64,000 nucleotides of DNA from an uncultured Prevotellaceae bacterium (GTDB lineage: Bacteria; Bacteroidota; Bacteroidia; Bacteroidales; Bacteroidaceae). Shown here in pieces: positions 1 to 64,000 of the stretch. Numbering within the stretch: the first letter of the stretch is position 1; each line of letters begins with the position of its first letter. The DNA is taken from the NCBI GenBank assembly GCA_900318685.1, contig ONLL01000004.1, forward strand, positions 207,651-271,650, in the 5' to 3' direction. The translations under genes were made by a program, and so were the position numbers. Under the pieces are notes generated by a model, which was not told the DNA's origin, searched no databases, and saw only the letters and a program-made list of their open reading frames with translations.

Positions 1-203
<203 letters not shown>

Positions 204-213
204 TTATTGCGTG

Positions 214-221
214 CAAAGGTA
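214..221 (-). promoter_or_regulatory. -7 element of the guaB promoter (TACCTTTG)
   Basis: Read on the minus strand, TACCTTTG followed by CACGC matches the Bacteroidota -7 consensus TAnnTTTG. It sits 26 bp upstream of the guaB ATG. No clear TTTG -33 box is seen at the usual 20-bp spacing, so the assignment rests on the -7 element and position. Confidence 0.55.
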
Positions 222-230
222 CAAATAATA

Positions 231-349
231 ATTGAGGTTTGAGATTTGAGATTTGAGATTTATACGCAGTCTTGTTATTTTTTAACACAAGCTATGCCTT
301 TTTAAGCAATCTAATGCCCTAAATCTCATTCCTCAAATCTCAAACCCAA
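231..349. repeat. Inverted GAGATTT-type microrepeat between recQ and guaB
   Basis: A short tandem of the 7-mer GAGATTT (with TTGAGGTTT ahead of it) at 231-261 is mirrored by an inverted, slightly diverged copy at 319-349. The two arms of about 30 nt match imperfectly and enclose about 57 AT-rich bases. The arms could pair as an RNA hairpin at the 3' end of recQ. No U-run follows, so a terminator role is only possible. Confidence 0.6.
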
Positions 350-357
350 TTATCTTA

Positions 358-2544
358 TCAGTTTGCCATATCCGAGATGAACTTGATACGAACCAAACGG
401 ATTTCATCCTCTGAGATGTCACTGCCGAACTCATCGTAGGCAGCCTGCAGGTCATCGGTTTCCTGATCTGCAAAGAAGTCACAGATGTCACGTATGTCCT
501 CTGGGTCCATAATCTCATTGAGGAAGTAGTCGATGTTAATCTTATTACCACTATAAAGGACGATACCCTCAAGCTCGTCGAGCATCTCGTCGAAGTCTAT
601 GCCCAATGCGTTGGCAATGTCATCGAGAGCAATACGGCGGTCGATATTCTGAAGAATCTTCAGCTTGCGCATCGAGTCCTTGGCTTTAGTGCGTACGCGC
701 AGGTCCGTCTGCCGTTCAATATCATTCTCTTCGCAATAACGCTTAATAAGCTCAACAAACTCCTTTGCATAGGGCTGACGCGTTTTCCCATCGCCCACAC
801 CCTGGATGTTCTTCAGTTCCTCGAGTGTGACTGGGTAGTAGGTGGCCATCTGCTCAATCGACACGTCTTGGAAGATGACATATCCTGGGCGCTCCAGCTT
901 CCGCGACCACTTCTTCCGCAAATCATGAAGCATGGCCGACAGTGTAGGATCCAGAGCGCTAGTACCTCCTTCGTTGTTAATGGCATCTTCATCTTCACTA
1001 AACTCGTGGTCCTCAACCACCTTGAATGATCGTGGATTCTTCAGGAACTTCTTTCCAGCACTTGTCACCTTCAGCAAGCCATAGTTCTCCACCTCTTTCT
1101 TCAGGTAGCCCATAATCAGTGCCTGACGGATGACAGGGCTCCAGATCTTTGGATTCTCATCCTCTCCCGAACCGAACTCATCCAGTTCATCGTGTTTATG
1201 AGCAATGATTTCATCAGTATCACGTCCTGTGATAAAATCAATGACATAGTCACTGCGGAAGTTCTCCTTGATAGCAAGAATAGCATTGATGGCAATAACC
1301 AGCTGGTCGCGCGCTTCAATCTTTTCTCCAGGATGCAAGCAGTTGTCGCAGTTATGACAATTATCTTCTTTGTACTCCTCACCAAAGTAGTGGAGCAACA
1401 TCTTTCTGCGACACACAGAAGTCTCAGCATAGGCTGCCGTCTCCTGAAGCAACTGTCGGCCGATATCCTGCTCAGCTACGGGTTTGCCCTCCATGAACTT
1501 ATCCAGTTTCTGGAGGTCCTTATAACTATAGAAGGCGATGCAGAGGCCTTCTCCTCCGTCACGCCCAGCACGCCCTGTCTCCTGATAATAGCCTTCCAGC
1601 GACTTGGGGATGTCATAATGAATGACAAATCTCACATCAGGCTTGTCGATGCCCATGCCGAAAGCGATGGTTGCCACAATCACATCTATTTTCTCCATGA
1701 GGAAGTCGTCCTGTGTCTGGGTGCGCGTGGCAGTATCCAAGCCTGCATGATAGCACTGTGCCTTGATATCATTGGCTCGTAACACCTCCGCCAGGTCTTC
1801 CACCTTTTTGCGTGAAAGGCAATAGATAATGCCGCTCTTGCCTGGATGCTGTTTGATGAATCGTACGATATCCTTATCTATCTCCTTCGTCTTCTGACGC
1901 ACCTCATAATAGAGATTCGGACGATTAAATGACGATTTGAACTCCTTTGCATCGATGATGCCCAGGTTCTTCTTGATGTCAGTACGCACCTTATCTGTTG
2001 CCGTAGCAGTAAGAGCTATCACGGGAGCCTTTCCTATCTCATTGATAATTGGCCTGATACGACGATACTCCGGACGGAAATCATGCCCCCATTCTGATAT
2101 GCAATGTGCCTCATCGACAGCATAGAATGAAACTTTCACTGACCTAAGGAACTCCACATTGTCCTCCTTAGTCAGTGACTCCGGAGCCACATAGAGCAGT
2201 TTGGTGCGCCCTTCGCGGATATCGGACTTCACTTGGTCAATAGCCGTCTTGTTCAGCGAGGAATTGAGAAAGTGTGCAGTCCCCTCCTCCTCACTCAGGT
2301 TGGCGATGAAGTCCACCTGGTTCTTCATTAAAGCGATGAGAGGTGAGATGACGATTGCCACACCGTCCATCAACAGCGACGGCAACTGATAACACAATGA
2401 CTTGCCGCCACCTGTTGGCATCAACACAAAAGTATCATTACCATCAAGCACATTTCGGATGATGGCTTCTTGGTCGCCCTTAAATGTATCGAAACCAAAA
2501 TAGCGTTTCAGGGCTTTTGTCAGATCTTTCTTGTCTGTCGTCAT
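358..2544 (-). CDS. recQ: ATP-dependent DNA helicase RecQ
   Basis: A 728-aa 3'-5' DNA helicase for recombination and fork repair. Seen in order: motif I with GGGKS at about residues 43-49, the DEAH box in YAVDEAHCISEWGH (144-147), motif III ALTATAT, motif V/VI with FGMGIDKP and QETGRAGRDG, a C4 zinc site (Cys378, 396, 399, 402), a winged-helix RQC region and an HRDC domain near 590-660. The last ~70 residues are an acidic tail. An in-frame ATG at 2580 would overlap clpX by 23 bp; I chose ATG 2544, 13 bp after the clpX stop, because the protein then begins MTTDKKDLTKALKRYFGF. It is the third gene of a clpP-clpX-recQ unit, presumably co-transcribed. Confidence 0.95.
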   Translation of the reverse strand: MTTDKKDLTKALKRYFGFDTFKGDQEAIIRNVLDGNDTFVLMPTGGGKSLCYQLPSLLMDGVAIVISPLIALMKNQVDFIANLSEEEGTAHFLNSSLNKTAIDQVKSDIREGRTKLLYVAPESLTKEDNVEFLRSVKVSFYAVDEAHCISEWGHDFRPEYRRIRPIINEIGKAPVIALTATATDKVRTDIKKNLGIIDAKEFKSSFNRPNLYYEVRQKTKEIDKDIVRFIKQHPGKSGIIYCLSRKKVEDLAEVLRANDIKAQCYHAGLDTATRTQTQDDFLMEKIDVIVATIAFGMGIDKPDVRFVIHYDIPKSLEGYYQETGRAGRDGGEGLCIAFYSYKDLQKLDKFMEGKPVAEQDIGRQLLQETAAYAETSVCRRKMLLHYFGEEYKEDNCHNCDNCLHPGEKIEARDQLVIAINAILAIKENFRSDYVIDFITGRDTDEIIAHKHDELDEFGSGEDENPKIWSPVIRQALIMGYLKKEVENYGLLKVTSAGKKFLKNPRSFKVVEDHEFSEDEDAINNEGGTSALDPTLSAMLHDLRKKWSRKLERPGYVIFQDVSIEQMATYYPVTLEELKNIQGVGDGKTRQPYAKEFVELIKRYCEENDIERQTDLRVRTKAKDSMRKLKILQNIDRRIALDDIANALGIDFDEMLDELEGIVLYSGNKINIDYFLNEIMDPEDIRDICDFFADQETDDLQAAYDEFGSDISEDEIRLVRIKFISDMAN

Positions 2545-2557
2545 AGGCTTGCCATTA

Positions 2558-3778
2558 TTACTTGAGATATGCCTTGTCAAGTTGACTGTTCACATACTCA
2601 GCAGTTACTTCAAATTTCTTTACTCTCTTCGATGGCACTTCAAACATAGCATCCATCATTACGCTCTCGACAATAGAGCGCAAACCACGGGCACCAAGCT
2701 TAAACTCCACCGCCTTGTCTACAATCGTCTCCAGCGCGTCATCCGTGAATGTCAGTTCAATACCATCCATAGCAAACAGCTTGGTATACTGCTTCACAAT
2801 GGAGTTCTTCGGCTCAATCAAGATGCGACGGAGGGCATCACGATCCAGGGGATTCAGATAAGTCAGGATCGGCAGACGACCGATAATCTCAGGAATCAAT
2901 CCAAAAGACTTCAAGTCTTGCGGCTGAACATACCTCATCAAATCGTCCTTGTCAATTTTACGAACATTCTGCACAGAGTTGTAACCCACAGTATGGGTAT
3001 TCAGTCGCTGGGCAATCTTACGCTCGATGCCGTCAAAGGCACCTCCGCAGATAAACAGGATATTACGTGTGTCCACGTGGATATACTCCTGTTCGGGATG
3101 TTTTCTGCCTCCCTGTGGAGGAACATTCACGATGGTGCCCTCCAGCAGTTTCAGCAGTCCCTGCTGCACACCTTCGCCACTGACATCACGTGTGATGGAA
3201 GGATTATCAGACTTGCGGGCAATCTTGTCAATCTCATCGATGAACACGATGCCCCTCTCAGCTGTCTCCACATTGAAGTCAGCCACCTGCAGTAGTCGTG
3301 ACAAGATACTCTCCACATCCTCACCCACATAACCTGCCTCCGTGAATACAGTGGCATCGACAATAGTGAAGGGCACATCAAGCTGCTTGGCAATTGTACG
3401 GGCCAAAAGGGTCTTGCCTGTGCCGGTAGGTCCGACGAGAATGATGTTCGATTTCTCTATCTCTACTCCGTCTTTATCATCCTTCGGTTGCTGCAGACGC
3501 TTATAGTGGTTATACACAGCGACCGAAAGGAAACGCTTTGCCTCATCCTGACCTATTACATACTGGTCCAGATGCTCTTTGATCTCCTTGGGCTTAGGCA
3601 CCCTCTTCAGGCTGAACTTGGCATTGCTGTCTCTCCCAGATGCCTTGTCATAGCCCTGCTCTTTCACTATCTGATAGGCCTGCTGGGCACAATCCTCACA
3701 GATGTACCCGTTGATTCCCGTGATGAGCAATTTCACTTCACGGTCACTACGCCCACAGAAGCTACACTGTTTCTTCAT
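2558..3778 (-). CDS. clpX: ATP-dependent Clp protease ATP-binding subunit ClpX
   Basis: A 406-aa AAA+ unfoldase that recognises tagged substrates and feeds them to ClpP. The N-terminal zinc-binding domain has Cys5, Cys8, Cys27 and Cys30. Walker A GPTGTGKT lies at 116-123, the pore loop GYVGED near 149-154, Walker B VFIDEID near 178-184 and sensor 2 GARGLRSI near the C-terminus. Length and order are normal for the family. Its ATG overlaps the clpP stop by 4 bp (ATGA), which implies translational coupling. An Asp-Glu-Ala-Lys-Arg stretch and IGQDEA box precede the ATPase core as usual. Confidence 0.97.
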
Positions 3779-4437
3779 TTCTTCTTCAACACCTGGTCAA
3801 TCATTCCATACTCGCGAGCCTCTTCCGCCGTCATCCAGTAATTACGGTCACTGTCGGCCCATACCTTGTCATAGTCAGTATGTGAGTGTTCAGCAATGAT
3901 AGTATACAACTCTTTCTTCAACTTCTGTATCTCACGCGCCTCAATCTCAATGTCAGATGCCTGACCCTGAACACCACCCAGAGGCTGGTGAATCATCACG
4001 CGGCTATGCGTCAGAGCCGAGCGTTTGCCCTCCTGACCAGCCACCAGCAATACTGCTGCCATCGAAGCTGCCATACCCGTGCAGATAGTGGCCACATCAG
4101 AGGTAATAAACTGCATGGTGTCGTAGATGCCCAGTCCGGCATGTACGCTGCCACCAGGAGAGTTGATATAAATAGAGATGTCCTTGCCCGGGTCCACAGA
4201 GTCCAGGTAGAGCAGCTGAGCCTGAAGCGTGTTGGCTGTATAGTCGTCAATCTGTGTGCCAAGGAAGATGATGCGGTCCATCATCAGGCGGCTGAAGACA
4301 TCCATCTGCGTCACGTTCAACTGACGCTCCTCCAGGATGTAGGGGTTGAGATACTGGGCCTGAGCCTTCATCACATCGTCGAGCACCTGGCCATTCATAC
4401 TCAGGTGCTGAGTTGCATATTTTCTGAAATCATTCAT
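3775..4437 (-). CDS. clpP: ATP-dependent Clp protease proteolytic subunit ClpP (Asn in the triad)
   Basis: A 220-aa serine peptidase that forms the degradation chamber with ClpX. The start at 4437 gives [14 protein letters not shown]; an upstream ATG at 4503 would add an implausible hydrophobic stretch. The nucleophile is Ser115 in [10 protein letters not shown] and the base His140 in MIHQPLGG, 25 residues apart as in E. coli. The third triad position, 49 residues after the His, is Asn189 (codon AAT, in DSDRNYW) where most ClpPs have Asp. Asn at this place is known in Listeria ClpP1. A possible TAATTTTG promoter element lies at 4471-4478 on the minus strand. The gene order clpP-clpX-recQ is intact but tig is separated by an HU-like gene. 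Confidence 0.96.
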
Positions 4438-4543
4438 AGTCCTTATTTCTTGATTTTTCACTTGGAGATACAAAATTAGGGAAAAAAATCGAAAGACATG
4501 CATTTTTTAAGTTTTTTTTCGAGTTTTTTTTTCGTCAAAACAC

Positions 4544-4574
4544 TTGCCGATGAGAGAAAAGTTTCGTACCTTTG
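4544..4574 (+). promoter_or_regulatory. Promoter of the HU-like gene
   Basis: TTG at 4544-4546, a 20-bp spacer and TACCTTTG at 4567-4574 match the Bacteroidota sigma-factor consensus. The ATG is 39 bp downstream. Confidence 0.75.
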
Positions 4575-4613
4575 AGCCGAAATTGCATAATTGCACAATC
4601 ATCCGACCGAATT

Positions 4614-5246
4614 ATGAGAAGAAACAAAGCCAGAATACCATTCGTGCTGCAGCCAGGGCCAGCAAAGGGTCCTGACGGCAAGCCGCTGCTTTACGCCCAG
4701 CTGGATCCCACCAGAAAGCTGACCCTCAACGAATTGGAACTCGACATCCGAGGGTATGCCAACTACTCGATGGGCGAGTTCAAGCGCCTGTTTGAGGTGT
4801 TCGCTCAGTTGGCTGGGAAGTACATCGCAGAAGGCTATCGCATCGTGACGCCCCTCGGCTCATTTGCCCCCAAGCTGAAGATGACGCTCCCGGCAACCGA
4901 TCCGGCTCTCGTGCGTAACGCCTCTGCATCCTTGGCAGGTGTGGAGTTCATACCGTCGGGGACGCTCAATAACATTATCAAAGAGCACTTCGCAGGGTGC
5001 GAGAAGCTGAATACGCGGGTGGGGAATGGCCAGATGTATGACCCCAAGGCTATGGACAAAGCCTTGAAGAATGCTTTGAAAACCACCGGTCACATGACCA
5101 TCAAGGCCTTCTGTTATCATAGCGGCCTAAAGCGCGACTCGGCCAAGCGCTTTCTCGACGGGCTGTGCGGGGGGCAGGAGCCCAGGCTCATCCGCCAAAA
5201 GATTGGCGGCACGTTCGTCTACTCTCCCTCCAAAAGAATCGACTGA
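4614..5246 (+). CDS. HU-family-like DNA-binding protein (Bacteroidales type)
   Basis: A 210-aa protein beginning MRRNKARIPFVLQPGPAKGP. Its first ~125 residues follow the Bacteroidales HU-like fold: a paired-helix region (DPTRKLTLNELELDIRGY, GEFKRLFEVFAQLAGKYIAEG) and a strand RIVTPLGSFAPKL. The C-terminal ~70 residues (MDKALKNALKTTGHMTIKAF, SGLKRDSAKRFLDGL) look like a helix-turn-helix. Nucleoid or local DNA-architecture function is inferred. The start at 4614 is set by the promoter at 4544-4574; the reading frame is open upstream but lies across the promoter. It reads towards tig and stands alone, interrupting the usual tig-clpP-clpX grouping. A 22-bp tandem repeat follows directly. Confidence 0.82.
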   Translation: MRRNKARIPFVLQPGPAKGPDGKPLLYAQLDPTRKLTLNELELDIRGYANYSMGEFKRLFEVFAQLAGKYIAEGYRIVTPLGSFAPKLKMTLPATDPALVRNASASLAGVEFIPSGTLNNIIKEHFAGCEKLNTRVGNGQMYDPKAMDKALKNALKTTGHMTIKAFCYHSGLKRDSAKRFLDGLCGGQEPRLIRQKIGGTFVYSPSKRID

Positions 5247-5262
5247 AAACAAGCAGTGGCTG

Positions 5263-5514
5263 TTACGAGCGAACGCTAGACAGCTTTCGGGCGGACGCCA
5301 AACGACTTTCGAGCGCCCGCCCGAAAGCCTTCGGACGAACGCTTGCAATCTGCAAACCCAGCTACTTCGGAACGCGAAGGCTGCTACTTCGGAACGCAAA
5401 GGCAGCTACTTTGGAACGCAAAGACTGCTACTTCGGAACGCAAAGGCCGCTACTTCGGAACGCAAAGGCTGCTACTTCGGAACGCAAAGGCTGCTACTTC
5501 GGTATACAAAGCAA
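5263..5514. repeat. 22-bp minisatellite (7 close units plus about 4 decayed ones)
   Basis: Seven units of 22 bp start at 5361, 5383, 5405, 5427, 5449, 5471 and 5493; each begins GCTACTTCGGAACGCAAAGG with few changes, and the last is degraded. Upstream, at 5263, 5286, 5308 and 5330, the same TTCGG(A/G)nCGnACGC core recurs every 22-23 bp in a much more diverged form. Because 22 is not divisible by 3 the array is not coding. It fills the gap between the convergent HU-like gene and tig and contains no spacers, so it is not a CRISPR. Confidence 0.9.
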
Positions 5515-5556
5515 CAACACATCCCCGTCGCGCTGCTGCGTGGCGGGGATGTGTTG
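5515..5556. terminator. Hairpin between convergent HU-like gene and tig
   Basis: A perfect 13-bp stem: CAACACATCCCCG at 5515-5527 pairs with CGGGGATGTGTTG at 5544-5556 around a 16-nt loop. It is followed on the plus strand by TCATTTTAA. It probably ends transcription from both sides. Confidence 0.7.
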
Positions 5557-5586
5557 TCATTTTAACGCTGTCGGCGCAGGGATGTC

Positions 5587-6945
5587 CTACTCCTGCATCA
5601 TTTTATTGAATTCGTCAAATGTTACCTCCTTGACATTGAGCTTCACGACCTGCTTCAAAGCCTGCATGAGCTTCACGTCGATGGCACGCTCTACGTATCC
5701 TTCAATATTCTCACGCTTCTTCAACTGCTCCTCAGCATAGTTCTCGAGCACGTCGTCGGGAACATTGTTCATACCATACTGGGCAAACTGCTGACGTACG
5801 GCACCCTTAGCCACCTGCTTCAGGTCGGCATCCTCCACTTTCACTTGGCAGGCATTCACCAGCTGCTCCTTGATGAGGTGCCACTTCAGTTCCTTGATGC
5901 TTCCCTCGAAGTTCTTCTCCACGAATTCAGCACCCTTATCCTTGTTGTTCTGCAGCATCACGCGCTTGAGGATAGCCTCGGGGAACTGCAGTTCGCCCAC
6001 TTTCTCCTCCATGTACTTACGCACATCCTGCAGGAACTTGAAGTCGCTGTTACCCACAAACTGGGGCTTGATCCCATCGGCAATCTTCTGACGGAATGAA
6101 GCTTCATCCGTAACGTTACCCTCGCCGAAGATACGATCGAAGAGATCCTGATCTACAGCATGGGGCTGGAAATGACGAATCTCAGTAATCTGGAAGCTGA
6201 AGTCACTCTCAAGATCCTTCACCTGGTCCTTGTCCACCTTCAGAAGTGCTGCTACCTCAGCATCATTGTCAGGATAAGCTTTCTTGGGGTTGAAAACGAT
6301 GATGTCGCCAGGCTTGGCACCCTCAAACTTCTTCTTCTCGTCCTCGCCCTTCACATAGCTAGGCATGACCATGCCACCTTCGACTTCCAGGCCACCCTCC
6401 AAAGTGTTACCTTCAGCATCCAGCTGGCGCAGGTCACCCTTCAGGGTATCATTGCCACTCCACTCCTGTACTTCCACGAACTCACCTGTCTGCGACTGGA
6501 ACATCTGCACCTGCTCATCGATAATCTTGTCATCGACCTTGATGTCATAGTAGTCAATCTTGTCCTTGTCTGTAAGCTCAGCAGTAAACTCAGGAGCTAC
6601 GGCGATGTCGAAGACAAACACGAAAGGTCCGTCACCCTGCAGATCCTGAGGCTGCTGACGCTCCTCATTAGGCAGCGGCTCACCCAGCATCTGGATATTA
6701 TTCTGACGTACATATTCGAAAAGCTTATCACTTAAGATACGGTTCACCTCGTCTACCTTTACTGCCATGCCATACTGGCGCTTGATCAGTCCCATAGGCA
6801 CCATCCCTGGACGGAATCCCGGCACCTGGGCCTTCTTACGATAATCCTTCAACTTCTTGTCTACCTGCTCTTGGTAGTCAGCCTGTTCAATAGTGATAGT
6901 CATCAGACCATTCACCTTGTCGGCGCATTCAAACTGGATGTTCAT
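5587..6945 (-). CDS. tig: Trigger factor
   Basis: A 452-aa ribosome-bound chaperone for nascent chains. The start at 6945 gives MNIQFECADKVNGLMTITIE; ATG 6996 would read through the promoter. The N-terminal domain carries the ribosome-docking signature GFRPGMVP at 43-50. A central PPIase-like region (about 150-240) is divergent and lacks an obvious FKBP signature, and the long helical C-terminal arms end in FDEFNKMMQE. A TAATTTTG element lies at 6994-7001. In most bacteria tig directly precedes clpP; here the HU-like gene and the minisatellite sit between them. Confidence 0.92.
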   Translation of the reverse strand: MNIQFECADKVNGLMTITIEQADYQEQVDKKLKDYRKKAQVPGFRPGMVPMGLIKRQYGMAVKVDEVNRILSDKLFEYVRQNNIQMLGEPLPNEERQQPQDLQGDGPFVFVFDIAVAPEFTAELTDKDKIDYYDIKVDDKIIDEQVQMFQSQTGEFVEVQEWSGNDTLKGDLRQLDAEGNTLEGGLEVEGGMVMPSYVKGEDEKKKFEGAKPGDIIVFNPKKAYPDNDAEVAALLKVDKDQVKDLESDFSFQITEIRHFQPHAVDQDLFDRIFGEGNVTDEASFRQKIADGIKPQFVGNSDFKFLQDVRKYMEEKVGELQFPEAILKRVMLQNNKDKGAEFVEKNFEGSIKELKWHLIKEQLVNACQVKVEDADLKQVAKGAVRQQFAQYGMNNVPDDVLENYAEEQLKKRENIEGYVERAIDVKLMQALKQVVKLNVKEVTFDEFNKMMQE

Positions 6946-7237
6946 TTCTCTCTTATACCTTATTAATATACTATTGTACTCGAATTTGGGGTGCAAAATT
7001 ACTCATAATTAGCGTAAAACCTGCACAATTACCATTTTTTAACATGGAAGTGCGCCTTCGATGTCGAGACGCACTCCCAAAATTTAGTGTTTCTTCAAAG
7101 TATATGAAGTAACGTTAGCATGGTTGGTTTTGCTTAGCAGTTGCAAAGATACTGCTTTTTTTCCTACCCACCAAATATTTGGAGGAATAATTGCAAAAAT
7201 GTCTACTCATCCATTAAAAAAGGTGACACATAGCGTA
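6946..7237. other. Intergenic region upstream of tig
   Basis: It holds the probable tig -7 element (minus strand TAATTTTG, 6994-7001, without a clear -33 box). It also holds a weak inverted repeat GGAAGTGCG/CGCACTCCC around 7045-7078, which could fold in the 3' end of the cvfB transcript. The rest is AT-rich with no open frame that looks real. Confidence 0.4.
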
Positions 7238-8134
7238 TCAGTCAGACGATACCAGGCGGATTCCATCATCATCAACGATTATGAGCCGACGGCGATAGAG
7301 ATCACCAACAGCACGCTTGAACGTTTTCTTTGACACCTGGAAGCGATCAGCAATCAGTTCAGCGGGAGAGTGGTCACCAAGGCTACAGTGCCCGTCGTTC
7401 TCGTACAAAAAGCGCAATAGTACCTCAGCAAAGTCCAGTGTCTGCTGTCGTCCCATAGGTTGAAGCGTAACATCTATCTTGCCGTCTTGGCGTACATGGT
7501 CAATATATGCAGTCAGACGGTCACCGGTGTGCAGCGGCTGGAAGATTTGGTTGTCATAAAGCTGGCCTTGATAACGATTATCGATGATAACCTTGAAACC
7601 CAAATCTGTCTTTTGCCATACGAGGCAGTCGCAGGCATCACCGTGCCGCAAGAGTGGTGACGCCGTTTCCTCTGGCGATGATTGCCGTTCCGATGGCATC
7701 TCACCATATAGTGCTGGGAGCGAGAGGTACTTTTCCACCTTTGCAGTGGCCATGAGACGGTGAGACTCATCATCCTCCATCACATACACGATGTAGCCTT
7801 TACCACGCTGCATACGTTGTTTCTGTTCACGGAATGGGCAGAAAAGATCTTTCTGCAATCCCCAATGGAGGAAAGCTCCATACTGATTGGTCCATGCCAC
7901 CTGCAGAAAAGCGAATTCACCCACCTTCGCCAGCGGACGCTCAGTGGTGGCAGTCAACCTTTCTTCCTGATCAAGGTACACAAACACTTCAATCTGTTCG
8001 CCAACGTGCATGGCAGGGGTGACAAAACGCTGCGGCAAAAGTATGTCACCGCTTTTCTCATCTCCGCTAAGAAAGAGTCCATGATCGGAACGGCGGAGGA
8101 TAGTGAGGGTGTTGTAGTCGCCAAGTATAATCAT
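7238..8134 (-). CDS. CvfB-like S1 RNA-binding protein
   Basis: A 298-aa protein with no signal peptide. The start [20 protein letters not shown] leads into three S1-like beta-barrel segments: about 1-60; 65-130 with [23 protein letters not shown] and KDLFCPF; and about 150-215 with [19 protein letters not shown]-terminal winged helix (about 230-298, [20 protein letters not shown]) follows. This is the layout of the CvfB/YitL family, RNA-binding proteins of uncertain cellular target. Its ATG overlaps the lolD stop by 4 bp, so it is translated from the lolD mRNA. Confidence 0.85.
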
Positions 8135-8817
8135 ATCGTTGTGGTTTGAGATGCTTCTGAGGGCGCATTTTCCAGCACTCCATCGCGCATGTGAATGGTG
8201 CGGTCGGTAATCTGAGCAAGCTGCTCGTCATGCGTAACGATGACGAAGGTCTGTCCAAAGCGGTCACGGAGATCGAAGAACAACTGGTGCAGCTCCTGCT
8301 TGTTCTGCGTGTCGAGTGACCCCGATGGTTCATCGGCAAGGATTACGGCAGGACTGTTGACCAAAGCCCTTGCCACGGCAACCCGTTGCTTCTCTCCTCC
8401 AGAGAGTTCCGCAGGCTTATGATGGGCACGATCTTTGAGTCCCATAAACTGCAACAGTTCTTCAGCTCTGGCACTGGCTTTCGCCTTGGTCTCGCCTGCA
8501 ATGAATGCAGGAATCATGATATTCTCAATGGCGGTGAACTCTGGCAGCAACTGATGAAACTGGAACACGAATCCCAGATGGCGGTTGCGAAAGTCACTGA
8601 GGGCTTTTTGTGAGAGGGTGGTAATGTCGACTGAGTCGACACATACAGAACCGCTGTCTGGACGGTCAAGCGTACCGATAATCTGCAGGAGAGTGGTCTT
8701 GCCGGCTCCGCTAGGACCGACGATACTGACTATCTCGCCTTTAGCTATTTCCAAATTGATGCCTTTGAGCACCTGTAGCGAGCCGAAGCTTTTGGTAATG
8801 TCTTTTACTGAAATCAT
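8131..8817 (-). CDS. lolD: LolD-like ABC transporter ATP-binding protein
   Basis: A 228-aa ATPase of the LolD/MacB subfamily. Walker A GPSGAGKT lies at 34-41, the Q-loop in [12 protein letters not shown], the signature [15 protein letters not shown] near 137, Walker [10 protein letters not shown] and the switch His in IVTHDE. LolD powers lipoprotein release from the inner membrane together with LolC/E. No permease gene is adjacent, so the partner must be encoded elsewhere. I chose ATG 8817 ([12 protein letters not shown]); the open frame extends 20 codons upstream across the end of the antiporter gene. Confidence 0.88.
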
Positions 8818-8845
8818 GAAAGGTTCAGATTTGAGTGATAATCTA

Positions 8846-10990
8846 TTATTTTCTATGCAGGCGACGGAGGATGGCATCGTAAATACTGCTTTCCTCCTTA
8901 TGCTGTGCCTCCGTGAAGCTCATGCTGTCGTCCTTGGTTTCTGCACCATACTGATCGGGGAAGATAATCATAAGATTCTTACCACTAAAGTACTCCTGCA
9001 GCTCATCGGGCAGCCGCTCCAAGGCATTCTTGTAGGAAATGGTGCCTTTACGAGCTGTAACCACCACGAACATATGGTCTTCAGCTATATGCGATGCCAA
9101 CTGTGGCAGCTCGTTCCAGTGCTCCATCAGTGTATAACCAGCACGCACACTAGGATGGCGCAGGTGCAAATAGTTGGCGATCAGTTCCGTAGACTCCTGG
9201 CGTCCGTGAAACTCGATACGACAGTCGAGCTGTCCGGCAAATCGGCACAGACGTTCCAGCCAACGATGAAAACCCGGTTCATATTCTGCCCTCGATGGCA
9301 CGGCCACCTGAATACGTCGCAAGGTGTTAAGAGGCTGCACGAAGCGTGTGAGGATAATCTGACGGTTCAGCCCGTTGTAGAGGCTTTGTATGAACTCTCC
9401 CCAGAACTTGGGATTGACGTCGGTATGGACATGCATACCCATCACGATCTCTGAGCAGGCATATTCTCGGAAAGCATGTTTAATACCGTTGGCAATGTTC
9501 GTAGCCAGGCGCACCTGTGTCACCACTCGCACCTCTGCCGCCACTGCCTGTTGTTGAAGTTGTGACAGCAGACGTATCCCCTGCTCCTGTCCTGAGCTGC
9601 TCTTATGGTCATCATACACTACATTCAGCGCCACCAAGTCACGATTGAGCTTGGCATTTCGCATGAGCAGAGAGAGACTGAGCAGCTGTGGCGCAATGTC
9701 GGGATATTTTACGCAAAGCAATATCTTTTCGTCGTCCTCATTAGTGTTGGCAGGCTGCAGATGCATTTTCTCGTTCAGCACAATCTTCTTAGCAGCCCGC
9801 TCAGTGACTAGTGTTGAAACGATACAAGTGACCAGAATCATCATGACCACACCATTCAGCATATCATCGTTGACCAAATCAAGGCGCATGCCCACCATCA
9901 CCATAGCGATAGCACCTGCTGCATGAGCCGAAGTGAGGCCAAACATCATATTGCCGTCACGCTGTGTCAATCGGAAGAGGAGACTGGAGAAATAGGCAGC
10001 TACGGCCTTGCCAAAGGTGCCGAAGAAAGCAATAAGCAGTACGATCCACACCACCTCGCCACCCTGCAACAGTGTCCGAACATTGATGAGCATACCCACA
10101 CCAATAAGGAAATAGGGTATGAAGATGGCGTTGCCGATAAATTCGATGCGATTCATCAGCGGTGACACCTGAGGAATATACCTATTTAATACTAGTCCCG
10201 AGAAAAATGCGCCGAAGATGCCCTCCAACCCTATAAGTGTTGTCAATGCAGCACTGAGGAACATCACTGACAACACATAGATATACTGCATCACCGAGTC
10301 ACTATAGCGACGAAGGAAATAGCGTGTCAGACGTGGAATGAGCAGCACGGCGCCAATCATAAAGGCCGCCAATTTCAGGAGGAAGAACAGCAGGAACAGC
10401 AACTGAGTTGCCCATGAAGGCAGCTGTATGTCGACAGGAAGGCCCTTACCACCCATCGTTGCAGATAGCCCGGCAATCATGACAAGCGCCATGAAAAGCG
10501 AGATCATCGACGAACCCACACTCAGCCCCACAGAATGATGTTGCTGCAAGCCGTAGCGCCCAATAATGGGATAAGCCACCAGCGTATTCGATGCCATGAT
10601 ACACCCTAGCAAGAACGACGTAGCATCGCTATAACCAAGGACAAGCTTCGCCATTGCATACGTCATGACAAGCGGAACAAAGCAGGTAAGGATGCCAAAG
10701 ATGAGGAAATGACGAGAGTGGCGCTTCACACTTTCCATGTCCATCTCCAGTCCTGCCAAGAACATGATATAGTATATGCCCACCTGTCCGAAGATCTCGA
10801 AGGAACTGCCTCGTGCCAGGATATTCAGTCCGAAGGGCCCCACAAGCACACCTGCCAGCACCATGCCTATGATATGCGGGATGCGCAGCTTACTCATGAT
10901 GATAGGAGCAAAGAGTATGATGAGCAACACCACGAAGAAAATCATCGTGGGATCGCTTATCAGGGGTTTTGCAGCCAAGAGAATTGTCAT
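8846..10990 (-). CDS. CPA2-type cation:proton antiporter
   Basis: A 714-aa inner-membrane protein. The first ~400 residues contain about a dozen hydrophobic segments, beginning [20 protein letters not shown], with [19 protein letters not shown], the family motif around the first helices. The C-terminal ~300 residues are soluble and include [19 protein letters not shown] and [17 protein letters not shown], compatible with universal-stress-like regulatory domains. Sodium or potassium exchange for protons is the family function; the ion cannot be read from sequence. The promoter TAACTTTG (10999-11006, minus) is so close that the second ATG (10945) could be the true start. lolD follows after 28 bp. 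Confidence 0.9.
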
Positions 10991-10998
10991 TTCGAGTG

Positions 10999-11057
10999 CA
11001 AAGTTACAATTTTTTTGTCACGAATGGCACTTATTACACGGATTTTTATTACTTTTG
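10999..11057. promoter_or_regulatory. Divergent promoters for the antiporter and asd
   Basis: Minus-strand TAACTTTG at 10999-11006 faces the antiporter; plus-strand TACTTTTG at 11050-11057 faces asd, 36 bp before its ATG. Both fit TAnnTTTG. -33 boxes are not convincing. Confidence 0.6.
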
Positions 11058-11092
11058 CACCCAAAATCGTAGAATTAATAGTTTTTTGACTG

Positions 11093-12115
11093 ATGAAAGT
11101 AGCAATTGTTGGCGCAAGCGGAGCAGTGGGGCAGGAGTTTCTGCGGCTGCTCGACGAGAGACATTTCCCTATGGACGAACTGGTGCTCTTCGGTTCAGAG
11201 CGTTCTGCAGGGCGTAAGTACATTTTTCAGGGTAAGGAGCTGACAGTGAAGCTGCTTCAGCACAACGACGATTTCCGCGACATCGACATTGCCTTCACCT
11301 CTGCAGGTGCCGGCACGTCAAAGGAATTTGCTGAGACCATTACGAAATACGGCTGTGTGATGATCGACAACTCCAGTGCGTTCCGCATGGACGATGATGT
11401 GCCCTTGGTGGTGCCCGAGTGCAATGCGAAGGATGCCCTGAACAGGCCACGTGGCATTATTGCCAATCCCAACTGCACGACGATCATGATGGTGGTAGTG
11501 CTTCAGCCCTTGGAGCAGCTTAGCCATATCCGCCGCATCCACGTCGCATCCTATCAGAGTGCCTCTGGTGCCGGCGCTGCTGCCATGCAGGAGCTGCAGC
11601 AGCAGTACAAGGAGATTGTTGAGACTGGCGAGGTGAAGACCATCAAGAAGTTCCCCCACCAGTTGGCTTATAATGTCATTCCCCAGATTGATGTGTTCCA
11701 GCCCAATGGCTATACAAAGGAAGAGATGAAGATGTTCAACGAGACCCGCAAGATCATGCACACCGATGCCCGTTGCTCAGCGATGTGCGTGCGTGTGTCG
11801 TCGCTGCGCAGCCATTCTGAGAGTGTGTGGATCGAGACCGAGCGCCCCCTCAGCGTAGAAGAGGCTCAACAGGCTATCGCTAATGCTCCTGGCTGCCAGT
11901 TGGTTGACGATCCCTCGACCCTCACCTACCCCATGCCATTAGATACCGCCGGCAAGGACGATGTCTTCGTGGGTCGTGTACGCAAGGACCTGGCCGATGA
12001 CAACGGACTGACGTTCTGGCTCTCTGGCGACCAGATTCGCAAGGGTGCTGCCTTGAATGCCGTTCAGATTGGTGAATACCTGGTGCAAGCGAGAGACTTG
12101 CCATGCTTTGCATGA
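11093..12115 (+). CDS. asd: Aspartate-semialdehyde dehydrogenase with altered C-terminus
   Basis: A 340-aa cytoplasmic NADPH-dependent enzyme making aspartate semialdehyde for lysine/diaminopimelate, threonine and methionine. Rossmann motif [11 protein letters not shown] lies at 6-16, the catalytic Cys128 in [10 protein letters not shown] and the active-site His241 in [10 protein letters not shown]. The last codons are abnormal: a 2 x 77 bp tandem repeat begins inside GEYL. The frame now ends [13 protein letters not shown], whereas joining the repeat borders (AATACCT) would restore ...GEYLK and a stop at 12239-12241. The change affects only the extreme C-terminus, so the enzyme is probably active. 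Confidence 0.94.
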
Positions 12116-12235
12116 GCATGTCCGAGCGCAGCAAGGCATCGGCTGAAGGTCAATACCTGGTGCAAGCGAGGGACCTGCCATGCTTTGCATGAGCATGTCT
12201 GAGCGCAGCAAGGCATCGGCCGAAGGCCAATACCT
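12075..12235. repeat. Two tandem 77-bp repeats inserted at the asd 3' end
   Basis: Unit 1 is 12075-12151, unit 2 12152-12228, and a partial third AATACCT is at 12229-12235, so each junction carries AATACCT. The units differ at only a few bases. Each contains short palindromic parts (CATGCTTTGCATG, and GCCATGCTTTGC opposite GCAGCAAGGC) that may form an imperfect hairpin. No transposase is nearby. The array lies in the gap before the convergent murF gene and could also act in termination. Confidence 0.88.
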
Positions 12236-12244
12236 CAAGTAACG

Positions 12245-13657
12245 CTATAGAAATTCAGGCAGCTGATAGAGACGTGTGCTATTGCTGCCCTTGACTAAGA
12301 TGAGCCGTCCCTCGGGGCGGCTTTTCTGTAGCTCAGCCTTAACCTCATCGACACTGCCGAACTTACGAAAGGGGCAGTCAGTCTTCCCAAACTCCGAACC
12401 AACGAGCCACACGTCGTTGATACCCGTCTCTTGGATAACGTCCACTATCTGCTGATGCTCCTTCTCACTCTCCTCACCCAGCTCCCGCATATCGCCCAAG
12501 ATGAGCATCTTGGAGGACGAAGGCTGTTGTGAGCCGGATTCCTCTATCGAACAGAAGTTCTCGAGGGCAGCCATCATGCTGGTAGGATTGGCATTATAAG
12601 CATCCACGATGAGATGGTTGTGCCCAGTGTCAACAAACTGCGAACGATTGTTCGTGGGGACATAGCTCTCGAGGGCACGACAGATGGCCTTGCGGTCTAC
12701 ACCGAAATTGATACCCACGGCCACAGCTGCCAGCAGGTTCTGAACATTGTAACTGCCCACAAGATGTGTCTGCACCTTATGCCATTTCTGGCTCTCACCC
12801 GTCTCTTCTAATTCCATCAGCGGCTTACGCCAGCGGAACTTTAGGAAGGGACTATCAGCCTCACCTGCCACTACTTCGCCTGAGATACACGAATACTGCT
12901 TCTCGGGGTCAGTACTATAGGGGGTGACCCACATCTCGTCAGTGATCATGTCCACCAGATAGTCGTTGTCGGCATCGAGGAACACCAACCCGTCTTCACG
13001 CGTACGCAGGTAGTCGTACAGCTCACCCTTCGTATGCACCACGCCTTCAAACGAGCCGAAACCCTGCAAGTGGGCTCGTCCCACATTGGTGATGATGCCA
13101 CAGGTGGGCTCGGCTGTCTCCGCCAGTGTCTTGATGTCACCAGGATGGCTGGCCCCCATCTCTACTACAGCTATCTCATGCTCGGGCCGCAGCCGCAGTA
13201 AAGTCTTGGGCACACCCACATCATTATTGAAGTTGCCCTCCGTAGCCATCACATTATACTTCTCGCTCAGCACAGCTTTCACAAGTTCCTTCGTTGTCGT
13301 CTTGCCATTGGTGCCAGTGATGGCGATTACAGGAATGTCAAACTGACGGCGATGTTCACGAGCCAAATCCTTCAGTGTCTGCAGGGTGTCATCCACGAGG
13401 ATAAGGCCTTTGCTATCACCATCAGTAGGGACCTTATCGGTATAGACAGGATACTGCTCCCCTCCTTCGATGGAATCAGGCAAGGTCTGCACAATGGCAT
13501 AGGCACAACCCTGCCTTAGTGCCTGGGGGGCAAACTGGTTGCCATCGAACTTTTCACCTTTCAGTGCCACAAAGATACTTCCTTCAGGACAGTTACGGCT
13601 GTCAGTAGTGATGCATGGATGCTGTGTATACAGCTTATAGAGTTCCTTGATTTCCAT
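12245..13657 (-). CDS. murF: UDP-N-acetylmuramoyl-tripeptide--D-alanyl-D-alanine ligase
   Basis: A 470-aa Mur ligase adding D-Ala-D-Ala to UDP-MurNAc-tripeptide, the last cytoplasmic step of peptidoglycan precursor synthesis. The N-terminal substrate domain has TDSRNCPEGSIFVALKGEKF. The ATP P-loop is AITGTNGKTTTKEL near residue 110, followed by GNFNNDVGVPKTLL, VVEMGASHPGDI and the C-terminal VDAYNANPTSM and ILGDMRELG motifs that mark MurF. The start MEIKELYKLYTQ at 13657 is placed by the promoter at 13679-13710; the upstream ATG at 13681 would overlap that promoter. Confidence 0.94.
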   Translation of the reverse strand: MEIKELYKLYTQHPCITTDSRNCPEGSIFVALKGEKFDGNQFAPQALRQGCAYAIVQTLPDSIEGGEQYPVYTDKVPTDGDSKGLILVDDTLQTLKDLAREHRRQFDIPVIAITGTNGKTTTKELVKAVLSEKYNVMATEGNFNNDVGVPKTLLRLRPEHEIAVVEMGASHPGDIKTLAETAEPTCGIITNVGRAHLQGFGSFEGVVHTKGELYDYLRTREDGLVFLDADNDYLVDMITDEMWVTPYSTDPEKQYSCISGEVVAGEADSPFLKFRWRKPLMELEETGESQKWHKVQTHLVGSYNVQNLLAAVAVGINFGVDRKAICRALESYVPTNNRSQFVDTGHNHLIVDAYNANPTSMMAALENFCSIEESGSQQPSSSKMLILGDMRELGEESEKEHQQIVDVIQETGINDVWLVGSEFGKTDCPFRKFGSVDEVKAELQKSRPEGRLILVKGSNSTRLYQLPEFL

Positions 13658-13678
13658 AATTATTAACGTTTTTCGCCG

Positions 13679-13726
13679 CAAAGGTACAAAAAAGTTTGGT
13701 AACTCCCAAACTTTTCACTATCTTTG
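13679..13726. promoter_or_regulatory. Overlapping divergent promoters murF / folP
   Basis: Minus strand: TTTG at 13710-13707, 20-bp spacer, TACCTTTG at 13686-13679 (murF). Plus strand: TTTG at 13695-13698, 20-bp spacer, TATCTTTG at 13719-13726 (folP). The -33 boxes lie within each other's spacers in the dyad AAGTTTGG/CCAAACTT, so only one polymerase can occupy the site at a time. Confidence 0.85.
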
Positions 13727-13735
13727 CAAGCGATT

Positions 13736-14542
13736 ATGGACTATACCATCAACATCAAAGGTCAGCTCCTAAACCTTGGGGAGCCACGAGTGATGGGCAT
13801 CCTGAATGTGACGCCCGACTCGTTTTATGCTAGCAGCCGCATGCAGACAGCCGACGAGATTGCTCGCCGTGCTAACCAGATTATGGCCGAAGGAGCCACA
13901 TTCATCGATGTCGGAGCCTGCTCCACACGTCCAAACTCTACACCAGTCAGCGAGCAGGAAGAGATGGAGCGCCTGCGCACAGCCCTCGAAGTGGTGCGCC
14001 GTGAGCTGCCTTTTGCCCCTCTGTCCGTCGACACCTTCCGCCCAGACGTGGCCCGCATGGCTGTCGAGGAGCTTGGTGTCGACATCATCAACGATGTTGG
14101 CAACCCAGACCCAGCCAAACGTCTTGCCATGATGCGAATGGTCTCGCGCCTGCGCGTACCTTATATATTAATGTCATCTGAGCCCACTCTCAGCGACACA
14201 CTTTTGTTCTTTGCCGAACAAGTTCAGCGCCTACGCGACATGGGCCATCACGACATCATTCTCGACCCAGGCTTCGGTTTCGGTAAGACGCTGGAGCAGA
14301 ATTATGCACTTACGTCACAGCTCGAGTGCCTGCAGGTGATGGAGCTGCCGATTCTCGTGGGTGTTTCACGCAAGTCGATGATCTACAGACTGCTGGACAT
14401 CACTCCCGATGACTCACTCAACGGCACCACGGTCCTCCACACCATTGCACTAATGAAAGGAGCCTCCATCCTCCGTGTCCACGATGTCCGTCCTGCTGTG
14501 GAGTGTGTGAGAATTCATAATATGTCGATCACCAAACCATAA
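13736..14542 (+). CDS. folP: Dihydropteroate synthase
   Basis: A 268-aa enzyme joining p-aminobenzoate to dihydropterin pyrophosphate in folate synthesis, the target of sulfonamides. Seen: VMGILNVTPDSF near the start, FIDVGACSTRPNSTPVSEQEE (pterin and loop 2 region), PLSVDTF, INDVGN, ILDPGFGFGKT and LVGVSRKSM. The folded TIM-barrel order and length are normal. ATG 13736 is used; a TTG at 13724 lies inside the -7 box. cdaA follows after 30 bp, suggesting one transcript. Confidence 0.95.
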   Translation: MDYTINIKGQLLNLGEPRVMGILNVTPDSFYASSRMQTADEIARRANQIMAEGATFIDVGACSTRPNSTPVSEQEEMERLRTALEVVRRELPFAPLSVDTFRPDVARMAVEELGVDIINDVGNPDPAKRLAMMRMVSRLRVPYILMSSEPTLSDTLLFFAEQVQRLRDMGHHDIILDPGFGFGKTLEQNYALTSQLECLQVMELPILVGVSRKSMIYRLLDITPDDSLNGTTVLHTIALMKGASILRVHDVRPAVECVRIHNMSITKP

Positions 14543-14572
14543 ATTGTAAACCGAAAATCGCAAATAACAAAG

Positions 14573-15349
14573 ATGTTTTTCAACTTCGGCATCAAAGACG
14601 TCATCGATATCCTGCTCGTAGGCATGATGCTTTACTATGTCTACCGGCTGATGCGCGAGTCACGCTCGCTCAACGTCTTCGTGGGCATCACCATCTTCAT
14701 CGTCGTTTGGCTCTTCGTATCACAAGTGCTCGAGATGAAGCTTCTGGGCACCATTCTCGACAAGCTCGTCTCAGTGGGATTCATCGCCATCATCGTCATC
14801 TTCCAGGAGGACATCCGCAAGTTCCTTTACAACCTCGGCGCACACCAGCGTATGCGACGCCTCCTGAAGTACTTCATGCCCAAGCACACCAAGGACAAAG
14901 ACCGGGAGCAGCTCAAGCGCGACATCATGCCCATCGTGATGGCATGCATGCAGATGTCGAAGGGCAAGGTGGGAGCACTCATCGTCATCCAGCGCGATGC
15001 CTCGCTGACCGATATCATCAGCACTGGCGAGACCATCAATGCGAACATCAACCAACGGCTCATCGAGAACATCTTCTTCAAGAACTCGCCTCTCCACGAC
15101 GGAGCTATGATTATCAGCCAGCACCGCATCCTCGCCGCCGGCTGCATCCTGCCCGTCAGCCACAATCTCGACATCCCCAAGGAGCTTGGTCTGCGCCATC
15201 GCGCCGCCCTAGGCATGTCGCAAGAGAGCGATGCCCTTGTCGTCATCGTCTCTGAAGAGACGGGCAGCATCTCCATCGCCTCCAAAGGTGCCTTCCGCCT
15301 GCGTCTCTCTGCTGAGGAACTCGAGGCAGTGCTCACTGAGGAGCTGTAA
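14573..15349 (+). CDS. cdaA: Diadenylate cyclase, membrane type (CdaA/DacA)
   Basis: A 258-aa membrane-bound enzyme making cyclic di-AMP from two ATP. Three N-terminal hydrophobic helices (about residues 8-75: VIDILLVGMMLYYVY, NVFVGITIFIVVWLF, LVSVGFIAIIVIFQ) precede a DAC domain with the two signature motifs DGAMII (after FKNSPLH) and RHRAALG. The product regulates potassium and osmotic balance in many bacteria. Placement directly behind folP is consistent with co-transcription. A TPR/HTH regulator follows after 29 bp with no promoter in between, so it may ride on this mRNA. Confidence 0.94.
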   Translation: MFFNFGIKDVIDILLVGMMLYYVYRLMRESRSLNVFVGITIFIVVWLFVSQVLEMKLLGTILDKLVSVGFIAIIVIFQEDIRKFLYNLGAHQRMRRLLKYFMPKHTKDKDREQLKRDIMPIVMACMQMSKGKVGALIVIQRDASLTDIISTGETINANINQRLIENIFFKNSPLHDGAMIISQHRILAAGCILPVSHNLDIPKELGLRHRAALGMSQESDALVVIVSEETGSISIASKGAFRLRLSAEELEAVLTEEL

Positions 15350-15378
15350 TAGCTCTTATTATCAATACAAGGCCGTCC

Positions 15379-17088
15379 ATGAATAACAGATTCTTTCCGC
15401 TGATTGCTATCCTGCTGGCACTCCTTACCTTTTCCTGCTCAAGCAATAAACAACAACGTGAGTCATTCACAAATGACACAATCTACACCGAGGCTAAAGC
15501 CATGAGTTTACACGTTACAGAACCAGAACGTGCCTTGATGTTGATTGACTCAGCTGTCATTGCAGGCAACATAACTTGGGAGCGCGGCGAATACCTGAAG
15601 GCTGTCACACAATATAGCGGTCTGAAAAACAGCCCATTGGCCCGCCAAACCTGCATCGACCTATTAGCCAAATCTCCATCCGACTCCAACACTGTGGAGA
15701 ACATCTACACCTTGTTGACAGCCATTGAATACAGCCAAGGCAACTATGCTACCACTGTTCGCTATGCTACAGAAGCCTCGAGGCTGGCCCATACCCTCAA
15801 CCTGCCAAATGACATCGGTAACATGAAAGGTTATATAGCTCATGTTATGGCAGAAACAGGAAAGACCGACGAAGGCATCCAACAGCTGCAAGCAACTATC
15901 AACGAACTGCGACAGATGAACTCATTCAATGGTGTCACTGCCTATCATAGTACAGCCAAAAAACTCCTCCATATCCTGATTGACAACAACCGTTTTGCTG
16001 AGATGGTGCCAGTCTGCGAGGCCATGCTTGAGCGCATTGATGAGCTCGAGTTCCATCCTGAACTTTTCAGCGGCATACCCGACGGCTTCAACACCACAGA
16101 GTTCATTGACTATGCTCGCGGACAGGCACTTACCTTCCTCACCACATCTTACGCTCGTCAGGCTACAGCACTGAGTGCCCCCTCCGAACGGAAGAATATT
16201 CTTCTGGCTATGGCTCGCGCCACTGACAGCGAGGCACGACGCACACATTGGAGTCAGACCCCTGATTACGACCGCATGATAACTGCCGCGCTCCACCATA
16301 TGGGTGAGTTTCAGCGTTTCGACGAAGCTATGGATCGCATCGAAGCCTCCATGCATGACACACTCAACTCCAACTACCTGACAGGCCTGCACTTGCGCTG
16401 CACAGCTGCTGAGATGCGAGGTCGAACGGCAGAGGCCCTTAGCTTTTTAAAGCGTGCCAACGTCATCCGCGACAGTCTTGACCGCCGCAACCAGCGCGAA
16501 CAGCTCAACGAGCTCGCCACTGTCTATCATCTGCAAGAAGAACAGCTTGCCCTCCAACAGAAAGAGGCTGAAGCTCAGAAAACACACATCATCAATATTG
16601 CGCTGACCATCGGACTCTTTGCCGCCATCCTCTTCCTTGTCTGGTTCTTCTGGCAAAAACATATTGTAGACAGAAAAAATCATGTCCTAGTGAAGCTCAT
16701 TAGCGAACTGCAGACACAACACTTCACAGACAATGCCAAAGAGGGAAAAGCTAAGCCCGACCGTGAACTCTTTGACCGAATCGATGCTTATATACGCAAC
16801 GAACATTTATATGCCGACCTCAACCTGCAGCGACAAACGATAATCGACCATTTCGGCATTGGACGGCACACCCTCAACCAGCTCCTGGCAGAGTTTACCG
16901 AGGAGCCTTCGTTCACAACCTACATTAACAATATCCGTATTGAAGAAGCCCTGCACTTGCTCCATCAAGACGGAGGAAGGTCGCTCTCTGATGTCGCAGT
17001 TGCCGTAGGTTTCACCCCCTCAAACCTCCGCCAACAATTCAAAAAGCGCTACGGAATCACTCCTACAGAATACAAAAAAGGCCGATGA
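15379..17088 (+). CDS. TPR-containing membrane regulator with C-terminal AraC-type HTH (copy 1)
   Basis: A 569-aa protein. The N-terminus MNNRFFPLIAILLALLTFSC is a lipoprotein-like signal with Cys20. Residues ~35-390 are helical TPR-like repeats (PERALMLIDSAV, GNYATTVRYATEASRLAHTL, LSFLKRANVIRDSLDRRNQ), ending in a coiled coil. One membrane helix lies at ~401-423 (IINIALTIGLFAAILFLVWF). The last ~100 residues form a double helix-turn-helix of AraC type (RQTIIDHFGIGRHTLNQLL, SLSDVAVAVGFTPSNLRQQF, YGITPTEYKKG). The layout places TPRs in the periplasm and HTH in the cytoplasm. It lies directly upstream of the 2598-aa surface protein gene, its probable target. A paralogue is encoded at 25868-27748. 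Confidence 0.83.
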   Translation: MNNRFFPLIAILLALLTFSCSSNKQQRESFTNDTIYTEAKAMSLHVTEPERALMLIDSAVIAGNITWERGEYLKAVTQYSGLKNSPLARQTCIDLLAKSPSDSNTVENIYTLLTAIEYSQGNYATTVRYATEASRLAHTLNLPNDIGNMKGYIAHVMAETGKTDEGIQQLQATINELRQMNSFNGVTAYHSTAKKLLHILIDNNRFAEMVPVCEAMLERIDELEFHPELFSGIPDGFNTTEFIDYARGQALTFLTTSYARQATALSAPSERKNILLAMARATDSEARRTHWSQTPDYDRMITAALHHMGEFQRFDEAMDRIEASMHDTLNSNYLTGLHLRCTAAEMRGRTAEALSFLKRANVIRDSLDRRNQREQLNELATVYHLQEEQLALQQKEAEAQKTHIINIALTIGLFAAILFLVWFFWQKHIVDRKNHVLVKLISELQTQHFTDNAKEGKAKPDRELFDRIDAYIRNEHLYADLNLQRQTIIDHFGIGRHTLNQLLAEFTEEPSFTTYINNIRIEEALHLLHQDGGRSLSDVAVAVGFTPSNLRQQFKKRYGITPTEYKKGR

Positions 17089-17112
17089 AATCGGGAAAAA
17101 TTGCCTTTATGA

Positions 17113-17156
17113 TGCGCTCATTTGGTCCGAAGCCCAAATGAGTGCATTGTTTTTTG
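17113..17156 (+). terminator. Rho-independent terminator after regulator copy 1
   Basis: A 13-bp stem with one mismatch, TGCGCTCATTTGG (17113-17125) against CCAAATGAGTGCA (17134-17146), is followed by TTGTTTTTTG. It lies 24 bp after the stop codon and separates this gene from the next transcription unit. Confidence 0.82.
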
Positions 17157-17185
17157 TGCCTTATGCTCCTTTTTTTGTAACTTTG
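17153..17185 (+). promoter_or_regulatory. Promoter of the 2598-aa surface protein gene
   Basis: TTTG at 17153-17156, a 21-bp spacer and TAACTTTG at 17178-17185; the ATG is 41 bp downstream. The -33 box overlaps the U-run of the preceding terminator. The phased repeats found before the two 3.2-kilo-residue protein genes are absent here. Confidence 0.7.
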
Positions 17186-17226
17186 TACCCCAAAGACATA
17201 TCGAAAACAATAAAAGCAACAGAAAT

Positions 17227-20200
17227 ATGAAAAAGAATTCTATCACAAAAACCTTTGCAGCGCAGACAGTCCTGACGCTGATCCTCGCCATGTTCACCTC
17301 CATAGGAGCATGGGCTGGCGACATCACCTACACCGCTACAAGCGGCACCAACGGTTATTCCTTAGAGAACTACGGAAACCTGGTGGATGGCGACAAGAGT
17401 TCCAAATGGTGCGTCAACTCAGGCTCGCCTTACATCGAGTTCTATAGCTCCTCACCCATCATTCCGACGGGCTATGTGATGACTACCGCTGCCGACACAT
17501 ACCCTGACAATTTAGGGCGCAACCCGAAGAGACTGGTCATCAAGGCCAAAGCCAACGGGAGTGACTCGTGGACGACGCTAACTGATGTTACCAACGACGA
17601 CCTCGTACCATTTAAGAATACCACTGACTGCACATATAAACTGTCAAACACCAACACTTATCAGTATTTCCGACTGGAGTTTACTAGCAGAAATAACACA
17701 GAACTCCAACTGGCAGAGTTTGCATTTCTGATAGCACCCGAAAACGTTTCTGTCTCCTCGACAACCACGACGATGACGAACGGCACCTACCAGGTGGACA
17801 GCAATGTCACTATCAGCGAGCGCATCCAGATTAGCGGAACGGTCAACCTGATTCTCGGCGAAGGCGCAACACTCACCGCCAACGATGGTATTGAAGTGCC
17901 AACAGGAGCTACACTGATTATTGACGGCACAGGTTCTCTCGTTGCCCAGGCCTCAAACAATGATGTAGAAGGAAATGGACAAGCGGGTATTGGTGCTCGC
18001 GTTTCATTTGGCAACATCATCATCAATGGTGGCAACGTCACGGCAAAAGGCAAAAATGGCGGTGCAGGTATCGGTGGTAATAGGCATGCCAGCTCGGGTG
18101 GTGATATTATCATCAATGGAGGTGTGGTCAATGCCACTGGCAGCGTCTACCGCACAAATCCTTATGCTTCTGGTTTACATGAGGCCGCAGGTATCGGCGG
18201 TGGAGCAACAGAATGGGGAGGAAATTACGGGTATTTCAAGAGCATTACCATCAACGGTGGACAGGTAACGGCCGACAGGATAGGAAACTCAAGCAATAAT
18301 CCTAATGGGCCTTTCGGCACACTGGTGATGGGCTGGACAAATTATACCGACTTCATCAAAGCCGACACTTACTCGGCAGCAACCATGAGTTTCGCGGAGG
18401 GCAAGCAGTTTATGCTCGACGGCACGACGACCATTGCCACCACCAGCAACATCAACGGCAAGAAGATTGTGCCATTAAGATATAGTATTGCGGATGCTAC
18501 CGTCAGCGGCATATCGAGCACCTACAACTACACGGGCAGCCCCATCAACATCAATTACACCGTAACCTATAACGGCAACACGCTGTCAGCAGGCACCGAC
18601 TATACTGCCCAAATCATCAAGGACGGTGTAGCCGTTACGGAAGTCAAGGATGTGGGCGACTACACCCTGACCTTGACAGGTAAGGACTTCTATATGAACA
18701 CGAAAAGTGTAAACTTCAGTGTCGTAGCCCTAAGCTTGACCAGTGCTTCCATCAGTGGCATTGAGCCTACTTACTATTATACAGACACCCCTATCAACCT
18801 CAGCTATACTGTGACCCACGGAGGCACTACTCTCACGAAGGGTACCGACTACACCGCTAAGATTACCAAAGGGACTGAGAACACCGAGGTGACCACAATC
18901 ACAGAAGCCGGCAACTATACCCTAACCATTACGGGCATAAGCAACTATACGGGGGCGCTGACACAAGGTTTCGAAGTCATTGCTATCCCTGAGCTCATCA
19001 GCGGCGGCTTCACTGTCGATGGTGGACAGGCAACCAATTGGACTAGTTCTGGTTCAAATGAAAGCTACGACAAATTAGTGGATGGCAACCTGTCCACTAA
19101 ATACGGCCTTTCCAATTATGATCCCTGGGTTGAGTTCCATTACAGTTACCCCATCCCTGTGAAAGGCTATGTCCTCTGGACAGCCAACGATCAAGAAGGC
19201 AAACGTAACCCACGTTCATGGACCATCAAGGCCAAGAATGAGGGCGACACAGGGTGGACCACTCTGGCAACAGTGAATAACAGCAACGGCGACAAGCTGC
19301 CTATGGCCAATGAAACTGCAACATCGTTCTACATTAACAACAGCAATTCCTACCAATACTTCCGCTTTGAGGCTACAAAGAGCAATGAGTTCCAACTGGC
19401 AGAGTTGCAATTCTATACGACGCCCCGCGTGTTCCGCGATTTCCTATACCTCACCGTCGACGGCATAGCCAAAAGATATAATTACACGGGCAGCGCCATC
19501 AATATCAGCCACACCGTGACATCTCTAGAAGGAGACATATTGACCCAGGGAACGGATTACGAGGTGACATACACCAGAGGCGGCAGCATCGTGCAAGAGG
19601 TGAAGGACAAGGGCACCTATAAGATGACCTTCAATGGAATAGGCAAATACACAGGTACGAAGAGCTTTACTTTCGATGTAGAGGACTATTTCGAGATTGG
19701 CAACGCGAATAGTTCCATAAGTGACTGTCCCACAGACGTTCAAAATAAATACAGTTTGTCACAGCAGATTTATACAACCACTGAACTTGGTGACGCCAAA
19801 ACCATAAAGAGCATTGGCTTTTACAATACGAAACAAGGTTGCAGCCGCAACTTGGAAATCTACATGACACTTACCGATAGAAGTTCCTATAATATAGATT
19901 CAGGAGAATACTATGTAGAAGAGTGGGTTCCCGTAGACACTGTCGAAGATTTAGTGTTCCGCGGTAACGTCACTTTCTTGAAAGACGACTGGACGGAAAT
20001 TCCCCTTGATATGCCTTTTGTATATGATGGGCAACACAACGTGGCGATTATGATCTATGACAAGACAGCAGTAGAGAATTCATCTAGTTTGAACTTCCGC
20101 GCCTATTCGGTAGATACATATCAATCTGCTGATGCGAGTTCAACCTACCCAGAATATAACCCGAAAAGACCTGCAAATGGTCATGGCACTCAACAAAAGA

Positions 20201-23200
20201 ACCAGCTCCTTTTGTCAATTGACGATTTGCCGACCTGCTTCAAGCCTCATGATATCGCCATCGACTACACAGGAGGAAAAACTGCCTCGCTTAGCTGGGC
20301 CAATGGCTCGGAAGGTCAAACGGCTTGGCAGATATGCATAAATGATGGAAAGAGCGACCGCATCATCGATGTCACTACAAATCCCTACACGCTGACTGGC
20401 CTTGAATTTGCCACAAGCTATGCGATAAAGATGCGCACCAACTGTGGCAATGGCAACTATAGTGACTGGACTAATGTCATCAATTTCGCAACGGACTTCT
20501 GCGAGAGGGAGAACATGTGCAACATCAGTTTTGACCTCACTAATTCTTCAGGCTACTTGTGGTTAGGCAACGCTATCGAGGTCGTAGATGCCCAGACAGG
20601 CTTCCTCCTCGGTACAGTCACAAACGATTCTCAAGTAAGTGATGATATTTTTTATACTCCCATCACTACACATGAAGTTGTTCTAGTTCCTGCTGGCAGG
20701 GAAATCAATTTCCGATGGGTATTGGGTGACAGTCCAAATTATTGTTCGTGGACGGTATACGATGTCAATGGCGATGAAATCTTTTCTGGTGCCGGAAATT
20801 ATAATATGAATACTGGCACAATTCTTTACACCTACACCGTCGATTGCCTTATCAACCCCTACAAGATGCCCACTGAGCTGACCTGTACAAAAGTCTCCGC
20901 CACTACCGCCACACTCAGCTGGACGGAGAAAGCCTCTGCCACTGCCTGGCAAATCTGCCTAGACGATGATGAAAACAACCTTATCAATGTCAGCACCATC
21001 CCATATACGCTGAATGGACTTACTCCTGAAAAGATTTACAAAGCCAAGGTCCGTGCCTACGGTTCTGACGGACAGAGCCGGTGGACAAACAACATCAGCT
21101 TCCTGCCGAGTGCCAAACGTCACATCGGCTCTTCTTCTGGCACTGAGTATAACCTGCCGACGGCCACATACAACTCATTTAGTCTGACGGAGCAAATCTA
21201 TACGGCAGCCGAACTAGGAAGCGCAGGAATCTTTACTAGCATTGATTTTTACAACGTAGCTAATGCATGTACCCGCAACTTGGATATTTACATGGCTTAC
21301 ACTGACAAGAACAGTTTCGATGGCAGTTATGGCTGGGTCAGTGTCACAGAAGCCGACAAAGTATTCAGTGGCAACGTAACCTTCGTAAAAGGCGCATGGA
21401 CAACTATCGAGTTGGACCATCTGTTCTCTTATGATGGCCAACAAAATGTGGTGATTGCCGTCGATGACAATACGGGCAGCAGCCTCGGTAGTAACGGCAC
21501 TTCCCCTGCACAATTCAGTGTCTTCAGTATTTCAACATGCATGTCACTTGGTTCGCATGGCAACAACTTTGATATTACAAAGCTGTCAGAGCAATACGGC
21601 AGTACATATTATAGAAAGAATGAGATTCGCCTTGGCGTTGCTGAAGAAGGCGAGGTACTCCGACCTGGTTTCCTGACCTGCACTGAGGTCACTGGCTCAA
21701 CAGCCACACTCAGTTGGACTGAAAACGGTACTGCCACCGCTTGGCAGTTATGCTTGAATGATAACGAAAACGACCTCATCGATGTCACTACCAATCCTTA
21801 TATACTAACCGACCTCTCTCCCGATGTGGTTTACACTGCTAAAGTGCGTGCCGTCAGTGGCAATAAGTTTAGCGAATGGAGTAGGAATGTCAGCTTTGAG
21901 CCTACTAGTAAACGTCGCATTGGAACAGGCAGTGGTACTAACAACTTCCTGCCCACTTTTAACAAGAGTAGTTACTCTCTGTCTGAGCAAATCTACACTG
22001 CAGCTGAAATGGGCAGTGCAGGAATCATCTCTAGCATTGATTTCTTCTCTACTTCCTCCCCTTGCACCCGCAACTTGGACATTTACATGGTTCATACTGA
22101 TAAAAACTGTTTTGAGGATAAAGATGATTGGATTAGGGTTACTGCGGATGACAAAGTTTTCAGCGGTGACGTGACTTTCTCAAAGAACATTTGGACAACC
22201 ATCGATTTTGACGAATTCTTCAATTATAACGGAGAAAAGAATGTGATGATTGTTATTGACGACAACACAGGTAGCTACGATAACAATAGCAATCCACCTA
22301 ATGATTTCTATGTCTTCGATGTTAATGAATGCCAGTCAACCTACTACTATTACGGAAACGTTGACCCGACTAATCCAAATTGCTATGGCAATCCCCAAAA
22401 AAGGAAGAACCAGATTCGCCTAGGCTATGCCACGGGAAGCTCAGTCCCAAGACCCAAGGATCTGGTTTGCAAAGACTTCACCTTCAACACCGCCACACTA
22501 AGCTGGACGGAGAGCGGCGAAGCCACGTCTTGGCAGATTTGTCTGAACAATGACGAGTACAACCTCATCGATGCCGACACGAATACCTTTACGATCGCCA
22601 GCCTTGCTCCTGGGACATACACCGCCAAGGTGCGTGCCGTCAGCGGTAATGAGGTTAGCGACTGGAGCAAAAGCGTCAGCTTTGGACCCTTAGGAAAAAT
22701 AAGAATCGGTACGGGTACATATACACAATACAACATGCCATCTATGACCTCGTCACCTTATTCCTTGACAGAGCAAATCTACACTAGTGAGGAAATAGGT
22801 GATGCAGGGGCTGGTGCAGGAGTGATTACAAGTATTGATTTCTATAACACTGCTCCCGAGCAAACACGCAACTTGGACATCTATCTGGTTCATACCGACA
22901 AAAGTTGCTTCAATAACCCAACCGAGTATATCAGCGTCAGCGAAACTGACTTGGTGTTTAGCGGTAATGTAACCTTCCTACAAGACGATTGGACGGTCAT
23001 CAATTTTGACAAAGACTTCTCCTATGATGGTAAAAGCAATGTGGCTATTGTCGTCGACGACAACACAGGCAGCAGCTTCCCAGGAGAGCCTATACGTTGC
23101 TACGCTCTTCAAACTTATGACTATCAATTAGTGTATATGAGTGGAGGTAACAACTACGACCCGGCCAAGCCGTCGGGTGGTGGTATGATGCCCTATAAAA

Positions 23201-25020
23201 ACCAGATTCGCCTTGGCTTCACTCCAAGTAGTATCTCCATCATTGCAAGACCAACCGAGCTGGCCTGTACAGGCTACACTAAGACTACGGCCACGTTGAG
23301 TTGGACGGAGAACGGATCAGCCACCACCTGGGAGATCTGTCTAAACGACGATGATGAGCATCCCATCACGGCTAACACCAATCCCTATACCTTAACAGGA
23401 CTTACCGAAGAGACTCCCTATACCGCCAAGGTGCGCGCCGTCGCTAACGGTGAAGGCAGCTACTGGAGCAGTAAGGTCAGCTTCCAGCCTTCAGACAAGC
23501 TCCGTATTGGTACTGGAGAAGCTGCTAATAACTACCTGCCCATTTCATCTACTAGTAATTATTGTATGTCTGAACAAATCTACACAGCTTCTGACATTGG
23601 TATGGCTGGTACTATCACAAGCCTTGATTTCTTCAACAAAGGCAAAGAGTTTTCCCGCAACCTGGACATCTACATAGTCTACACTGACAAGAGTAATTTT
23701 GACGATTATAAAGGTGTTAGTGCAACGGAAGCCGACTTGGTGTTCAGTGGCAATGTTACCTTCAACGAAGGAGTTTGGAGTACTATCTATCTCGATTCTC
23801 CCTTTGTGTATGACGGTCAGAGAAATGTGGTGCTTATAGTTGACGACAACACAAGCAATAGTTCGGGCTCTACATATTATTTCTATACCTATGACGCAGG
23901 TGCCAACCAAGCCCTCCATTATAATGACGGCACCAATTTGGATCCTACCTCGTCTGAGATTCTGGAAAGATCTGGAAGTCGATATTCTGTCAAGAACCAG
24001 CTGCGCCTCGGCATAACCACAGGCACTATTGCCACTATACCAAGGCCTAATGCGTTGACCTGCACAGATGACAGCCCCACCACAGCCACGCTCAGCTGGA
24101 CTGAGAGAGGCAACGCCACGAAATGGCAAATCTGTGTAAACGACGATGAGGAGAACCTTATTACAGTTACTTCAAATCCTTATACCTTGACAGGCCTTAC
24201 TGAAGAGGTGCTCTATACCGCCAAGGTGCGTGCCGTCACAGCTGATGATGGGGTAAGCCGATGGAGTGAAAAGGTCAAATTCTATCCGTCAGCAAAAATC
24301 AATATCGGCTGTGGTACTTACACCGACTATCACCTACCTTGCTTCCTCAATTCAGTGTATTCTATGTCACAGCAAATCTATACCGCTGCTGAAATAGGCA
24401 CAGCGGGAACTATTTCAAGCATCGACTTCTACAACGCAGGCTCCGAAAGGTCCCGCAACCTAGACATCTATCTGGTAAGCTCTAACAAGAACAATTTCGA
24501 AAGTGGCAGCGACTGGATTAGCGTCACTGCAGCCGACAAGGTGTTTAGCGGCGAGATAATCTTTGCACAGGATGCTTGGACTCCTATTGTGTTGAATACC
24601 TCCTACGTTTATGATGGTCAAAGTAATGTAGTGCTTGTTGTTGACGACAACACGGAGGAAACTAGTTATTGGTTGGATTTCGAAACTTTCGATGCCCCCG
24701 GTCAGGCCTTATTATTCAACAACACTTACGACAATAACATAAACTTCGACCCGACAGATCCTGGCAGCAATAGTGGGACAGTGATGGATATGAAGAACCA
24801 TATTCGTCTCGGCATCACCCAACCTGCAGTCGCAGGCGATGTCAATGGCGACGGCAGTGTCACCATCAAGGATGCTATAGCTGTGGTGAACTACATCCTC
24901 ACCAACGGCCATCCTACGGGTAACTTCGTGTTCAGTGCTGCCGACATGAATGGCGATAAGGCTATTACAATCTCAGATGCTGTAGCTATTGTCAACAGGA
25001 TTCTGAAGGGTGAGGAGTGA
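17227..25020 (+). CDS. Giant secreted multidomain protein: discoidin-like, six Fn3 cassettes, C-terminal dockerin
   Basis: A 2598-aa exported protein, start MKKNSITKTFAAQTVLTLIL with a signal peptide ending near GAWAG. Order: a discoidin/F5-8C-like domain (~35-175); a glycine-rich beta-helix-like part (~180-400, repeated NGG and GAGIGG); two repeats of ~85 aa with YNYTGSPI and GTDYTA; a second discoidin-like domain (~590-735); and a third GTDY repeat. From about residue 821 six cassettes follow, each a ~200-aa beta-rich unit (QIYTAAE, SRNLDIY, VVDDNTG) with an ~80-aa Fn3 unit (TATLSWTE, YTAKVRA). Fn3 units start near 1006, 1214, 1479, 1742, 2008 and 2273. The end (~2537-2598) is a two-segment type I dockerin (GDVNGDGSVTIKDA, DMNGDKAITISDA). 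Adhesion or glycan binding is inferred. No cohesin gene is nearby. Confidence 0.85.
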   Translation: MKKNSITKTFAAQTVLTLILAMFTSIGAWAGDITYTATSGTNGYSLENYGNLVDGDKSSKWCVNSGSPYIEFYSSSPIIPTGYVMTTAADTYPDNLGRNPKRLVIKAKANGSDSWTTLTDVTNDDLVPFKNTTDCTYKLSNTNTYQYFRLEFTSRNNTELQLAEFAFLIAPENVSVSSTTTTMTNGTYQVDSNVTISERIQISGTVNLILGEGATLTANDGIEVPTGATLIIDGTGSLVAQASNNDVEGNGQAGIGARVSFGNIIINGGNVTAKGKNGGAGIGGNRHASSGGDIIINGGVVNATGSVYRTNPYASGLHEAAGIGGGATEWGGNYGYFKSITINGGQVTADRIGNSSNNPNGPFGTLVMGWTNYTDFIKADTYSAATMSFAEGKQFMLDGTTTIATTSNINGKKIVPLRYSIADATVSGISSTYNYTGSPININYTVTYNGNTLSAGTDYTAQIIKDGVAVTEVKDVGDYTLTLTGKDFYMNTKSVNFSVVALSLTSASISGIEPTYYYTDTPINLSYTVTHGGTTLTKGTDYTAKITKGTENTEVTTITEAGNYTLTITGISNYTGALTQGFEVIAIPELISGGFTVDGGQATNWTSSGSNESYDKLVDGNLSTKYGLSNYDPWVEFHYSYPIPVKGYVLWTANDQEGKRNPRSWTIKAKNEGDTGWTTLATVNNSNGDKLPMANETATSFYINNSNSYQYFRFEATKSNEFQLAELQFYTTPRVFRDFLYLTVDGIAKRYNYTGSAINISHTVTSLEGDILTQGTDYEVTYTRGGSIVQEVKDKGTYKMTFNGIGKYTGTKSFTFDVEDYFEIGNANSSISDCPTDVQNKYSLSQQIYTTTELGDAKTIKSIGFYNTKQGCSRNLEIYMTLTDRSSYNIDSGEYYVEEWVPVDTVEDLVFRGNVTFLKDDWTEIPLDMPFVYDGQHNVAIMIYDKTAVENSSSLNFRAYSVDTYQSADASSTYPEYNPKRPANGHGTQQKNQLLLSIDDLPTCFKPHDIAIDYTGGKTASLSWANGSEGQTAWQICINDGKSDRIIDVTTNPYTLTGLEFATSYAIKMRTNCGNGNYSDWTNVINFATDFCERENMCNISFDLTNSSGYLWLGNAIEVVDAQTGFLLGTVTNDSQVSDDIFYTPITTHEVVLVPAGREINFRWVLGDSPNYCSWTVYDVNGDEIFSGAGNYNMNTGTILYTYTVDCLINPYKMPTELTCTKVSATTATLSWTEKASATAWQICLDDDENNLINVSTIPYTLNGLTPEKIYKAKVRAYGSDGQSRWTNNISFLPSAKRHIGSSSGTEYNLPTATYNSFSLTEQIYTAAELGSAGIFTSIDFYNVANACTRNLDIYMAYTDKNSFDGSYGWVSVTEADKVFSGNVTFVKGAWTTIELDHLFSYDGQQNVVIAVDDNTGSSLGSNGTSPAQFSVFSISTCMSLGSHGNNFDITKLSEQYGSTYYRKNEIRLGVAEEGEVLRPGFLTCTEVTGSTATLSWTENGTATAWQLCLNDNENDLIDVTTNPYILTDLSPDVVYTAKVRAVSGNKFSEWSRNVSFEPTSKRRIGTGSGTNNFLPTFNKSSYSLSEQIYTAAEMGSAGIISSIDFFSTSSPCTRNLDIYMVHTDKNCFEDKDDWIRVTADDKVFSGDVTFSKNIWTTIDFDEFFNYNGEKNVMIVIDDNTGSYDNNSNPPNDFYVFDVNECQSTYYYYGNVDPTNPNCYGNPQKRKNQIRLGYATGSSVPRPKDLVCKDFTFNTATLSWTESGEATSWQICLNNDEYNLIDADTNTFTIASLAPGTYTAKVRAVSGNEVSDWSKSVSFGPLGKIRIGTGTYTQYNMPSMTSSPYSLTEQIYTSEEIGDAGAGAGVITSIDFYNTAPEQTRNLDIYLVHTDKSCFNNPTEYISVSETDLVFSGNVTFLQDDWTVINFDKDFSYDGKSNVAIVVDDNTGSSFPGEPIRCYALQTYDYQLVYMSGGNNYDPAKPSGGGMMPYKNQIRLGFTPSSISIIARPTELACTGYTKTTATLSWTENGSATTWEICLNDDDEHPITANTNPYTLTGLTEETPYTAKVRAVANGEGSYWSSKVSFQPSDKLRIGTGEAANNYLPISSTSNYCMSEQIYTASDIGMAGTITSLDFFNKGKEFSRNLDIYIVYTDKSNFDDYKGVSATEADLVFSGNVTFNEGVWSTIYLDSPFVYDGQRNVVLIVDDNTSNSSGSTYYFYTYDAGANQALHYNDGTNLDPTSSEILERSGSRYSVKNQLRLGITTGTIATIPRPNALTCTDDSPTTATLSWTERGNATKWQICVNDDEENLITVTSNPYTLTGLTEEVLYTAKVRAVTADDGVSRWSEKVKFYPSAKINIGCGTYTDYHLPCFLNSVYSMSQQIYTAAEIGTAGTISSIDFYNAGSERSRNLDIYLVSSNKNNFESGSDWISVTAADKVFSGEIIFAQDAWTPIVLNTSYVYDGQSNVVLVVDDNTEETSYWLDFETFDAPGQALLFNNTYDNNINFDPTDPGSNSGTVMDMKNHIRLGITQPAVAGDVNGDGSVTIKDAIAVVNYILTNGHPTGNFVFSAADMNGDKAITISDAVAIVNRILKGEE

Positions 25021-25032
25021 AGAGTTATTCCC

Positions 25033-25089
25033 CAAATGGTCGTTAGACAATAAACCTTAGGGAGTTTATTTGTCCTAACGACCATTTAG
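25033..25089. repeat. Inverted repeat after the 2598-aa gene
   Basis: AAATGGTCGTTAG-ACAATAAA (from 25034) is mirrored by TTTATTTGTCCTAACGACCATTT (to 25088) with a single-base bulge around a ~9-nt loop. It lies 13 bp after the stop. It is the probable 3' end structure of the transcript, although no U-run follows. Confidence 0.65.
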
Positions 25090-25308
25090 GGATAAATTGT
25101 CCTTCAAAATAATCTGCTCACGTAAAGAAAAATGGCCAAAAATGGGTCTTGCGGACGATGCATTCTAGAAGATGAGACAGGGAAAATCAGCATCAAGCAA
25201 GCCCGATTGAGGCGAAAATGGGTTTGAAAAGCTCCAAAAGTGAGTTTACAGTCGCTAGTTGCGGAGCTTGACATCGTTCCCACGCTGGGAATGACACGAA
25301 AGTAGCCG

Positions 25309-25347
25309 ACTTTGCTAACGTTCCCTGCATGGGAACGATAGCAAAGT
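25309..25347. repeat. 39-bp near-perfect palindrome
   Basis: ACTTTGCTAACGTTCCC (25309-25325) and GGGAACGATAGCAAAGT (25331-25347) pair with one mismatch around the loop TGCAT. A related shorter dyad, GTTCCCACGCTGGGAA, lies just upstream at about 25276-25291. Function unknown. Confidence 0.8.
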
Positions 25348-25440
25348 TACGTACTAACGACCGCAAACTCAGCTATTAGCGACCACGATGTCCTATCTAG
25401 TTTGCTGTTTTTTCGCAAAAAACGCTTCCCAAAATCACCA

Positions 25441-25478
25441 TTTTGGGGCCCCAAAACGCCCTTTTTGGGCATTTTTTT
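25441..25478. terminator. Palindrome TTTTGGGGCCCCAAAA followed by GC stem and T-run
   Basis: A 16-bp perfect palindrome (25441-25456) is followed by GCCC-TTTTT-GGGC and ATTTTTTT. It resembles an intrinsic terminator on the plus strand, but it is over 400 bp from the nearest upstream gene, so what it would terminate is unclear. Confidence 0.4.
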
Positions 25479-25789
25479 AGACTAGCAAAGAGGAATCAAA
25501 CACATAACGCACTTATTTATAGGCACTTAAAAAACACACCCAAACTCGCATATTTTCGTCCCAATGGTCACAGATGCGCAGGAGGATCCTTCTCACGAGG
25601 GCATTTGTAAAGACTATTCCAGACTACTTGTTGAATAAAGCGAACGCCATGATTGAATTCACTTTAAACTTGAGTCGGTGCTCTATTGGTAGTGCTTACA
25701 GGCTTCCTTAGTAGCACCTACACACCGACTTTGTAGAAGCAGAAGACCTATGCCACAACAACTTCCTCAGAAAGAAAAGTACAGAAATA

Positions 25790-25821
25790 TTTGGTAGAAA
25801 GCTTAGAATTTCGTATCTTTG
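25790..25821 (+). promoter_or_regulatory. Promoter of regulator copy 2
   Basis: TTTG at 25790-25793, a 20-bp spacer and TATCTTTG at 25814-25821. The ATG is 46 bp further on. Confidence 0.78.
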
Positions 25822-25867
25822 CACCCGACGAGAGAAATAGTCCGAAAGAACTACCATCGAAACATAT

Positions 25868-27748
25868 ATGAGTCCAAAAACCGTTCGACCAATGAAACAG
25901 CGGAAGCTCACATTTTTATGCAGCTTCATGGCGATGCTGCTGACCTGCTGCCAGCAGTCCGCAGACGACAGCAGCCGTCCTGATGGCGCCGACACCGTCT
26001 ACACCGAGCCAAAGGCCATGAGCATTCATCGCAATAATCCGGAACGGGCTTTGGTGATGATTGATTCGGCTGTCATAGTGGGCAACATCACCCCGATGCG
26101 TGGCGAGTACCTGAAGGCTATCACTCAATATGGCGGATTAGACAATTATCCCTTGGCACGACAGACATGCCTCCAACTGCTGGACGACATCGACCAGAAA
26201 GCTAACAGCGAAACGCTGAGTCGAAAAAAGACAGAAGTCGACTCCGTCACCTTGTTACGCGTCTACCAGCTTCTGACAACCATTGAACACTCCTCAGGCA
26301 ACTATCCCGCAGCCATACGCTATGCCACAGAGGCATCGCGACTTGCACATAGCAGTGGAGATTTCAGCGACATCGCTTCTTCCGAAAGTTCCATAGCTAA
26401 GGCTATGGCTCATACCGGCAGGACAGACGAAGGCATCGACCGTCTGGATGCCATCCTTGAAGAGCTGCAAGAGGAAGACTCATTCCAAGGAGTCGTTGTC
26501 TACACGAACACTGCGAAGCACCTACTTCACATCCTGGTAGAGAATGATCGGCTGACCAAGATGATACCCGTGTGTGAAGCTATGCTCAAGCGCGTCAGAG
26601 AGCTGCGCGACCATCCCGACCGTTTCAGCGGCATCGCCGAGGGTTTCGACACCTCGGAATTCACTGATATGGCCGAAGGTCAGGCACTTGTCTTCCTTGC
26701 TGCTGCCTACGCACGGCTAGCCAATTCTGCCGGCGACGGTATGGGACCACAGTATTTGGCAAAAGCCCGGGCTACTGAAGCCAACTTGCAGCGCCTACCT
26801 TGGAGTAAAACCCTCGACTGCGAACGCATGATGAGCGGTGTATACCACTTTATGGGAGAGTTCGAACGGTTTGATAAAGCTATGGACCTCATTGCTGCCA
26901 AGATGGGAGATGATACTATCAACGTCAACAATTTCATTCGTCTCACCTCATGTTGCGTGGCAGCAAAGATGCGCGGTCGCCTCAGCGAAGCCATCGAATA
27001 CCTGGAGCGAGCCAGTATCGTGCGCGACAGCCTGGATGCTCGCAACCAGCGTGAGCAGCTTAATGAGCTGGCCACCGTCTATCACCTGCAGGAAGAGCAG
27101 CTCGCACGCAAGGAAGCTGAGGCTGACGCCCGTTTCCTCCGCCTGCTGACTATAGCCATCATCGCAGGACTGCTGGCAGCCATCGCCTTCTCCGTGTATA
27201 TCTTCTACAAGCGGCGTGAGACCAACAAGAAGAACCATGTGCTGGCACGCGAGATAGCCGAAGCCATCAAGTATAAAGAGATGTGGGAGAACGCAAATGC
27301 CAACAGAGCCACTCTGTCACCCCCCGATGGGGATACTCCTGGCACTGGTCAGGTTCTCTCGCAAGCAGCAGAAGTAGCTCCCGAGAATGAAGAAGATTCC
27401 GACTCCGTCCTCTACCAGAAGCTCCGTGAAGTCATCCTGCGTGAGCAGCTCTACCTTGACCCGATGCTCGGCCGTCAGGCACTCGTAGAGCGTTTCAACC
27501 TGCCCAAGGAGCGCATCGGTGCCGCCTTCAGCAAAGGCAGCCCGTTCAAGTCGCTCATCGACTTCCTCACCGACTGCCGCCTGCCCTACGCAGCCAAGCT
27601 CCTCACCGACCAGCCCGATCTACCCATTGCCGACGTAGCTCGTCAGAGCGGATTCTCCAGTGCCGACACCTTCGGCCGCAACTTCAAGCAGAAGTACGCC
27701 CTCACCCCCACTCAGTTCCGGGAGCAAGTTGACATCAAAACCACATAA
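25868..27748 (+). CDS. TPR-containing membrane regulator with C-terminal AraC-type HTH (copy 2)
   Basis: A 626-aa paralogue of the protein at 15379-17088. The N-terminus contains MKQRKLTFLCSFMAMLLTCC, a lipobox-like signal; the alternative start at 25892 removes eight residues and suits a signal peptide equally well. Residues ~40-410 are TPR-like (PERALVMIDSAVIVGNI, GNYPAAIRYATEASRLAH). A membrane helix at ~426-448 (LLTIAIIAGLLAAIAFSVYI) leads into a charged linker. The last ~105 residues are the HTH (GRQALVERFNLPKERIGAAF, LPIADVARQSGFSSADTFGR, YALTPTQFREQ). The linker with PPDGDTPGTGQ is longer than in copy 1. It lies immediately upstream of the operator-bearing operon and is the best candidate for its activator. 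Confidence 0.83.
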   Translation: MSPKTVRPMKQRKLTFLCSFMAMLLTCCQQSADDSSRPDGADTVYTEPKAMSIHRNNPERALVMIDSAVIVGNITPMRGEYLKAITQYGGLDNYPLARQTCLQLLDDIDQKANSETLSRKKTEVDSVTLLRVYQLLTTIEHSSGNYPAAIRYATEASRLAHSSGDFSDIASSESSIAKAMAHTGRTDEGIDRLDAILEELQEEDSFQGVVVYTNTAKHLLHILVENDRLTKMIPVCEAMLKRVRELRDHPDRFSGIAEGFDTSEFTDMAEGQALVFLAAAYARLANSAGDGMGPQYLAKARATEANLQRLPWSKTLDCERMMSGVYHFMGEFERFDKAMDLIAAKMGDDTINVNNFIRLTSCCVAAKMRGRLSEAIEYLERASIVRDSLDARNQREQLNELATVYHLQEEQLARKEAEADARFLRLLTIAIIAGLLAAIAFSVYIFYKRRETNKKNHVLAREIAEAIKYKEMWENANANRATLSPPDGDTPGTGQVLSQAAEVAPENEEDSDSVLYQKLREVILREQLYLDPMLGRQALVERFNLPKERIGAAFSKGSPFKSLIDFLTDCRLPYAAKLLTDQPDLPIADVARQSGFSSADTFGRNFKQKYALTPTQFREQVDIKTT

Positions 27749-27905
27749 CTTGACATCAAGACATCAAGACAATAAGAGTTGACAACAAGACATCAGGACA
27801 CGAAACAGACCGTCTTGATGTCTTGCTTATTTTGTTGTCTTGTTAGTCTTGATGTCCCATCGTCTTGTTGTCTTGATATCCTCCATCTTGTTTTCTTGAT
27901 GTCTC
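27749..27905. repeat. CAAGACATCAAGAC-type microrepeat, arranged as inverted repeat
   Basis: Several copies of ACATCAAGAC (27752-27799) are mirrored by GTCTTGATGTC copies at 27812-27905. The left block is imperfectly complementary to 27812-27856 and could form a long stem with a U-rich right arm, so it may end the regulator transcript. Further single copies run to 27905. Confidence 0.75.
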
Positions 27906-27921
27906 ATCGCCTTGATTTCCT

Positions 27922-28036
27922 TCCGCGAATTTGTCTGAGACATCCGTGAATTCGTCTTTTCATCCGTGAATTCGTCTGAAAATGTCCGATTATTCGTCTA
28001 AACTATTGCGCGCATTAAAAAAAATACCTATCTTTG
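27922..28036 (+). promoter_or_regulatory. Four phased direct repeats plus promoter of giant-protein operon 1
   Basis: Four copies of TCCGYGAATTYGTCT start at 27922, 27943, 27963 and 27985 (spacing 21, 20, 22). The fourth is TCCGATTATTCGTCT. The promoter follows: TTG at 28006-28008, 20-bp spacer, TATCTTTG at 28029-28036. The last repeat ends about 6 bp before the -33 box, the usual place for an activator that touches RNA polymerase. The same module lies at 39130-39245. Confidence 0.8.
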
Positions 28037-28058
28037 CACCATCAAAAACTACGTACGT

Positions 28059-28247
28059 ATGCCATCAGAGACAGCCATCCTACTCATCGGTATCATCGCA
28101 GCGCTCGTCGTCCTTGTCTGCGTGCTAATGTGGCGCAATATGCGCAACCAGCAGGAGCTGCGCGACAAGAACGATGCCATCATCCGCGAGATCCGTGAGA
28201 ATGTCGAGCTCCGCGACGAGCTTCGGCGCCGGCTGATTATAAATTGA
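28059..28247 (+). CDS. Small single-pass membrane protein with coiled coil
   Basis: 62 aa: a hydrophobic helix at about residues 6-25 (AILLIGIIAALVVLVCVLMW) followed by a charged helix with heptad pattern (NQQELRDKNDAIIREIRENV). It is the first gene after the promoter at 28029-28036 (23 bp to ATG) and is 70 bp ahead of the giant protein gene, so it is very likely expressed. It resembles the membrane helix and juxtamembrane linker of the neighbouring regulators without TPR or HTH. A role as a partner or modulator of the regulator is only a guess. Operon 2 lacks a counterpart. Confidence 0.68.
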   Translation: MPSETAILLIGIIAALVVLVCVLMWRNMRNQQELRDKNDAIIREIRENVELRDELRRRLIIN

Positions 28248-28317
28248 CGAATTAGCAATCCACAAACATACACTATTGACAATAAAACCTATTATCAACT
28301 CACTAAATCAAAACGTT

Positions 28318-31300
28318 ATGGAAACTACAAGACACAACGACTCACCTCCTGCAAACGCAGGATTAGTGTGTAGGCAGCGCAGCAGATTGCTGAGGCTGCT
28401 TAGGGACAATGTTGGCGTGAGGAACAGGCTCTTGCTTCTGCTCGTCATGTTCTTCGCGGCTCTGCCATCGGTGAAGGCTGAAAGCTATATCACCGAACTG
28501 AAAATTCTATCAAGAGGCTCCGAAGGCGACATCAAGAAAGTAAAGGAATCTTATCAGAACCAAGGTTGGACAATTGTTCAACAGGATTTGAACCAAGAAG
28601 CCGGAGGTAAGTGGATATACTTGGCATACAAGACGAGTGATTCGGCCGACCCGAATACAGGTTACGTCACCGACATCATTGCCTCGACAAACAACAAGAG
28701 TTCTTTCTCCAAATGGAATAGAACGTGGTATCAAATTCCCCATGATGGAGGTAACGGCGACCTAAACGAGGGTGCTGATGGCGAATTCATATACCTTTAT
28801 TATACGCGCGAACGTACTAACCTGAGTGGCCATTACGGTACGAAACGTGTGCTCAACAAACTTGCCACTTCGGAAAACACCAACAGCAGCGACGGTAACG
28901 GCAATGAGAACTATGGTCCCGTGTACTGGTGTGAAACCTTCAGCGGGCCCTGTGACCTGAACAAAGGTGCTGGTGGCAAATTCATCTACCTCAGGTTATA
29001 CTTTAAGGAGCAGACGCTGGTTATCAAGAATCATCCTGAGTTCTATGAAGACCTTGTCTATAACGGCAAGGATCAGGGACTGCTGAAAACAACGCCCTCG
29101 AACTACGGAACGATGGAATACAGCGTCGACGGCGGCTCGTGGACCACCAGCCCCACGGCGAAAACCGTTGGCAGCCACACGGTGAAATACCGCCTCAACG
29201 GCGGCTCATATGCCAACAACAGCGCCGAGTCGAGCAAGACAGTGACCATCAGCCCGCCTACAGCGCAGCCATCGAGCCTCAACGGCAATTTCAACCAAGA
29301 GGCAAGGAGCGTGCAGCTGACGTGGACCGTGGGATCCATTGCTGGCGACTACACCAATTACAAATGGGTGGTGTATCGGGGTGAAGAGAAGCTAGGAACG
29401 GTGTCGTCGAATGCACCACGTACATTTACGGATACTGGTTTCGAAAATGAAACGGAGTATATCTACTACGTCTATTACGTTTCCAACACCTGGAACGAGG
29501 ATACTAAGAAGGATAAATGCTGTTTATCGGTGAAAGTGAATACCACGCGAGAGGTGCCTGTGAAGGACCTGACGGCTGACAGCCAGTCCGACCGCATCGT
29601 GTTCACCTGGACGTCGGACAAATATCCCAAAGGTTGGGGCAACATATTCAATATCTATGTGGACAAGGAGACAGACCCCATCGCCACCATTACGCCGGAA
29701 GGCAAAGACGGGGAGGTTTTTCAGTGGGAGCACCGATCGACCGACCAGCATGCCGACAGGCAGTCAAAGATTGACCCAAAAACGGGCGTGTACTACGTAG
29801 AGGAGCCGTTGAGCGCCTGTTTGCCGCATAGCTACCGCATCGTGGGTGTGATCGACGGCAAGGAGTTCGAAGATGCATCGGTGAGCAACAAGGCCGTGAA
29901 TAGCGGCACAAGGATCTATGAGTTCGAGACTAGCAAGGGCAGCTATCCCGGAATTGTGAAGCTGTCGTGGCATGTTGACGTGCTCAGCAACCCTGGCTCG
30001 AAGACTTACGTCATTCAGCGAAAGAGGGCTGAGAAGAATGAGGAGTGGACCACACTGCAGCGCATGACGAGCGCCGACGAATATGTGTTCTTCACCGACG
30101 AGACGCCTCTGCCTGGAGTCTTTTACGATTACCAACTGTCGCTCGTGGACAAGTGCGACAACGGTCAGGAGATCACGACGGAGTTGACGAACATCGGATT
30201 CGCACAGACCACTGGCACCATGAGCGGACGTATCACCTATGGCACATCGGGTGTGGCGGTGGCTGACGTCGACGTTGTTGCTAAGAAAACGGGCGATTCG
30301 GCAGACGACGAGTCACAGTATCATGCCATTCGCTTCACAGCCGACAACGGTACCGTGAGCTGGCTGTATCCATCGGTCAACTACGCCCGCGACAAGTTCA
30401 ACGGCGGAGACTTCTCCATGCAGTTGTGGATATTGCCCGAAGCCTTCCGCGATGTCTGGTTCGCCCGATTCCGCAAGTCATCGCCGGCATGCGGACTGAG
30501 TATGTTCAATACGGGACAGCTGGACTTCTTCGACGGAAGTGACAACTATCCCTTCAACCTCTACCTGACGAAGAATGAATACAACCATGTGACGCTGACG
30601 CGACAGGGCAACACCTTGACGTGCTATCTCGTGGTGCTCGATGGCGACGGCAACGCAAAGGTGACCAAGGACACGCAAACACTTAATGGAAACCTCGACC
30701 TCGGAGATACCGGTGAGTTTAACTTGGGATACTTCAAGGGATATGTCGATGAGTTCAGACTTTGGACGAAGTGCCTGACCGAAGATGAGATTAAGCGTAA
30801 TTACGACCGGCTGCTCGTGGGCAACGAGAAGAACCTGGAGACTTACTGGACCTTTGACGAGGGTCTGAACTCTCAGTTCTTCGACTACTCACGCGACGGT
30901 ACCGTTTATAACAACCACCACGGCAAGATAGGCAGCAACGCCAAGCCCGACACCCGCACTCCCGAGCGCCTGGCACTGAAAGCCAAGACTGACGTGGACG
31001 GCAACTACATCATCCAGGGCGTGCCCTTCTCAGGCGAAGGCACTACCTACGCCGTCATTCCGCAGCTGGGCATCCACGAGTTCAACCCCACACAGCAACT
31101 GCGCTACGTGAGCAGCAACTCGCTGGTACACAACAACACCAACTTCGAGGACATCTCGTCGTTCCCCGTCAGCGGATACGTCCATTACGCCGGCACCGAC
31201 TTCCCCGTGGAGGGCGTCACCCTCTACGTCGACGGCAGCGTGTGCTCGCGCAATGGCGAAATCATCCAGACCGACGCCAACGGTGTTTTTGAAATCAACG

Positions 31301-34300
31301 TGCCCATCGGCGACCACTTCATCACCGTAGCCAAGAGCGGACATGTGTTTGCCAAAGGCGGACGCTTCCCTGAAGACCCCAGCGGACTGAACGAAAATAA
31401 AGAGCCGTTCAATGGCAAAGTCACCAATCTGGAGTTCTCCGACGAGACACTGGTCAACTTCACCGGACGCATCGTGGGTGGCAGCATCCAGGGCGACAAG
31501 CCCGTAGGCTTCGGGCTGAGCAACAACAACATCGGCGTGACCGAGTTGGTGCTCACACCATCGGGCAACGGCAACTACCGCATGAACGTGGACGTGCAAA
31601 AGAAAGAGGGCGTGATCGACATCCAGAACAACAAGGACGACGTCCCCGTAGCATCGGCCACCGAACGCATCAACAGTAACTCGGTCCGCAAAGGAGGCAA
31701 AACAATCGCCGACTGTCAGAAGATCGTCATACAGACCGACCCCGAGACGGGCGAGTTCTCTGCCATGCTGCCACCCATCAAATACGATATCAGCAGCATG
31801 ACGGTAATGAAAAACTCCGCCATCGATTTCGGCGACCTGCAGGTAGTCGACCTCTCCAACCCGAACATCGTCTTAGCCGACACGCTCTACGACGAGAGCC
31901 GCGAGAACTACCAGCTGTACGAGTACAACACCTGCCTGAAGCAGATCTACCACAGCAAGCCCACGTTCAGCGTGCGGCAGCAGGGCCGCACCGACGGCTC
32001 GTTCGGCATCAGCAGCTATAAGTACTCCGACGAAGTCAGCGAACAGACCATCGACGACATCTACACGGCCGAGAACGGACTGGTGACCTACAACTACGGC
32101 GTCGACGGCCACAAGGCACCCCTGTTCGTGATGAAGGATAACTACACCTTCCTGCTCGAAGGCTACGAGGAGTACGTCAATGCCGACAACGGCCAGGCCG
32201 ACCACGTGCCACTGGCTGGCAGCATCGTCACCATCAGCAACGCACTCTCGTCGGCACAGAGCGTATATGTTGAGTCGGGAACAGTCAACGGCGAGAACGT
32301 CGAACCCGGACAGGTGGTCGACTTGAAGAGCAACCAGCTGCAGCTCGATGACGAGGGCAAGGCCACCTACAAGTGGAAGGCCGGACTGCCCAACATCGCA
32401 GAGCCATACACCCGCACCATCTCCATGACCTACGACATCGACGGACGTACCCACGAGTGGGTCGGCAACGGCATGGAAGGCATCGTACTGGGCGAGCTGG
32501 GAACAGGCAACAACTTCGTGACCACCGGACCGCAGAAACTGGAAATGATCCTGCGCGACCCGCCAGGCACCAACTCGTTCGCAGAATGGAAGAAGGGCAG
32601 CGCCACCACCAGTACTACGGTGCTGGGCAACACCATGGTGGAGAACTTCTCGGCAGGCGTCAAGCACAGGTTCGGATTCAAGCAGAACATCATCATCGGC
32701 ACACCTGCAGCAGGTACGCTCGAGGAAATCGAGTCGAAGGACGACCTTGAGGTAGGCGCCAAGATGGAGTCGGAACTCGAGGACAGCAAGACCTACGTGT
32801 CCACCACCACCGTCACACAGACCATCAGCACATCGGCAGCACCCGAGTACGTTGGTGCACAGGGCGACGTCTACGTGGGACGCTCCACCAACCTCGTCTT
32901 CGGCAAGGCTCGCAACGTAGGTTTCCAGCGCCAGTCGGACAACAGCATGAAGATAGGCCTGGAGGACATCACCACCACCAGCATGGACTTCGGCACCATG
33001 TTCATGTACACGCAGAACTACATTGAAAACGTTCTCATACCCAATTATGAGCTGCTGCGCAACAGCCTCATCACCACTACCGACCAGGCTACCATCGACA
33101 GCTATACCAACAACACCGACCACTACGTCTATCTCACCACACTCGGCAAGGACGACCCGCACTTCGGCGAGACCGGGACATTCAAGACCTTCGAGCCCGA
33201 CCCCATGAATGTCAGTGGAACGGCCAACGACAACGTGCTCACCTACAACACCGAAATCGAAAACTGGCACGAATTCATCGCTGGCAACGAAGAGGCCAAG
33301 GTGAACGCCTTCGATAAGAGGAAAGACTACCTCATAGGCGACAATATCTCATTTGACAGCGGAACCTCCTACAGCTACGAAGTAGAGGTGGCGGACGAAA
33401 ACACCACCACGCGCGAATGGAGCGTCAAAGCAGGACTGGTCGTCGATAACACCTTCGGATTAAACATCAAGGGCTTCGGACTCGAGGTGCATCTGCAAGA
33501 CGAGACCATGGGCGGACGACACGAGGTACACTCCGACGGCACCACCGAAACAACGACATTCAGCTACACCCTGGCAGAGGACGGCGACGACGACGCATTG
33601 TCGGTGGACGTGCTGGGATACGACGGCTTCGGACCTATTTTCCACACCCGCGGTGGACAGACCTGCTGTCCGTATGAGGGAGAGGAACGTACCAAGTACT
33701 ACGTAGACGACAAGGGAAATCATCCCGTCATCATGGAGGCTACGATGCAGATTGAAGTGCCACAGATCAACGTCGACGTGCCCATCCTAAGCGACATACC
33801 CACTGGCGGCACGGCCGACTACACGCTGCGGCTCTCCAACGCATCCGATATCGACGAGGACGTCTACTACCGGCTGCTCGTCGACGACGAGTCCAACCCC
33901 GACGGCGCCAACCTGACGATTGACGGAAAGCCCGTCACCGACAGCCGCGTCATCAAGATTCCCGCAGGACAGACGGTCACCAAGGCGCTACAGCTCAAGC
34001 AGACCAACACCAGCATCCTCGACTACGAGGACATCGCGCTCGTGCTCGCATCGCAGTGCCAATTCGACCCGACCAGCACCTGGGACGTCATCGCCGACAC
34101 CGTCAAGATCTCGGCCCACTTCGTGCCATCATCGTCGGAGGTGGATCTCGCACTATCCAACACGCTGATGAACACCGAGACGGGCTCCGACCTCACCCTG
34201 ACATTCTCCGGCTTCAACCGCAACTACCGAGGACTGAAAGCCTTCCGACTGCAGTACATGCCGCAGGGAGCTGCCGACTGGATACAGTTCCACGAATACG

Positions 34301-37300
34301 TGGTCAACACTGCTGACGTGACAACCAACAACGAGATACTGCCCGCAACAGGGGCCTCCGTCAGCTACACACTGCCCATGGCTCAGTTCAACGACGGCAG
34401 CTATCTCTTCCGAGTCGTCTCAGCCAGCACCTACGGCACCAGCGAGGTCTATTGCTACAGCGACGAGATAGCCCTGACCAAGGACATGCAGCGGCCCACG
34501 CCGCTCGGACTGCCCGAGCCTTCCGACGGCATACTCGAGGCCGGCGAGGATGTCAGCATCACCTTCAACGAAAACGTCGTGAAAGGCGCACTCACCAAGA
34601 CCGCCAACTTCAAGCTGACAGGTATACTCAACGGCTCACCAGTAGCCCACGAGACAGCACTGCGCGCTACCGGCGGCGAGAGTCCGACAGCACAGACGGA
34701 GGCTGGTGTCACCCTGTCAGGTAAGGACTTTGCCATCGATATGTGGGTCAATGTCCAGGGGGCAGGCACACTGCTCAGCCACGGAATCGGCACGTCGAAG
34801 ATGACTATCGCCACCGACGACCAGGCCCATCTCATTGTCACACTCGGCAACGACACCTACACCGCTCAAGGTGATGGGCAATCACCGGCACCGACCATAC
34901 CCACTGACAAATGGGTATTCCTCACCGTCAGCTACCAGCAGGCCGACGACGGCGGAAAGCTCTCCGCTGCCGTAGCTGCCGACAGCGAGACCATACACTT
35001 CTTCAACGACAAGCCCGTCGCTAAGTACGATGGAGACGGACCGCTTGCCGTAGGCAAGGGCCTCAACGGTGCCATCCACGAGCTCCTGCTCTGGGACGAG
35101 GCACACGACCTCACCACCGCCTTGGCCGACCGCTCCGTCACCAAGAGTCCCTCCACGCGCCACCTCATCGGATACTGGAAGATGAACGAGGGCGAAGGAA
35201 CCACCATCCGCGACTACGCACGCAACCGACACATGACCATGCCCACAGAGAACTGGTATCTCAACAACGAGAACATCGGCGTAACGCTCGACGGAGAGCA
35301 TCGCATCAGCATCGAAGCCTCCGCCCTGCAGCTCCTGCCTAACGACGACTACGCACTCGAATTCTGGATGCGCGGCGAAAAGCAGCAAGCCGAGGCACAG
35401 CTCCTGCAGATGGGCGACATCGCACTATGGGTCAATACCGACGGACAGCTGCAGCTCAACGGCAAGAACGCCTACGCGCCCGACGCTGACGCCACAGCCA
35501 TGTCCACCTCTGCCGGAAACATCCTCGACAACGCCTGGCACCACATCGCTCTCAGTGTGCTCCGCCAAGGTGCCGCCGCCGTCTATGTCGATGGCAAGCG
35601 CGTGCTCACCACCAACGCCGCTAACGTTGGAACCATCAACACCAACCAGCTCATCGTAGGCGCTAAGCGCACCTCAGTCATGTCCGACGAGATCGGCCAA
35701 TACGCCTTCGAACGGCCCTTCAAGGGCACCATCGACGAGCTGCGGCTCTGGAGTGCATCCATGAATGCCGACCTCCTCGCTAAACAGCGGAAGATGCGCC
35801 TCACGGGAACAGAGGACGGACTGATGGCCTACTTCCCCTTCGAGAAGAAAACCATTGACAGCTACAGCCAGATCGTCACCGACGGCAACGACGAAGACCT
35901 CACGGGAACTGGTATCAAGGCACAGCTCATCCCCCTTACTATCGTAGCTCCCTCGGCAGCCGGAGGAGATGTTACCCCGACCTACTCACCCGACGCTCCC
36001 GCCCTGCGCACCAAGCCTGTCGAGACCAATGTAGGATTCTCCTTCACGGCTTCTGACAACAAGATCGTCATCACCGTCGACGAGGACCCTGCCACCATCG
36101 AAGGCTGTACACTGAACTTCACAGTACGCGATGTCAGCGACCTCAACGGCAACTACTCGCTACCAACGACATGGAGTGCCTTCGTCAACTGCAAGCAGCT
36201 TGTCTGGAAGGATGACGAACTGGCCGTAGAACAGCCAGCTAACACATCCAGTACAATGAGCGCTACCATCGTCAACAAGGGCGGCAGCATGCAGATGTGG
36301 ACGCTAAGTGGCATGCCGGCATGGCTACAGGCAAGCGCCGAGAGTGGCACCACCAATCCGCTGGCCGAGACGAAGGTGACCTTCACCGTCACCGAGTCGA
36401 CACCCATCGGCAAGTATGAGGAGACCATCTATCTCACAAGCACCGACGGCATCGAGACACCGCTGACAATCCGCGTCACAGTCAAGGGCAAGGAGCCTGA
36501 CTGGGCAGTGAACGAGAACGATTTTGAAGGCTCTATGATCCTCATCGGTACCCTTGAGATTCTGGGTGTGCCCAGTGAGGACAGCGACGACATCGTGGCT
36601 GCATTCGTAGACGGCGAGTGCCGAGGCCTGGCACGTCCGGAATACAACCAGCGCTACGACCGCCACCTGCTCTCTATGGACATCTACGGCAATAACGACG
36701 AACTGGACAAGGATGTGACCTTCAAGGCATACGATGCCTCCACGGGTGTCACCTATCCCGTGATCGTCACCAGCGAGGATGTGAACTTCCAGGTCGACAG
36801 AATGTACGGCAAGCCTGCCGTTCCCGTGATACTCTCAGCTGTCGACATCCAGGAGCAGTTCACGGCGCTCGCCAAGGGATGGAACTGGCTCTCGCTGAAC
36901 GTCACCCTCGACGAGATGACCGTTCCTGTCGTGTTCAAGGACCTCTCGGCCAGCACTGCACTGGTGAAGAACAAGAAGATCTCCATGATGAACTACGACG
37001 GCACCTGGTACGGCCAGTCCATCGGACTCAACAACTCGGAGATGTACAAGGTGCAGATGAGCCAGGCCGACAACCTCCATATCATGGGCAAGAAGGTCGA
37101 TCCTCAGGCAACGCCCATCACGCTCGTCGCTGGATGGAACTGGGTGGCATACAACGGATCGCAGACCATCAGCATCACTGACGCAATGGCCGACATGGAT
37201 CCTCGCGACGGCGACGTGGTGAAGGGGCAGCGTGGTACGGCCATGTACGACGGCTACGAGTGGTTCGGCGGCCTCAAGTCGCTTGTCCCCGGCCAGGGAT

Positions 37301-37857
37301 ACATGATTCAGACCACTGACGCACGTACGTTCCGCTATCCGAAGGCAGTCTCTGCAGCGGGTGCACGAATGATGACCAGCTACGATGAGGCTCCAAGTCA
37401 CTTCACGCCTGTCGACTGCCACCTCTATCCCAGCAATATGACTGTCGTGGCACAGGTGCTCGTCAATGGAGTCCCTGCCGCCGGCATCGAGGTTGGAGTG
37501 TTCGACAAGGAGGAGTGCAGGGCTGCAGCCGTCACCGATGCAGACGGGCTTGCAGTGCTGACCATCCCCGGCGACGGTCACGCCACAATGACGTTCCGTG
37601 TCTATGACGGCAGCCTGACTGCAGCATGCAACGAGACGCTCCCCTACGAGAACGATGCCATCCAAGGCTCACGGCGCAGTCCGTTCATCGTCAGCGTCTC
37701 GCCGACCGGCATAGAGACCCTTACACAGCAAGACAGCGACAGCATGCTCTATGACCTCCAGGGACGACGCGTATACCGACAGGCGGAAGGCGTACAGCGC
37801 TCTACGCTGAAGAAGGGTGTCTATATCGAGGACGGCCAGAAGAGAGTAAAGAAGTAA
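28318..37857 (+). CDS. Giant LamG/Fn3 surface protein A with T9SS-like C-terminal domain
   Basis: 3179 aa. The start METTRHNDSPP gives a signal peptide with an unusually long charged n-region, cleaved near PSVKA. N-terminal ~200 aa: three DLN-x-x-AGG-x-[FW]IYL blocks, resembling MABP/beta-prism repeats. Then come a short sugar-binding-like repeat, Fn3 domains (~340-640), LamG domain 1 (~670-860), carboxypeptidase-regulatory-like repeats (~891-1010; GNYIIQGVPFSGEG, VEGVTLYVDG), a long conserved core (~1060-1950), beta domains, LamG domains 2 and 3 (~2136, ~2345), Ig-like modules (~2600-2800), two GWNW modules (~2854, ~2939), and a T9SS type A-like end (YDLQGRRV ... KKGVYI). Likely exported and surface-attached; ligand unknown. 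A paralogue of the 39304-48852 product. Confidence 0.85.
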   Translation: METTRHNDSPPANAGLVCRQRSRLLRLLRDNVGVRNRLLLLLVMFFAALPSVKAESYITELKILSRGSEGDIKKVKESYQNQGWTIVQQDLNQEAGGKWIYLAYKTSDSADPNTGYVTDIIASTNNKSSFSKWNRTWYQIPHDGGNGDLNEGADGEFIYLYYTRERTNLSGHYGTKRVLNKLATSENTNSSDGNGNENYGPVYWCETFSGPCDLNKGAGGKFIYLRLYFKEQTLVIKNHPEFYEDLVYNGKDQGLLKTTPSNYGTMEYSVDGGSWTTSPTAKTVGSHTVKYRLNGGSYANNSAESSKTVTISPPTAQPSSLNGNFNQEARSVQLTWTVGSIAGDYTNYKWVVYRGEEKLGTVSSNAPRTFTDTGFENETEYIYYVYYVSNTWNEDTKKDKCCLSVKVNTTREVPVKDLTADSQSDRIVFTWTSDKYPKGWGNIFNIYVDKETDPIATITPEGKDGEVFQWEHRSTDQHADRQSKIDPKTGVYYVEEPLSACLPHSYRIVGVIDGKEFEDASVSNKAVNSGTRIYEFETSKGSYPGIVKLSWHVDVLSNPGSKTYVIQRKRAEKNEEWTTLQRMTSADEYVFFTDETPLPGVFYDYQLSLVDKCDNGQEITTELTNIGFAQTTGTMSGRITYGTSGVAVADVDVVAKKTGDSADDESQYHAIRFTADNGTVSWLYPSVNYARDKFNGGDFSMQLWILPEAFRDVWFARFRKSSPACGLSMFNTGQLDFFDGSDNYPFNLYLTKNEYNHVTLTRQGNTLTCYLVVLDGDGNAKVTKDTQTLNGNLDLGDTGEFNLGYFKGYVDEFRLWTKCLTEDEIKRNYDRLLVGNEKNLETYWTFDEGLNSQFFDYSRDGTVYNNHHGKIGSNAKPDTRTPERLALKAKTDVDGNYIIQGVPFSGEGTTYAVIPQLGIHEFNPTQQLRYVSSNSLVHNNTNFEDISSFPVSGYVHYAGTDFPVEGVTLYVDGSVCSRNGEIIQTDANGVFEINVPIGDHFITVAKSGHVFAKGGRFPEDPSGLNENKEPFNGKVTNLEFSDETLVNFTGRIVGGSIQGDKPVGFGLSNNNIGVTELVLTPSGNGNYRMNVDVQKKEGVIDIQNNKDDVPVASATERINSNSVRKGGKTIADCQKIVIQTDPETGEFSAMLPPIKYDISSMTVMKNSAIDFGDLQVVDLSNPNIVLADTLYDESRENYQLYEYNTCLKQIYHSKPTFSVRQQGRTDGSFGISSYKYSDEVSEQTIDDIYTAENGLVTYNYGVDGHKAPLFVMKDNYTFLLEGYEEYVNADNGQADHVPLAGSIVTISNALSSAQSVYVESGTVNGENVEPGQVVDLKSNQLQLDDEGKATYKWKAGLPNIAEPYTRTISMTYDIDGRTHEWVGNGMEGIVLGELGTGNNFVTTGPQKLEMILRDPPGTNSFAEWKKGSATTSTTVLGNTMVENFSAGVKHRFGFKQNIIIGTPAAGTLEEIESKDDLEVGAKMESELEDSKTYVSTTTVTQTISTSAAPEYVGAQGDVYVGRSTNLVFGKARNVGFQRQSDNSMKIGLEDITTTSMDFGTMFMYTQNYIENVLIPNYELLRNSLITTTDQATIDSYTNNTDHYVYLTTLGKDDPHFGETGTFKTFEPDPMNVSGTANDNVLTYNTEIENWHEFIAGNEEAKVNAFDKRKDYLIGDNISFDSGTSYSYEVEVADENTTTREWSVKAGLVVDNTFGLNIKGFGLEVHLQDETMGGRHEVHSDGTTETTTFSYTLAEDGDDDALSVDVLGYDGFGPIFHTRGGQTCCPYEGEERTKYYVDDKGNHPVIMEATMQIEVPQINVDVPILSDIPTGGTADYTLRLSNASDIDEDVYYRLLVDDESNPDGANLTIDGKPVTDSRVIKIPAGQTVTKALQLKQTNTSILDYEDIALVLASQCQFDPTSTWDVIADTVKISAHFVPSSSEVDLALSNTLMNTETGSDLTLTFSGFNRNYRGLKAFRLQYMPQGAADWIQFHEYVVNTADVTTNNEILPATGASVSYTLPMAQFNDGSYLFRVVSASTYGTSEVYCYSDEIALTKDMQRPTPLGLPEPSDGILEAGEDVSITFNENVVKGALTKTANFKLTGILNGSPVAHETALRATGGESPTAQTEAGVTLSGKDFAIDMWVNVQGAGTLLSHGIGTSKMTIATDDQAHLIVTLGNDTYTAQGDGQSPAPTIPTDKWVFLTVSYQQADDGGKLSAAVAADSETIHFFNDKPVAKYDGDGPLAVGKGLNGAIHELLLWDEAHDLTTALADRSVTKSPSTRHLIGYWKMNEGEGTTIRDYARNRHMTMPTENWYLNNENIGVTLDGEHRISIEASALQLLPNDDYALEFWMRGEKQQAEAQLLQMGDIALWVNTDGQLQLNGKNAYAPDADATAMSTSAGNILDNAWHHIALSVLRQGAAAVYVDGKRVLTTNAANVGTINTNQLIVGAKRTSVMSDEIGQYAFERPFKGTIDELRLWSASMNADLLAKQRKMRLTGTEDGLMAYFPFEKKTIDSYSQIVTDGNDEDLTGTGIKAQLIPLTIVAPSAAGGDVTPTYSPDAPALRTKPVETNVGFSFTASDNKIVITVDEDPATIEGCTLNFTVRDVSDLNGNYSLPTTWSAFVNCKQLVWKDDELAVEQPANTSSTMSATIVNKGGSMQMWTLSGMPAWLQASAESGTTNPLAETKVTFTVTESTPIGKYEETIYLTSTDGIETPLTIRVTVKGKEPDWAVNENDFEGSMILIGTLEILGVPSEDSDDIVAAFVDGECRGLARPEYNQRYDRHLLSMDIYGNNDELDKDVTFKAYDASTGVTYPVIVTSEDVNFQVDRMYGKPAVPVILSAVDIQEQFTALAKGWNWLSLNVTLDEMTVPVVFKDLSASTALVKNKKISMMNYDGTWYGQSIGLNNSEMYKVQMSQADNLHIMGKKVDPQATPITLVAGWNWVAYNGSQTISITDAMADMDPRDGDVVKGQRGTAMYDGYEWFGGLKSLVPGQGYMIQTTDARTFRYPKAVSAAGARMMTSYDEAPSHFTPVDCHLYPSNMTVVAQVLVNGVPAAGIEVGVFDKEECRAAAVTDADGLAVLTIPGDGHATMTFRVYDGSLTAACNETLPYENDAIQGSRRSPFIVSVSPTGIETLTQQDSDSMLYDLQGRRVYRQAEGVQRSTLKKGVYIEDGQKRVKK

Positions 37858-37874
37858 TCACATAAAATACGAAA

Positions 37875-38828
37875 ATGAAAGCAATGAAGAAATTCAACTG
37901 GTTGCTGGCGCTCCTCATCATGGGGAGCACCAGCCTGAAGGCACAGCAGGACAACGACCCGTTCCCGGAGCCCACATCAGAGCAGAGCTCAAACAACATG
38001 ACCGTATGTGCACAGGTATTCATCGACGGTACGCTCCAGGAGGAAGGCATCGTGGCAGTCTATGCCGGCGACGAGATAAGGGGAAAGGAGCGGATTGAAA
38101 GTGATAAGCACCTTGCCATCATCACTCCGTGGGGCAATGGCGGCGAGGAACTCCATTTCAGAGTGTTCGTCAGTGGTTGTATCATCGAAGTGAACCAAGG
38201 GCTTAAGTTTACTGTCGACGGTGTTCAGGGACAAATTTATGCCCCCTATGCCATCAACCTGACCGCCCCCATCACCAGCAAGCTCACAGAAGAGGGCTAT
38301 GCTACCACATGCCTGCCCTTCAACACCAGGATCCCCGACGGTGTCTCAGCATTCTGTGCCAAGGGGCTCGTAGACGACAAGCTTGAGCTGGAGAAGATCA
38401 CAGGCGGTGTGATTCCCAAGGAGACGGGTGTACTCGTCAAAGCAAGCGGCGAGAGCATCACATGGGGCACTACCGTTGCCGAGCCTACAGCTGATGTCAG
38501 TGCCAACAAGTTCGTGGGAACACTCGAGCCAAAAGATGTAGAAGCCAAAAGCGTGCTCACCCTGGGTTACACCACCAAGGACGGGGAGAAGAAGCTGGGA
38601 TTCTGGTGCTACACGGGTACCACCATCGCTGCCAACAGGGCCTACATCGCCGACTTCACGGCCGGATCGCGTGGCGTGAGCTTCGATGACCTTACCCTGA
38701 CGGCTGTCGCCGAGGTGAAAGGAACGGATGCCACGGATGCCGTCGTATACGACCTGCAGGGACGGCGAGTCAACACGCTCAAGCCCGGCATCTACATCCG
38801 TAACGGCAGGAAATACATAGTCAGATAG
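37875..38828 (+). CDS. Secreted protein with T9SS-like C-terminal domain, partner of surface protein A
   Basis: 317 aa with a signal peptide (MKKFNWLLALLIMGSTSLKA; ATG 37884 is an equally good start) and mature end near AQQDND. Residues ~38-130 form a beta domain (NNMTVCAQVFIDGTLQEEGI, VYAGDEIRGKE) also found in the 208-aa protein of operon 2 and near the ends of both giant proteins (ECRAA type). Residues ~140-270 are a second beta-rich domain (GYATTCLPFNTRIPDG), common before T9SS ends. The C-terminus VYDLQGRRVNTLKPGIYIRN is a typical sorting domain. It starts 17 bp after the giant gene, so the two are one operon. Function unknown. Confidence 0.8.
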   Translation: MKAMKKFNWLLALLIMGSTSLKAQQDNDPFPEPTSEQSSNNMTVCAQVFIDGTLQEEGIVAVYAGDEIRGKERIESDKHLAIITPWGNGGEELHFRVFVSGCIIEVNQGLKFTVDGVQGQIYAPYAINLTAPITSKLTEEGYATTCLPFNTRIPDGVSAFCAKGLVDDKLELEKITGGVIPKETGVLVKASGESITWGTTVAEPTADVSANKFVGTLEPKDVEAKSVLTLGYTTKDGEKKLGFWCYTGTTIAANRAYIADFTAGSRGVSFDDLTLTAVAEVKGTDATDAVVYDLQGRRVNTLKPGIYIRNGRKYIVR

Positions 38829-38867
38829 TCATTTATCATTGAATATTGACCATTAAAAAGTAAAGTC

Positions 38868-39041
38868 ATGAAAAAGAACTATATAAGACCGGGAATGGAC
38901 ATCGTCACCCTGCGCACAGCCACCAGCGTACTAGAGGTTATCAGTGCAGACCCCACACAATACACTGGCGATAACTTCAGCCGATATCGTAACAGAAGGA
39001 TCTGGGACGACGAAGAGGATGAAGACGAAGACTGGTACTAA
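38868..39041 (+). CDS. 57-aa peptide with acidic C-terminus
   Basis: Starts MKKNYIRPGMDIVTLRTATS and ends with DDEEDEDEDWY before TAA. There is no signal peptide or membrane helix. Bacteroidales genomes contain many short proteins beginning MKK.YI.P....V.L at the ends of surface-protein operons, and this fits that pattern from memory. It lies 39 bp after the 317-aa gene and 35 bp before a strong terminator, so it is the last gene of operon 1. Arg-rich middle (RYRNRRIW) and acidic tail are notable. Function unknown. Confidence 0.7.
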   Translation: MKKNYIRPGMDIVTLRTATSVLEVISADPTQYTGDNFSRYRNRRIWDDEEDEDEDWY

Positions 39042-39075
39042 GTCCATAACGAAGGACTGACAGACCTCATAGCGA

Positions 39076-39106
39076 AAGCCCACCCTGTTGCAGGGGTGGG
39101 CTTTTT
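39076..39106 (+). terminator. Rho-independent terminator of operon 1
   Basis: AAGCCCACCC (39076-39085) pairs with GGGGTGGGCTT (39093-39103) and the arm runs into CTTTTTC. A compact GC-rich stem with a U-run, 35 bp after the 57-aa gene. Confidence 0.88.
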
Positions 39107-39129
39107 CATTGGGATTGCCACGAACAGCA

Positions 39130-39245
39130 TCCGCGAATTCGTCTGAAATCATCCGTGAATTCGTCTTTTCATCCGCGAATTCGTCTGAAAACGTCCGATA
39201 ATTCGTCTGAACTATTGCGCGCTTAAGGAAAATATCCTATCTTTG
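39130..39245 (+). promoter_or_regulatory. Four phased direct repeats plus promoter of giant-protein operon 2
   Basis: Copies of TCCGYGAATTCGTCT start at 39130, 39152, 39172 and 39194 (spacing 22, 20, 22); the fourth is TCCGATAATTCGTCT. The promoter is TTG at 39215-39217, 20-bp spacer, TATCTTTG at 39238-39245. Repeats 2-4, the stretch to the -33 box and the -7 box are nearly the same as at 27922-28036, whereas flanking sequence is not. Confidence 0.8.
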
Positions 39246-39303
39246 CACCATGATTTTTGAACAATTCTTTATACAGTCATCACTTTTTTAAACTATTTGC
39301 AAT

Positions 39304-42300
39304 ATGGAAAGAAGACTACTAAAATCGAAGCACTGGTGGCGAGTGCTGCTGTTGCTTCTTGCATGCCTCCTCGGAGGTAGCAGTCCTACATGGGCAGGCG
39401 AACGCTTCGATGCCGGAGGTACGTGGATCCAGCACCAGCCCACGGTCAACGAGCCATGGATCGTGTTGCGCGTGATGTTCTACGATCCCAATGGCCATGA
39501 CGGCTTCTTCATGCACACGCAAACCGAGCCGGGCCATGACGGACCCGCCGTCTACATTGACGACGAATACGTCTGTTCGCCTGACTGGCAGTTGGCATGG
39601 CCCGGAAGTGGATCAGGGTCAAGCGATAAAGTAGAAAAACAAAGAGGCGTAGAAGAATGGTGGTATAATGAAAAAGACAATGCAACCAAGTCATACACCA
39701 AGACAAATACCACAACCGGCCAGAAGTATCTGGTGAAGTTTTGGAATCCAGCTAAGAGTAATGAAGGCCAGTACACCTGCTACATGCACGTCTACCTGAA
39801 GAAATGGCATGTAGGCGAGACGCACAAGGTGAAGATCAAGGGCACCTGGCGCATCAACGACACCAAAACCGACTTGGAGGAGGTGACGCTGACAACTAAT
39901 AAGTTCGCCACCCCCTACACGGGCAGTCCGTCGGCAGTGATGGGTGACTACGGTCACATGCTGGTCAGCGGCACGCTGAACAGCAGCCACGGACCTACCA
40001 CCGTCGGTACGACCAACGACGCCACCTGGGGCAGCCTGCAGCCTGTGGCCCCGGAAGCGCTCAACACCGACAGGCTTCAGTACGGCAAGGGCACGCAGAA
40101 TTTCTCCAACCTGTCGCTGGCCTTTTCACGCACCGACTTCTTTGACAGCCAGTCAAAACCCGTTGAGTATGTCATCGTAGAGCCCATCAGCAACCCGAAC
40201 CTGCCTCAGGAGGACCAGTTCGACGTTCTGATACACCAGTGGTTCAACGTTAAGGTGCCTGGCTTCGTGAAGGCCAATAACCTGAATTACACCACCGACC
40301 TGTGGAACAAGGCCATCACCCTCACTTGGACTGTCGACGAGTCGGGCAACGGCAGCAAGAACGGCACGTGGAGCATCTATCGGGGAACCACGCTGGTATC
40401 AAGCGGACTTGACTGTGAGACAACGAGCTATACCGACAGCAATGTGCCCGCCTACGACACCCAGTACACCTACAAGGTGGTGTTCGTGCCCAGCCAGTCG
40501 CCTTCAGGAACCGTCCGCAGCGATCTGACGACGGAGAAAGCGGCAAAGCTCGAACGGCCCGCCACGTTCTTCTCGAACCTGTCGGCTACCAAAAACTACG
40601 ACAACAAGATCATCTTCTCGTGGGCACACCCGAGCATCGCCAACGCCAGCGGCTCCACCCCCGTCAACCTGACGGTGGAGCGCTCGACCGACTTGCAGAA
40701 CTGGACTACCCTGAAGACCATCGCCATCGACAACAGCGAGACCAACAGCGGCTCGTATGAGGACACCAACGCCAACGGCCTGCAGTCATTCGTGACCTAC
40801 TACTACCGCCTGCGCATCAACGTCATGGGCAAGACTTACGAGTCGGGGTATGTCACAGGCCAGCTCAAAGGCATGTCGACGGTGACGGAGTTCACTGCCA
40901 CTAGGGGCACCTACAGCTCGATGGTGAAACTGAAGTGGCTGGTGAATCAGGTGGGCACCACGACAACCTACTTCACGCTCTACCGCCGTCCCCTGGGCAG
41001 TGCCGACGAGCGCGACTGGGCTGAAATCCACTCCACCTCAGGCACAGCTGCCTCCTACAGCTATGACGACGTTACTGCCCTGCCGGGCAGCTTCAACGAA
41101 TATAAGGTGGCCGTGTGGATGATGAACGGCTCCACTCGAATGCCCGGCTCAGAGACTACTGCCGACGGCTTCAGCGTGTCAACCGGCGTTATCAGCGGAC
41201 GCATCACCTATGGCACCGGAACGGCTGTCAGCAATGCCAAGGTGACACTAAAGCAGCAGACGGGCGACAGCACAACGGTCAGAGGCATGCACTCGGTGAA
41301 GCTCAGCGGCACAGGCCAGGGCTTTAAGTACGATTGCGACACCACGACGCTGCAGCGTCTCTTCGGCAGCGACTTTTCCATCCAGATGTACATCAACCCC
41401 GACAACACCATCATGAACGGCAACAAACGCTACCAGTTGTTAGATGTGTATACCAGCTTCACGCTCTTCCTGCGCTATGATGCAACGAACGTTGTCTATC
41501 ATCCGGGCATTTACCTCCAGGGGAAAGACTATGTCACGTCGCTGAACGTACACCCCAACGAATGGGTCAACATCGCCTGCGTGCACAAACAGGGCACAGG
41601 AACGACATTCTACCTGATGAAGGGCGACAGCGTGCAGTCGGAAGTGATTACCAATAACGGCACGGCCGTCACCGTCGACCCTGTCATTGCCAAGTCAGCC
41701 AACTGCATCTCATTCGCCAACAATGCCTCCTACAATGGAACGGAATTCTATAACGGCTATCTCGACGAGTTCCGCTTCTTCACCCGTGCCCTGAGCGAGC
41801 AGGACATCCTGCGCAACTACAACCACCCACTGGCAGGCAACGAGAGTGGACTGGCCATCTACTACCCCTTCGACGAGGGCATCCCCTCTCAGACCATGGC
41901 CTACGACTTCTCGAAGACCAACGGCGTGGCCAACGGCCGTCACGCCACGGCCAAGGTTGCTGCTGCCTCGACCGACTATCTGCCCTCAGAGGACCAGCTG
42001 AGCCTGATGACTTACACCGACACAGACGGTAACTACACCGTGCGCGGTGTGCCCTTCTCGGGCGAAGGCACAAGCTACAGCATCATCCCGCAGCTGGGCA
42101 TCCACGAATTCTCGCCCTCTGCACAGTCGCGATTCGTCAGTTCTTCGTCGCTCAACCACTCGGGCGTCGACTTCGAGGATGTGTCGTCGTTCCCCGTCAG
42201 CGGCAAGATCTTCTATGCCAACACCAACCATCCCGTGGAGGGCGTGACGTTCTACGTCGACGGTACCATCTGCTCGAAGGACGGCGAGGTGATTCAGACG

Positions 42301-45300
42301 GCTAGTGACGGTTCCTACACCATCAGCGTGCCCATCGGCGAGCACTTCATCCGCATCGAGAAGAACGGCCACGTGTTTCCCGACGGAGGCCGTTATCCTG
42401 CCGACCCGAACAACACGGGAGAGCGTATCCCCTTCGACAATGAGATCAAGAATCTGGACTTCCAGGACGAGACGCTGGTCAACTTCACCGGCCGCATCGT
42501 GGGCGGCAGCATCCAGGGCGACAAGCCCGTAGGCTTCGGTCTGAGCACCAACAACATCGGCGTGGCCGAGCTCATCCTGGTACCGACGAGCGATCAGTAC
42601 ATAATGAACCTCAAGAAGCCTTCGGGCGAGAGCAGCTACGACTTCAAGCCCAGCAACGATTCATTGCCTGTCATCTCGGCTACTGACCGAATCAACAGCA
42701 AGGCTTGGCGCGGAACAGGCGATGCCGACTGCAACAAGTTCTTTATCCTCACCGACCCTGCCACCGGTGAGTTCTCAGCCATGCTTCCCCCGCTGGAATA
42801 CAGCATCAAGAGCATGCAAGTAAAGGCTTCAACACTCAGCGTAGGGCAGACCCCCATCACCATCGACATGAGCAACCCACTGATAGAGCTCTCCGATACG
42901 TTACATGGCACCGACGGCGACCAGCTCTACAGCTACAACACCATACTACGGCAGACCTACCATGCCGATGCCACGTTCACTGTCAGCCAGAAGGGCCGCG
43001 AAGACGGCTCGTTCGGCATCAGCAGCTATGACTACTCCGACGAGCTGGGCAAGCTGACAGTAAGCGACATCTACAGCATCGGTGCCGACGGCAAGCCTGT
43101 CTACAAGTACGGCGGTCCGCTCTTCGTCAAGGAGGATGACTACACCTTCCTCATCGAAGGTTATGAGGACTACACCAATGCCGACAACGGCGAGCACGAC
43201 CATGTGCCTCTGGACGGAAACATCGTCACCATCAACAATGAACTCTCGGCCGACCGTGGCGTCTACGTGGAGGGCGGCTCCGTCGACGGACAGACGGTGG
43301 AGGCCGGACAGGTGGCCGACCTGAAGGAGAACCAGCTGCGTCTGGACAGCCTCGGACAGGCTACCTATACTTGGAAGGCCGGACTGCCCAACATCGCCGG
43401 GGACTTCACACGCACCATCTCCATCACCTACGACATTGAAGGACGCCCCACCCAGTGGAGCGGCAGTGGCATGGCGGGCATCATCCTGGGCGACCTGCCC
43501 ACGGGCAACAACTTCGTCACCGCAGGCCCCGACAAGTTGCTTATGATCCTGCGCGACCCGCCAGGCACCAACTCCTTCGCCGAGTGGACCAGCGGCAGCA
43601 GCACGACGACATCAACCGTGCGCGGCAACACCTTTACCGAGAACTTCGGTGTGAAGTTCCAGCACCGCTTCGGACTCACCACTAATGCCATCGTCGGCAC
43701 GCCCGGCGTGGGCACAGTGAATGTGGTGGAGGCCAAGGACGACCTCACCCTCGGAACGAAGATGGAGTCATCGGGCGAGAACTCGGTGACGAAGACCACC
43801 ACCACCACGGTGACCCGCACCATCGGCACCTCGGCTGCCCCTGAGTATGTGGGTGCACAGGGCGACGTATTCGTGGGAACAAGCACGAACCTCATCTTCG
43901 GCAAGGCCCGCAACGTCGGCTTCCAGCGCATCTCGTCGACTAGCGAGGTAAAGCTGGGGCTGGAGGACATTGTCTCCACGGGCGTGGACTTCAACACCAT
44001 GTTCAGCTACACACAGAACTACATTGAAAACGTGCTCATGCCCAACTTCGAGCTCATCCGCAAGGGACTGCTTACTACCGTACAGTCGCAGGCCGAGATC
44101 GACAGTTACGTCAACAACAGCAAGAACACGGTATACCTCACCCTGCTCTCGGCTGACGATGCGGACTACGGAGCCAACGGCACCTACACCGTATTCCCGC
44201 CGAAGCTCAACAAGCCTGCCTCCACCTATGCTGACCCCCTGAAGGCGTGGGAGTTCCTGCTGGAGAACGGCGCACTCGTAGCCGACAGCGTGAAGTGGGT
44301 GAACAGCCAGATTGAGAACTGGACGAAATACCTTTCTCAGAACGAGGAGGCAAAGGTGAAGGCCTTCAAAGACCGCAAGAAATACCTCGTCGGCGACAAC
44401 ATCTCCTTCGACTCGGGTACGACCATCAGCTCGTCGACCGAGACGGAGAGCAGCACCACCAACACCTGGGACTGGAACGTCTCGGCAGGACTCGTCGTGG
44501 AGAACAGCTTCGGATTTGAAATCAACAAGTTCGGTCTAGACTGCACCATCGAGGACGAGACCACGGGCGGACGCCATGAGACCGATGAGGACAGCGAATC
44601 GACCGTGACCTCGTTCAGCTACACGCTGGCTGAGGACGGCGACGACGACGCACTCTCGGTCGACGTGCTGCAATACGATGCCTACGGACCCATCTTCCAC
44701 ACCCGTGGTGGCCAGACCTGCTGCCCCTACGAGGGAAAGACGGTGACAAAGTACTTCCAACCAGGCACCACCATCATGGAGGCTACGATGCAGATTGAAG
44801 TGCCGCAGATTACGGTCGACGTGCCCATCTTGACCGATGTCCCCACTGGCGGCACGGCGGACTACACACTGCGTCTCTCGAACGCATCCGAGATTGACGA
44901 GGACGTCTACTACCGTCTGCTCGTCGACGACGAGTCGAATCCCAACGGTGCCAATATCATGATTGACGGCAAGCCTGTCACCGACAGCCGCGTCATCAAG
45001 ATTCCCGCCGGACAGACTGTCACCAAGGCCATGCAACTGAAGCAGACTAACACCAGCATCCTCGACTATGAGGACATCGCCGTGGTGCTCGCTTCGCAGT
45101 GCCAGTACGACCCAACAAGCACATGGGACGTCATCACCGACACCGTACGCATCTCAGCCCACTTCGTGCCATCGTCGTCGGCTGTCGACCTGGCCCTCTC
45201 CAACACGCAGATGAACACCCAGACGGGCACCAACCTCGTACTCACCTTCTCGGGCTTCGACCGCAACTACCGCGGGCTGAAGGCCTTCCGACTACAATAC

Positions 45301-48300
45301 AAGCCGCAGGGCAGCACCGACTGGACTCAGCTGCACGAATACGTCACCGACTCCACGGCCGTCACCCCGAACAACGAACTGCTGCCCAAGACTGGCTCAG
45401 CGGTCAGCTACACGAAGTCCATGGCCTCGTTCGCCGACGGCAACTACCTGTTCCGCTGCGTATCGGCAAGCACCTATGGTAACGAAGAGGTCTACCGTTA
45501 TAGCGACGAGATTGCCTTCGTGAAGGACATGCAGCGCCCCACCCCGCTCGGACTGCCTGAGCCCGCCGACGGCATCCTGCAGGCAGGCGATGAGATCAGC
45601 GTCACCTTCAACGAACCCATCGTCAAGGGCGAGTTCACCAAGGAACGCAACTTCAGCGTGACGGGTGTGCTCAACGGCGCTGAGGTGGCGCACGAGACGG
45701 CGCTCTCCATGCAGAACACGGAGACGACGGCTGCCACCGAAGCCAGCATCACCCTGGCAGGCAAGGACTTCTCGGCCGACATGTGGGTGAACATCCAGGG
45801 GCCAGGAACCATCCTCAGCCACGGAGCAGGCACCTCGAAAATGACGGTAGGCACTGATGTCAGCGGCAAGCTGACGGTCAGTATCGGCAACAACACCTAT
45901 ACCTCGACGAAAGTTATGCCGAAAAACAAGTGGGCATTCCTTACCCTCTCCTACAAGAACACAGAGGAGGGTGGCGAGCTGAATGCCACCGCTGCCTCTG
46001 GCAGTGAGACCACTTCACTCTTCAGCGGTCTGCCCGTCGTGAAGTACGAGGGCAACGGGCCGCTCGCCGTGGGCCGCAACCTGAGCGGTGCCATCCATGA
46101 GCTGCTGCTTTGGGACGAGGCTCACGACATGAGCACGGCCCTGATGAACCGTTCAAGGACAAAGAACCCGTCGACACGCCACCTCATCGGCTACTGGAAG
46201 ATGGACGAGGGCGAGGGCACCACTATCCGTGACTACGCTCGCAACCGCCACATGACCATGCCAGCCGAGACGTGGTATCTGAACAATGAGAACATGGCCG
46301 TCAGCCTGGATGGCAGCCACTACATGGTCATCAACACATCGCAGCTGCAAACCTTCGAGGGTGACGACTACGCGCTGGAATTCTGGATGAGAGGCGAAAA
46401 GCAGAATGCTGAGGCTCAGCTCGCCCAGGTAGGCGAGATAGCCCTATGGATAAACGCTCAGGGTGTGCTCCAGCTGACAGGCAAGGGAGCCTACCTGCCC
46501 GCTGATCAGTCATCCACCCTGGCCACCAGCAGCGGCGACATCCTCGACAATGCTTGGCACCACATTGCCCTGAATATCCTCCGTCAGGGAGCTGCTGCCG
46601 TCTTTGTAGACGGTAAGCGAGTGCTTACGACGAATGCGGCCAATGTGGGAAGCATTGCCTCTGATAAGCTGCTCGTAGGCGTCAAGCGCACCACCTTCTC
46701 AGCAGAGACAGGCACCTACGACTACGACCGTGTATTTAAGGGCGAGGTGGACGAGGTCCGCATTTGGGGGGCATCGATGAGTGCCGACCTGCTCAGCAAA
46801 CAGCGCCGCATGCGCCTCACGGGAAGCGAGGACGGCCTCGTGGCCTACTACCCCTTTGAAATCAAGACCCTTGACAAAAACAACCAAGTACACACCATAG
46901 GCCATCCCGACGACCTCACGGGCAGCGGTCTCCAAGCACAACTCTCAACGCTCAACACTCAACTCTCAACGCTCAGCTACACAGACGAGGCTCCCGCCCT
47001 CCGCACGAAGCCCACCGAGACGAACGTCAGTTTCTCGTATGTCGCCTCCGACACGAAGGTGGTCATCACGATCGATGAGGAGCCTGCGGTCATCGAAGGT
47101 TGCACGCTCAACTTCAGCGTACACGCCGTACGCGACGAGAATGGCAACTACTCCGAGCCTGCCGTCTGGAGCGCCTTCATCAACTGCAACACGCTTCTCT
47201 GGAAGGACGACGCGCTGGCCGCAGATTTGCAGGCAGGCACCGCAGCCACAGTCACCACTAGCGTGGTGAACAAGGGCGGCACGATGCAGATGTGGACGCT
47301 GAGCGGCATGCCGGCATGGATGCAGGCCAGCACCGAGAGCGGCACCACCAATCCGCTGGCCGAGACGAAGGTAACCTTCACCGTTACTGAGTCGACGCCC
47401 GTCGGCAAGTATGAGGAGACAATCTACCTGACCAGCACCGATGGCATCGACGTGCCGCTGACCATCTCTGTTACCGTACGCGGTGAGGAACCCAAATGGG
47501 CAGTAAATGCAAGCGACTTCGAAAGCTCGATGAATCTGATTGGTACATTGGATATTCTCGGCATCCCGAGTGAGGACAGCGACGACATCGTGGCTGCATT
47601 CGTAGACGGCGAGTGTCGCGGCATAGCACACCCGAAGTATGATGCCGACTACGACTCTCACATCGTAATCATGACCATCTACGGTAATGACGATGAAAGC
47701 AGTAAAGAAGTGACCTTCAAGGCCTACGATGCCTCGACGGGTGAGACCTACGCCATAGTGGAAACCGCACAGGATATCAGTTACATACCACATAGTCTGG
47801 CTGGTGCCTTTGAGAATCCGATACTACTATCGGCTATCGACATGCAGGAACAGATGCTGAAGCTGGGCAAGGGTTGGTCGTGGATTTCGCTCTACGTGGA
47901 ACCCGATGACATGTCGGTACCTATCATCTTCGGACCAGTGAAGGACGTGGTCGGCATGGTGAAGAGTCAGAGAAACTTCATGGCTTACTCAGACAACGCA
48001 TGGACAGGAAGAAACTTCTCGCTGAACAACCAGTCGATGTATCAGGTGAAGATGAGCGAATCGCGGACCATCAATCTTACAGGTAAGAAGGTCAACCCGC
48101 AGGAGAAGCCCATCACACTGGCTGCAGGATGGAACTGGGTGGCCTATAATGGCTCGCAGACAATGAGCATCACCGACGCTCTTGCCGACATGGAACCACA
48201 GAATGGCGACTACGTGAAAAGCCAAAACAGCTTTGCCACGTATAATAACGGCAAATGGAAGGGTCTGCTCGAAGCGCTTGTCCCCGGTCAAGGTTACATG

Positions 48301-48852
48301 ATACAGAGTGCCACCAACCGTACCTTCCACTATCCGAAGTCCACGGCAACAGCCAACGCCAGAATGGCAAAGGCCTATGAGGAGCAACCCACGTTCTTCA
48401 CCCCCGTCGACTATAGCAACTATGCCGACAACATGACAGTCATCGCACGTGTGCAGCTTTACGGCTTGCCTACGGCTGGCATGGAAGTGGGTGTCTTTGC
48501 CGGCGACGAATGTCGTGCGGCTGGCATAAGCGACGATGAAGGAATGGTATTCCTGACCATACCTGGCGATGCTGCGACAGAGCTGACCTTCCGCATTGCC
48601 GATGGCAGCAGCTACATTGACTGCGATGAAACGCTCAACTATAGCAGCAATGCCATCATTGGCACCATCGACGAGCCTTTCATCCTCAACGCCATTGTGA
48701 CAGGCATCAGCAACTTGAACACGAACACGGCTGGCAGTGAGATATACGACCTCCAGGGCCGCCGAGTCTACCGTCAGGCTGAGGGTGTGCAGCGCTCAAC
48801 GCTGAAGAAGGGCGTCTACATCGAAAACGGACAGAAGCGAGTAAAGAAATAA
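39304..48852 (+). CDS. Giant LamG/Fn3 surface protein B with T9SS-like C-terminal domain
   Basis: 3182 aa, signal peptide MERRLLKSKHWWRVLLLLLA to about SPTWAG. The first ~330 residues differ wholly from protein A (no DLN repeats; start GERFDAGGTWIQHQPTVNEP). From ~340 on it is colinear with A: Fn3 domains (~340-640), LamG 1 (~662-860), regulatory-like repeats (~905-1030), conserved core including GAQGDVFVGTSTNLIFGKAR, GGQTCCPYEGKT and GGTADYTLRLSNAS, LamG 2 and 3 (~2155, ~2356), GWSW/GWNW modules and a C-terminal YDLQGRRVYRQAEGVQRSTL end nearly identical to A. An in-frame 13-residue micro-insertion (QLSTLNTQLSTLS) lies at 46939-46977. Probably secreted and surface-attached; ligand unknown. 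Confidence 0.85.
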   Translation: MERRLLKSKHWWRVLLLLLACLLGGSSPTWAGERFDAGGTWIQHQPTVNEPWIVLRVMFYDPNGHDGFFMHTQTEPGHDGPAVYIDDEYVCSPDWQLAWPGSGSGSSDKVEKQRGVEEWWYNEKDNATKSYTKTNTTTGQKYLVKFWNPAKSNEGQYTCYMHVYLKKWHVGETHKVKIKGTWRINDTKTDLEEVTLTTNKFATPYTGSPSAVMGDYGHMLVSGTLNSSHGPTTVGTTNDATWGSLQPVAPEALNTDRLQYGKGTQNFSNLSLAFSRTDFFDSQSKPVEYVIVEPISNPNLPQEDQFDVLIHQWFNVKVPGFVKANNLNYTTDLWNKAITLTWTVDESGNGSKNGTWSIYRGTTLVSSGLDCETTSYTDSNVPAYDTQYTYKVVFVPSQSPSGTVRSDLTTEKAAKLERPATFFSNLSATKNYDNKIIFSWAHPSIANASGSTPVNLTVERSTDLQNWTTLKTIAIDNSETNSGSYEDTNANGLQSFVTYYYRLRINVMGKTYESGYVTGQLKGMSTVTEFTATRGTYSSMVKLKWLVNQVGTTTTYFTLYRRPLGSADERDWAEIHSTSGTAASYSYDDVTALPGSFNEYKVAVWMMNGSTRMPGSETTADGFSVSTGVISGRITYGTGTAVSNAKVTLKQQTGDSTTVRGMHSVKLSGTGQGFKYDCDTTTLQRLFGSDFSIQMYINPDNTIMNGNKRYQLLDVYTSFTLFLRYDATNVVYHPGIYLQGKDYVTSLNVHPNEWVNIACVHKQGTGTTFYLMKGDSVQSEVITNNGTAVTVDPVIAKSANCISFANNASYNGTEFYNGYLDEFRFFTRALSEQDILRNYNHPLAGNESGLAIYYPFDEGIPSQTMAYDFSKTNGVANGRHATAKVAAASTDYLPSEDQLSLMTYTDTDGNYTVRGVPFSGEGTSYSIIPQLGIHEFSPSAQSRFVSSSSLNHSGVDFEDVSSFPVSGKIFYANTNHPVEGVTFYVDGTICSKDGEVIQTASDGSYTISVPIGEHFIRIEKNGHVFPDGGRYPADPNNTGERIPFDNEIKNLDFQDETLVNFTGRIVGGSIQGDKPVGFGLSTNNIGVAELILVPTSDQYIMNLKKPSGESSYDFKPSNDSLPVISATDRINSKAWRGTGDADCNKFFILTDPATGEFSAMLPPLEYSIKSMQVKASTLSVGQTPITIDMSNPLIELSDTLHGTDGDQLYSYNTILRQTYHADATFTVSQKGREDGSFGISSYDYSDELGKLTVSDIYSIGADGKPVYKYGGPLFVKEDDYTFLIEGYEDYTNADNGEHDHVPLDGNIVTINNELSADRGVYVEGGSVDGQTVEAGQVADLKENQLRLDSLGQATYTWKAGLPNIAGDFTRTISITYDIEGRPTQWSGSGMAGIILGDLPTGNNFVTAGPDKLLMILRDPPGTNSFAEWTSGSSTTTSTVRGNTFTENFGVKFQHRFGLTTNAIVGTPGVGTVNVVEAKDDLTLGTKMESSGENSVTKTTTTTVTRTIGTSAAPEYVGAQGDVFVGTSTNLIFGKARNVGFQRISSTSEVKLGLEDIVSTGVDFNTMFSYTQNYIENVLMPNFELIRKGLLTTVQSQAEIDSYVNNSKNTVYLTLLSADDADYGANGTYTVFPPKLNKPASTYADPLKAWEFLLENGALVADSVKWVNSQIENWTKYLSQNEEAKVKAFKDRKKYLVGDNISFDSGTTISSSTETESSTTNTWDWNVSAGLVVENSFGFEINKFGLDCTIEDETTGGRHETDEDSESTVTSFSYTLAEDGDDDALSVDVLQYDAYGPIFHTRGGQTCCPYEGKTVTKYFQPGTTIMEATMQIEVPQITVDVPILTDVPTGGTADYTLRLSNASEIDEDVYYRLLVDDESNPNGANIMIDGKPVTDSRVIKIPAGQTVTKAMQLKQTNTSILDYEDIAVVLASQCQYDPTSTWDVITDTVRISAHFVPSSSAVDLALSNTQMNTQTGTNLVLTFSGFDRNYRGLKAFRLQYKPQGSTDWTQLHEYVTDSTAVTPNNELLPKTGSAVSYTKSMASFADGNYLFRCVSASTYGNEEVYRYSDEIAFVKDMQRPTPLGLPEPADGILQAGDEISVTFNEPIVKGEFTKERNFSVTGVLNGAEVAHETALSMQNTETTAATEASITLAGKDFSADMWVNIQGPGTILSHGAGTSKMTVGTDVSGKLTVSIGNNTYTSTKVMPKNKWAFLTLSYKNTEEGGELNATAASGSETTSLFSGLPVVKYEGNGPLAVGRNLSGAIHELLLWDEAHDMSTALMNRSRTKNPSTRHLIGYWKMDEGEGTTIRDYARNRHMTMPAETWYLNNENMAVSLDGSHYMVINTSQLQTFEGDDYALEFWMRGEKQNAEAQLAQVGEIALWINAQGVLQLTGKGAYLPADQSSTLATSSGDILDNAWHHIALNILRQGAAAVFVDGKRVLTTNAANVGSIASDKLLVGVKRTTFSAETGTYDYDRVFKGEVDEVRIWGASMSADLLSKQRRMRLTGSEDGLVAYYPFEIKTLDKNNQVHTIGHPDDLTGSGLQAQLSTLNTQLSTLSYTDEAPALRTKPTETNVSFSYVASDTKVVITIDEEPAVIEGCTLNFSVHAVRDENGNYSEPAVWSAFINCNTLLWKDDALAADLQAGTAATVTTSVVNKGGTMQMWTLSGMPAWMQASTESGTTNPLAETKVTFTVTESTPVGKYEETIYLTSTDGIDVPLTISVTVRGEEPKWAVNASDFESSMNLIGTLDILGIPSEDSDDIVAAFVDGECRGIAHPKYDADYDSHIVIMTIYGNDDESSKEVTFKAYDASTGETYAIVETAQDISYIPHSLAGAFENPILLSAIDMQEQMLKLGKGWSWISLYVEPDDMSVPIIFGPVKDVVGMVKSQRNFMAYSDNAWTGRNFSLNNQSMYQVKMSESRTINLTGKKVNPQEKPITLAAGWNWVAYNGSQTMSITDALADMEPQNGDYVKSQNSFATYNNGKWKGLLEALVPGQGYMIQSATNRTFHYPKSTATANARMAKAYEEQPTFFTPVDYSNYADNMTVIARVQLYGLPTAGMEVGVFAGDECRAAGISDDEGMVFLTIPGDAATELTFRIADGSSYIDCDETLNYSSNAIIGTIDEPFILNAIVTGISNLNTNTAGSEIYDLQGRRVYRQAEGVQRSTLKKGVYIENGQKRVKK

Positions 48853-48867
48853 CCAAAACCAATCAAT

Positions 48868-49494
48868 ATGAAGAAAATAGCATTATTTAGCATGACGCTG
48901 CTGGCAGGCCTGCTCCTTTGGCCTGCCGCAGCCAGTGCCCAGGATTACCACCCGGATGACGTGGCGCATGAACAGGCGGTGGATCCCAACCACATCTTTG
49001 ACTTTGTTGACGCAGGGATCTACAGCAACAACATGAGCATCACGGCCGTGGTGGAAAAGGACGGCGCAAGAGTGAGCAATGCCATAGTGGCAGCATATGC
49101 CGCAGACGGTATCAGGGGAAAGGACATCCCCGACCCTACTGCCGACAACTTGGTGTATCTTATGGTCTATGGTGAAAGCACCGTACCACTCGTCTTTCAG
49201 GTCTATTTCAATGGGAAAATCTACGTGGCAGACACAGACGAGGAGCTCAACTATGTATCAAACGGAATCGTTGGAACAAAAAATGCTCCCTTTGTCCTCA
49301 CCCTGAAGAACCCAGTATCACCTGGTGATGTTAATGCTGACGGAACAGTAGACATAGCCGATGCTGTCGCTGTCGCAGACTATATCATCGGCCAGCAACC
49401 CGCAAGTTTCGTCAAGCCTGCAGCCGACGTCAACAAAGATGGAAACATCACCATCTCAGACGCTACGAGAATTGTTGATATGGTTCTACCCTGA
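48868..49494 (+). CDS. Secreted dockerin-type protein, partner of surface protein B
   Basis: 208 aa with signal peptide MKKIALFSMTLLAGLLLWPA to about ASAQ. Residues ~48-140 are the same beta domain as in the 317-aa protein of operon 1 (NNMSITAVVEKDGARVSNAI, AAYAADGIRGKDI). The C-terminus (~150-208) is a two-repeat type I dockerin (GDVNADGTVDIADAVAVADY, DVNKDGNITISDATRIVD) instead of the T9SS-like end. It begins 15 bp after the giant gene B and is the last gene of operon 2. Calcium binding by the dockerin loops is expected from the Asp/Asn pattern. Function unknown. Confidence 0.82.
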   Translation: MKKIALFSMTLLAGLLLWPAAASAQDYHPDDVAHEQAVDPNHIFDFVDAGIYSNNMSITAVVEKDGARVSNAIVAAYAADGIRGKDIPDPTADNLVYLMVYGESTVPLVFQVYFNGKIYVADTDEELNYVSNGIVGTKNAPFVLTLKNPVSPGDVNADGTVDIADAVAVADYIIGQQPASFVKPAADVNKDGNITISDATRIVDMVLP

Positions 49495-49523
49495 CAGCAT
49501 GCCGCTTTGAGGAAAGCCATGAT

Positions 49524-49562
49524 ATGGGACTTTGCAATAGTCAGCATGGGACTTTGCAATAG
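49524..49562. repeat. Two tandem 22-bp units
   Basis: ATGGGACTTTGCAATAG occurs at 49524 and 49546, with TCAGC between. It lies 30 bp after the end of operon 2. The second copy is followed directly by a long inverted repeat. Confidence 0.7.
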
Positions 49563-49580
49563 AAAGTAGCTGTCCCGCAA

Positions 49581-49669
49581 AAGTAAAACAAGTTGTTTTG
49601 GTCAGCTTAGAGGCCTACTTTGGTTACCAAAAACGGCCTCTTTGACGAGTAAAACAACTTGTTTTACTT
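49581..49669. repeat. Nested inverted repeat, 19-bp perfect outer arms
   Basis: AAGTAAAACAAGTTGTTTT (49581-49599) is exactly complementary to AAAACAACTTGTTTTACTT (49651-49669). Inside it AGAGGCC (49609-49615) pairs with GGCCTCT (49635-49641). Each outer arm is itself partly palindromic (AAAACAAGTTGTTTT). It may end the operon 2 transcript; no U-run follows. Confidence 0.78.
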
Positions 49670-49743
49670 TAACGAGTGACTGACTTTGGTTTCCTCCCGA
49701 TGGCAGGAAGCATTCCCAAGATGAAAGAAAAAGATGATTTTTC

Positions 49744-49774
49744 TTTGCATTTCGCTCGATTTGCACTACCTTTG
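49744..49774 (+). promoter_or_regulatory. Promoter of the epimerase gene
   Basis: TTTG at 49744-49747, 19-bp spacer, TACCTTTG at 49767-49774; ATG 26 bp downstream. Confidence 0.75.
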
Positions 49775-49800
49775 CACCCAGAAAACAAAAACATAGAGCA

Positions 49801-50838
49801 ATGAGCAAGAGGATTCTAGTGACAGGAGCGAGCGGTTTCATCGGCTCGTTCATCGTGGAAGAAGCACTGCGACAGGGCATGGAGACATGGGCAGCAGTAC
49901 GTGGCAGCAGCTCACGCCAATACCTGCAGGACGAGCGTATCCATTTCATCGAGCTGAACCTTTCGAGCCAAGAAGAGCTGGAAATGCAGCTTAAGGGCCA
50001 TCAGTTCGACTATGTGGTGCATGCCGCAGGCGTGACGAAATGCCTGAAGAAAGAGGACTTCCGGCGAGTGAACACTGAAGGCACGAAAAACCTCGTACGT
50101 GCACTGATGGCCTTAGAGATGCCTCTGGAGCGCTTCGTCTACATCAGCTCACTCAGCGTCTTTGGTGCCATTCGTGAGCAACAGCCCTATCAGGATATCC
50201 GTGAAGACGACACACCAAAGCCTAATACTGCCTACGGACGAAGCAAACTCGAGGCAGAACAATGGCTCGATGCCTTGAACAGCAGCGATGAGAGCCGCAA
50301 CTACCGCGAGAAGGTGGGCGAGCTGCCCTATGTGGTGCTGCGCCCAACGGGAGTCTACGGCCCACGCGAACGCGACTATTTCCTCATGGCAAAGAGCATC
50401 AAGCAGCACTCTGACTTTGCCGTTGGCTTCAAGCGTCAGGACATCACGTTCGTCTACGTGCTCGATGTGGTGCAGGCCGTGTTCCTGGCCTGCGAGTGGG
50501 GCCAGACAGGACGCAAGTACTTCCTCAGCGACGGTGAAGTCTATCAGTCAACAACCTTCAGCGATCTCATTCGCGAAGAGCTGGGCCATCCTTGGTGGAT
50601 CCGCATCAAAGCGCCTGTATGGGTGCTGCGTGTGGTCACCTTCTTCGGCGACAAAATAGGTCATCTGACGGGCAAGGTGACAGCCCTTAACAACGACAAG
50701 TACCATATCCTGAAGCAGCGCAACTGGCGCTGCGACATTGAGCCAGCCCGTAAGGAACTGGGCTACGAGCCCCTCTATCCACTGGAGCAGGGCGTACGAA
50801 TGACCATCCGCTGGTATAAGGACAACGGATGGCTGTGA
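49801..50838 (+). CDS. NAD(P)-dependent epimerase/dehydratase (extended SDR)
   Basis: 345 aa. The Rossmann nucleotide site is LVTGASGFIGSFIV near residues 6-19 and the catalytic Tyr-Lys pair is in AYGRSKLEAEQW (~140); VYISSLSVFG and RPTGVYGPRERD complete the extended-SDR pattern. The C-terminal part (YHILKQRNWRCDIEPARKEL) resembles dihydroflavonol reductase/3-beta-HSD-like members, which act on sugar nucleotides, sterols or lipid-linked substrates, so the substrate is open. A PAP2-family membrane gene follows after 22 bp and suggests a lipid or polyprenyl-sugar context. Confidence 0.82.
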   Translation: MSKRILVTGASGFIGSFIVEEALRQGMETWAAVRGSSSRQYLQDERIHFIELNLSSQEELEMQLKGHQFDYVVHAAGVTKCLKKEDFRRVNTEGTKNLVRALMALEMPLERFVYISSLSVFGAIREQQPYQDIREDDTPKPNTAYGRSKLEAEQWLDALNSSDESRNYREKVGELPYVVLRPTGVYGPRERDYFLMAKSIKQHSDFAVGFKRQDITFVYVLDVVQAVFLACEWGQTGRKYFLSDGEVYQSTTFSDLIREELGHPWWIRIKAPVWVLRVVTFFGDKIGHLTGKVTALNNDKYHILKQRNWRCDIEPARKELGYEPLYPLEQGVRMTIRWYKDNGWL

Positions 50839-50862
50839 GAGAGGAGAGGAAAGAGGAAAGAT
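50837..50862. repeat. GAGAGGAAAGAG-type microrepeat between epimerase and PAP2 genes
   Basis: A purine-only run GAGAGAGGAGAGGAAAGAGG and on to the next ATG, overlapping the epimerase stop and carrying the likely ribosome-binding region of the next gene. The same word family is inserted in frame in the glycosyltransferase at 61375-61431. Confidence 0.65.
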
Positions 50863-51805
50863 GAGAAATGAACTAAAAGGCCTTTGCCTATTCGAGTGGG
50901 CGGTACTGGGATATGCGGTACTGACCCTGCTGCTGATGGCAATATGGTGGGGACAGCTGGTGAACCCTGTACCGATGTTGACAGGCAGACTGGCCATCAT
51001 TGTCGGGACATTAGCACTTTGGCAGCTGTACCGCTGGAAGCCCAGCCGCTGGACGATGGTGCTGCGCGTCATGGGACAACTGATGCTGCTGGGATGGTGG
51101 TATCCCGATACCTACGAGTTCAACCGTCTGCTGCCTAACCTCGACCATGCCTTCGCCTCCTGCGAGCAGTGGCTCTTCGGTTATCAGCCGGCACTGCTAT
51201 TCTCTCAGCAGGTGACCTCACCCTGGATAACCGAACCGCTGAGTCTGGGCTATGTCAGCTACTATCCGATGATAGGAGCCGTAGCAGCCTATTATCTGTT
51301 CAGGCACTACGAGCGTTTCACCTATGCCACGTTCGTCATCCTAGCCTCATTCTTTCTGTTTTACATCGTATTCATCTTCCTGCCCGTAGCCGGACCACAG
51401 TTCTACTATGAGGCAGTGGGACTCGACCAAGTGGCAAAGGGAGTGTTTCCCGATATTGGCCATTATTTCATGACTCATCAGGAGTCAATGCCCATACCAG
51501 GAGCCGACGGTGTGTTCCACGACCTGGTGCAGCAGGCCCACAATGCAGGTGAGCGACCCACGGCAGCCTTTCCTTCAAGTCATGTAGGAATCTCGGTGGT
51601 GCTGCTTTGGCTGGCATGGGAAGCACGCTCGCGCTGGCTGTTCCTATGCCTGCTGGTGCTGGCCATCCTGATGTTCTTCGCTACTTTCTACATCCAGGCA
51701 CATTATGCCATCGATGCCATTGCCGGCATCCCAGCTGGCACATTGTTCTACTTCCTCTGCCGATGGGGATATGGCAGGCTGAGCCGTAGTGGCAGACACC
51801 TGTGA
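50861..51805 (+). CDS. PAP2-superfamily membrane protein, Aur1-like
   Basis: 314 aa with about six membrane helices. Two active-site blocks are visible: FPSSHVG (~235) and FYIQAHYAIDAIAGIPAGTL (~275-295). The upstream KxxxxxxRP motif of true lipid phosphatases is not evident. This pattern (PSxH and HYxxD without the first motif) is that of Aur1/inositol-phosphorylceramide-synthase-like enzymes, which transfer a phosphoryl head group between lipids. Bacteroidales make sphingolipids, so a phosphosphingolipid head-group transferase is plausible, but no inositol-phosphate synthase gene is nearby. A phosphatase acting on undecaprenyl pyrophosphate remains possible. It is co-transcribed with the preceding epimerase. 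Confidence 0.78.
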   Translation: MRNELKGLCLFEWAVLGYAVLTLLLMAIWWGQLVNPVPMLTGRLAIIVGTLALWQLYRWKPSRWTMVLRVMGQLMLLGWWYPDTYEFNRLLPNLDHAFASCEQWLFGYQPALLFSQQVTSPWITEPLSLGYVSYYPMIGAVAAYYLFRHYERFTYATFVILASFFLFYIVFIFLPVAGPQFYYEAVGLDQVAKGVFPDIGHYFMTHQESMPIPGADGVFHDLVQQAHNAGERPTAAFPSSHVGISVVLLWLAWEARSRWLFLCLLVLAILMFFATFYIQAHYAIDAIAGIPAGTLFYFLCRWGYGRLSRSGRHL

Positions 51806-51860
51806 GACAATTAATAAACATCATGCAACAAAAGTCCAACAGCGTTTGGGCTTTTTGTCG

Positions 51861-51868
51861 TACCTTTG
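51861..51868 (+). promoter_or_regulatory. -7 element of the GH98 gene promoter (TACCTTTG)
   Basis: TACCTTTG followed by CACCC, 27 bp before the ATG. No TTTG lies at the 20-bp position. Confidence 0.6.
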
Positions 51869-51895
51869 CACCCGAAAATCATAATTCTACTCAAA

Positions 51896-54800
51896 ATGAG
51901 AAAAACATTCCATTTACTGCTTACCCTTCTGCTTCTGACAGCAGCACAAAGTATGACGGCCCAGCAGCGCCGTCCCATCGACTCGCAGCACCCCCTGTGG
52001 TTCATTCATGTCGATGTATGGTACAAGGCCGACCCACAGAAAATCATTGATCTCATACCCGACGAGGTGAAACCCTACGTGTGTATGAACCTGAGCCTCT
52101 CCTGTGGCTTCGACAAGGAGAAGAACGTCTACAAAATGCCGCAGAGTGCTTTCCAGACCTACAAGTCGTGGGGCACGGTATGCCAGCAAAACGGCATGTG
52201 GTTCACCTGCCAGCCTGCCAGCGGCGGACACACACACATCCAGGATAACGATCTGGTGACTTTCGAGTACTTCTTCAAGAAATTCCCCAACTTCCTCGGA
52301 TGGAACTATGCCGAGCAGTTCTGGGGCTTCGACGAGGCCGGCGACAAGAGCTCGAGCACTCAGAGCACACGCTGGGAACTGTTTGCCAAGCTTGTGGAGA
52401 TGTCGCACCAGTACGGAGGTTTCCTCACAGTCAGCTTCTGCGGCAACATCTGGTCGCACCCGCTGAACCCCATTGGCGAGCTGAAGCGCAACAGCAACCT
52501 GCTGCAGGCTTGCAAGAAATATCCCGAGAATATGCTCTGGCTATATAAGTACACTACATCGAGCTGCTTCTATAATAATGAGAGCGTCACTTTCGGCCCC
52601 TTCATCTCGGGTCTGACGAAGAACTATGGCGTGCGCTATGACAACTGCGGTTGGAACGGAGCCCTGGATGCCATCCTGGGCGAAAACCACGGCAAGAAAT
52701 ACCCTGCCGCCGCCGGTATCGGAACGGTGATGGAGCAGTCGTGCGTGAATGGCGGTGCCGTCTGGGACGGTCCTGAACTGACCTGGCGCGAGGAGTGCTT
52801 CCACGAGGTTAACAGGTCGACAGTCGACGGCTACACACGTCGTAACTGGCAGCGCTTCACCAACTTCAACGGAGTGTGGCTCGACATGTTCCAGAAGATT
52901 CTCGACGGCACCATGTATATTCCCACTCGCGAGGAGGTAGTGGAAAAGACCAAGATCGTAGTGCAGAATGATGTGAGCAGCGGCAACGACGAGGACAAGT
53001 ATGCCACATGGGGCGACCTCTACAACGGGCTCTATAAGCAGACCGATCCCTTCAACCGTGGCAACGGCCAGTGGATGGACAATTTCTGCTACTTCAAGAG
53101 CACAGGTCGCTATGGTACCATTCCCCTGGTCGCCGGACTCTATGACGATGCAGCGAAGAGCATCCCCGTAGTGGTGAAGAAGTCGCAGCGCTCCTCCCGC
53201 TGGGGCACGCAGGCCAAGAAGGTGGCCGATTTCAATGCGCAGTATCCTGAGGTGTCGAAGGGCGACCTCTATGTCAATCGCTACCGCAACCAGCTCGTGA
53301 CCTACACTCCCTACACCTATCTTAATAAGAAGACCACGGCCTCGGCCGTCATCCCCCTGCAGTATAACACCTGCGACACGCTTGAGCTGGAGTACGGCAA
53401 GCTTTCGGCTGGCCTTATCCGCGAATATGCCGACAGCATCGACTTCTACCTCAACAACTACCGCAGTGACTCCACTGCCCAGCGCACTGATATCATCACA
53501 ATCCGTGGTGCGAAGGAAGAGCCGACGTTCACCATGAAGAAGCATAAGGTGGGCACGACAACGGTCAGCGCCAGCGCTCAGGCCAGCTATAACGAAGGAG
53601 TCTACACCCTCACCGTGAAGCACAACGGCGGCGTGGATATCACCGTCAAGTGCAGCGGCAATGCCACTCGCGATGCCGAGCAGCCCGCTCCTATAGCCAT
53701 CGGCCATCTGCCACAGCCTCAGCTTCCTGCAGCCTATCACGGGCAGATCATCATCGAGGCAGAGGATATGGACTTCAAGAGCGTCAAGAGCTGTGTCACC
53801 GACCCCTACGGAGCCTATCCCAGCGTCAGAGGTCATGCCGGCAACGGATTCATCGACATGGGTCCCAACTCATCGGCCGGTCTGCGCCATCAGCTGAAGC
53901 TCCAGGCAGGACAGGAGGGCGACTACATCATCACCATGCGCTATACCTGTGCCACGAAAGCCGGCAATGTGGCCATCACGGTCAACGGCACCCGGCAGAC
54001 AGTGAAATGCGAGAAGACCGCTACCAACGAATGGCGCAGGGTCAGCATCAATGCCACATTGAAGGAAGGCACCAACCAGCTGCTCATCGCCAACACGGGT
54101 GCTCTGCCTATGTACATCGACCAGGTGGTCTATCGCCCTGTCGACGTCAGCGACTTCACCTATTACGTCACCGTGAGGGAGGCTGAGAACGGCACCGTCA
54201 CCCCCAGCACCGACGAGGCTTATGAGGGCGACACCATCACCCTCAGCGTCAAGCCTGCCGAAGGATTCCGGCTGACGGAGCTGCGTCTGGTTAACTCCGT
54301 CTACTATGCCTGGGAGAAGACCATCGCCATCACAGGCGACGGCGACGTGACCTTCGTCATGCCCAACGACAACGTCACCATCCAGCCCGTCTTCACCGAT
54401 ATGACGTCACGCTACAAGCTGGACTTCACGGGTGTGGACAATGGTACCATACCTCAGGGATGGCGCTGCTTGCAAGAGAACAATGAAGTGCATCAGTATC
54501 CCAACTCCTATGGACAGGGAGCACGCACCTTTGCCGGTTTCAACGGCTATCAGGGCAAAGCTCTCTACTGGCGTGAGGACTGTGCAGAATATGGTCGTCA
54601 GACTGCCTATCGACTCACACTGGAGCCCGGCGACTATAAGCTTACTTATGCAATGGCAGCCTGGAAGGGCACACCCAAGTACAAGGTACAGGTGCTCGAC
54701 CTCTCTGCGGGTGAGCAAGTGGCTGTGTCGCAAACCTTTACCGCCACTCCCAATGCAAACGGAAGCTCCTCGGCCAATGTGAAGTCAGCCCAGCTGCGCG

Positions 54801-55069
54801 AACTGCCATTCACCATCGCGAAGGCCTCGAACTATGTCATCAGTTTCACCAACGAGAGCCAGAGCAGCGGCCTCGACGAGTTCCTGCTGCTGGAATGTCG
54901 GGTTAACTCCGTAGTGGCCAGCGGCATCATTGCCACTCAGCAGCCGTCGGAAGGCACTGCCACGACGGTCTACGATCTCAGTGGACGACATGTTGACAAT
55001 GTGCGCCAAGGACAGATGGTCATCATCAGGTCAGCCGACGGAAAGACCCGTAAAGTGCTTCGCAGATAA
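51896..55069 (+). CDS. Secreted glycoside hydrolase family 98-like protein with CBM and T9SS-like end
   Basis: 1057 aa, signal peptide MRKTFHLLLTLLLLTAAQSM then TAQQ. Residues ~30-360 match the GH98 catalytic fold: HPLWFIHVDVWYKADPQKII, YVCMNLSLSCGFD, FLGWNYAEQFWGFDEAGD, GVRYDNCGWNG and VWDGPELTWREECF, with Glu140, Asp249 and Glu294 as the likely active-site acids. GH98 members are endo-acting on blood-group or mucin galactosides, or on substituted xylan. After a GH98-associated domain (~360-600) come a CBM6/35-like module (~620-755; IIIEAEDMDF), an InlB-like repeat (~760-850; ENGTVTPS), a jelly-roll (~860-1010) and a C-terminal T9SS-like stretch (TTVYDLSGRHVDNVRQGQMV). It stands alone with no SusC/D pair. 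Confidence 0.85.
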   Translation: MRKTFHLLLTLLLLTAAQSMTAQQRRPIDSQHPLWFIHVDVWYKADPQKIIDLIPDEVKPYVCMNLSLSCGFDKEKNVYKMPQSAFQTYKSWGTVCQQNGMWFTCQPASGGHTHIQDNDLVTFEYFFKKFPNFLGWNYAEQFWGFDEAGDKSSSTQSTRWELFAKLVEMSHQYGGFLTVSFCGNIWSHPLNPIGELKRNSNLLQACKKYPENMLWLYKYTTSSCFYNNESVTFGPFISGLTKNYGVRYDNCGWNGALDAILGENHGKKYPAAAGIGTVMEQSCVNGGAVWDGPELTWREECFHEVNRSTVDGYTRRNWQRFTNFNGVWLDMFQKILDGTMYIPTREEVVEKTKIVVQNDVSSGNDEDKYATWGDLYNGLYKQTDPFNRGNGQWMDNFCYFKSTGRYGTIPLVAGLYDDAAKSIPVVVKKSQRSSRWGTQAKKVADFNAQYPEVSKGDLYVNRYRNQLVTYTPYTYLNKKTTASAVIPLQYNTCDTLELEYGKLSAGLIREYADSIDFYLNNYRSDSTAQRTDIITIRGAKEEPTFTMKKHKVGTTTVSASAQASYNEGVYTLTVKHNGGVDITVKCSGNATRDAEQPAPIAIGHLPQPQLPAAYHGQIIIEAEDMDFKSVKSCVTDPYGAYPSVRGHAGNGFIDMGPNSSAGLRHQLKLQAGQEGDYIITMRYTCATKAGNVAITVNGTRQTVKCEKTATNEWRRVSINATLKEGTNQLLIANTGALPMYIDQVVYRPVDVSDFTYYVTVREAENGTVTPSTDEAYEGDTITLSVKPAEGFRLTELRLVNSVYYAWEKTIAITGDGDVTFVMPNDNVTIQPVFTDMTSRYKLDFTGVDNGTIPQGWRCLQENNEVHQYPNSYGQGARTFAGFNGYQGKALYWREDCAEYGRQTAYRLTLEPGDYKLTYAMAAWKGTPKYKVQVLDLSAGEQVAVSQTFTATPNANGSSSANVKSAQLRELPFTIAKASNYVISFTNESQSSGLDEFLLLECRVNSVVASGIIATQQPSEGTATTVYDLSGRHVDNVRQGQMVIIRSADGKTRKVLRR

Positions 55070-55086
55070 TAATTTCGGTTGTTTCA

Positions 55087-55118
55087 TTTGGTGGGCTGCA
55101 AAAAAAACGCTATCTTTG
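55087..55118 (+). promoter_or_regulatory. Promoter of the acyltransferase gene
   Basis: TTTG at 55087-55090, 20-bp spacer, TATCTTTG at 55111-55118; ATG only 9 bp downstream, so the 5' leader is nearly absent. Confidence 0.78.
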
Positions 55119-55126
55119 CACCACAA

Positions 55127-56086
55127 ATGAAGAAACTGTCCTATTACCTGCTACGAGCCACGGCCTATGGCCTGTCACTCTTGCCGTTCTGGATGCTCTA
55201 CGGAGTGTCCGACGGCTTTTTTGTGCTGGTATATTATATTGTCAGATACCGGCGCAAAATTGTTCGCAACAACCTCACGTCATCTTTCCCGGAGATGAGT
55301 GAGCATGATATCAAGCAGACGGAGCGTCGCTTCTATCATTGGCTCTGCGACTATGCTGTGGAGACAGTGAAGCTGCTCAGTATCAGCGACAAGAATTTGC
55401 TGAAGCGCGTCGAGTACAGGGGCGTGGAAGAAGTGGAGAAGTTCTTCGACGAGGGACGCAACTGCTCGGCTATCTCAGGTCATTATTGCAACTGGGAGTG
55501 GTACGGTGGTCTGACGCTCACTATGAAGCGCCATCGTGATGCTGTGCTGGGACTCATCTACCATCCGCTCTACAACGACGCCTTCGACCGTCTTTTCATA
55601 GACATCCGCTCGGCTCATGGCGGCACCTGCGTACCCAAGCAAGACATTCTGCGCCATTTAGTGACCTTGAAGCGCGAGCAGCGTCACTATCTCTTTAACT
55701 ATGTCAACGATCAGGCCCCCCGTTGGCATAATATCCACCTGTGGTTGCCGTTCCTGAATCACGACACACCCGTCTTCACCGGTGGTGAGCGCATCATGAA
55801 GAAGATGGACGATGCCGTGTTCTATGTCGATATCGAGCGGCCGCGCCGAGGCTACTACACCTTTACCTTTAAGCTGATCACCGCTGAGGCCGCCAAGGAG
55901 GAAGAGTTTTTCATCACCCGCCGCTCTTTCGAGATGTTGGAAGAGTCCATCCGTCGCCAGCCGGCTTTCTACCTATGGACGCATAACCGCTGGAAGCGCA
56001 CCCACGAGGAGTTTGACAGGCAATATGTGATGGTCAACGGCAAGGCGATACCAAGAGAGAACTTAGACGATTCTGTGAAGCAATAA
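55127..56086 (+). CDS. Lipid A biosynthesis-type acyltransferase (LpxL/HtrB family)
   Basis: 319 aa. An N-terminal membrane helix (LSLLPFWMLYGVSDGFFVLV) anchors it to the inner membrane. The catalytic HX4E motif is His119-Tyr-Cys-Asn-Trp-Glu124 in ISGHYCNWEWYGG, and DRLFIDIRSAHGGTCVPKQD and YVNDQAPRW follow as in the family. These enzymes add a secondary acyl chain to lipid A or a related lipid. The start at 55127 is fixed by the promoter; an upstream ATG (55079) lies within it. A glycosyltransferase starts 11 bp after the stop, suggesting a shared envelope-lipid unit. Confidence 0.88.
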   Translation: MKKLSYYLLRATAYGLSLLPFWMLYGVSDGFFVLVYYIVRYRRKIVRNNLTSSFPEMSEHDIKQTERRFYHWLCDYAVETVKLLSISDKNLLKRVEYRGVEEVEKFFDEGRNCSAISGHYCNWEWYGGLTLTMKRHRDAVLGLIYHPLYNDAFDRLFIDIRSAHGGTCVPKQDILRHLVTLKREQRHYLFNYVNDQAPRWHNIHLWLPFLNHDTPVFTGGERIMKKMDDAVFYVDIERPRRGYYTFTFKLITAEAAKEEEFFITRRSFEMLEESIRRQPAFYLWTHNRWKRTHEEFDRQYVMVNGKAIPRENLDDSVKQ

Positions 56087-56097
56087 TGAAGTGAGGA

Positions 56098-56979
56098 ATG
56101 GTATCATTTGTTATTTTAAACTTCAACAGCAGCCTACTGACCAAGAAATGTATCGCCAGCATTCAGGAGTTCATGACTGACGACAACTACGAGATAATCG
56201 TTGTCGACAATGGCAGCCGTCCCGAAGAGTTTGCCCTCTTGGATGGACAGGAGAGCGAAAGCTGTCATATAGTACGCATGGACGTAAACACTGGCTTCGG
56301 AACGGGCAACATAATGGGGGCAAGCCATGCTCAAGGCGACTATCTCTGTTTCCTCAATAGCGATGTGTTCCTGGTGGAGGATTGTGTCACGCCTCTCTGC
56401 CGTTATCTAGATAGTCATCCTGACGCGGGGTGTATCACCCCTGTACAGCAGAAGGCTGACGGCCGCCGCTCACGCTCATTCCGTCATGACACGGGCATCT
56501 GGCATGAGCTGGTGGGTGACAGCATCCGTGAAAGGCTCTTTCCCAAGAAATATCCGCCGCGCGACAGCATTCTCAAGAAGAGCACCGAACCCGTCAGCGT
56601 GATGCAGATCAACGGCTCGTTCATGCTCTTTCCTGCCAAGAAATTCTGGGCTATTGGGGGCTTTGACACCAGCATCTTCCTCTACTATGAGGAGTACGAC
56701 CTGGCCAAGCGCCTGCAAATGAAGGGTTGGAAGCGCATGGTGCATCCCCAGTACACGTTTCTCCACGTGCACGATGCTTCCACATCGGCCATACGGAAAC
56801 AGGCATTACGCGAGAACTACGTATCCAAGATTTACACTTACAAGAAATATCATGGCGGGTTCACCTCGCTGATATTTCAGACCATACTGACCATCCAGTT
56901 GCTTTTCAAGCCCCAGAAGTGGTATATCCTTCCCGTAGTGATGAGCAGGCATGTGCTGTCACACTCCATGCGCTTCTGA
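56098..56979 (+). CDS. Family 2 glycosyltransferase
   Basis: 293 aa. The GT-A fold is clear: VSFVILNFNSSLLTKKCIAS, IIVVDNGSRP, GFGTGNIMGASHAQGDYLCF and the metal-binding FLNSDV (DxD equivalent). The acceptor region FLYYEEYDLAKRLQMKGWK is that of rhamnosyltransferase-like (WbbL) members. A C-terminal hydrophobic segment (LIFQTILTIQLLF) may attach it to the membrane. It probably extends LPS or another surface glycan. It follows the acyltransferase closely and is convergent with the CotH-like gene. Confidence 0.9.
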   Translation: MVSFVILNFNSSLLTKKCIASIQEFMTDDNYEIIVVDNGSRPEEFALLDGQESESCHIVRMDVNTGFGTGNIMGASHAQGDYLCFLNSDVFLVEDCVTPLCRYLDSHPDAGCITPVQQKADGRRSRSFRHDTGIWHELVGDSIRERLFPKKYPPRDSILKKSTEPVSVMQINGSFMLFPAKKFWAIGGFDTSIFLYYEEYDLAKRLQMKGWKRMVHPQYTFLHVHDASTSAIRKQALRENYVSKIYTYKKYHGGFTSLIFQTILTIQLLFKPQKWYILPVVMSRHVLSHSMRF

Positions 56980-57035
56980 CCTCTCTCGCACATCTTCCCA
57001 CTTTCCCTTGCGGCAGCTGTCGTTCAGCATGCGGC

Positions 57036-59267
57036 CTAGCGCCCTACCCTCTTTCTCACACGTCCGTCAGGATATCGAAGGATGTTGATGCCCCTTCCTA
57101 TGCCCTTCTGCTGTATGCCTCCCAGTGAATATACGTCTGCCGGCTGGAGCCGCAAGGGCTGTTCGTCTGCCATCATCATTTCCTCGATGCCATCAGGTAT
57201 GCTCTGCAGCATTGACACGGCCATGACGGCGGCATAGCCGCTACTCCATGTGGTGAACGTGACAGACTGCAACTGTCGGTTCTTGTCGACAGGCACGGAG
57301 AAGTCGAACAGACAATAATGATTGTCACTGCTGTAAGTGTTGTTATCCCTGCGGATGTTGCCCAGGTTGATGATGGCTTCCGTGCCCTGCAGTGCATCTT
57401 TCCTCACCGACCAGTCGCGCACATTGTAGGAGCCAGCATTGACAGAGGTGCCGTCGGCATAATTCAAGTGCACCGTGAGCTGCGATTCGCCATTGCCGCT
57501 CGTTGCCAGCACGAAGAGCTCGCTGGTCTCGATGGCATGCTCAAACCTCAGTGTTCCCTGCTGTCCCTGCCGTTGCAGGCTCAGGGCATTGTTCTGCGCA
57601 TACGACCCCAGCCTGAAGAGCACATTCTCATTGGCCGACGTCAGCTCGTGGTCGCTGGGCAGTCCGCCGCTGCTGCGCAGTGAGGCAGAATAGAAAGTGC
57701 GCTCTGATCCGTCCACGGCCCGTGTGGTATAGCTCGATGCCGGCAGCGACTCGGCTATGATGTCGGCATTCCATCCCGAAGCTATCATCACTGGCTCGGT
57801 CTCGATGATGCGAGGAGGCAGCAAGTGCTTGTCCATGAAGTGCAGTCGGTTGCGGATCCAGTCCTTCAGGTATCTGACTGCATCAGCATAGCTGGAGGCA
57901 TAATAAGGCAACGGCCAGATGTCGGTGCGCGAGTAGATGCCCCATGCCCGCTCGTTACGCTCGGCTGCACCTCCTGCCTGGATGAGCGTCGCCAGCGAGT
58001 CCACCGTCTGCATCAGCCGCTCGTCTGAGTGGTTGCTCTGCCGGTATTCCTGCCATCGCAGCCGGAGCTGGCTGACGTATGCCGTGTCCTGCAGCATCCT
58101 GTACCAGTAGAACGGCACCGGACAGTTGTCGCCCGTATGCTTGATGTTCATCTGGTATTGCCACCGGTCGGTGCGGCTGCCGTCATAGTAGTTGGCATTG
58201 CCCCAGGCTATGTTGAAGTCCCAGAGGGTGGTCTTCCAGCGAGTGTCCAGCCCTTCGGCTTCCGCCCGCTTCTCTCCGTGCTTATAAAGATGTGTACTGA
58301 GACGGTAGCCGTCGATATTCATCGACAGCTCGGTGGCCAGCATATAATCGATGAACGAAGTGACGTCGACCACCCTCCTGTAGCCGCCGTCAGGAGCCTG
58401 CCAGTCGGGAGCCATGAAGGCATCCTCCATTTTCTCCACCTCCTTGTGCAGTGCCTGACGAGTACCTGTGGGCAGCTGCCAGAACTCGTCGTCGTCAGGA
58501 TCGCCGTATTCGTATTTGATGTCATACCATGTGGCCACACGGCTGCCGTCGAGCGACTGCCAGGGATGATACTTCGACACGAAGTAAGGGTCGTAGCCAT
58601 GATCCACGATGACATGATAGTCGCCGGTGAGGTCACCGTCGGTAGAGCCAGGATCGTCGAGGTTCAGCCTGTGCTTACCCTTCGACACCTGCTCGCACAG
58701 CACGAACACGCCGTAGTAAGTGCCGTCAAGAAACAGCTCACACATGCGGGCATTGGGAACCCAGTCGAACCACGGGCGTGCCAGCTCGAACGACAGCACG
58801 TCGCGGAACATCGTCTCGTCGCACCACGGAGCAATGAAGCACCACTTGTTGTCCTTCGGCATGCCCAGCAGCTTCACCTTCTTCTTGTTGCCCCCATTGT
58901 CGGGCAGCACGTTCGTCTCCAGCGTACGGAAGGCGAAGGGCTTCTTGTCAGAGGCATCAAACGAGCTGTTACCCCTGTATCTCAGGGCTATCCATCCTTC
59001 GTGGTCCACATGCTGGCCGGGATAGGCCACGGTGTCGCCGTGATTCTGCATGCCCTCGCCGTTGTCTATGATTTTCATCTTGGCCAGGATATAGCTGTCG
59101 CGCAGTATCATCTTTCCGCTGACATTCAGGAAGACAATGGGCAGATTGGTAGCATCCACCTTCACGTTGCGGTTGCGCAGGTTGCCACGATAGTTGTCGC
59201 TGCGCTGGGCATGTGAGAGCTGGCATCCTACGACGATGCAGAGCAAAAAGGATATGATATGTTTCAT
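57036..59267 (-). CDS. Secreted CotH kinase-family protein
   Basis: 743 aa with signal peptide MKHIISFLLCIVVGCQLSHA. Residues ~25-530 form a CotH-like domain: WIALRYRGNSSFDASDKKPF, KWCFIAPWCDETMFRDVLSF, MCELFLDGTYYGVFVLCEQV, DGYRLSTHLYKHGEK, and TTLWDFNIAWGNANYYDG, the likely metal-binding Asp loop. Bacillus CotH is an atypical protein kinase, but activity of the many Bacteroidales secreted relatives is unproven. The last ~190 residues are beta-rich (MIASGWNADIIAESLPASSY, NLGNIRRDNNTYSSDN) and end with DVYSLGGIQQKGIGRGINIL, a short T9SS-like tail. The start at 59267 is set by the promoter at 59276-59307. Confidence 0.83.
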   Translation of the reverse strand: MKHIISFLLCIVVGCQLSHAQRSDNYRGNLRNRNVKVDATNLPIVFLNVSGKMILRDSYILAKMKIIDNGEGMQNHGDTVAYPGQHVDHEGWIALRYRGNSSFDASDKKPFAFRTLETNVLPDNGGNKKKVKLLGMPKDNKWCFIAPWCDETMFRDVLSFELARPWFDWVPNARMCELFLDGTYYGVFVLCEQVSKGKHRLNLDDPGSTDGDLTGDYHVIVDHGYDPYFVSKYHPWQSLDGSRVATWYDIKYEYGDPDDDEFWQLPTGTRQALHKEVEKMEDAFMAPDWQAPDGGYRRVVDVTSFIDYMLATELSMNIDGYRLSTHLYKHGEKRAEAEGLDTRWKTTLWDFNIAWGNANYYDGSRTDRWQYQMNIKHTGDNCPVPFYWYRMLQDTAYVSQLRLRWQEYRQSNHSDERLMQTVDSLATLIQAGGAAERNERAWGIYSRTDIWPLPYYASSYADAVRYLKDWIRNRLHFMDKHLLPPRIIETEPVMIASGWNADIIAESLPASSYTTRAVDGSERTFYSASLRSSGGLPSDHELTSANENVLFRLGSYAQNNALSLQRQGQQGTLRFEHAIETSELFVLATSGNGESQLTVHLNYADGTSVNAGSYNVRDWSVRKDALQGTEAIINLGNIRRDNNTYSSDNHYCLFDFSVPVDKNRQLQSVTFTTWSSGYAAVMAVSMLQSIPDGIEEMMMADEQPLRLQPADVYSLGGIQQKGIGRGINILRYPDGRVRKRVGR

Positions 59268-59270
59268 TTG

Positions 59271-59328
59271 GGCTGCAAAGGTACGAAAAAGTTTGCCAAT
59301 TACCAAACTTTTTCGTACCTTTGCAGCC
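59271..59328. promoter_or_regulatory. Perfectly symmetric divergent promoter
   Basis: Arms of 25 bp (59271-59295 and 59304-59328) are exact inverted copies around an 8-bp centre CCAATTAC. Each arm carries a full promoter: minus TTTG 59307-59304, 20 bp, TACCTTTG 59283-59276; plus TTTG 59292-59295, 20 bp, TACCTTTG 59316-59323. The two -33 boxes are only 8 bp apart, so the polymerases exclude each other. Confidence 0.9.
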
Positions 59329-59335
59329 ACTAAGC

Positions 59336-60112
59336 ATGATCATGAGCAGGCTGACCGTCAATCCACGCTATGAGCACCTGCGTGCGTTCATAGAGCAGAT
59401 CCCCGCTACGATGGAGAGTGAGGGGAGGTATATCTATGGCGGACGGCGCAATCTCATCGTCAGCATGGAGGCCCCCGACGGCACACAGCTCAACGTGAAG
59501 CGCTTCTGTCAGCCGCGCCTGCCCAACCGCCTCATCTACTCCACAGGCATCCGCCAGCCCAAGGGCCAGCGTGCCTTCACCTATCCCGCACAGCTGCTGG
59601 CCAAAGGCATCGAGACACCCGAGGCCGTGGCCTACATCGAGGAGCGCAATGCCCTGCATCTGCTCAGGCAGTGCTATTTCGTCAGCATCCAGTGCCCCTA
59701 TTCTCATCTGCTCTACGAGATGGGCGATGCCCAGCCCCGTGTCTACGAGCCCATGGCCCAGGCACTGGCCCGCTTCGCTGCCCACATGCACGAGCAGGAG
59801 GTGCTCCATCGCGACTTCTCGCCAGGCAACATACTGTGGGAATATGGGCAGCAAGACGACAAAACGTCATTCCGCTTCTCCATCGTCGATATCAACCGCA
59901 TGCGCTTCGGCCCCGTGTCAATGGCCGACGGAGCCAGGAGCTTCGCCCGCCTGTGGGGACCCAAGCGGTTCATCCAGCTGCTCGTCGAGGAGTATGCCCG
60001 TCAGCGCGGCTTCGACCCTGCGGCCTGCCTCGACATCGCCATGAAGGCCCGGGCCGCTTTCTGGCGACGCTATCAGAAGAAACGTGAAATGGAATTCAAA
60101 CTCGAGCTATGA
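59336..60112 (+). CDS. Lipopolysaccharide/sugar kinase-like protein
   Basis: 258 aa (257 or 256 depending on whether ATG 59336 or 59342 is used). It has a protein-kinase-like fold of the Kdo/WaaP type: a glycine-poor N-lobe (YIYGGRRNLIVSMEAPDGTQ, NVKRF with the ATP Lys), YPAQLLAKGIETPEAVAYIE and the catalytic loop VLHRDFSPGNILWE, followed by SIVDINRMRF in place of DFG. Such enzymes phosphorylate heptose or Kdo of the LPS core. licD and a heptosyltransferase-like gene follow with 4-bp overlaps, which supports a core-oligosaccharide role. Confidence 0.85.
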   Translation: MIMSRLTVNPRYEHLRAFIEQIPATMESEGRYIYGGRRNLIVSMEAPDGTQLNVKRFCQPRLPNRLIYSTGIRQPKGQRAFTYPAQLLAKGIETPEAVAYIEERNALHLLRQCYFVSIQCPYSHLLYEMGDAQPRVYEPMAQALARFAAHMHEQEVLHRDFSPGNILWEYGQQDDKTSFRFSIVDINRMRFGPVSMADGARSFARLWGPKRFIQLLVEEYARQRGFDPAACLDIAMKARAAFWRRYQKKREMEFKLEL

Positions 60113-60948
60113 GACTGCATAACGAAACCAACTACGACATCCGCATCCTCCAGCAGAAAATCATCGGCAACCTGCAGGCCGTCGACCGCCTCTGCCGCGA
60201 GCATCATCTGCGCTATTACCTCTGGGCAGGCACCATGCTCGGAGCCGTGCGCCACAAGGGCTTCATACCCTGGGACGACGACATGGACATCTGCATGCCG
60301 CGACCCGACTACGAGCAGCTCATCGCCCACTGGCGCGAGTGGCTGCCACAGCCCTATGAGGTCATCGCTGCCGAGACCGACCCCACCTATCCCTACCCCT
60401 TCGCCAAGATCGAAGATGCCTCGACCACCGTCCTCGAGCGCCCCGACTTCAAGTTCCTCGAGGGAGTCTATATCGATGTGTTCCCCATCGACGGAGTGCC
60501 CACCGACGAGCGTCAGCGCCGTCACCACTTCCGCCGCTATCACTTCTGGCGCCATCTGCTCTTCCTGCGAGGCCGCGACCCCTTCAAGCATGGCCACGGA
60601 CCGCGCTCATGGCTGCCCTGGCTGCTCCACAAGTGCTACTCACTCGAGAAGCTCCAGCGCAAGGTGCGCAGCTACATGGCGAAGTACGACTACGAGCAGT
60701 CCTCCTACGTCTGCGACTACGACGACGGCCTGCGCGGCTGCATCGAGAAGCGCGTGCTGGGCACTCCCCAGCCCTATGCCTTCGAGGACTGCGAGTTCCT
60801 GGGTGTGGAGCACTACGACGAATACCTCTCCACGAAGTACGGCGACTACATGCAGCTGCCGCCTGTGGAGAAGCAGATACAGCACCATTTCTTCCGTCTC
60901 GACCTGAACCGACCCTATAAGCAGACCACCATTGAGGAGATAGTATGA
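60109..60948 (+). CDS. LicD-family phosphotransferase
   Basis: 279 aa. The family block YYLWAGTMLGAVRHKGFIPW, then DDDMDICMPRPDYEQL with the acidic cluster binding the metal, lies near residues 36-70; YIDVFPIDGVP and a long Arg-rich helix region follow. LicD proteins transfer phosphocholine or similar phospho-substituents to surface sugars. The ATG overlaps the kinase stop by 4 bp and its own stop overlaps the next gene by 4 bp, so the three are translationally coupled. No choline uptake or activation genes (licABC) are present, so the transferred group is unknown. Confidence 0.9.
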   Translation: MRLHNETNYDIRILQQKIIGNLQAVDRLCREHHLRYYLWAGTMLGAVRHKGFIPWDDDMDICMPRPDYEQLIAHWREWLPQPYEVIAAETDPTYPYPFAKIEDASTTVLERPDFKFLEGVYIDVFPIDGVPTDERQRRHHFRRYHFWRHLLFLRGRDPFKHGHGPRSWLPWLLHKCYSLEKLQRKVRSYMAKYDYEQSSYVCDYDDGLRGCIEKRVLGTPQPYAFEDCEFLGVEHYDEYLSTKYGDYMQLPPVEKQIQHHFFRLDLNRPYKQTTIEEIV

Positions 60949-62111
60949 AGATACTCGTCGTCAGATTCCGGCAGATGGGCGATGCCATACTCGCCACTCC
61001 CCTGCTCTCGACGCTCAGGGCCAACTACCCCGATGCGCAGATCGACTTTGTGCTCAACGAGCGCATAGCCCCGCTCTTCGAGGGCCATCCCGCCATCAGC
61101 CGCGTCATCACGTTCACCGACGACGAGCGTCATGCTCCCCTCACCTATATAAGAAAAGTGTGGCGCACCGTACACGAGACGCACTACGATGCCATCATCG
61201 ACATGCGCTCCACCCTCAACACTATGCTCTTCGCCCTCTGCTCGCTGCGCAGCCGCTGGCGCATAGGCATCAGCAAGCCCTACACCTGGGCAGTCTTCAA
61301 CCGCCGCTACCCCGGCTGCGACGACAACGAGAGCATGATCAGCCATAACCTCAGGCTCGCAGAGCCGCTCTTGGAGGGGAGAGAGGAAAGAGGAGAGAGG
61401 AAAGAGGAGAGAGGAAAGAGGAAGGTGGAAAGAAACCTCTCGCTGAGCATCACCGATGCTGAGAAGCAGCGCTTCCGCAGCTACATGCAGCAGCAGGGCA
61501 TCGACTTCAGCCGGCCCGTCCTCCTTGTGGGCGTCACGGCCAAGCTTGAGAGCAAGACATGGCCCGAAGACCGCATGACCGCCATCCTGCGCCGCTTCAT
61601 CGAGGCCTTCCCCCAGTGGCAGCTCGTCTTCAACTATGCCCCCGGCCACGAAGCCGACAATGCCCGTCGCATCCGCGACAGCCTGTCAACCTATGCTGCG
61701 ACATCGTCGCAGCCCCAATCGCAGTCCCCATCGCAGCCCCCATCGCAGTCCCCATCGCAGCCCCCATCGCAGCCCCTGCCCGTCTTCCTCAGCATCGAGG
61801 CCAAGAGCCCCCGCGAGCTCGCTGCCATGGCGGCCAACTGCACCGCCTACTTCGGCAATGAGGGCGGGGCCCGCCATATCGTCCATGCCATGGGCCGCCC
61901 CTCGCTCGTCGTCTGCTCGCCCTCGGCCAGCAAGGCCACCTGGCTGCCGCACGACACCGACATCACCGCCATAGGCCTCTCGGCCTCCGACATCCGTCCC
62001 GATGCCGCCGCACTCACTCCCCGCGAGCAGTACGACCTCATCACCGTCGACCGCCTATGGCCGCTCCTACGCAGCTTCTGCGAAGGCTTACAGGAGACTC
62101 CGAAACTTTAG
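60945..62111 (+). CDS. Family 9 glycosyltransferase (heptosyltransferase-like)
   Basis: 388 aa. The N-lobe begins MKILVVRFRQMGDAILATPL and contains LRANYPDAQIDFVLNER and HYDAIIDMRSTLNTMLFAL; the C-lobe has PVLLVGVTAKLESKTWPEDR, GNEGGARHIVHAMGRPSLVV and a final TVDRLWPLLRS. This is the GT9/WaaF pattern for LPS core. Two in-frame low-complexity insertions break it: a purine-only repeat giving EGREERGERKEERGKRKVE (61375-61431), and a 12-bp repeat giving a Ser-Gln/Pro tract, SQPQSQSPSQPPSQS and on (61703-61778). Both sit between secondary-structure elements, so the enzyme may tolerate them. It is last of the kinase-licD-GT9 operon. Confidence 0.87.
   Translation: MKILVVRFRQMGDAILATPLLSTLRANYPDAQIDFVLNERIAPLFEGHPAISRVITFTDDERHAPLTYIRKVWRTVHETHYDAIIDMRSTLNTMLFALCSLRSRWRIGISKPYTWAVFNRRYPGCDDNESMISHNLRLAEPLLEGREERGERKEERGKRKVERNLSLSITDAEKQRFRSYMQQQGIDFSRPVLLVGVTAKLESKTWPEDRMTAILRRFIEAFPQWQLVFNYAPGHEADNARRIRDSLSTYAATSSQPQSQSPSQPPSQSPSQPPSQPLPVFLSIEAKSPRELAAMAANCTAYFGNEGGARHIVHAMGRPSLVVCSPSASKATWLPHDTDITAIGLSASDIRPDAAALTPREQYDLITVDRLWPLLRSFCEGLQETPKL
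61375..61431 (+). repeat. In-frame GAGAGGAAAGAG microrepeat inside the GT9 gene
   Basis: About 4.5 copies of GAGAGGAAAGAG/AGAGGAAAGAGG encode Glu/Arg/Lys only. The word matches the intergenic run at 50837-50862. Confidence 0.85.
61703..61778 (+). repeat. In-frame 12-bp repeat (CATCGCAGYCCC) inside the GT9 gene
   Basis: About six units of CATCGCAGCCCC or CATCGCAGTCCC; a multiple of three bases, so changes in copy number keep the frame. It encodes Pro-Ser-Gln repeats. Confidence 0.85.
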
Positions 62112-62148
62112 TTATTCATAAATATTAACCACAAAACAGAACAACAGT

Positions 62149-63132
62149 ATGACAACAGGAAATGTACGGCCAGAGTCGATGGAGAGGATTACGACGCCCG
62201 CTCTGGCACAGAAGTTCATCGACGAACAGGTACAGGAGCTCAGAGCTCAGATTGGCGACAAGAAAGTGCTGCTCGCACTTTCAGGCGGTGTAGACTCGTC
62301 AGTGGTGGCAGCACTGCTGATCAAGGCCGTAGGACGGCAGCTGGTGTCGGTCCACGTCAACCACGGCCTGCTGCGCAAGGGTGAGCCCGAGCAGGTGGTG
62401 CGCGTCTTCCGCGACGAGATGAAAGCCAACCTGGTGTATGTCGATGCCACCGACCGCTTCCTCGACAAGCTCGCCGGCGTTGCCGACCCCGAGCAGAAGC
62501 GCAAGATCATCGGTGCCGAGTTCATCCGCGTCTTCGAGGAGGAGGCCCGCAAGCTCGAGGGCATCAGCTTCCTCGCACAGGGCACCATCTATCCCGACAT
62601 CGTAGAGTCGGGTCCCGTGAAGTCCCACCACAACGTGGGCGGCCTGCCCGACGACATGCAGTTCGAGCTCGTGGAGCCCATCAAGCTGCTCTTCAAGGAT
62701 GAGGTGCGCGTAGTAGGCAAGGAGCTCGGCCTGCCCGACAACATGGTGTTCCGTCAGCCCTTCCCCGGCCCCGGACTCGGTGTCCGCTGCACAGGAGCCA
62801 TCACCCGCGACCGTCTGGAGGCACTCCGCGAGAGCGATGCCATCCTCCGCGAGGAGTTTGCCAAGAACGGCCTGGAGGGCAAGGTATGGCAGTATTTCAC
62901 CGTCGTGCCCGACTACAAGTCGACAGGCGTCAAGGACAACAAGCGCAGCTGGGACTGGCCCGTCATCATCCGTGCCGTGAACACCCGTGATGCCATGACA
63001 GCCACCATCGAGGAGATTCCCTATCCCCTGCTCCACCACATCACCCGCCGTATCGTGACCGAGGTCCCCGGCGTCAACCGCGTGCTCTACGACCTCACCC
63101 CCAAACCCACCGGCACCATAGAGTGGGAATAG
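62149..63132 (+). CDS. guaA: GMP synthase, ATP-pyrophosphatase/synthetase part only
   Basis: 327 aa. It contains the ATP-PPase P-loop [15 protein letters not shown] (45-51), [50 protein letters not shown] and the C-terminal dimerisation end [18 protein letters not shown]: a full synthetase half of GuaA. Typical bacterial GuaA is about 520 aa with an N-terminal class I amidotransferase; here that domain is absent and no amidotransferase gene is adjacent. Either glutaminase is encoded elsewhere, as in two-subunit GMP synthases, or free ammonia is used, or this is a second GuaA copy. It amidates XMP to GMP. The 37-bp gap from GT9 holds no recognisable promoter. Confidence 0.9.
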
Positions 63133-63160
63133 GAAAAACGAGGCCATCAACCATTACAAC

Positions 63161-63199
63161 ACGACTGCACGATCACTTGTTCGTGCAGTCGTCTCTTTA
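63161..63199 (+). terminator. Terminator after guaA
   Basis: ACGACTGCACGA (63161-63172) pairs perfectly with TCGTGCAGTCGT (63181-63192) and is followed by CTCTTTA. Confidence 0.75.
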
Positions 63200-63279
63200 G
63201 TAACATGTTATTTCCGAATTGTCACAACTTTTCCTCCATCAACTTGACCAAGTAGAGCGGAGCTATCAAGCGGCCAAAA

Positions 63280-63876
63280 TCATTGGTTGGCCTCAATGTA
63301 ATCGTTCATGCGATCGATCCAGCTGCCAGTCATCAAGCCAAAGCGGTCGCAGTCGCTGATTCGCCACTGGCCGTCCTCATAGACCACGGAGAAGTCCATC
63401 TCCGCCTTTTCGTCGCCCTTCTTGAGGAAATAGTTGACTGTGCCCTCGTCGCCATCGAGAGAGACATCGATGTCCTGCACTTCGAAAGGAGGCTCGAAGA
63501 AGGCCCACAGGGCTGTCCAATCACCATCCGCTACAAATGCATCTTCTCCTTTATTGACGTCGATCTCGCGAACCTTGTCGACAAGCTCCCTGAACTCCTT
63601 TGAGCAGTACTGACCGACAAGATCGATGTTGGGCTCGCAGTCGTCTTCGTCGCGCGGGCCATAGATGGTGTTAACGTCTTCATAGATGGCATTGATCAGA
63701 GCTACAACGCCTTCCTCCGTCTTGAGGGCAGTTCCCTCGGCGTCCGGCTCGGCTTCCTCCGCCACTTGTTCAGCAGCCTCGCTGCTTTTCTCCTTGCTGG
63801 CATCTTTCGAGCCGCAAGCCACCATCATGCACACTGAAACAGCAACGATGGCCATCAGATAAAGTTTTGCTTTCAT
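63280..63876 (-). CDS. Small lipoprotein, DUF3828/DUF4878-like
   Basis: 198 aa. The signal MKAKLYLMAIVAVSVCMMVA ends at a lipobox with Cys21 (VAC-GS). A 35-residue Glu/Ala-rich linker (KSSEAAEQVAEEAEPDAEG) leads to a compact domain (about 50-198) with YCSKEFRELVDKVREID, ADGDWTALWAFFEPPFEVQD and VNYFLKKGDEKAEMDFSVVY, then GQWRISDCDRFG. This is the cystatin/NTF2-like layout of many Bacteroidales lipoproteins of unknown function. It is convergent with guaA. No good promoter box is seen upstream. Confidence 0.75.
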   Translation of the reverse strand: MKAKLYLMAIVAVSVCMMVACGSKDASKEKSSEAAEQVAEEAEPDAEGTALKTEEGVVALINAIYEDVNTIYGPRDEDDCEPNIDLVGQYCSKEFRELVDKVREIDVNKGEDAFVADGDWTALWAFFEPPFEVQDIDVSLDGDEGTVNYFLKKGDEKAEMDFSVVYEDGQWRISDCDRFGLMTGSWIDRMNDYIEANQ

Positions 63877-63958
63877 GTTCGTTTTTGATTAGAATTAATA
63901 TTTCAAGTTTCGCAAGTTAAAAATTAGTTGAGATAAGGTCGCAAAAAAGAGCACAGGG

Positions 63959-63991
63959 ATTTCCGTATGTCGCGGAAATTTTGTAACTTTG
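63959..63991 (+). promoter_or_regulatory. Possible promoter at the right edge
   Basis: TAACTTTG at 63984-63991 fits the -7 consensus and points out of the window. Just upstream, ATTTCCG (63959-63965) and CGGAAAT (63973-63979) form a short inverted repeat that would span the -33 region and could be an operator. Confidence 0.4.
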
Positions 63992-64000
63992 AAGTGCTAA

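Follow-up and report, generated by a model that had tools for sequence, protein, structure and literature searches.

In the window, that is, the whole stretch of 64,000 nucleotides analysed here, four direct copies of TCCGNNAATTCGTCT (array 1, 27922..27999, + strand) stand before a putative promoter and a giant gene. This array is very probably the tandem operator of the adjacent 626-aa regulator, a predicted one-polypeptide membrane activator, in a class II-like placement. The array was found in this position, it recurred beside relatives of the regulator, including those in rumen bacteria, its word was associated with the helix-turn-helix (HTH) domain of the neighbouring regulator, and a second HTH class was accompanied by an operator of its own.

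Arrays, regulator and giant genes in the window

The copies of array 1 are located at 27922-27936, 27943-27957, 27963-27977 and 27985-27999, and scored 12, 13, 13 and 12 out of 13 defined positions. Their start-to-start steps are 21, 20 and 22 bp, as in the direct repeats about 21 bp apart of hybrid two-component systems (HTCSs). Six nucleotides after the last copy begins putative promoter 1 (28006..28036, + strand), composed of TTG (28006-28008), N20 and TATCTTTG (28029-28036). Four direct repeats at 20-22 bp spacing before a -33 box had been described in the sequence-only reading, and they are real. Array 2 (39130..39208, + strand) contains four copies at 39130-39144, 39152-39166, 39172-39186 and 39194-39208, with steps of 22, 20 and 22 bp, all of them scoring 13/13. 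Putative promoter 2 (39215..39245, + strand; TTG at 39215-39217, N20, TATCTTTG at 39238-39245) has the same layout as that of array 1, the flanks of the two arrays are dissimilar, and the distance between them is about 11 kb. By sequence, both promoters are of the Bacteroidetes type, with a TAnnTTTG -7 box and an upstream -33 element. The region between the regulator gene and array 1 (27731-27905) is dense in direct and inverted GACATCAAGAC/GTCTTGATGTC repeats, which the locus L053 has and L051 does not.

The 3.96-Mb genome of origin was scanned for TCCGNNAATTCGTCT with at most 2 mismatches, and the pattern read backwards was used as control. There were 69 matches and 124 control matches; the word is rarer than its control, and therefore it is no general genomic repeat and not generally enriched. 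All six exact matches were within arrays 1 and 2, and so were 8 of the 11 with at most 1 mismatch; the remaining three, each with 1 mismatch, fell within ORFs 100 aa long or more, of which one, of 115 aa, is perhaps no gene. Words strewn away from promoters had been named as the adverse outcome, and the confinement of exact words to both arrays favours the earlier reading.

The regulator P0001 (25868..27748, + strand, 626 aa) is composed of a lipoprotein-like start, a TPR-like sensor, one membrane helix and an AraC-type HTH encoded at about 27410-27733; the start and the helix were judged by eye, and the TPR matches in the sensor region were below cut-off. Directly upstream of the array a regulator with such an HTH had been described, which was borne out by the Pfam scores of P0001 (HTH_18 50.2 bits, cut-off 33.6; HTH_AraC 27 bits, cut-off 26.6). 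A paralogous regulator, P0003, scored 56.2 bits with HTH_18 and 28.9 bits with HTH_AraC, and both proteins thus carry the C-terminal double HTH of the AraC/XylS DNA-binding domain above the curated cut-offs. Up to E 0.1, neither P0001 nor P0003 showed a histidine kinase or receiver domain, which belong to the domain content of an HTCS. Among the solved structures related in sequence to the P0001 HTH are those of SoxS, RamA and a hybrid two-component protein. The AraC HTH aside, the regulators reached the cut-off of no curated family. With its predicted membrane helix, P0001 is no soluble AraC protein.

The presumed targets are two genes on the + strand encoding giant proteins with laminin-G-like domains, as revealed by domain search: giant gene 1 (28318..37857, ATG at 28318, 3179 aa) and giant gene 2 (39304..48852, 3182 aa). 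The array had been placed before a giant-protein operon; the giant gene is indeed downstream, but the first ORF past promoter 1 is a 62-aa membrane ORF. Dockerin type I domains were found at 48868-49494 and at the C-terminus of the ORF 17122-25020, and a 1067-aa protein with a glycoside hydrolase family 98 domain is encoded at 51866-55069, close to the giant-gene cluster.

Repeats beside related regulators

Among 398 genomes of the same genus, a strict two-word pattern was found in four; in the three besides the genome of origin it follows a P0001-like regulator and precedes a giant gene (a 1146-aa ORF in L052). A loose pattern (two words 20-22 bp apart, 6 nt, TTGC) gave 18 matches in 10 of the 398 genomes, and the reversed pattern gave 0. 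Thirteen of the 18 directly follow a family regulator, or as much of its C-terminal part as is visible, four have no adjacent regulator (window array 2, L149, L143 and the second array of L148), and one (G353) is T-rich and was regarded as chance. Window array 2 and the arrays of L149 and L143 precede another giant ORF; the second array of L148 precedes a 328-aa ORF. At E up to 1e-50, 32/398 genomes have a protein like P0001 (three candidates scored per genome), and an array was found in all eight genomes with non-type-B relatives of at least 50% identity (G000, G041, G072, G085, G173, G245, G286 and G297), that of G286 being a variant missed by the loose pattern. Of the 21 arrays built on this kind of word, all have a proximal step of 22 bp. 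The second step measures 20 or 21 bp in 15 arrays and is too weak to call in 6; the outermost one measures 19-22 bp in 16, with 5 weak. A score counted as not weak is reached by 5% of shuffled sequence. Word, step and promoter distance persist across loci whose flanks differ.

The family set comprised 66 distinct full-length relatives from named MAGs and genome searches, distinct meaning different in the last 250 residues; 57 of them remain at <92% identity with one fragment omitted. By HTH class, 60 are type A and six are type B (P0003, L083, L118, L135, L151 and L152). A direct repeat ahead of the downstream promoter was found for 54 of the 60 type A relatives. In 48 it reaches at least 13/17 before a TAnnTTTG box, with a best step of 22 bp (41 loci), 20 (4), 21 (2) or 24 (1), the last being the weak best pair of L120 at 13/17; in another five a 22-bp repeat precedes a variant -7 box, and L059 stands at 12/17. 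No direct repeat of this kind was found downstream of L071, L080 and L163, one copy is retained by L063, and the L051 fragment and L144 could not be judged. In L163, five copies of a 25-bp unit (ATGAGCCATCTGCCTGCAAGGT...) occupy the expected place of the 22-bp operator. As a control, these loci contain 109 further intergenic TAnnTTTG sites, of which 7 reached 13/17, and three of the seven are known arrays; with these set aside, 4/106 remain.

The words vary among regulators (TCCGTGAATTCGTCT, CTCGTAAATCTGTCT, TTGACCATTTGTCT, TTTACAATTTGTG and others), and ATTYGT is common to them. The 3' end of ATTYGT is located 30-31 nt ahead of the -7 box in 44/46, a distance partly set by the search, because the motif was sought only in a 16-nt range before the box; in this count L130 is mis-anchored and the -7 box of L162 ambiguous.

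The type B regulators differ in both HTH and repeat. P0003 (15379..17088, + strand, 569 aa), assigned by sequence comparison, is 57% identical to P0001 in the sensor and 24% in the HTH. Downstream of it we read a type B operator candidate, ATTTGG-N8-CCAAAT (17120..17139, + strand), 38 nt before TAACTTTG (17178-17185). ATTTGG-N7-8-CCAAAT was present downstream of 6/6 type B genes and 0/60 type A, in a group that was spotted first by the absence of direct repeats, its common HTH being found afterwards. In the HTH tree type B forms one clade with support 100, and in the sensor tree well-supported branches force every one of the 5 changes required for the type B proteins; both are quick trees, with few HTH columns and one long branch. 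The 3' end of the inverted repeat lies 38-39 nt from the -7 box in 7/7 loci (the six type B and the held-out L196). A T-run often follows the inverted repeat. A mere terminator is nevertheless disfavoured by the fixed distance in 7/7 loci and by L196, which has no stem beyond the core; an operator is the favoured reading, and the operator and terminator roles may coexist.

By profile search, relatives were found in 20/201 genomes of the family, in 11 of 30 genera, and 18 new loci were used as the held-out set (L188 was already known and excluded). Six of the seven type A-like loci (HTH similarity to a type A member of 60% or more) have the repeat, with steps of 21-23 bp, and L195 reaches only 11/17; the one type B-like locus (L196, 67%) has the inverted repeat. 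Among ten relatives with HTHs of <45% identity, two (L202 and L203) carry another kind of 21-bp repeat and eight have no direct repeat; none of the ten has the inverted repeat, and two have <150 nt downstream. The operator rule holds close to the family and fades with distance. The spacing is not absolute either, with steps of 21 and 23 bp in held-out loci and 20-22 bp inside the arrays.

Association of word and HTH, and exchange between loci

Promoter-anchored words of 45 non-redundant regulators were compared with protein distances by Mantel comparison. Word distance correlated with HTH distance (r=0.595, N=45); the correlation remained with sensor distance removed (partial r=0.528, p=0.0001), and that between word and sensor with HTH distance removed was 0.076 (p=0.10). 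Twenty-four pairs with HTHs at least 80% alike and sensors at most 55% alike have on average 14.3/18 word positions in common, and eight pairs with sensors at least 70% and HTHs at most 60% alike have 9.4/18, against a background of 9.9; these pairs have members in common and are not independent.

Part of the word-HTH correlation comes from linkage, since the HTH-coding DNA adjoins the operator and a recombination tract can take in both. The identical word of array 2, 11 kb off, would not be reducible to linkage, though local duplication could also explain it. Among type A regulators, the variable 5' half-word is associated with the second HTH (partial r=0.289, p=0.0002), its association with the first being unclear (0.078, p=0.07), and the 3' half tracks both HTHs (0.274 and 0.221). 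As far as these sequences go, the association between half-word and HTH is not reducible to linkage. The prediction from this association is that ATTYGT, beside the promoter, is read by the conserved first HTH and the outer half by the variable second HTH. That the HTH of the upstream regulator reads the repeats, as had been proposed from the window, now appears well founded on the comparison across genomes, which includes the recurrence in 54/60, the word-HTH association and the second class.

Mosaic loci were also found at the DNA level. L124 and L135 are 87-99% identical at about nt 330-1140 and then 27-68% across HTH and operator. Between L045 and L079 the sensor is at most 72% identical, the HTH 86-94%, the operator window 72% and the sequence just beyond 88-90%; P0001 and L062 form a similar, less sharp mosaic. 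Different sensors seem to have exchanged HTH, operator and promoter as a single block.

The first ORF past promoter 1 (28059..28247, + strand, 62 aa) encodes a predicted membrane helix and KNDAIIREI and, by profile comparison, resembles the membrane-linker segment of the regulator; it has no Pfam or NCBIfam match. In 22 of 65 loci, a count that includes near-duplicates, the first post-promoter membrane ORF carries K/R-N/D-xx-I-I/V-x-E shortly past the helix. A profile of 24 such ORFs (the 22 plus L133 and L166) matched the membrane-linker segment of the regulators with 96.6% probability. With helix and linker columns both shuffled the probability fell to 0.1-3.9%, and with the linker alone shuffled and the helix kept it was 38-88% (25 shuffles each), which indicates that the helix accounts for much of the match. 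We might guess that the microprotein is a feedback partner of the regulator.

Separate membrane proteins with their own AraC-type HTH are the first downstream ORF in L120, L124, L129, L131, L134, L162 and L164. They are 194-265 aa long and were found in a sister clade. As silent spare HTH cassettes they are unsupported, being separate membrane-HTH proteins with an HTH whose best match is another regulator, at 41-45%. Downstream of the regulator of L135, at 3410-3757, there is a 115-aa ORF with 64% identity to that regulator's own HTH.

Tentatively, the regulators may be modular, with helix, HTH, operator, promoter and a microprotein copying the membrane-linker segment of the regulator inherited as one exchangeable cassette that recombines under different TPR-like sensors. 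Such a cassette would insulate coexisting paralogous switches, and the microprotein would be its built-in feedback partner.

Proposed mechanism and comparison with known systems

In the proposed mechanism, a signal outside the cell would be sensed by the TPR-like sensor and would alter the HTH inside the cell. One HTH domain would occupy one 15-bp word, the promoter-proximal ATTYGT half lying beside the -33 region and the proximal step being fixed at 22 bp. Several monomers would then stand on one DNA face, the last adjoining RNA polymerase, like AraC-type class II activation, and P0001 would serve both giant-gene promoters (arrays at 27922 and 39130), switching both on. The SoxS, RamA and hybrid two-component relatives of the HTH fit with such use. 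We infer that P0001 binds the copies, that binding is cooperative and that the signal is external; activation rather than repression is deduced from the array position only.

The adjacent HTH might also bind the arrays and repress the giant genes until the signal releases it, which is compatible with everything in the sequence, and the type B operators are palindromic, like many repressor sites. However, the last copy stops short of the -33 box, so that the copies leave the promoter uncovered, which is the usual place of an activator; AraC-type HTHs are mostly activators, and repression is considered unlikely. Still less probable is binding by another protein, such as a separate AraC-type regulator or an operon product. 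Some sister loci do encode a second membrane-HTH protein as the first ORF past the array, and the genome has further AraC-type HTHs, but word similarity tracks the HTH of the adjacent regulator, HTH class and operator class switch together, and the window operon has no ORF for a second HTH ahead of the giant gene, counted from the promoter.

We give hardly any credence to a functionless repeat kept by duplication or gene conversion. The stretch just upstream of array 1 is full of other short repeats and the loci recombine, yet word, step and promoter distance are kept where the flanks differ, and array 2 stands 11 kb off with unrelated flanks. An invertible promoter was also considered and is unsupported: among the 25 longest of 29 pairs, the inverted repeats near the array are an upstream hairpin-like set or short imperfect pairs. 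An RNA element is unlikely because the array sits upstream of the -33 box.

Activation through the tandem array by the adjacent membrane regulator, the preferred reading, would provide a readable operator code for a membrane-regulator family of gut and rumen Bacteroidales. The 54 regulator-word pairs could be used to predict the promoter controlled by each protein and the HTH reading each word half. The natural domain swaps, with like sensors and different HTH and operator, could be used for asking how similar switches avoid cross-talk. Two giant, probably surface-exposed proteins would be tied to one sensor.

Some known families resemble the regulators weakly. The FimS sensor kinase of Porphyromonas matched region 369-455 of P0001 at 19.9 bits (cut-off 600), and differs in being, by name, a histidine kinase. 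The C-terminal part of P0003 reached 28.3 bits (cut-off 200) with TIGR04094, the regulator next to YSIRK surface antigens, which is likewise a regulator beside a large surface-type protein and is a Gram-positive family. SoxS and RamA, AraC/XylS class II activators, are small soluble proteins. The P0001 HTH is related in sequence to their solved chains and its candidate operator also abuts the promoter, but this HTH is predicted to be membrane-tethered and its sites are tandem. We found no paper on this regulator family in the open literature, subscription papers being outside the scope.

SusR-like regulators are described in PMC3878776 as membrane one-component proteins with a periplasmic sensor, a cytoplasmic HTH and direct-repeat motifs, with 67 or 77 bp between SusR sites and an HTH unlike other known HTHs. 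P0001 has a similar membrane one-component layout, direct repeats and weak N-terminal similarity, but its HTH is AraC-type, its sites are 20-22 bp apart instead of the 67/77 bp given there, and it reached 21.4 bits with the SusR model, below the cut-off of 480. The HTCSs of Bacteroides likewise combine an AraC-type HTH with a membrane sensor in a single polypeptide; the motifs predicted for them are direct repeats with an average of 21 bp, and the similarity of these motifs was compared with that of the DNA-binding domains (PMC3878776). P0001 differs from them in having no detected kinase or receiver, a TPR-like sensor, up to four copies of the site and a sister class with inverted-repeat operators. 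As direct repeats averaging 21 bp had already been predicted for HTCSs, the principle is known; what is new is this family of regulators with its operator words, the presence of two types of operator and the apparent exchange of cassettes.
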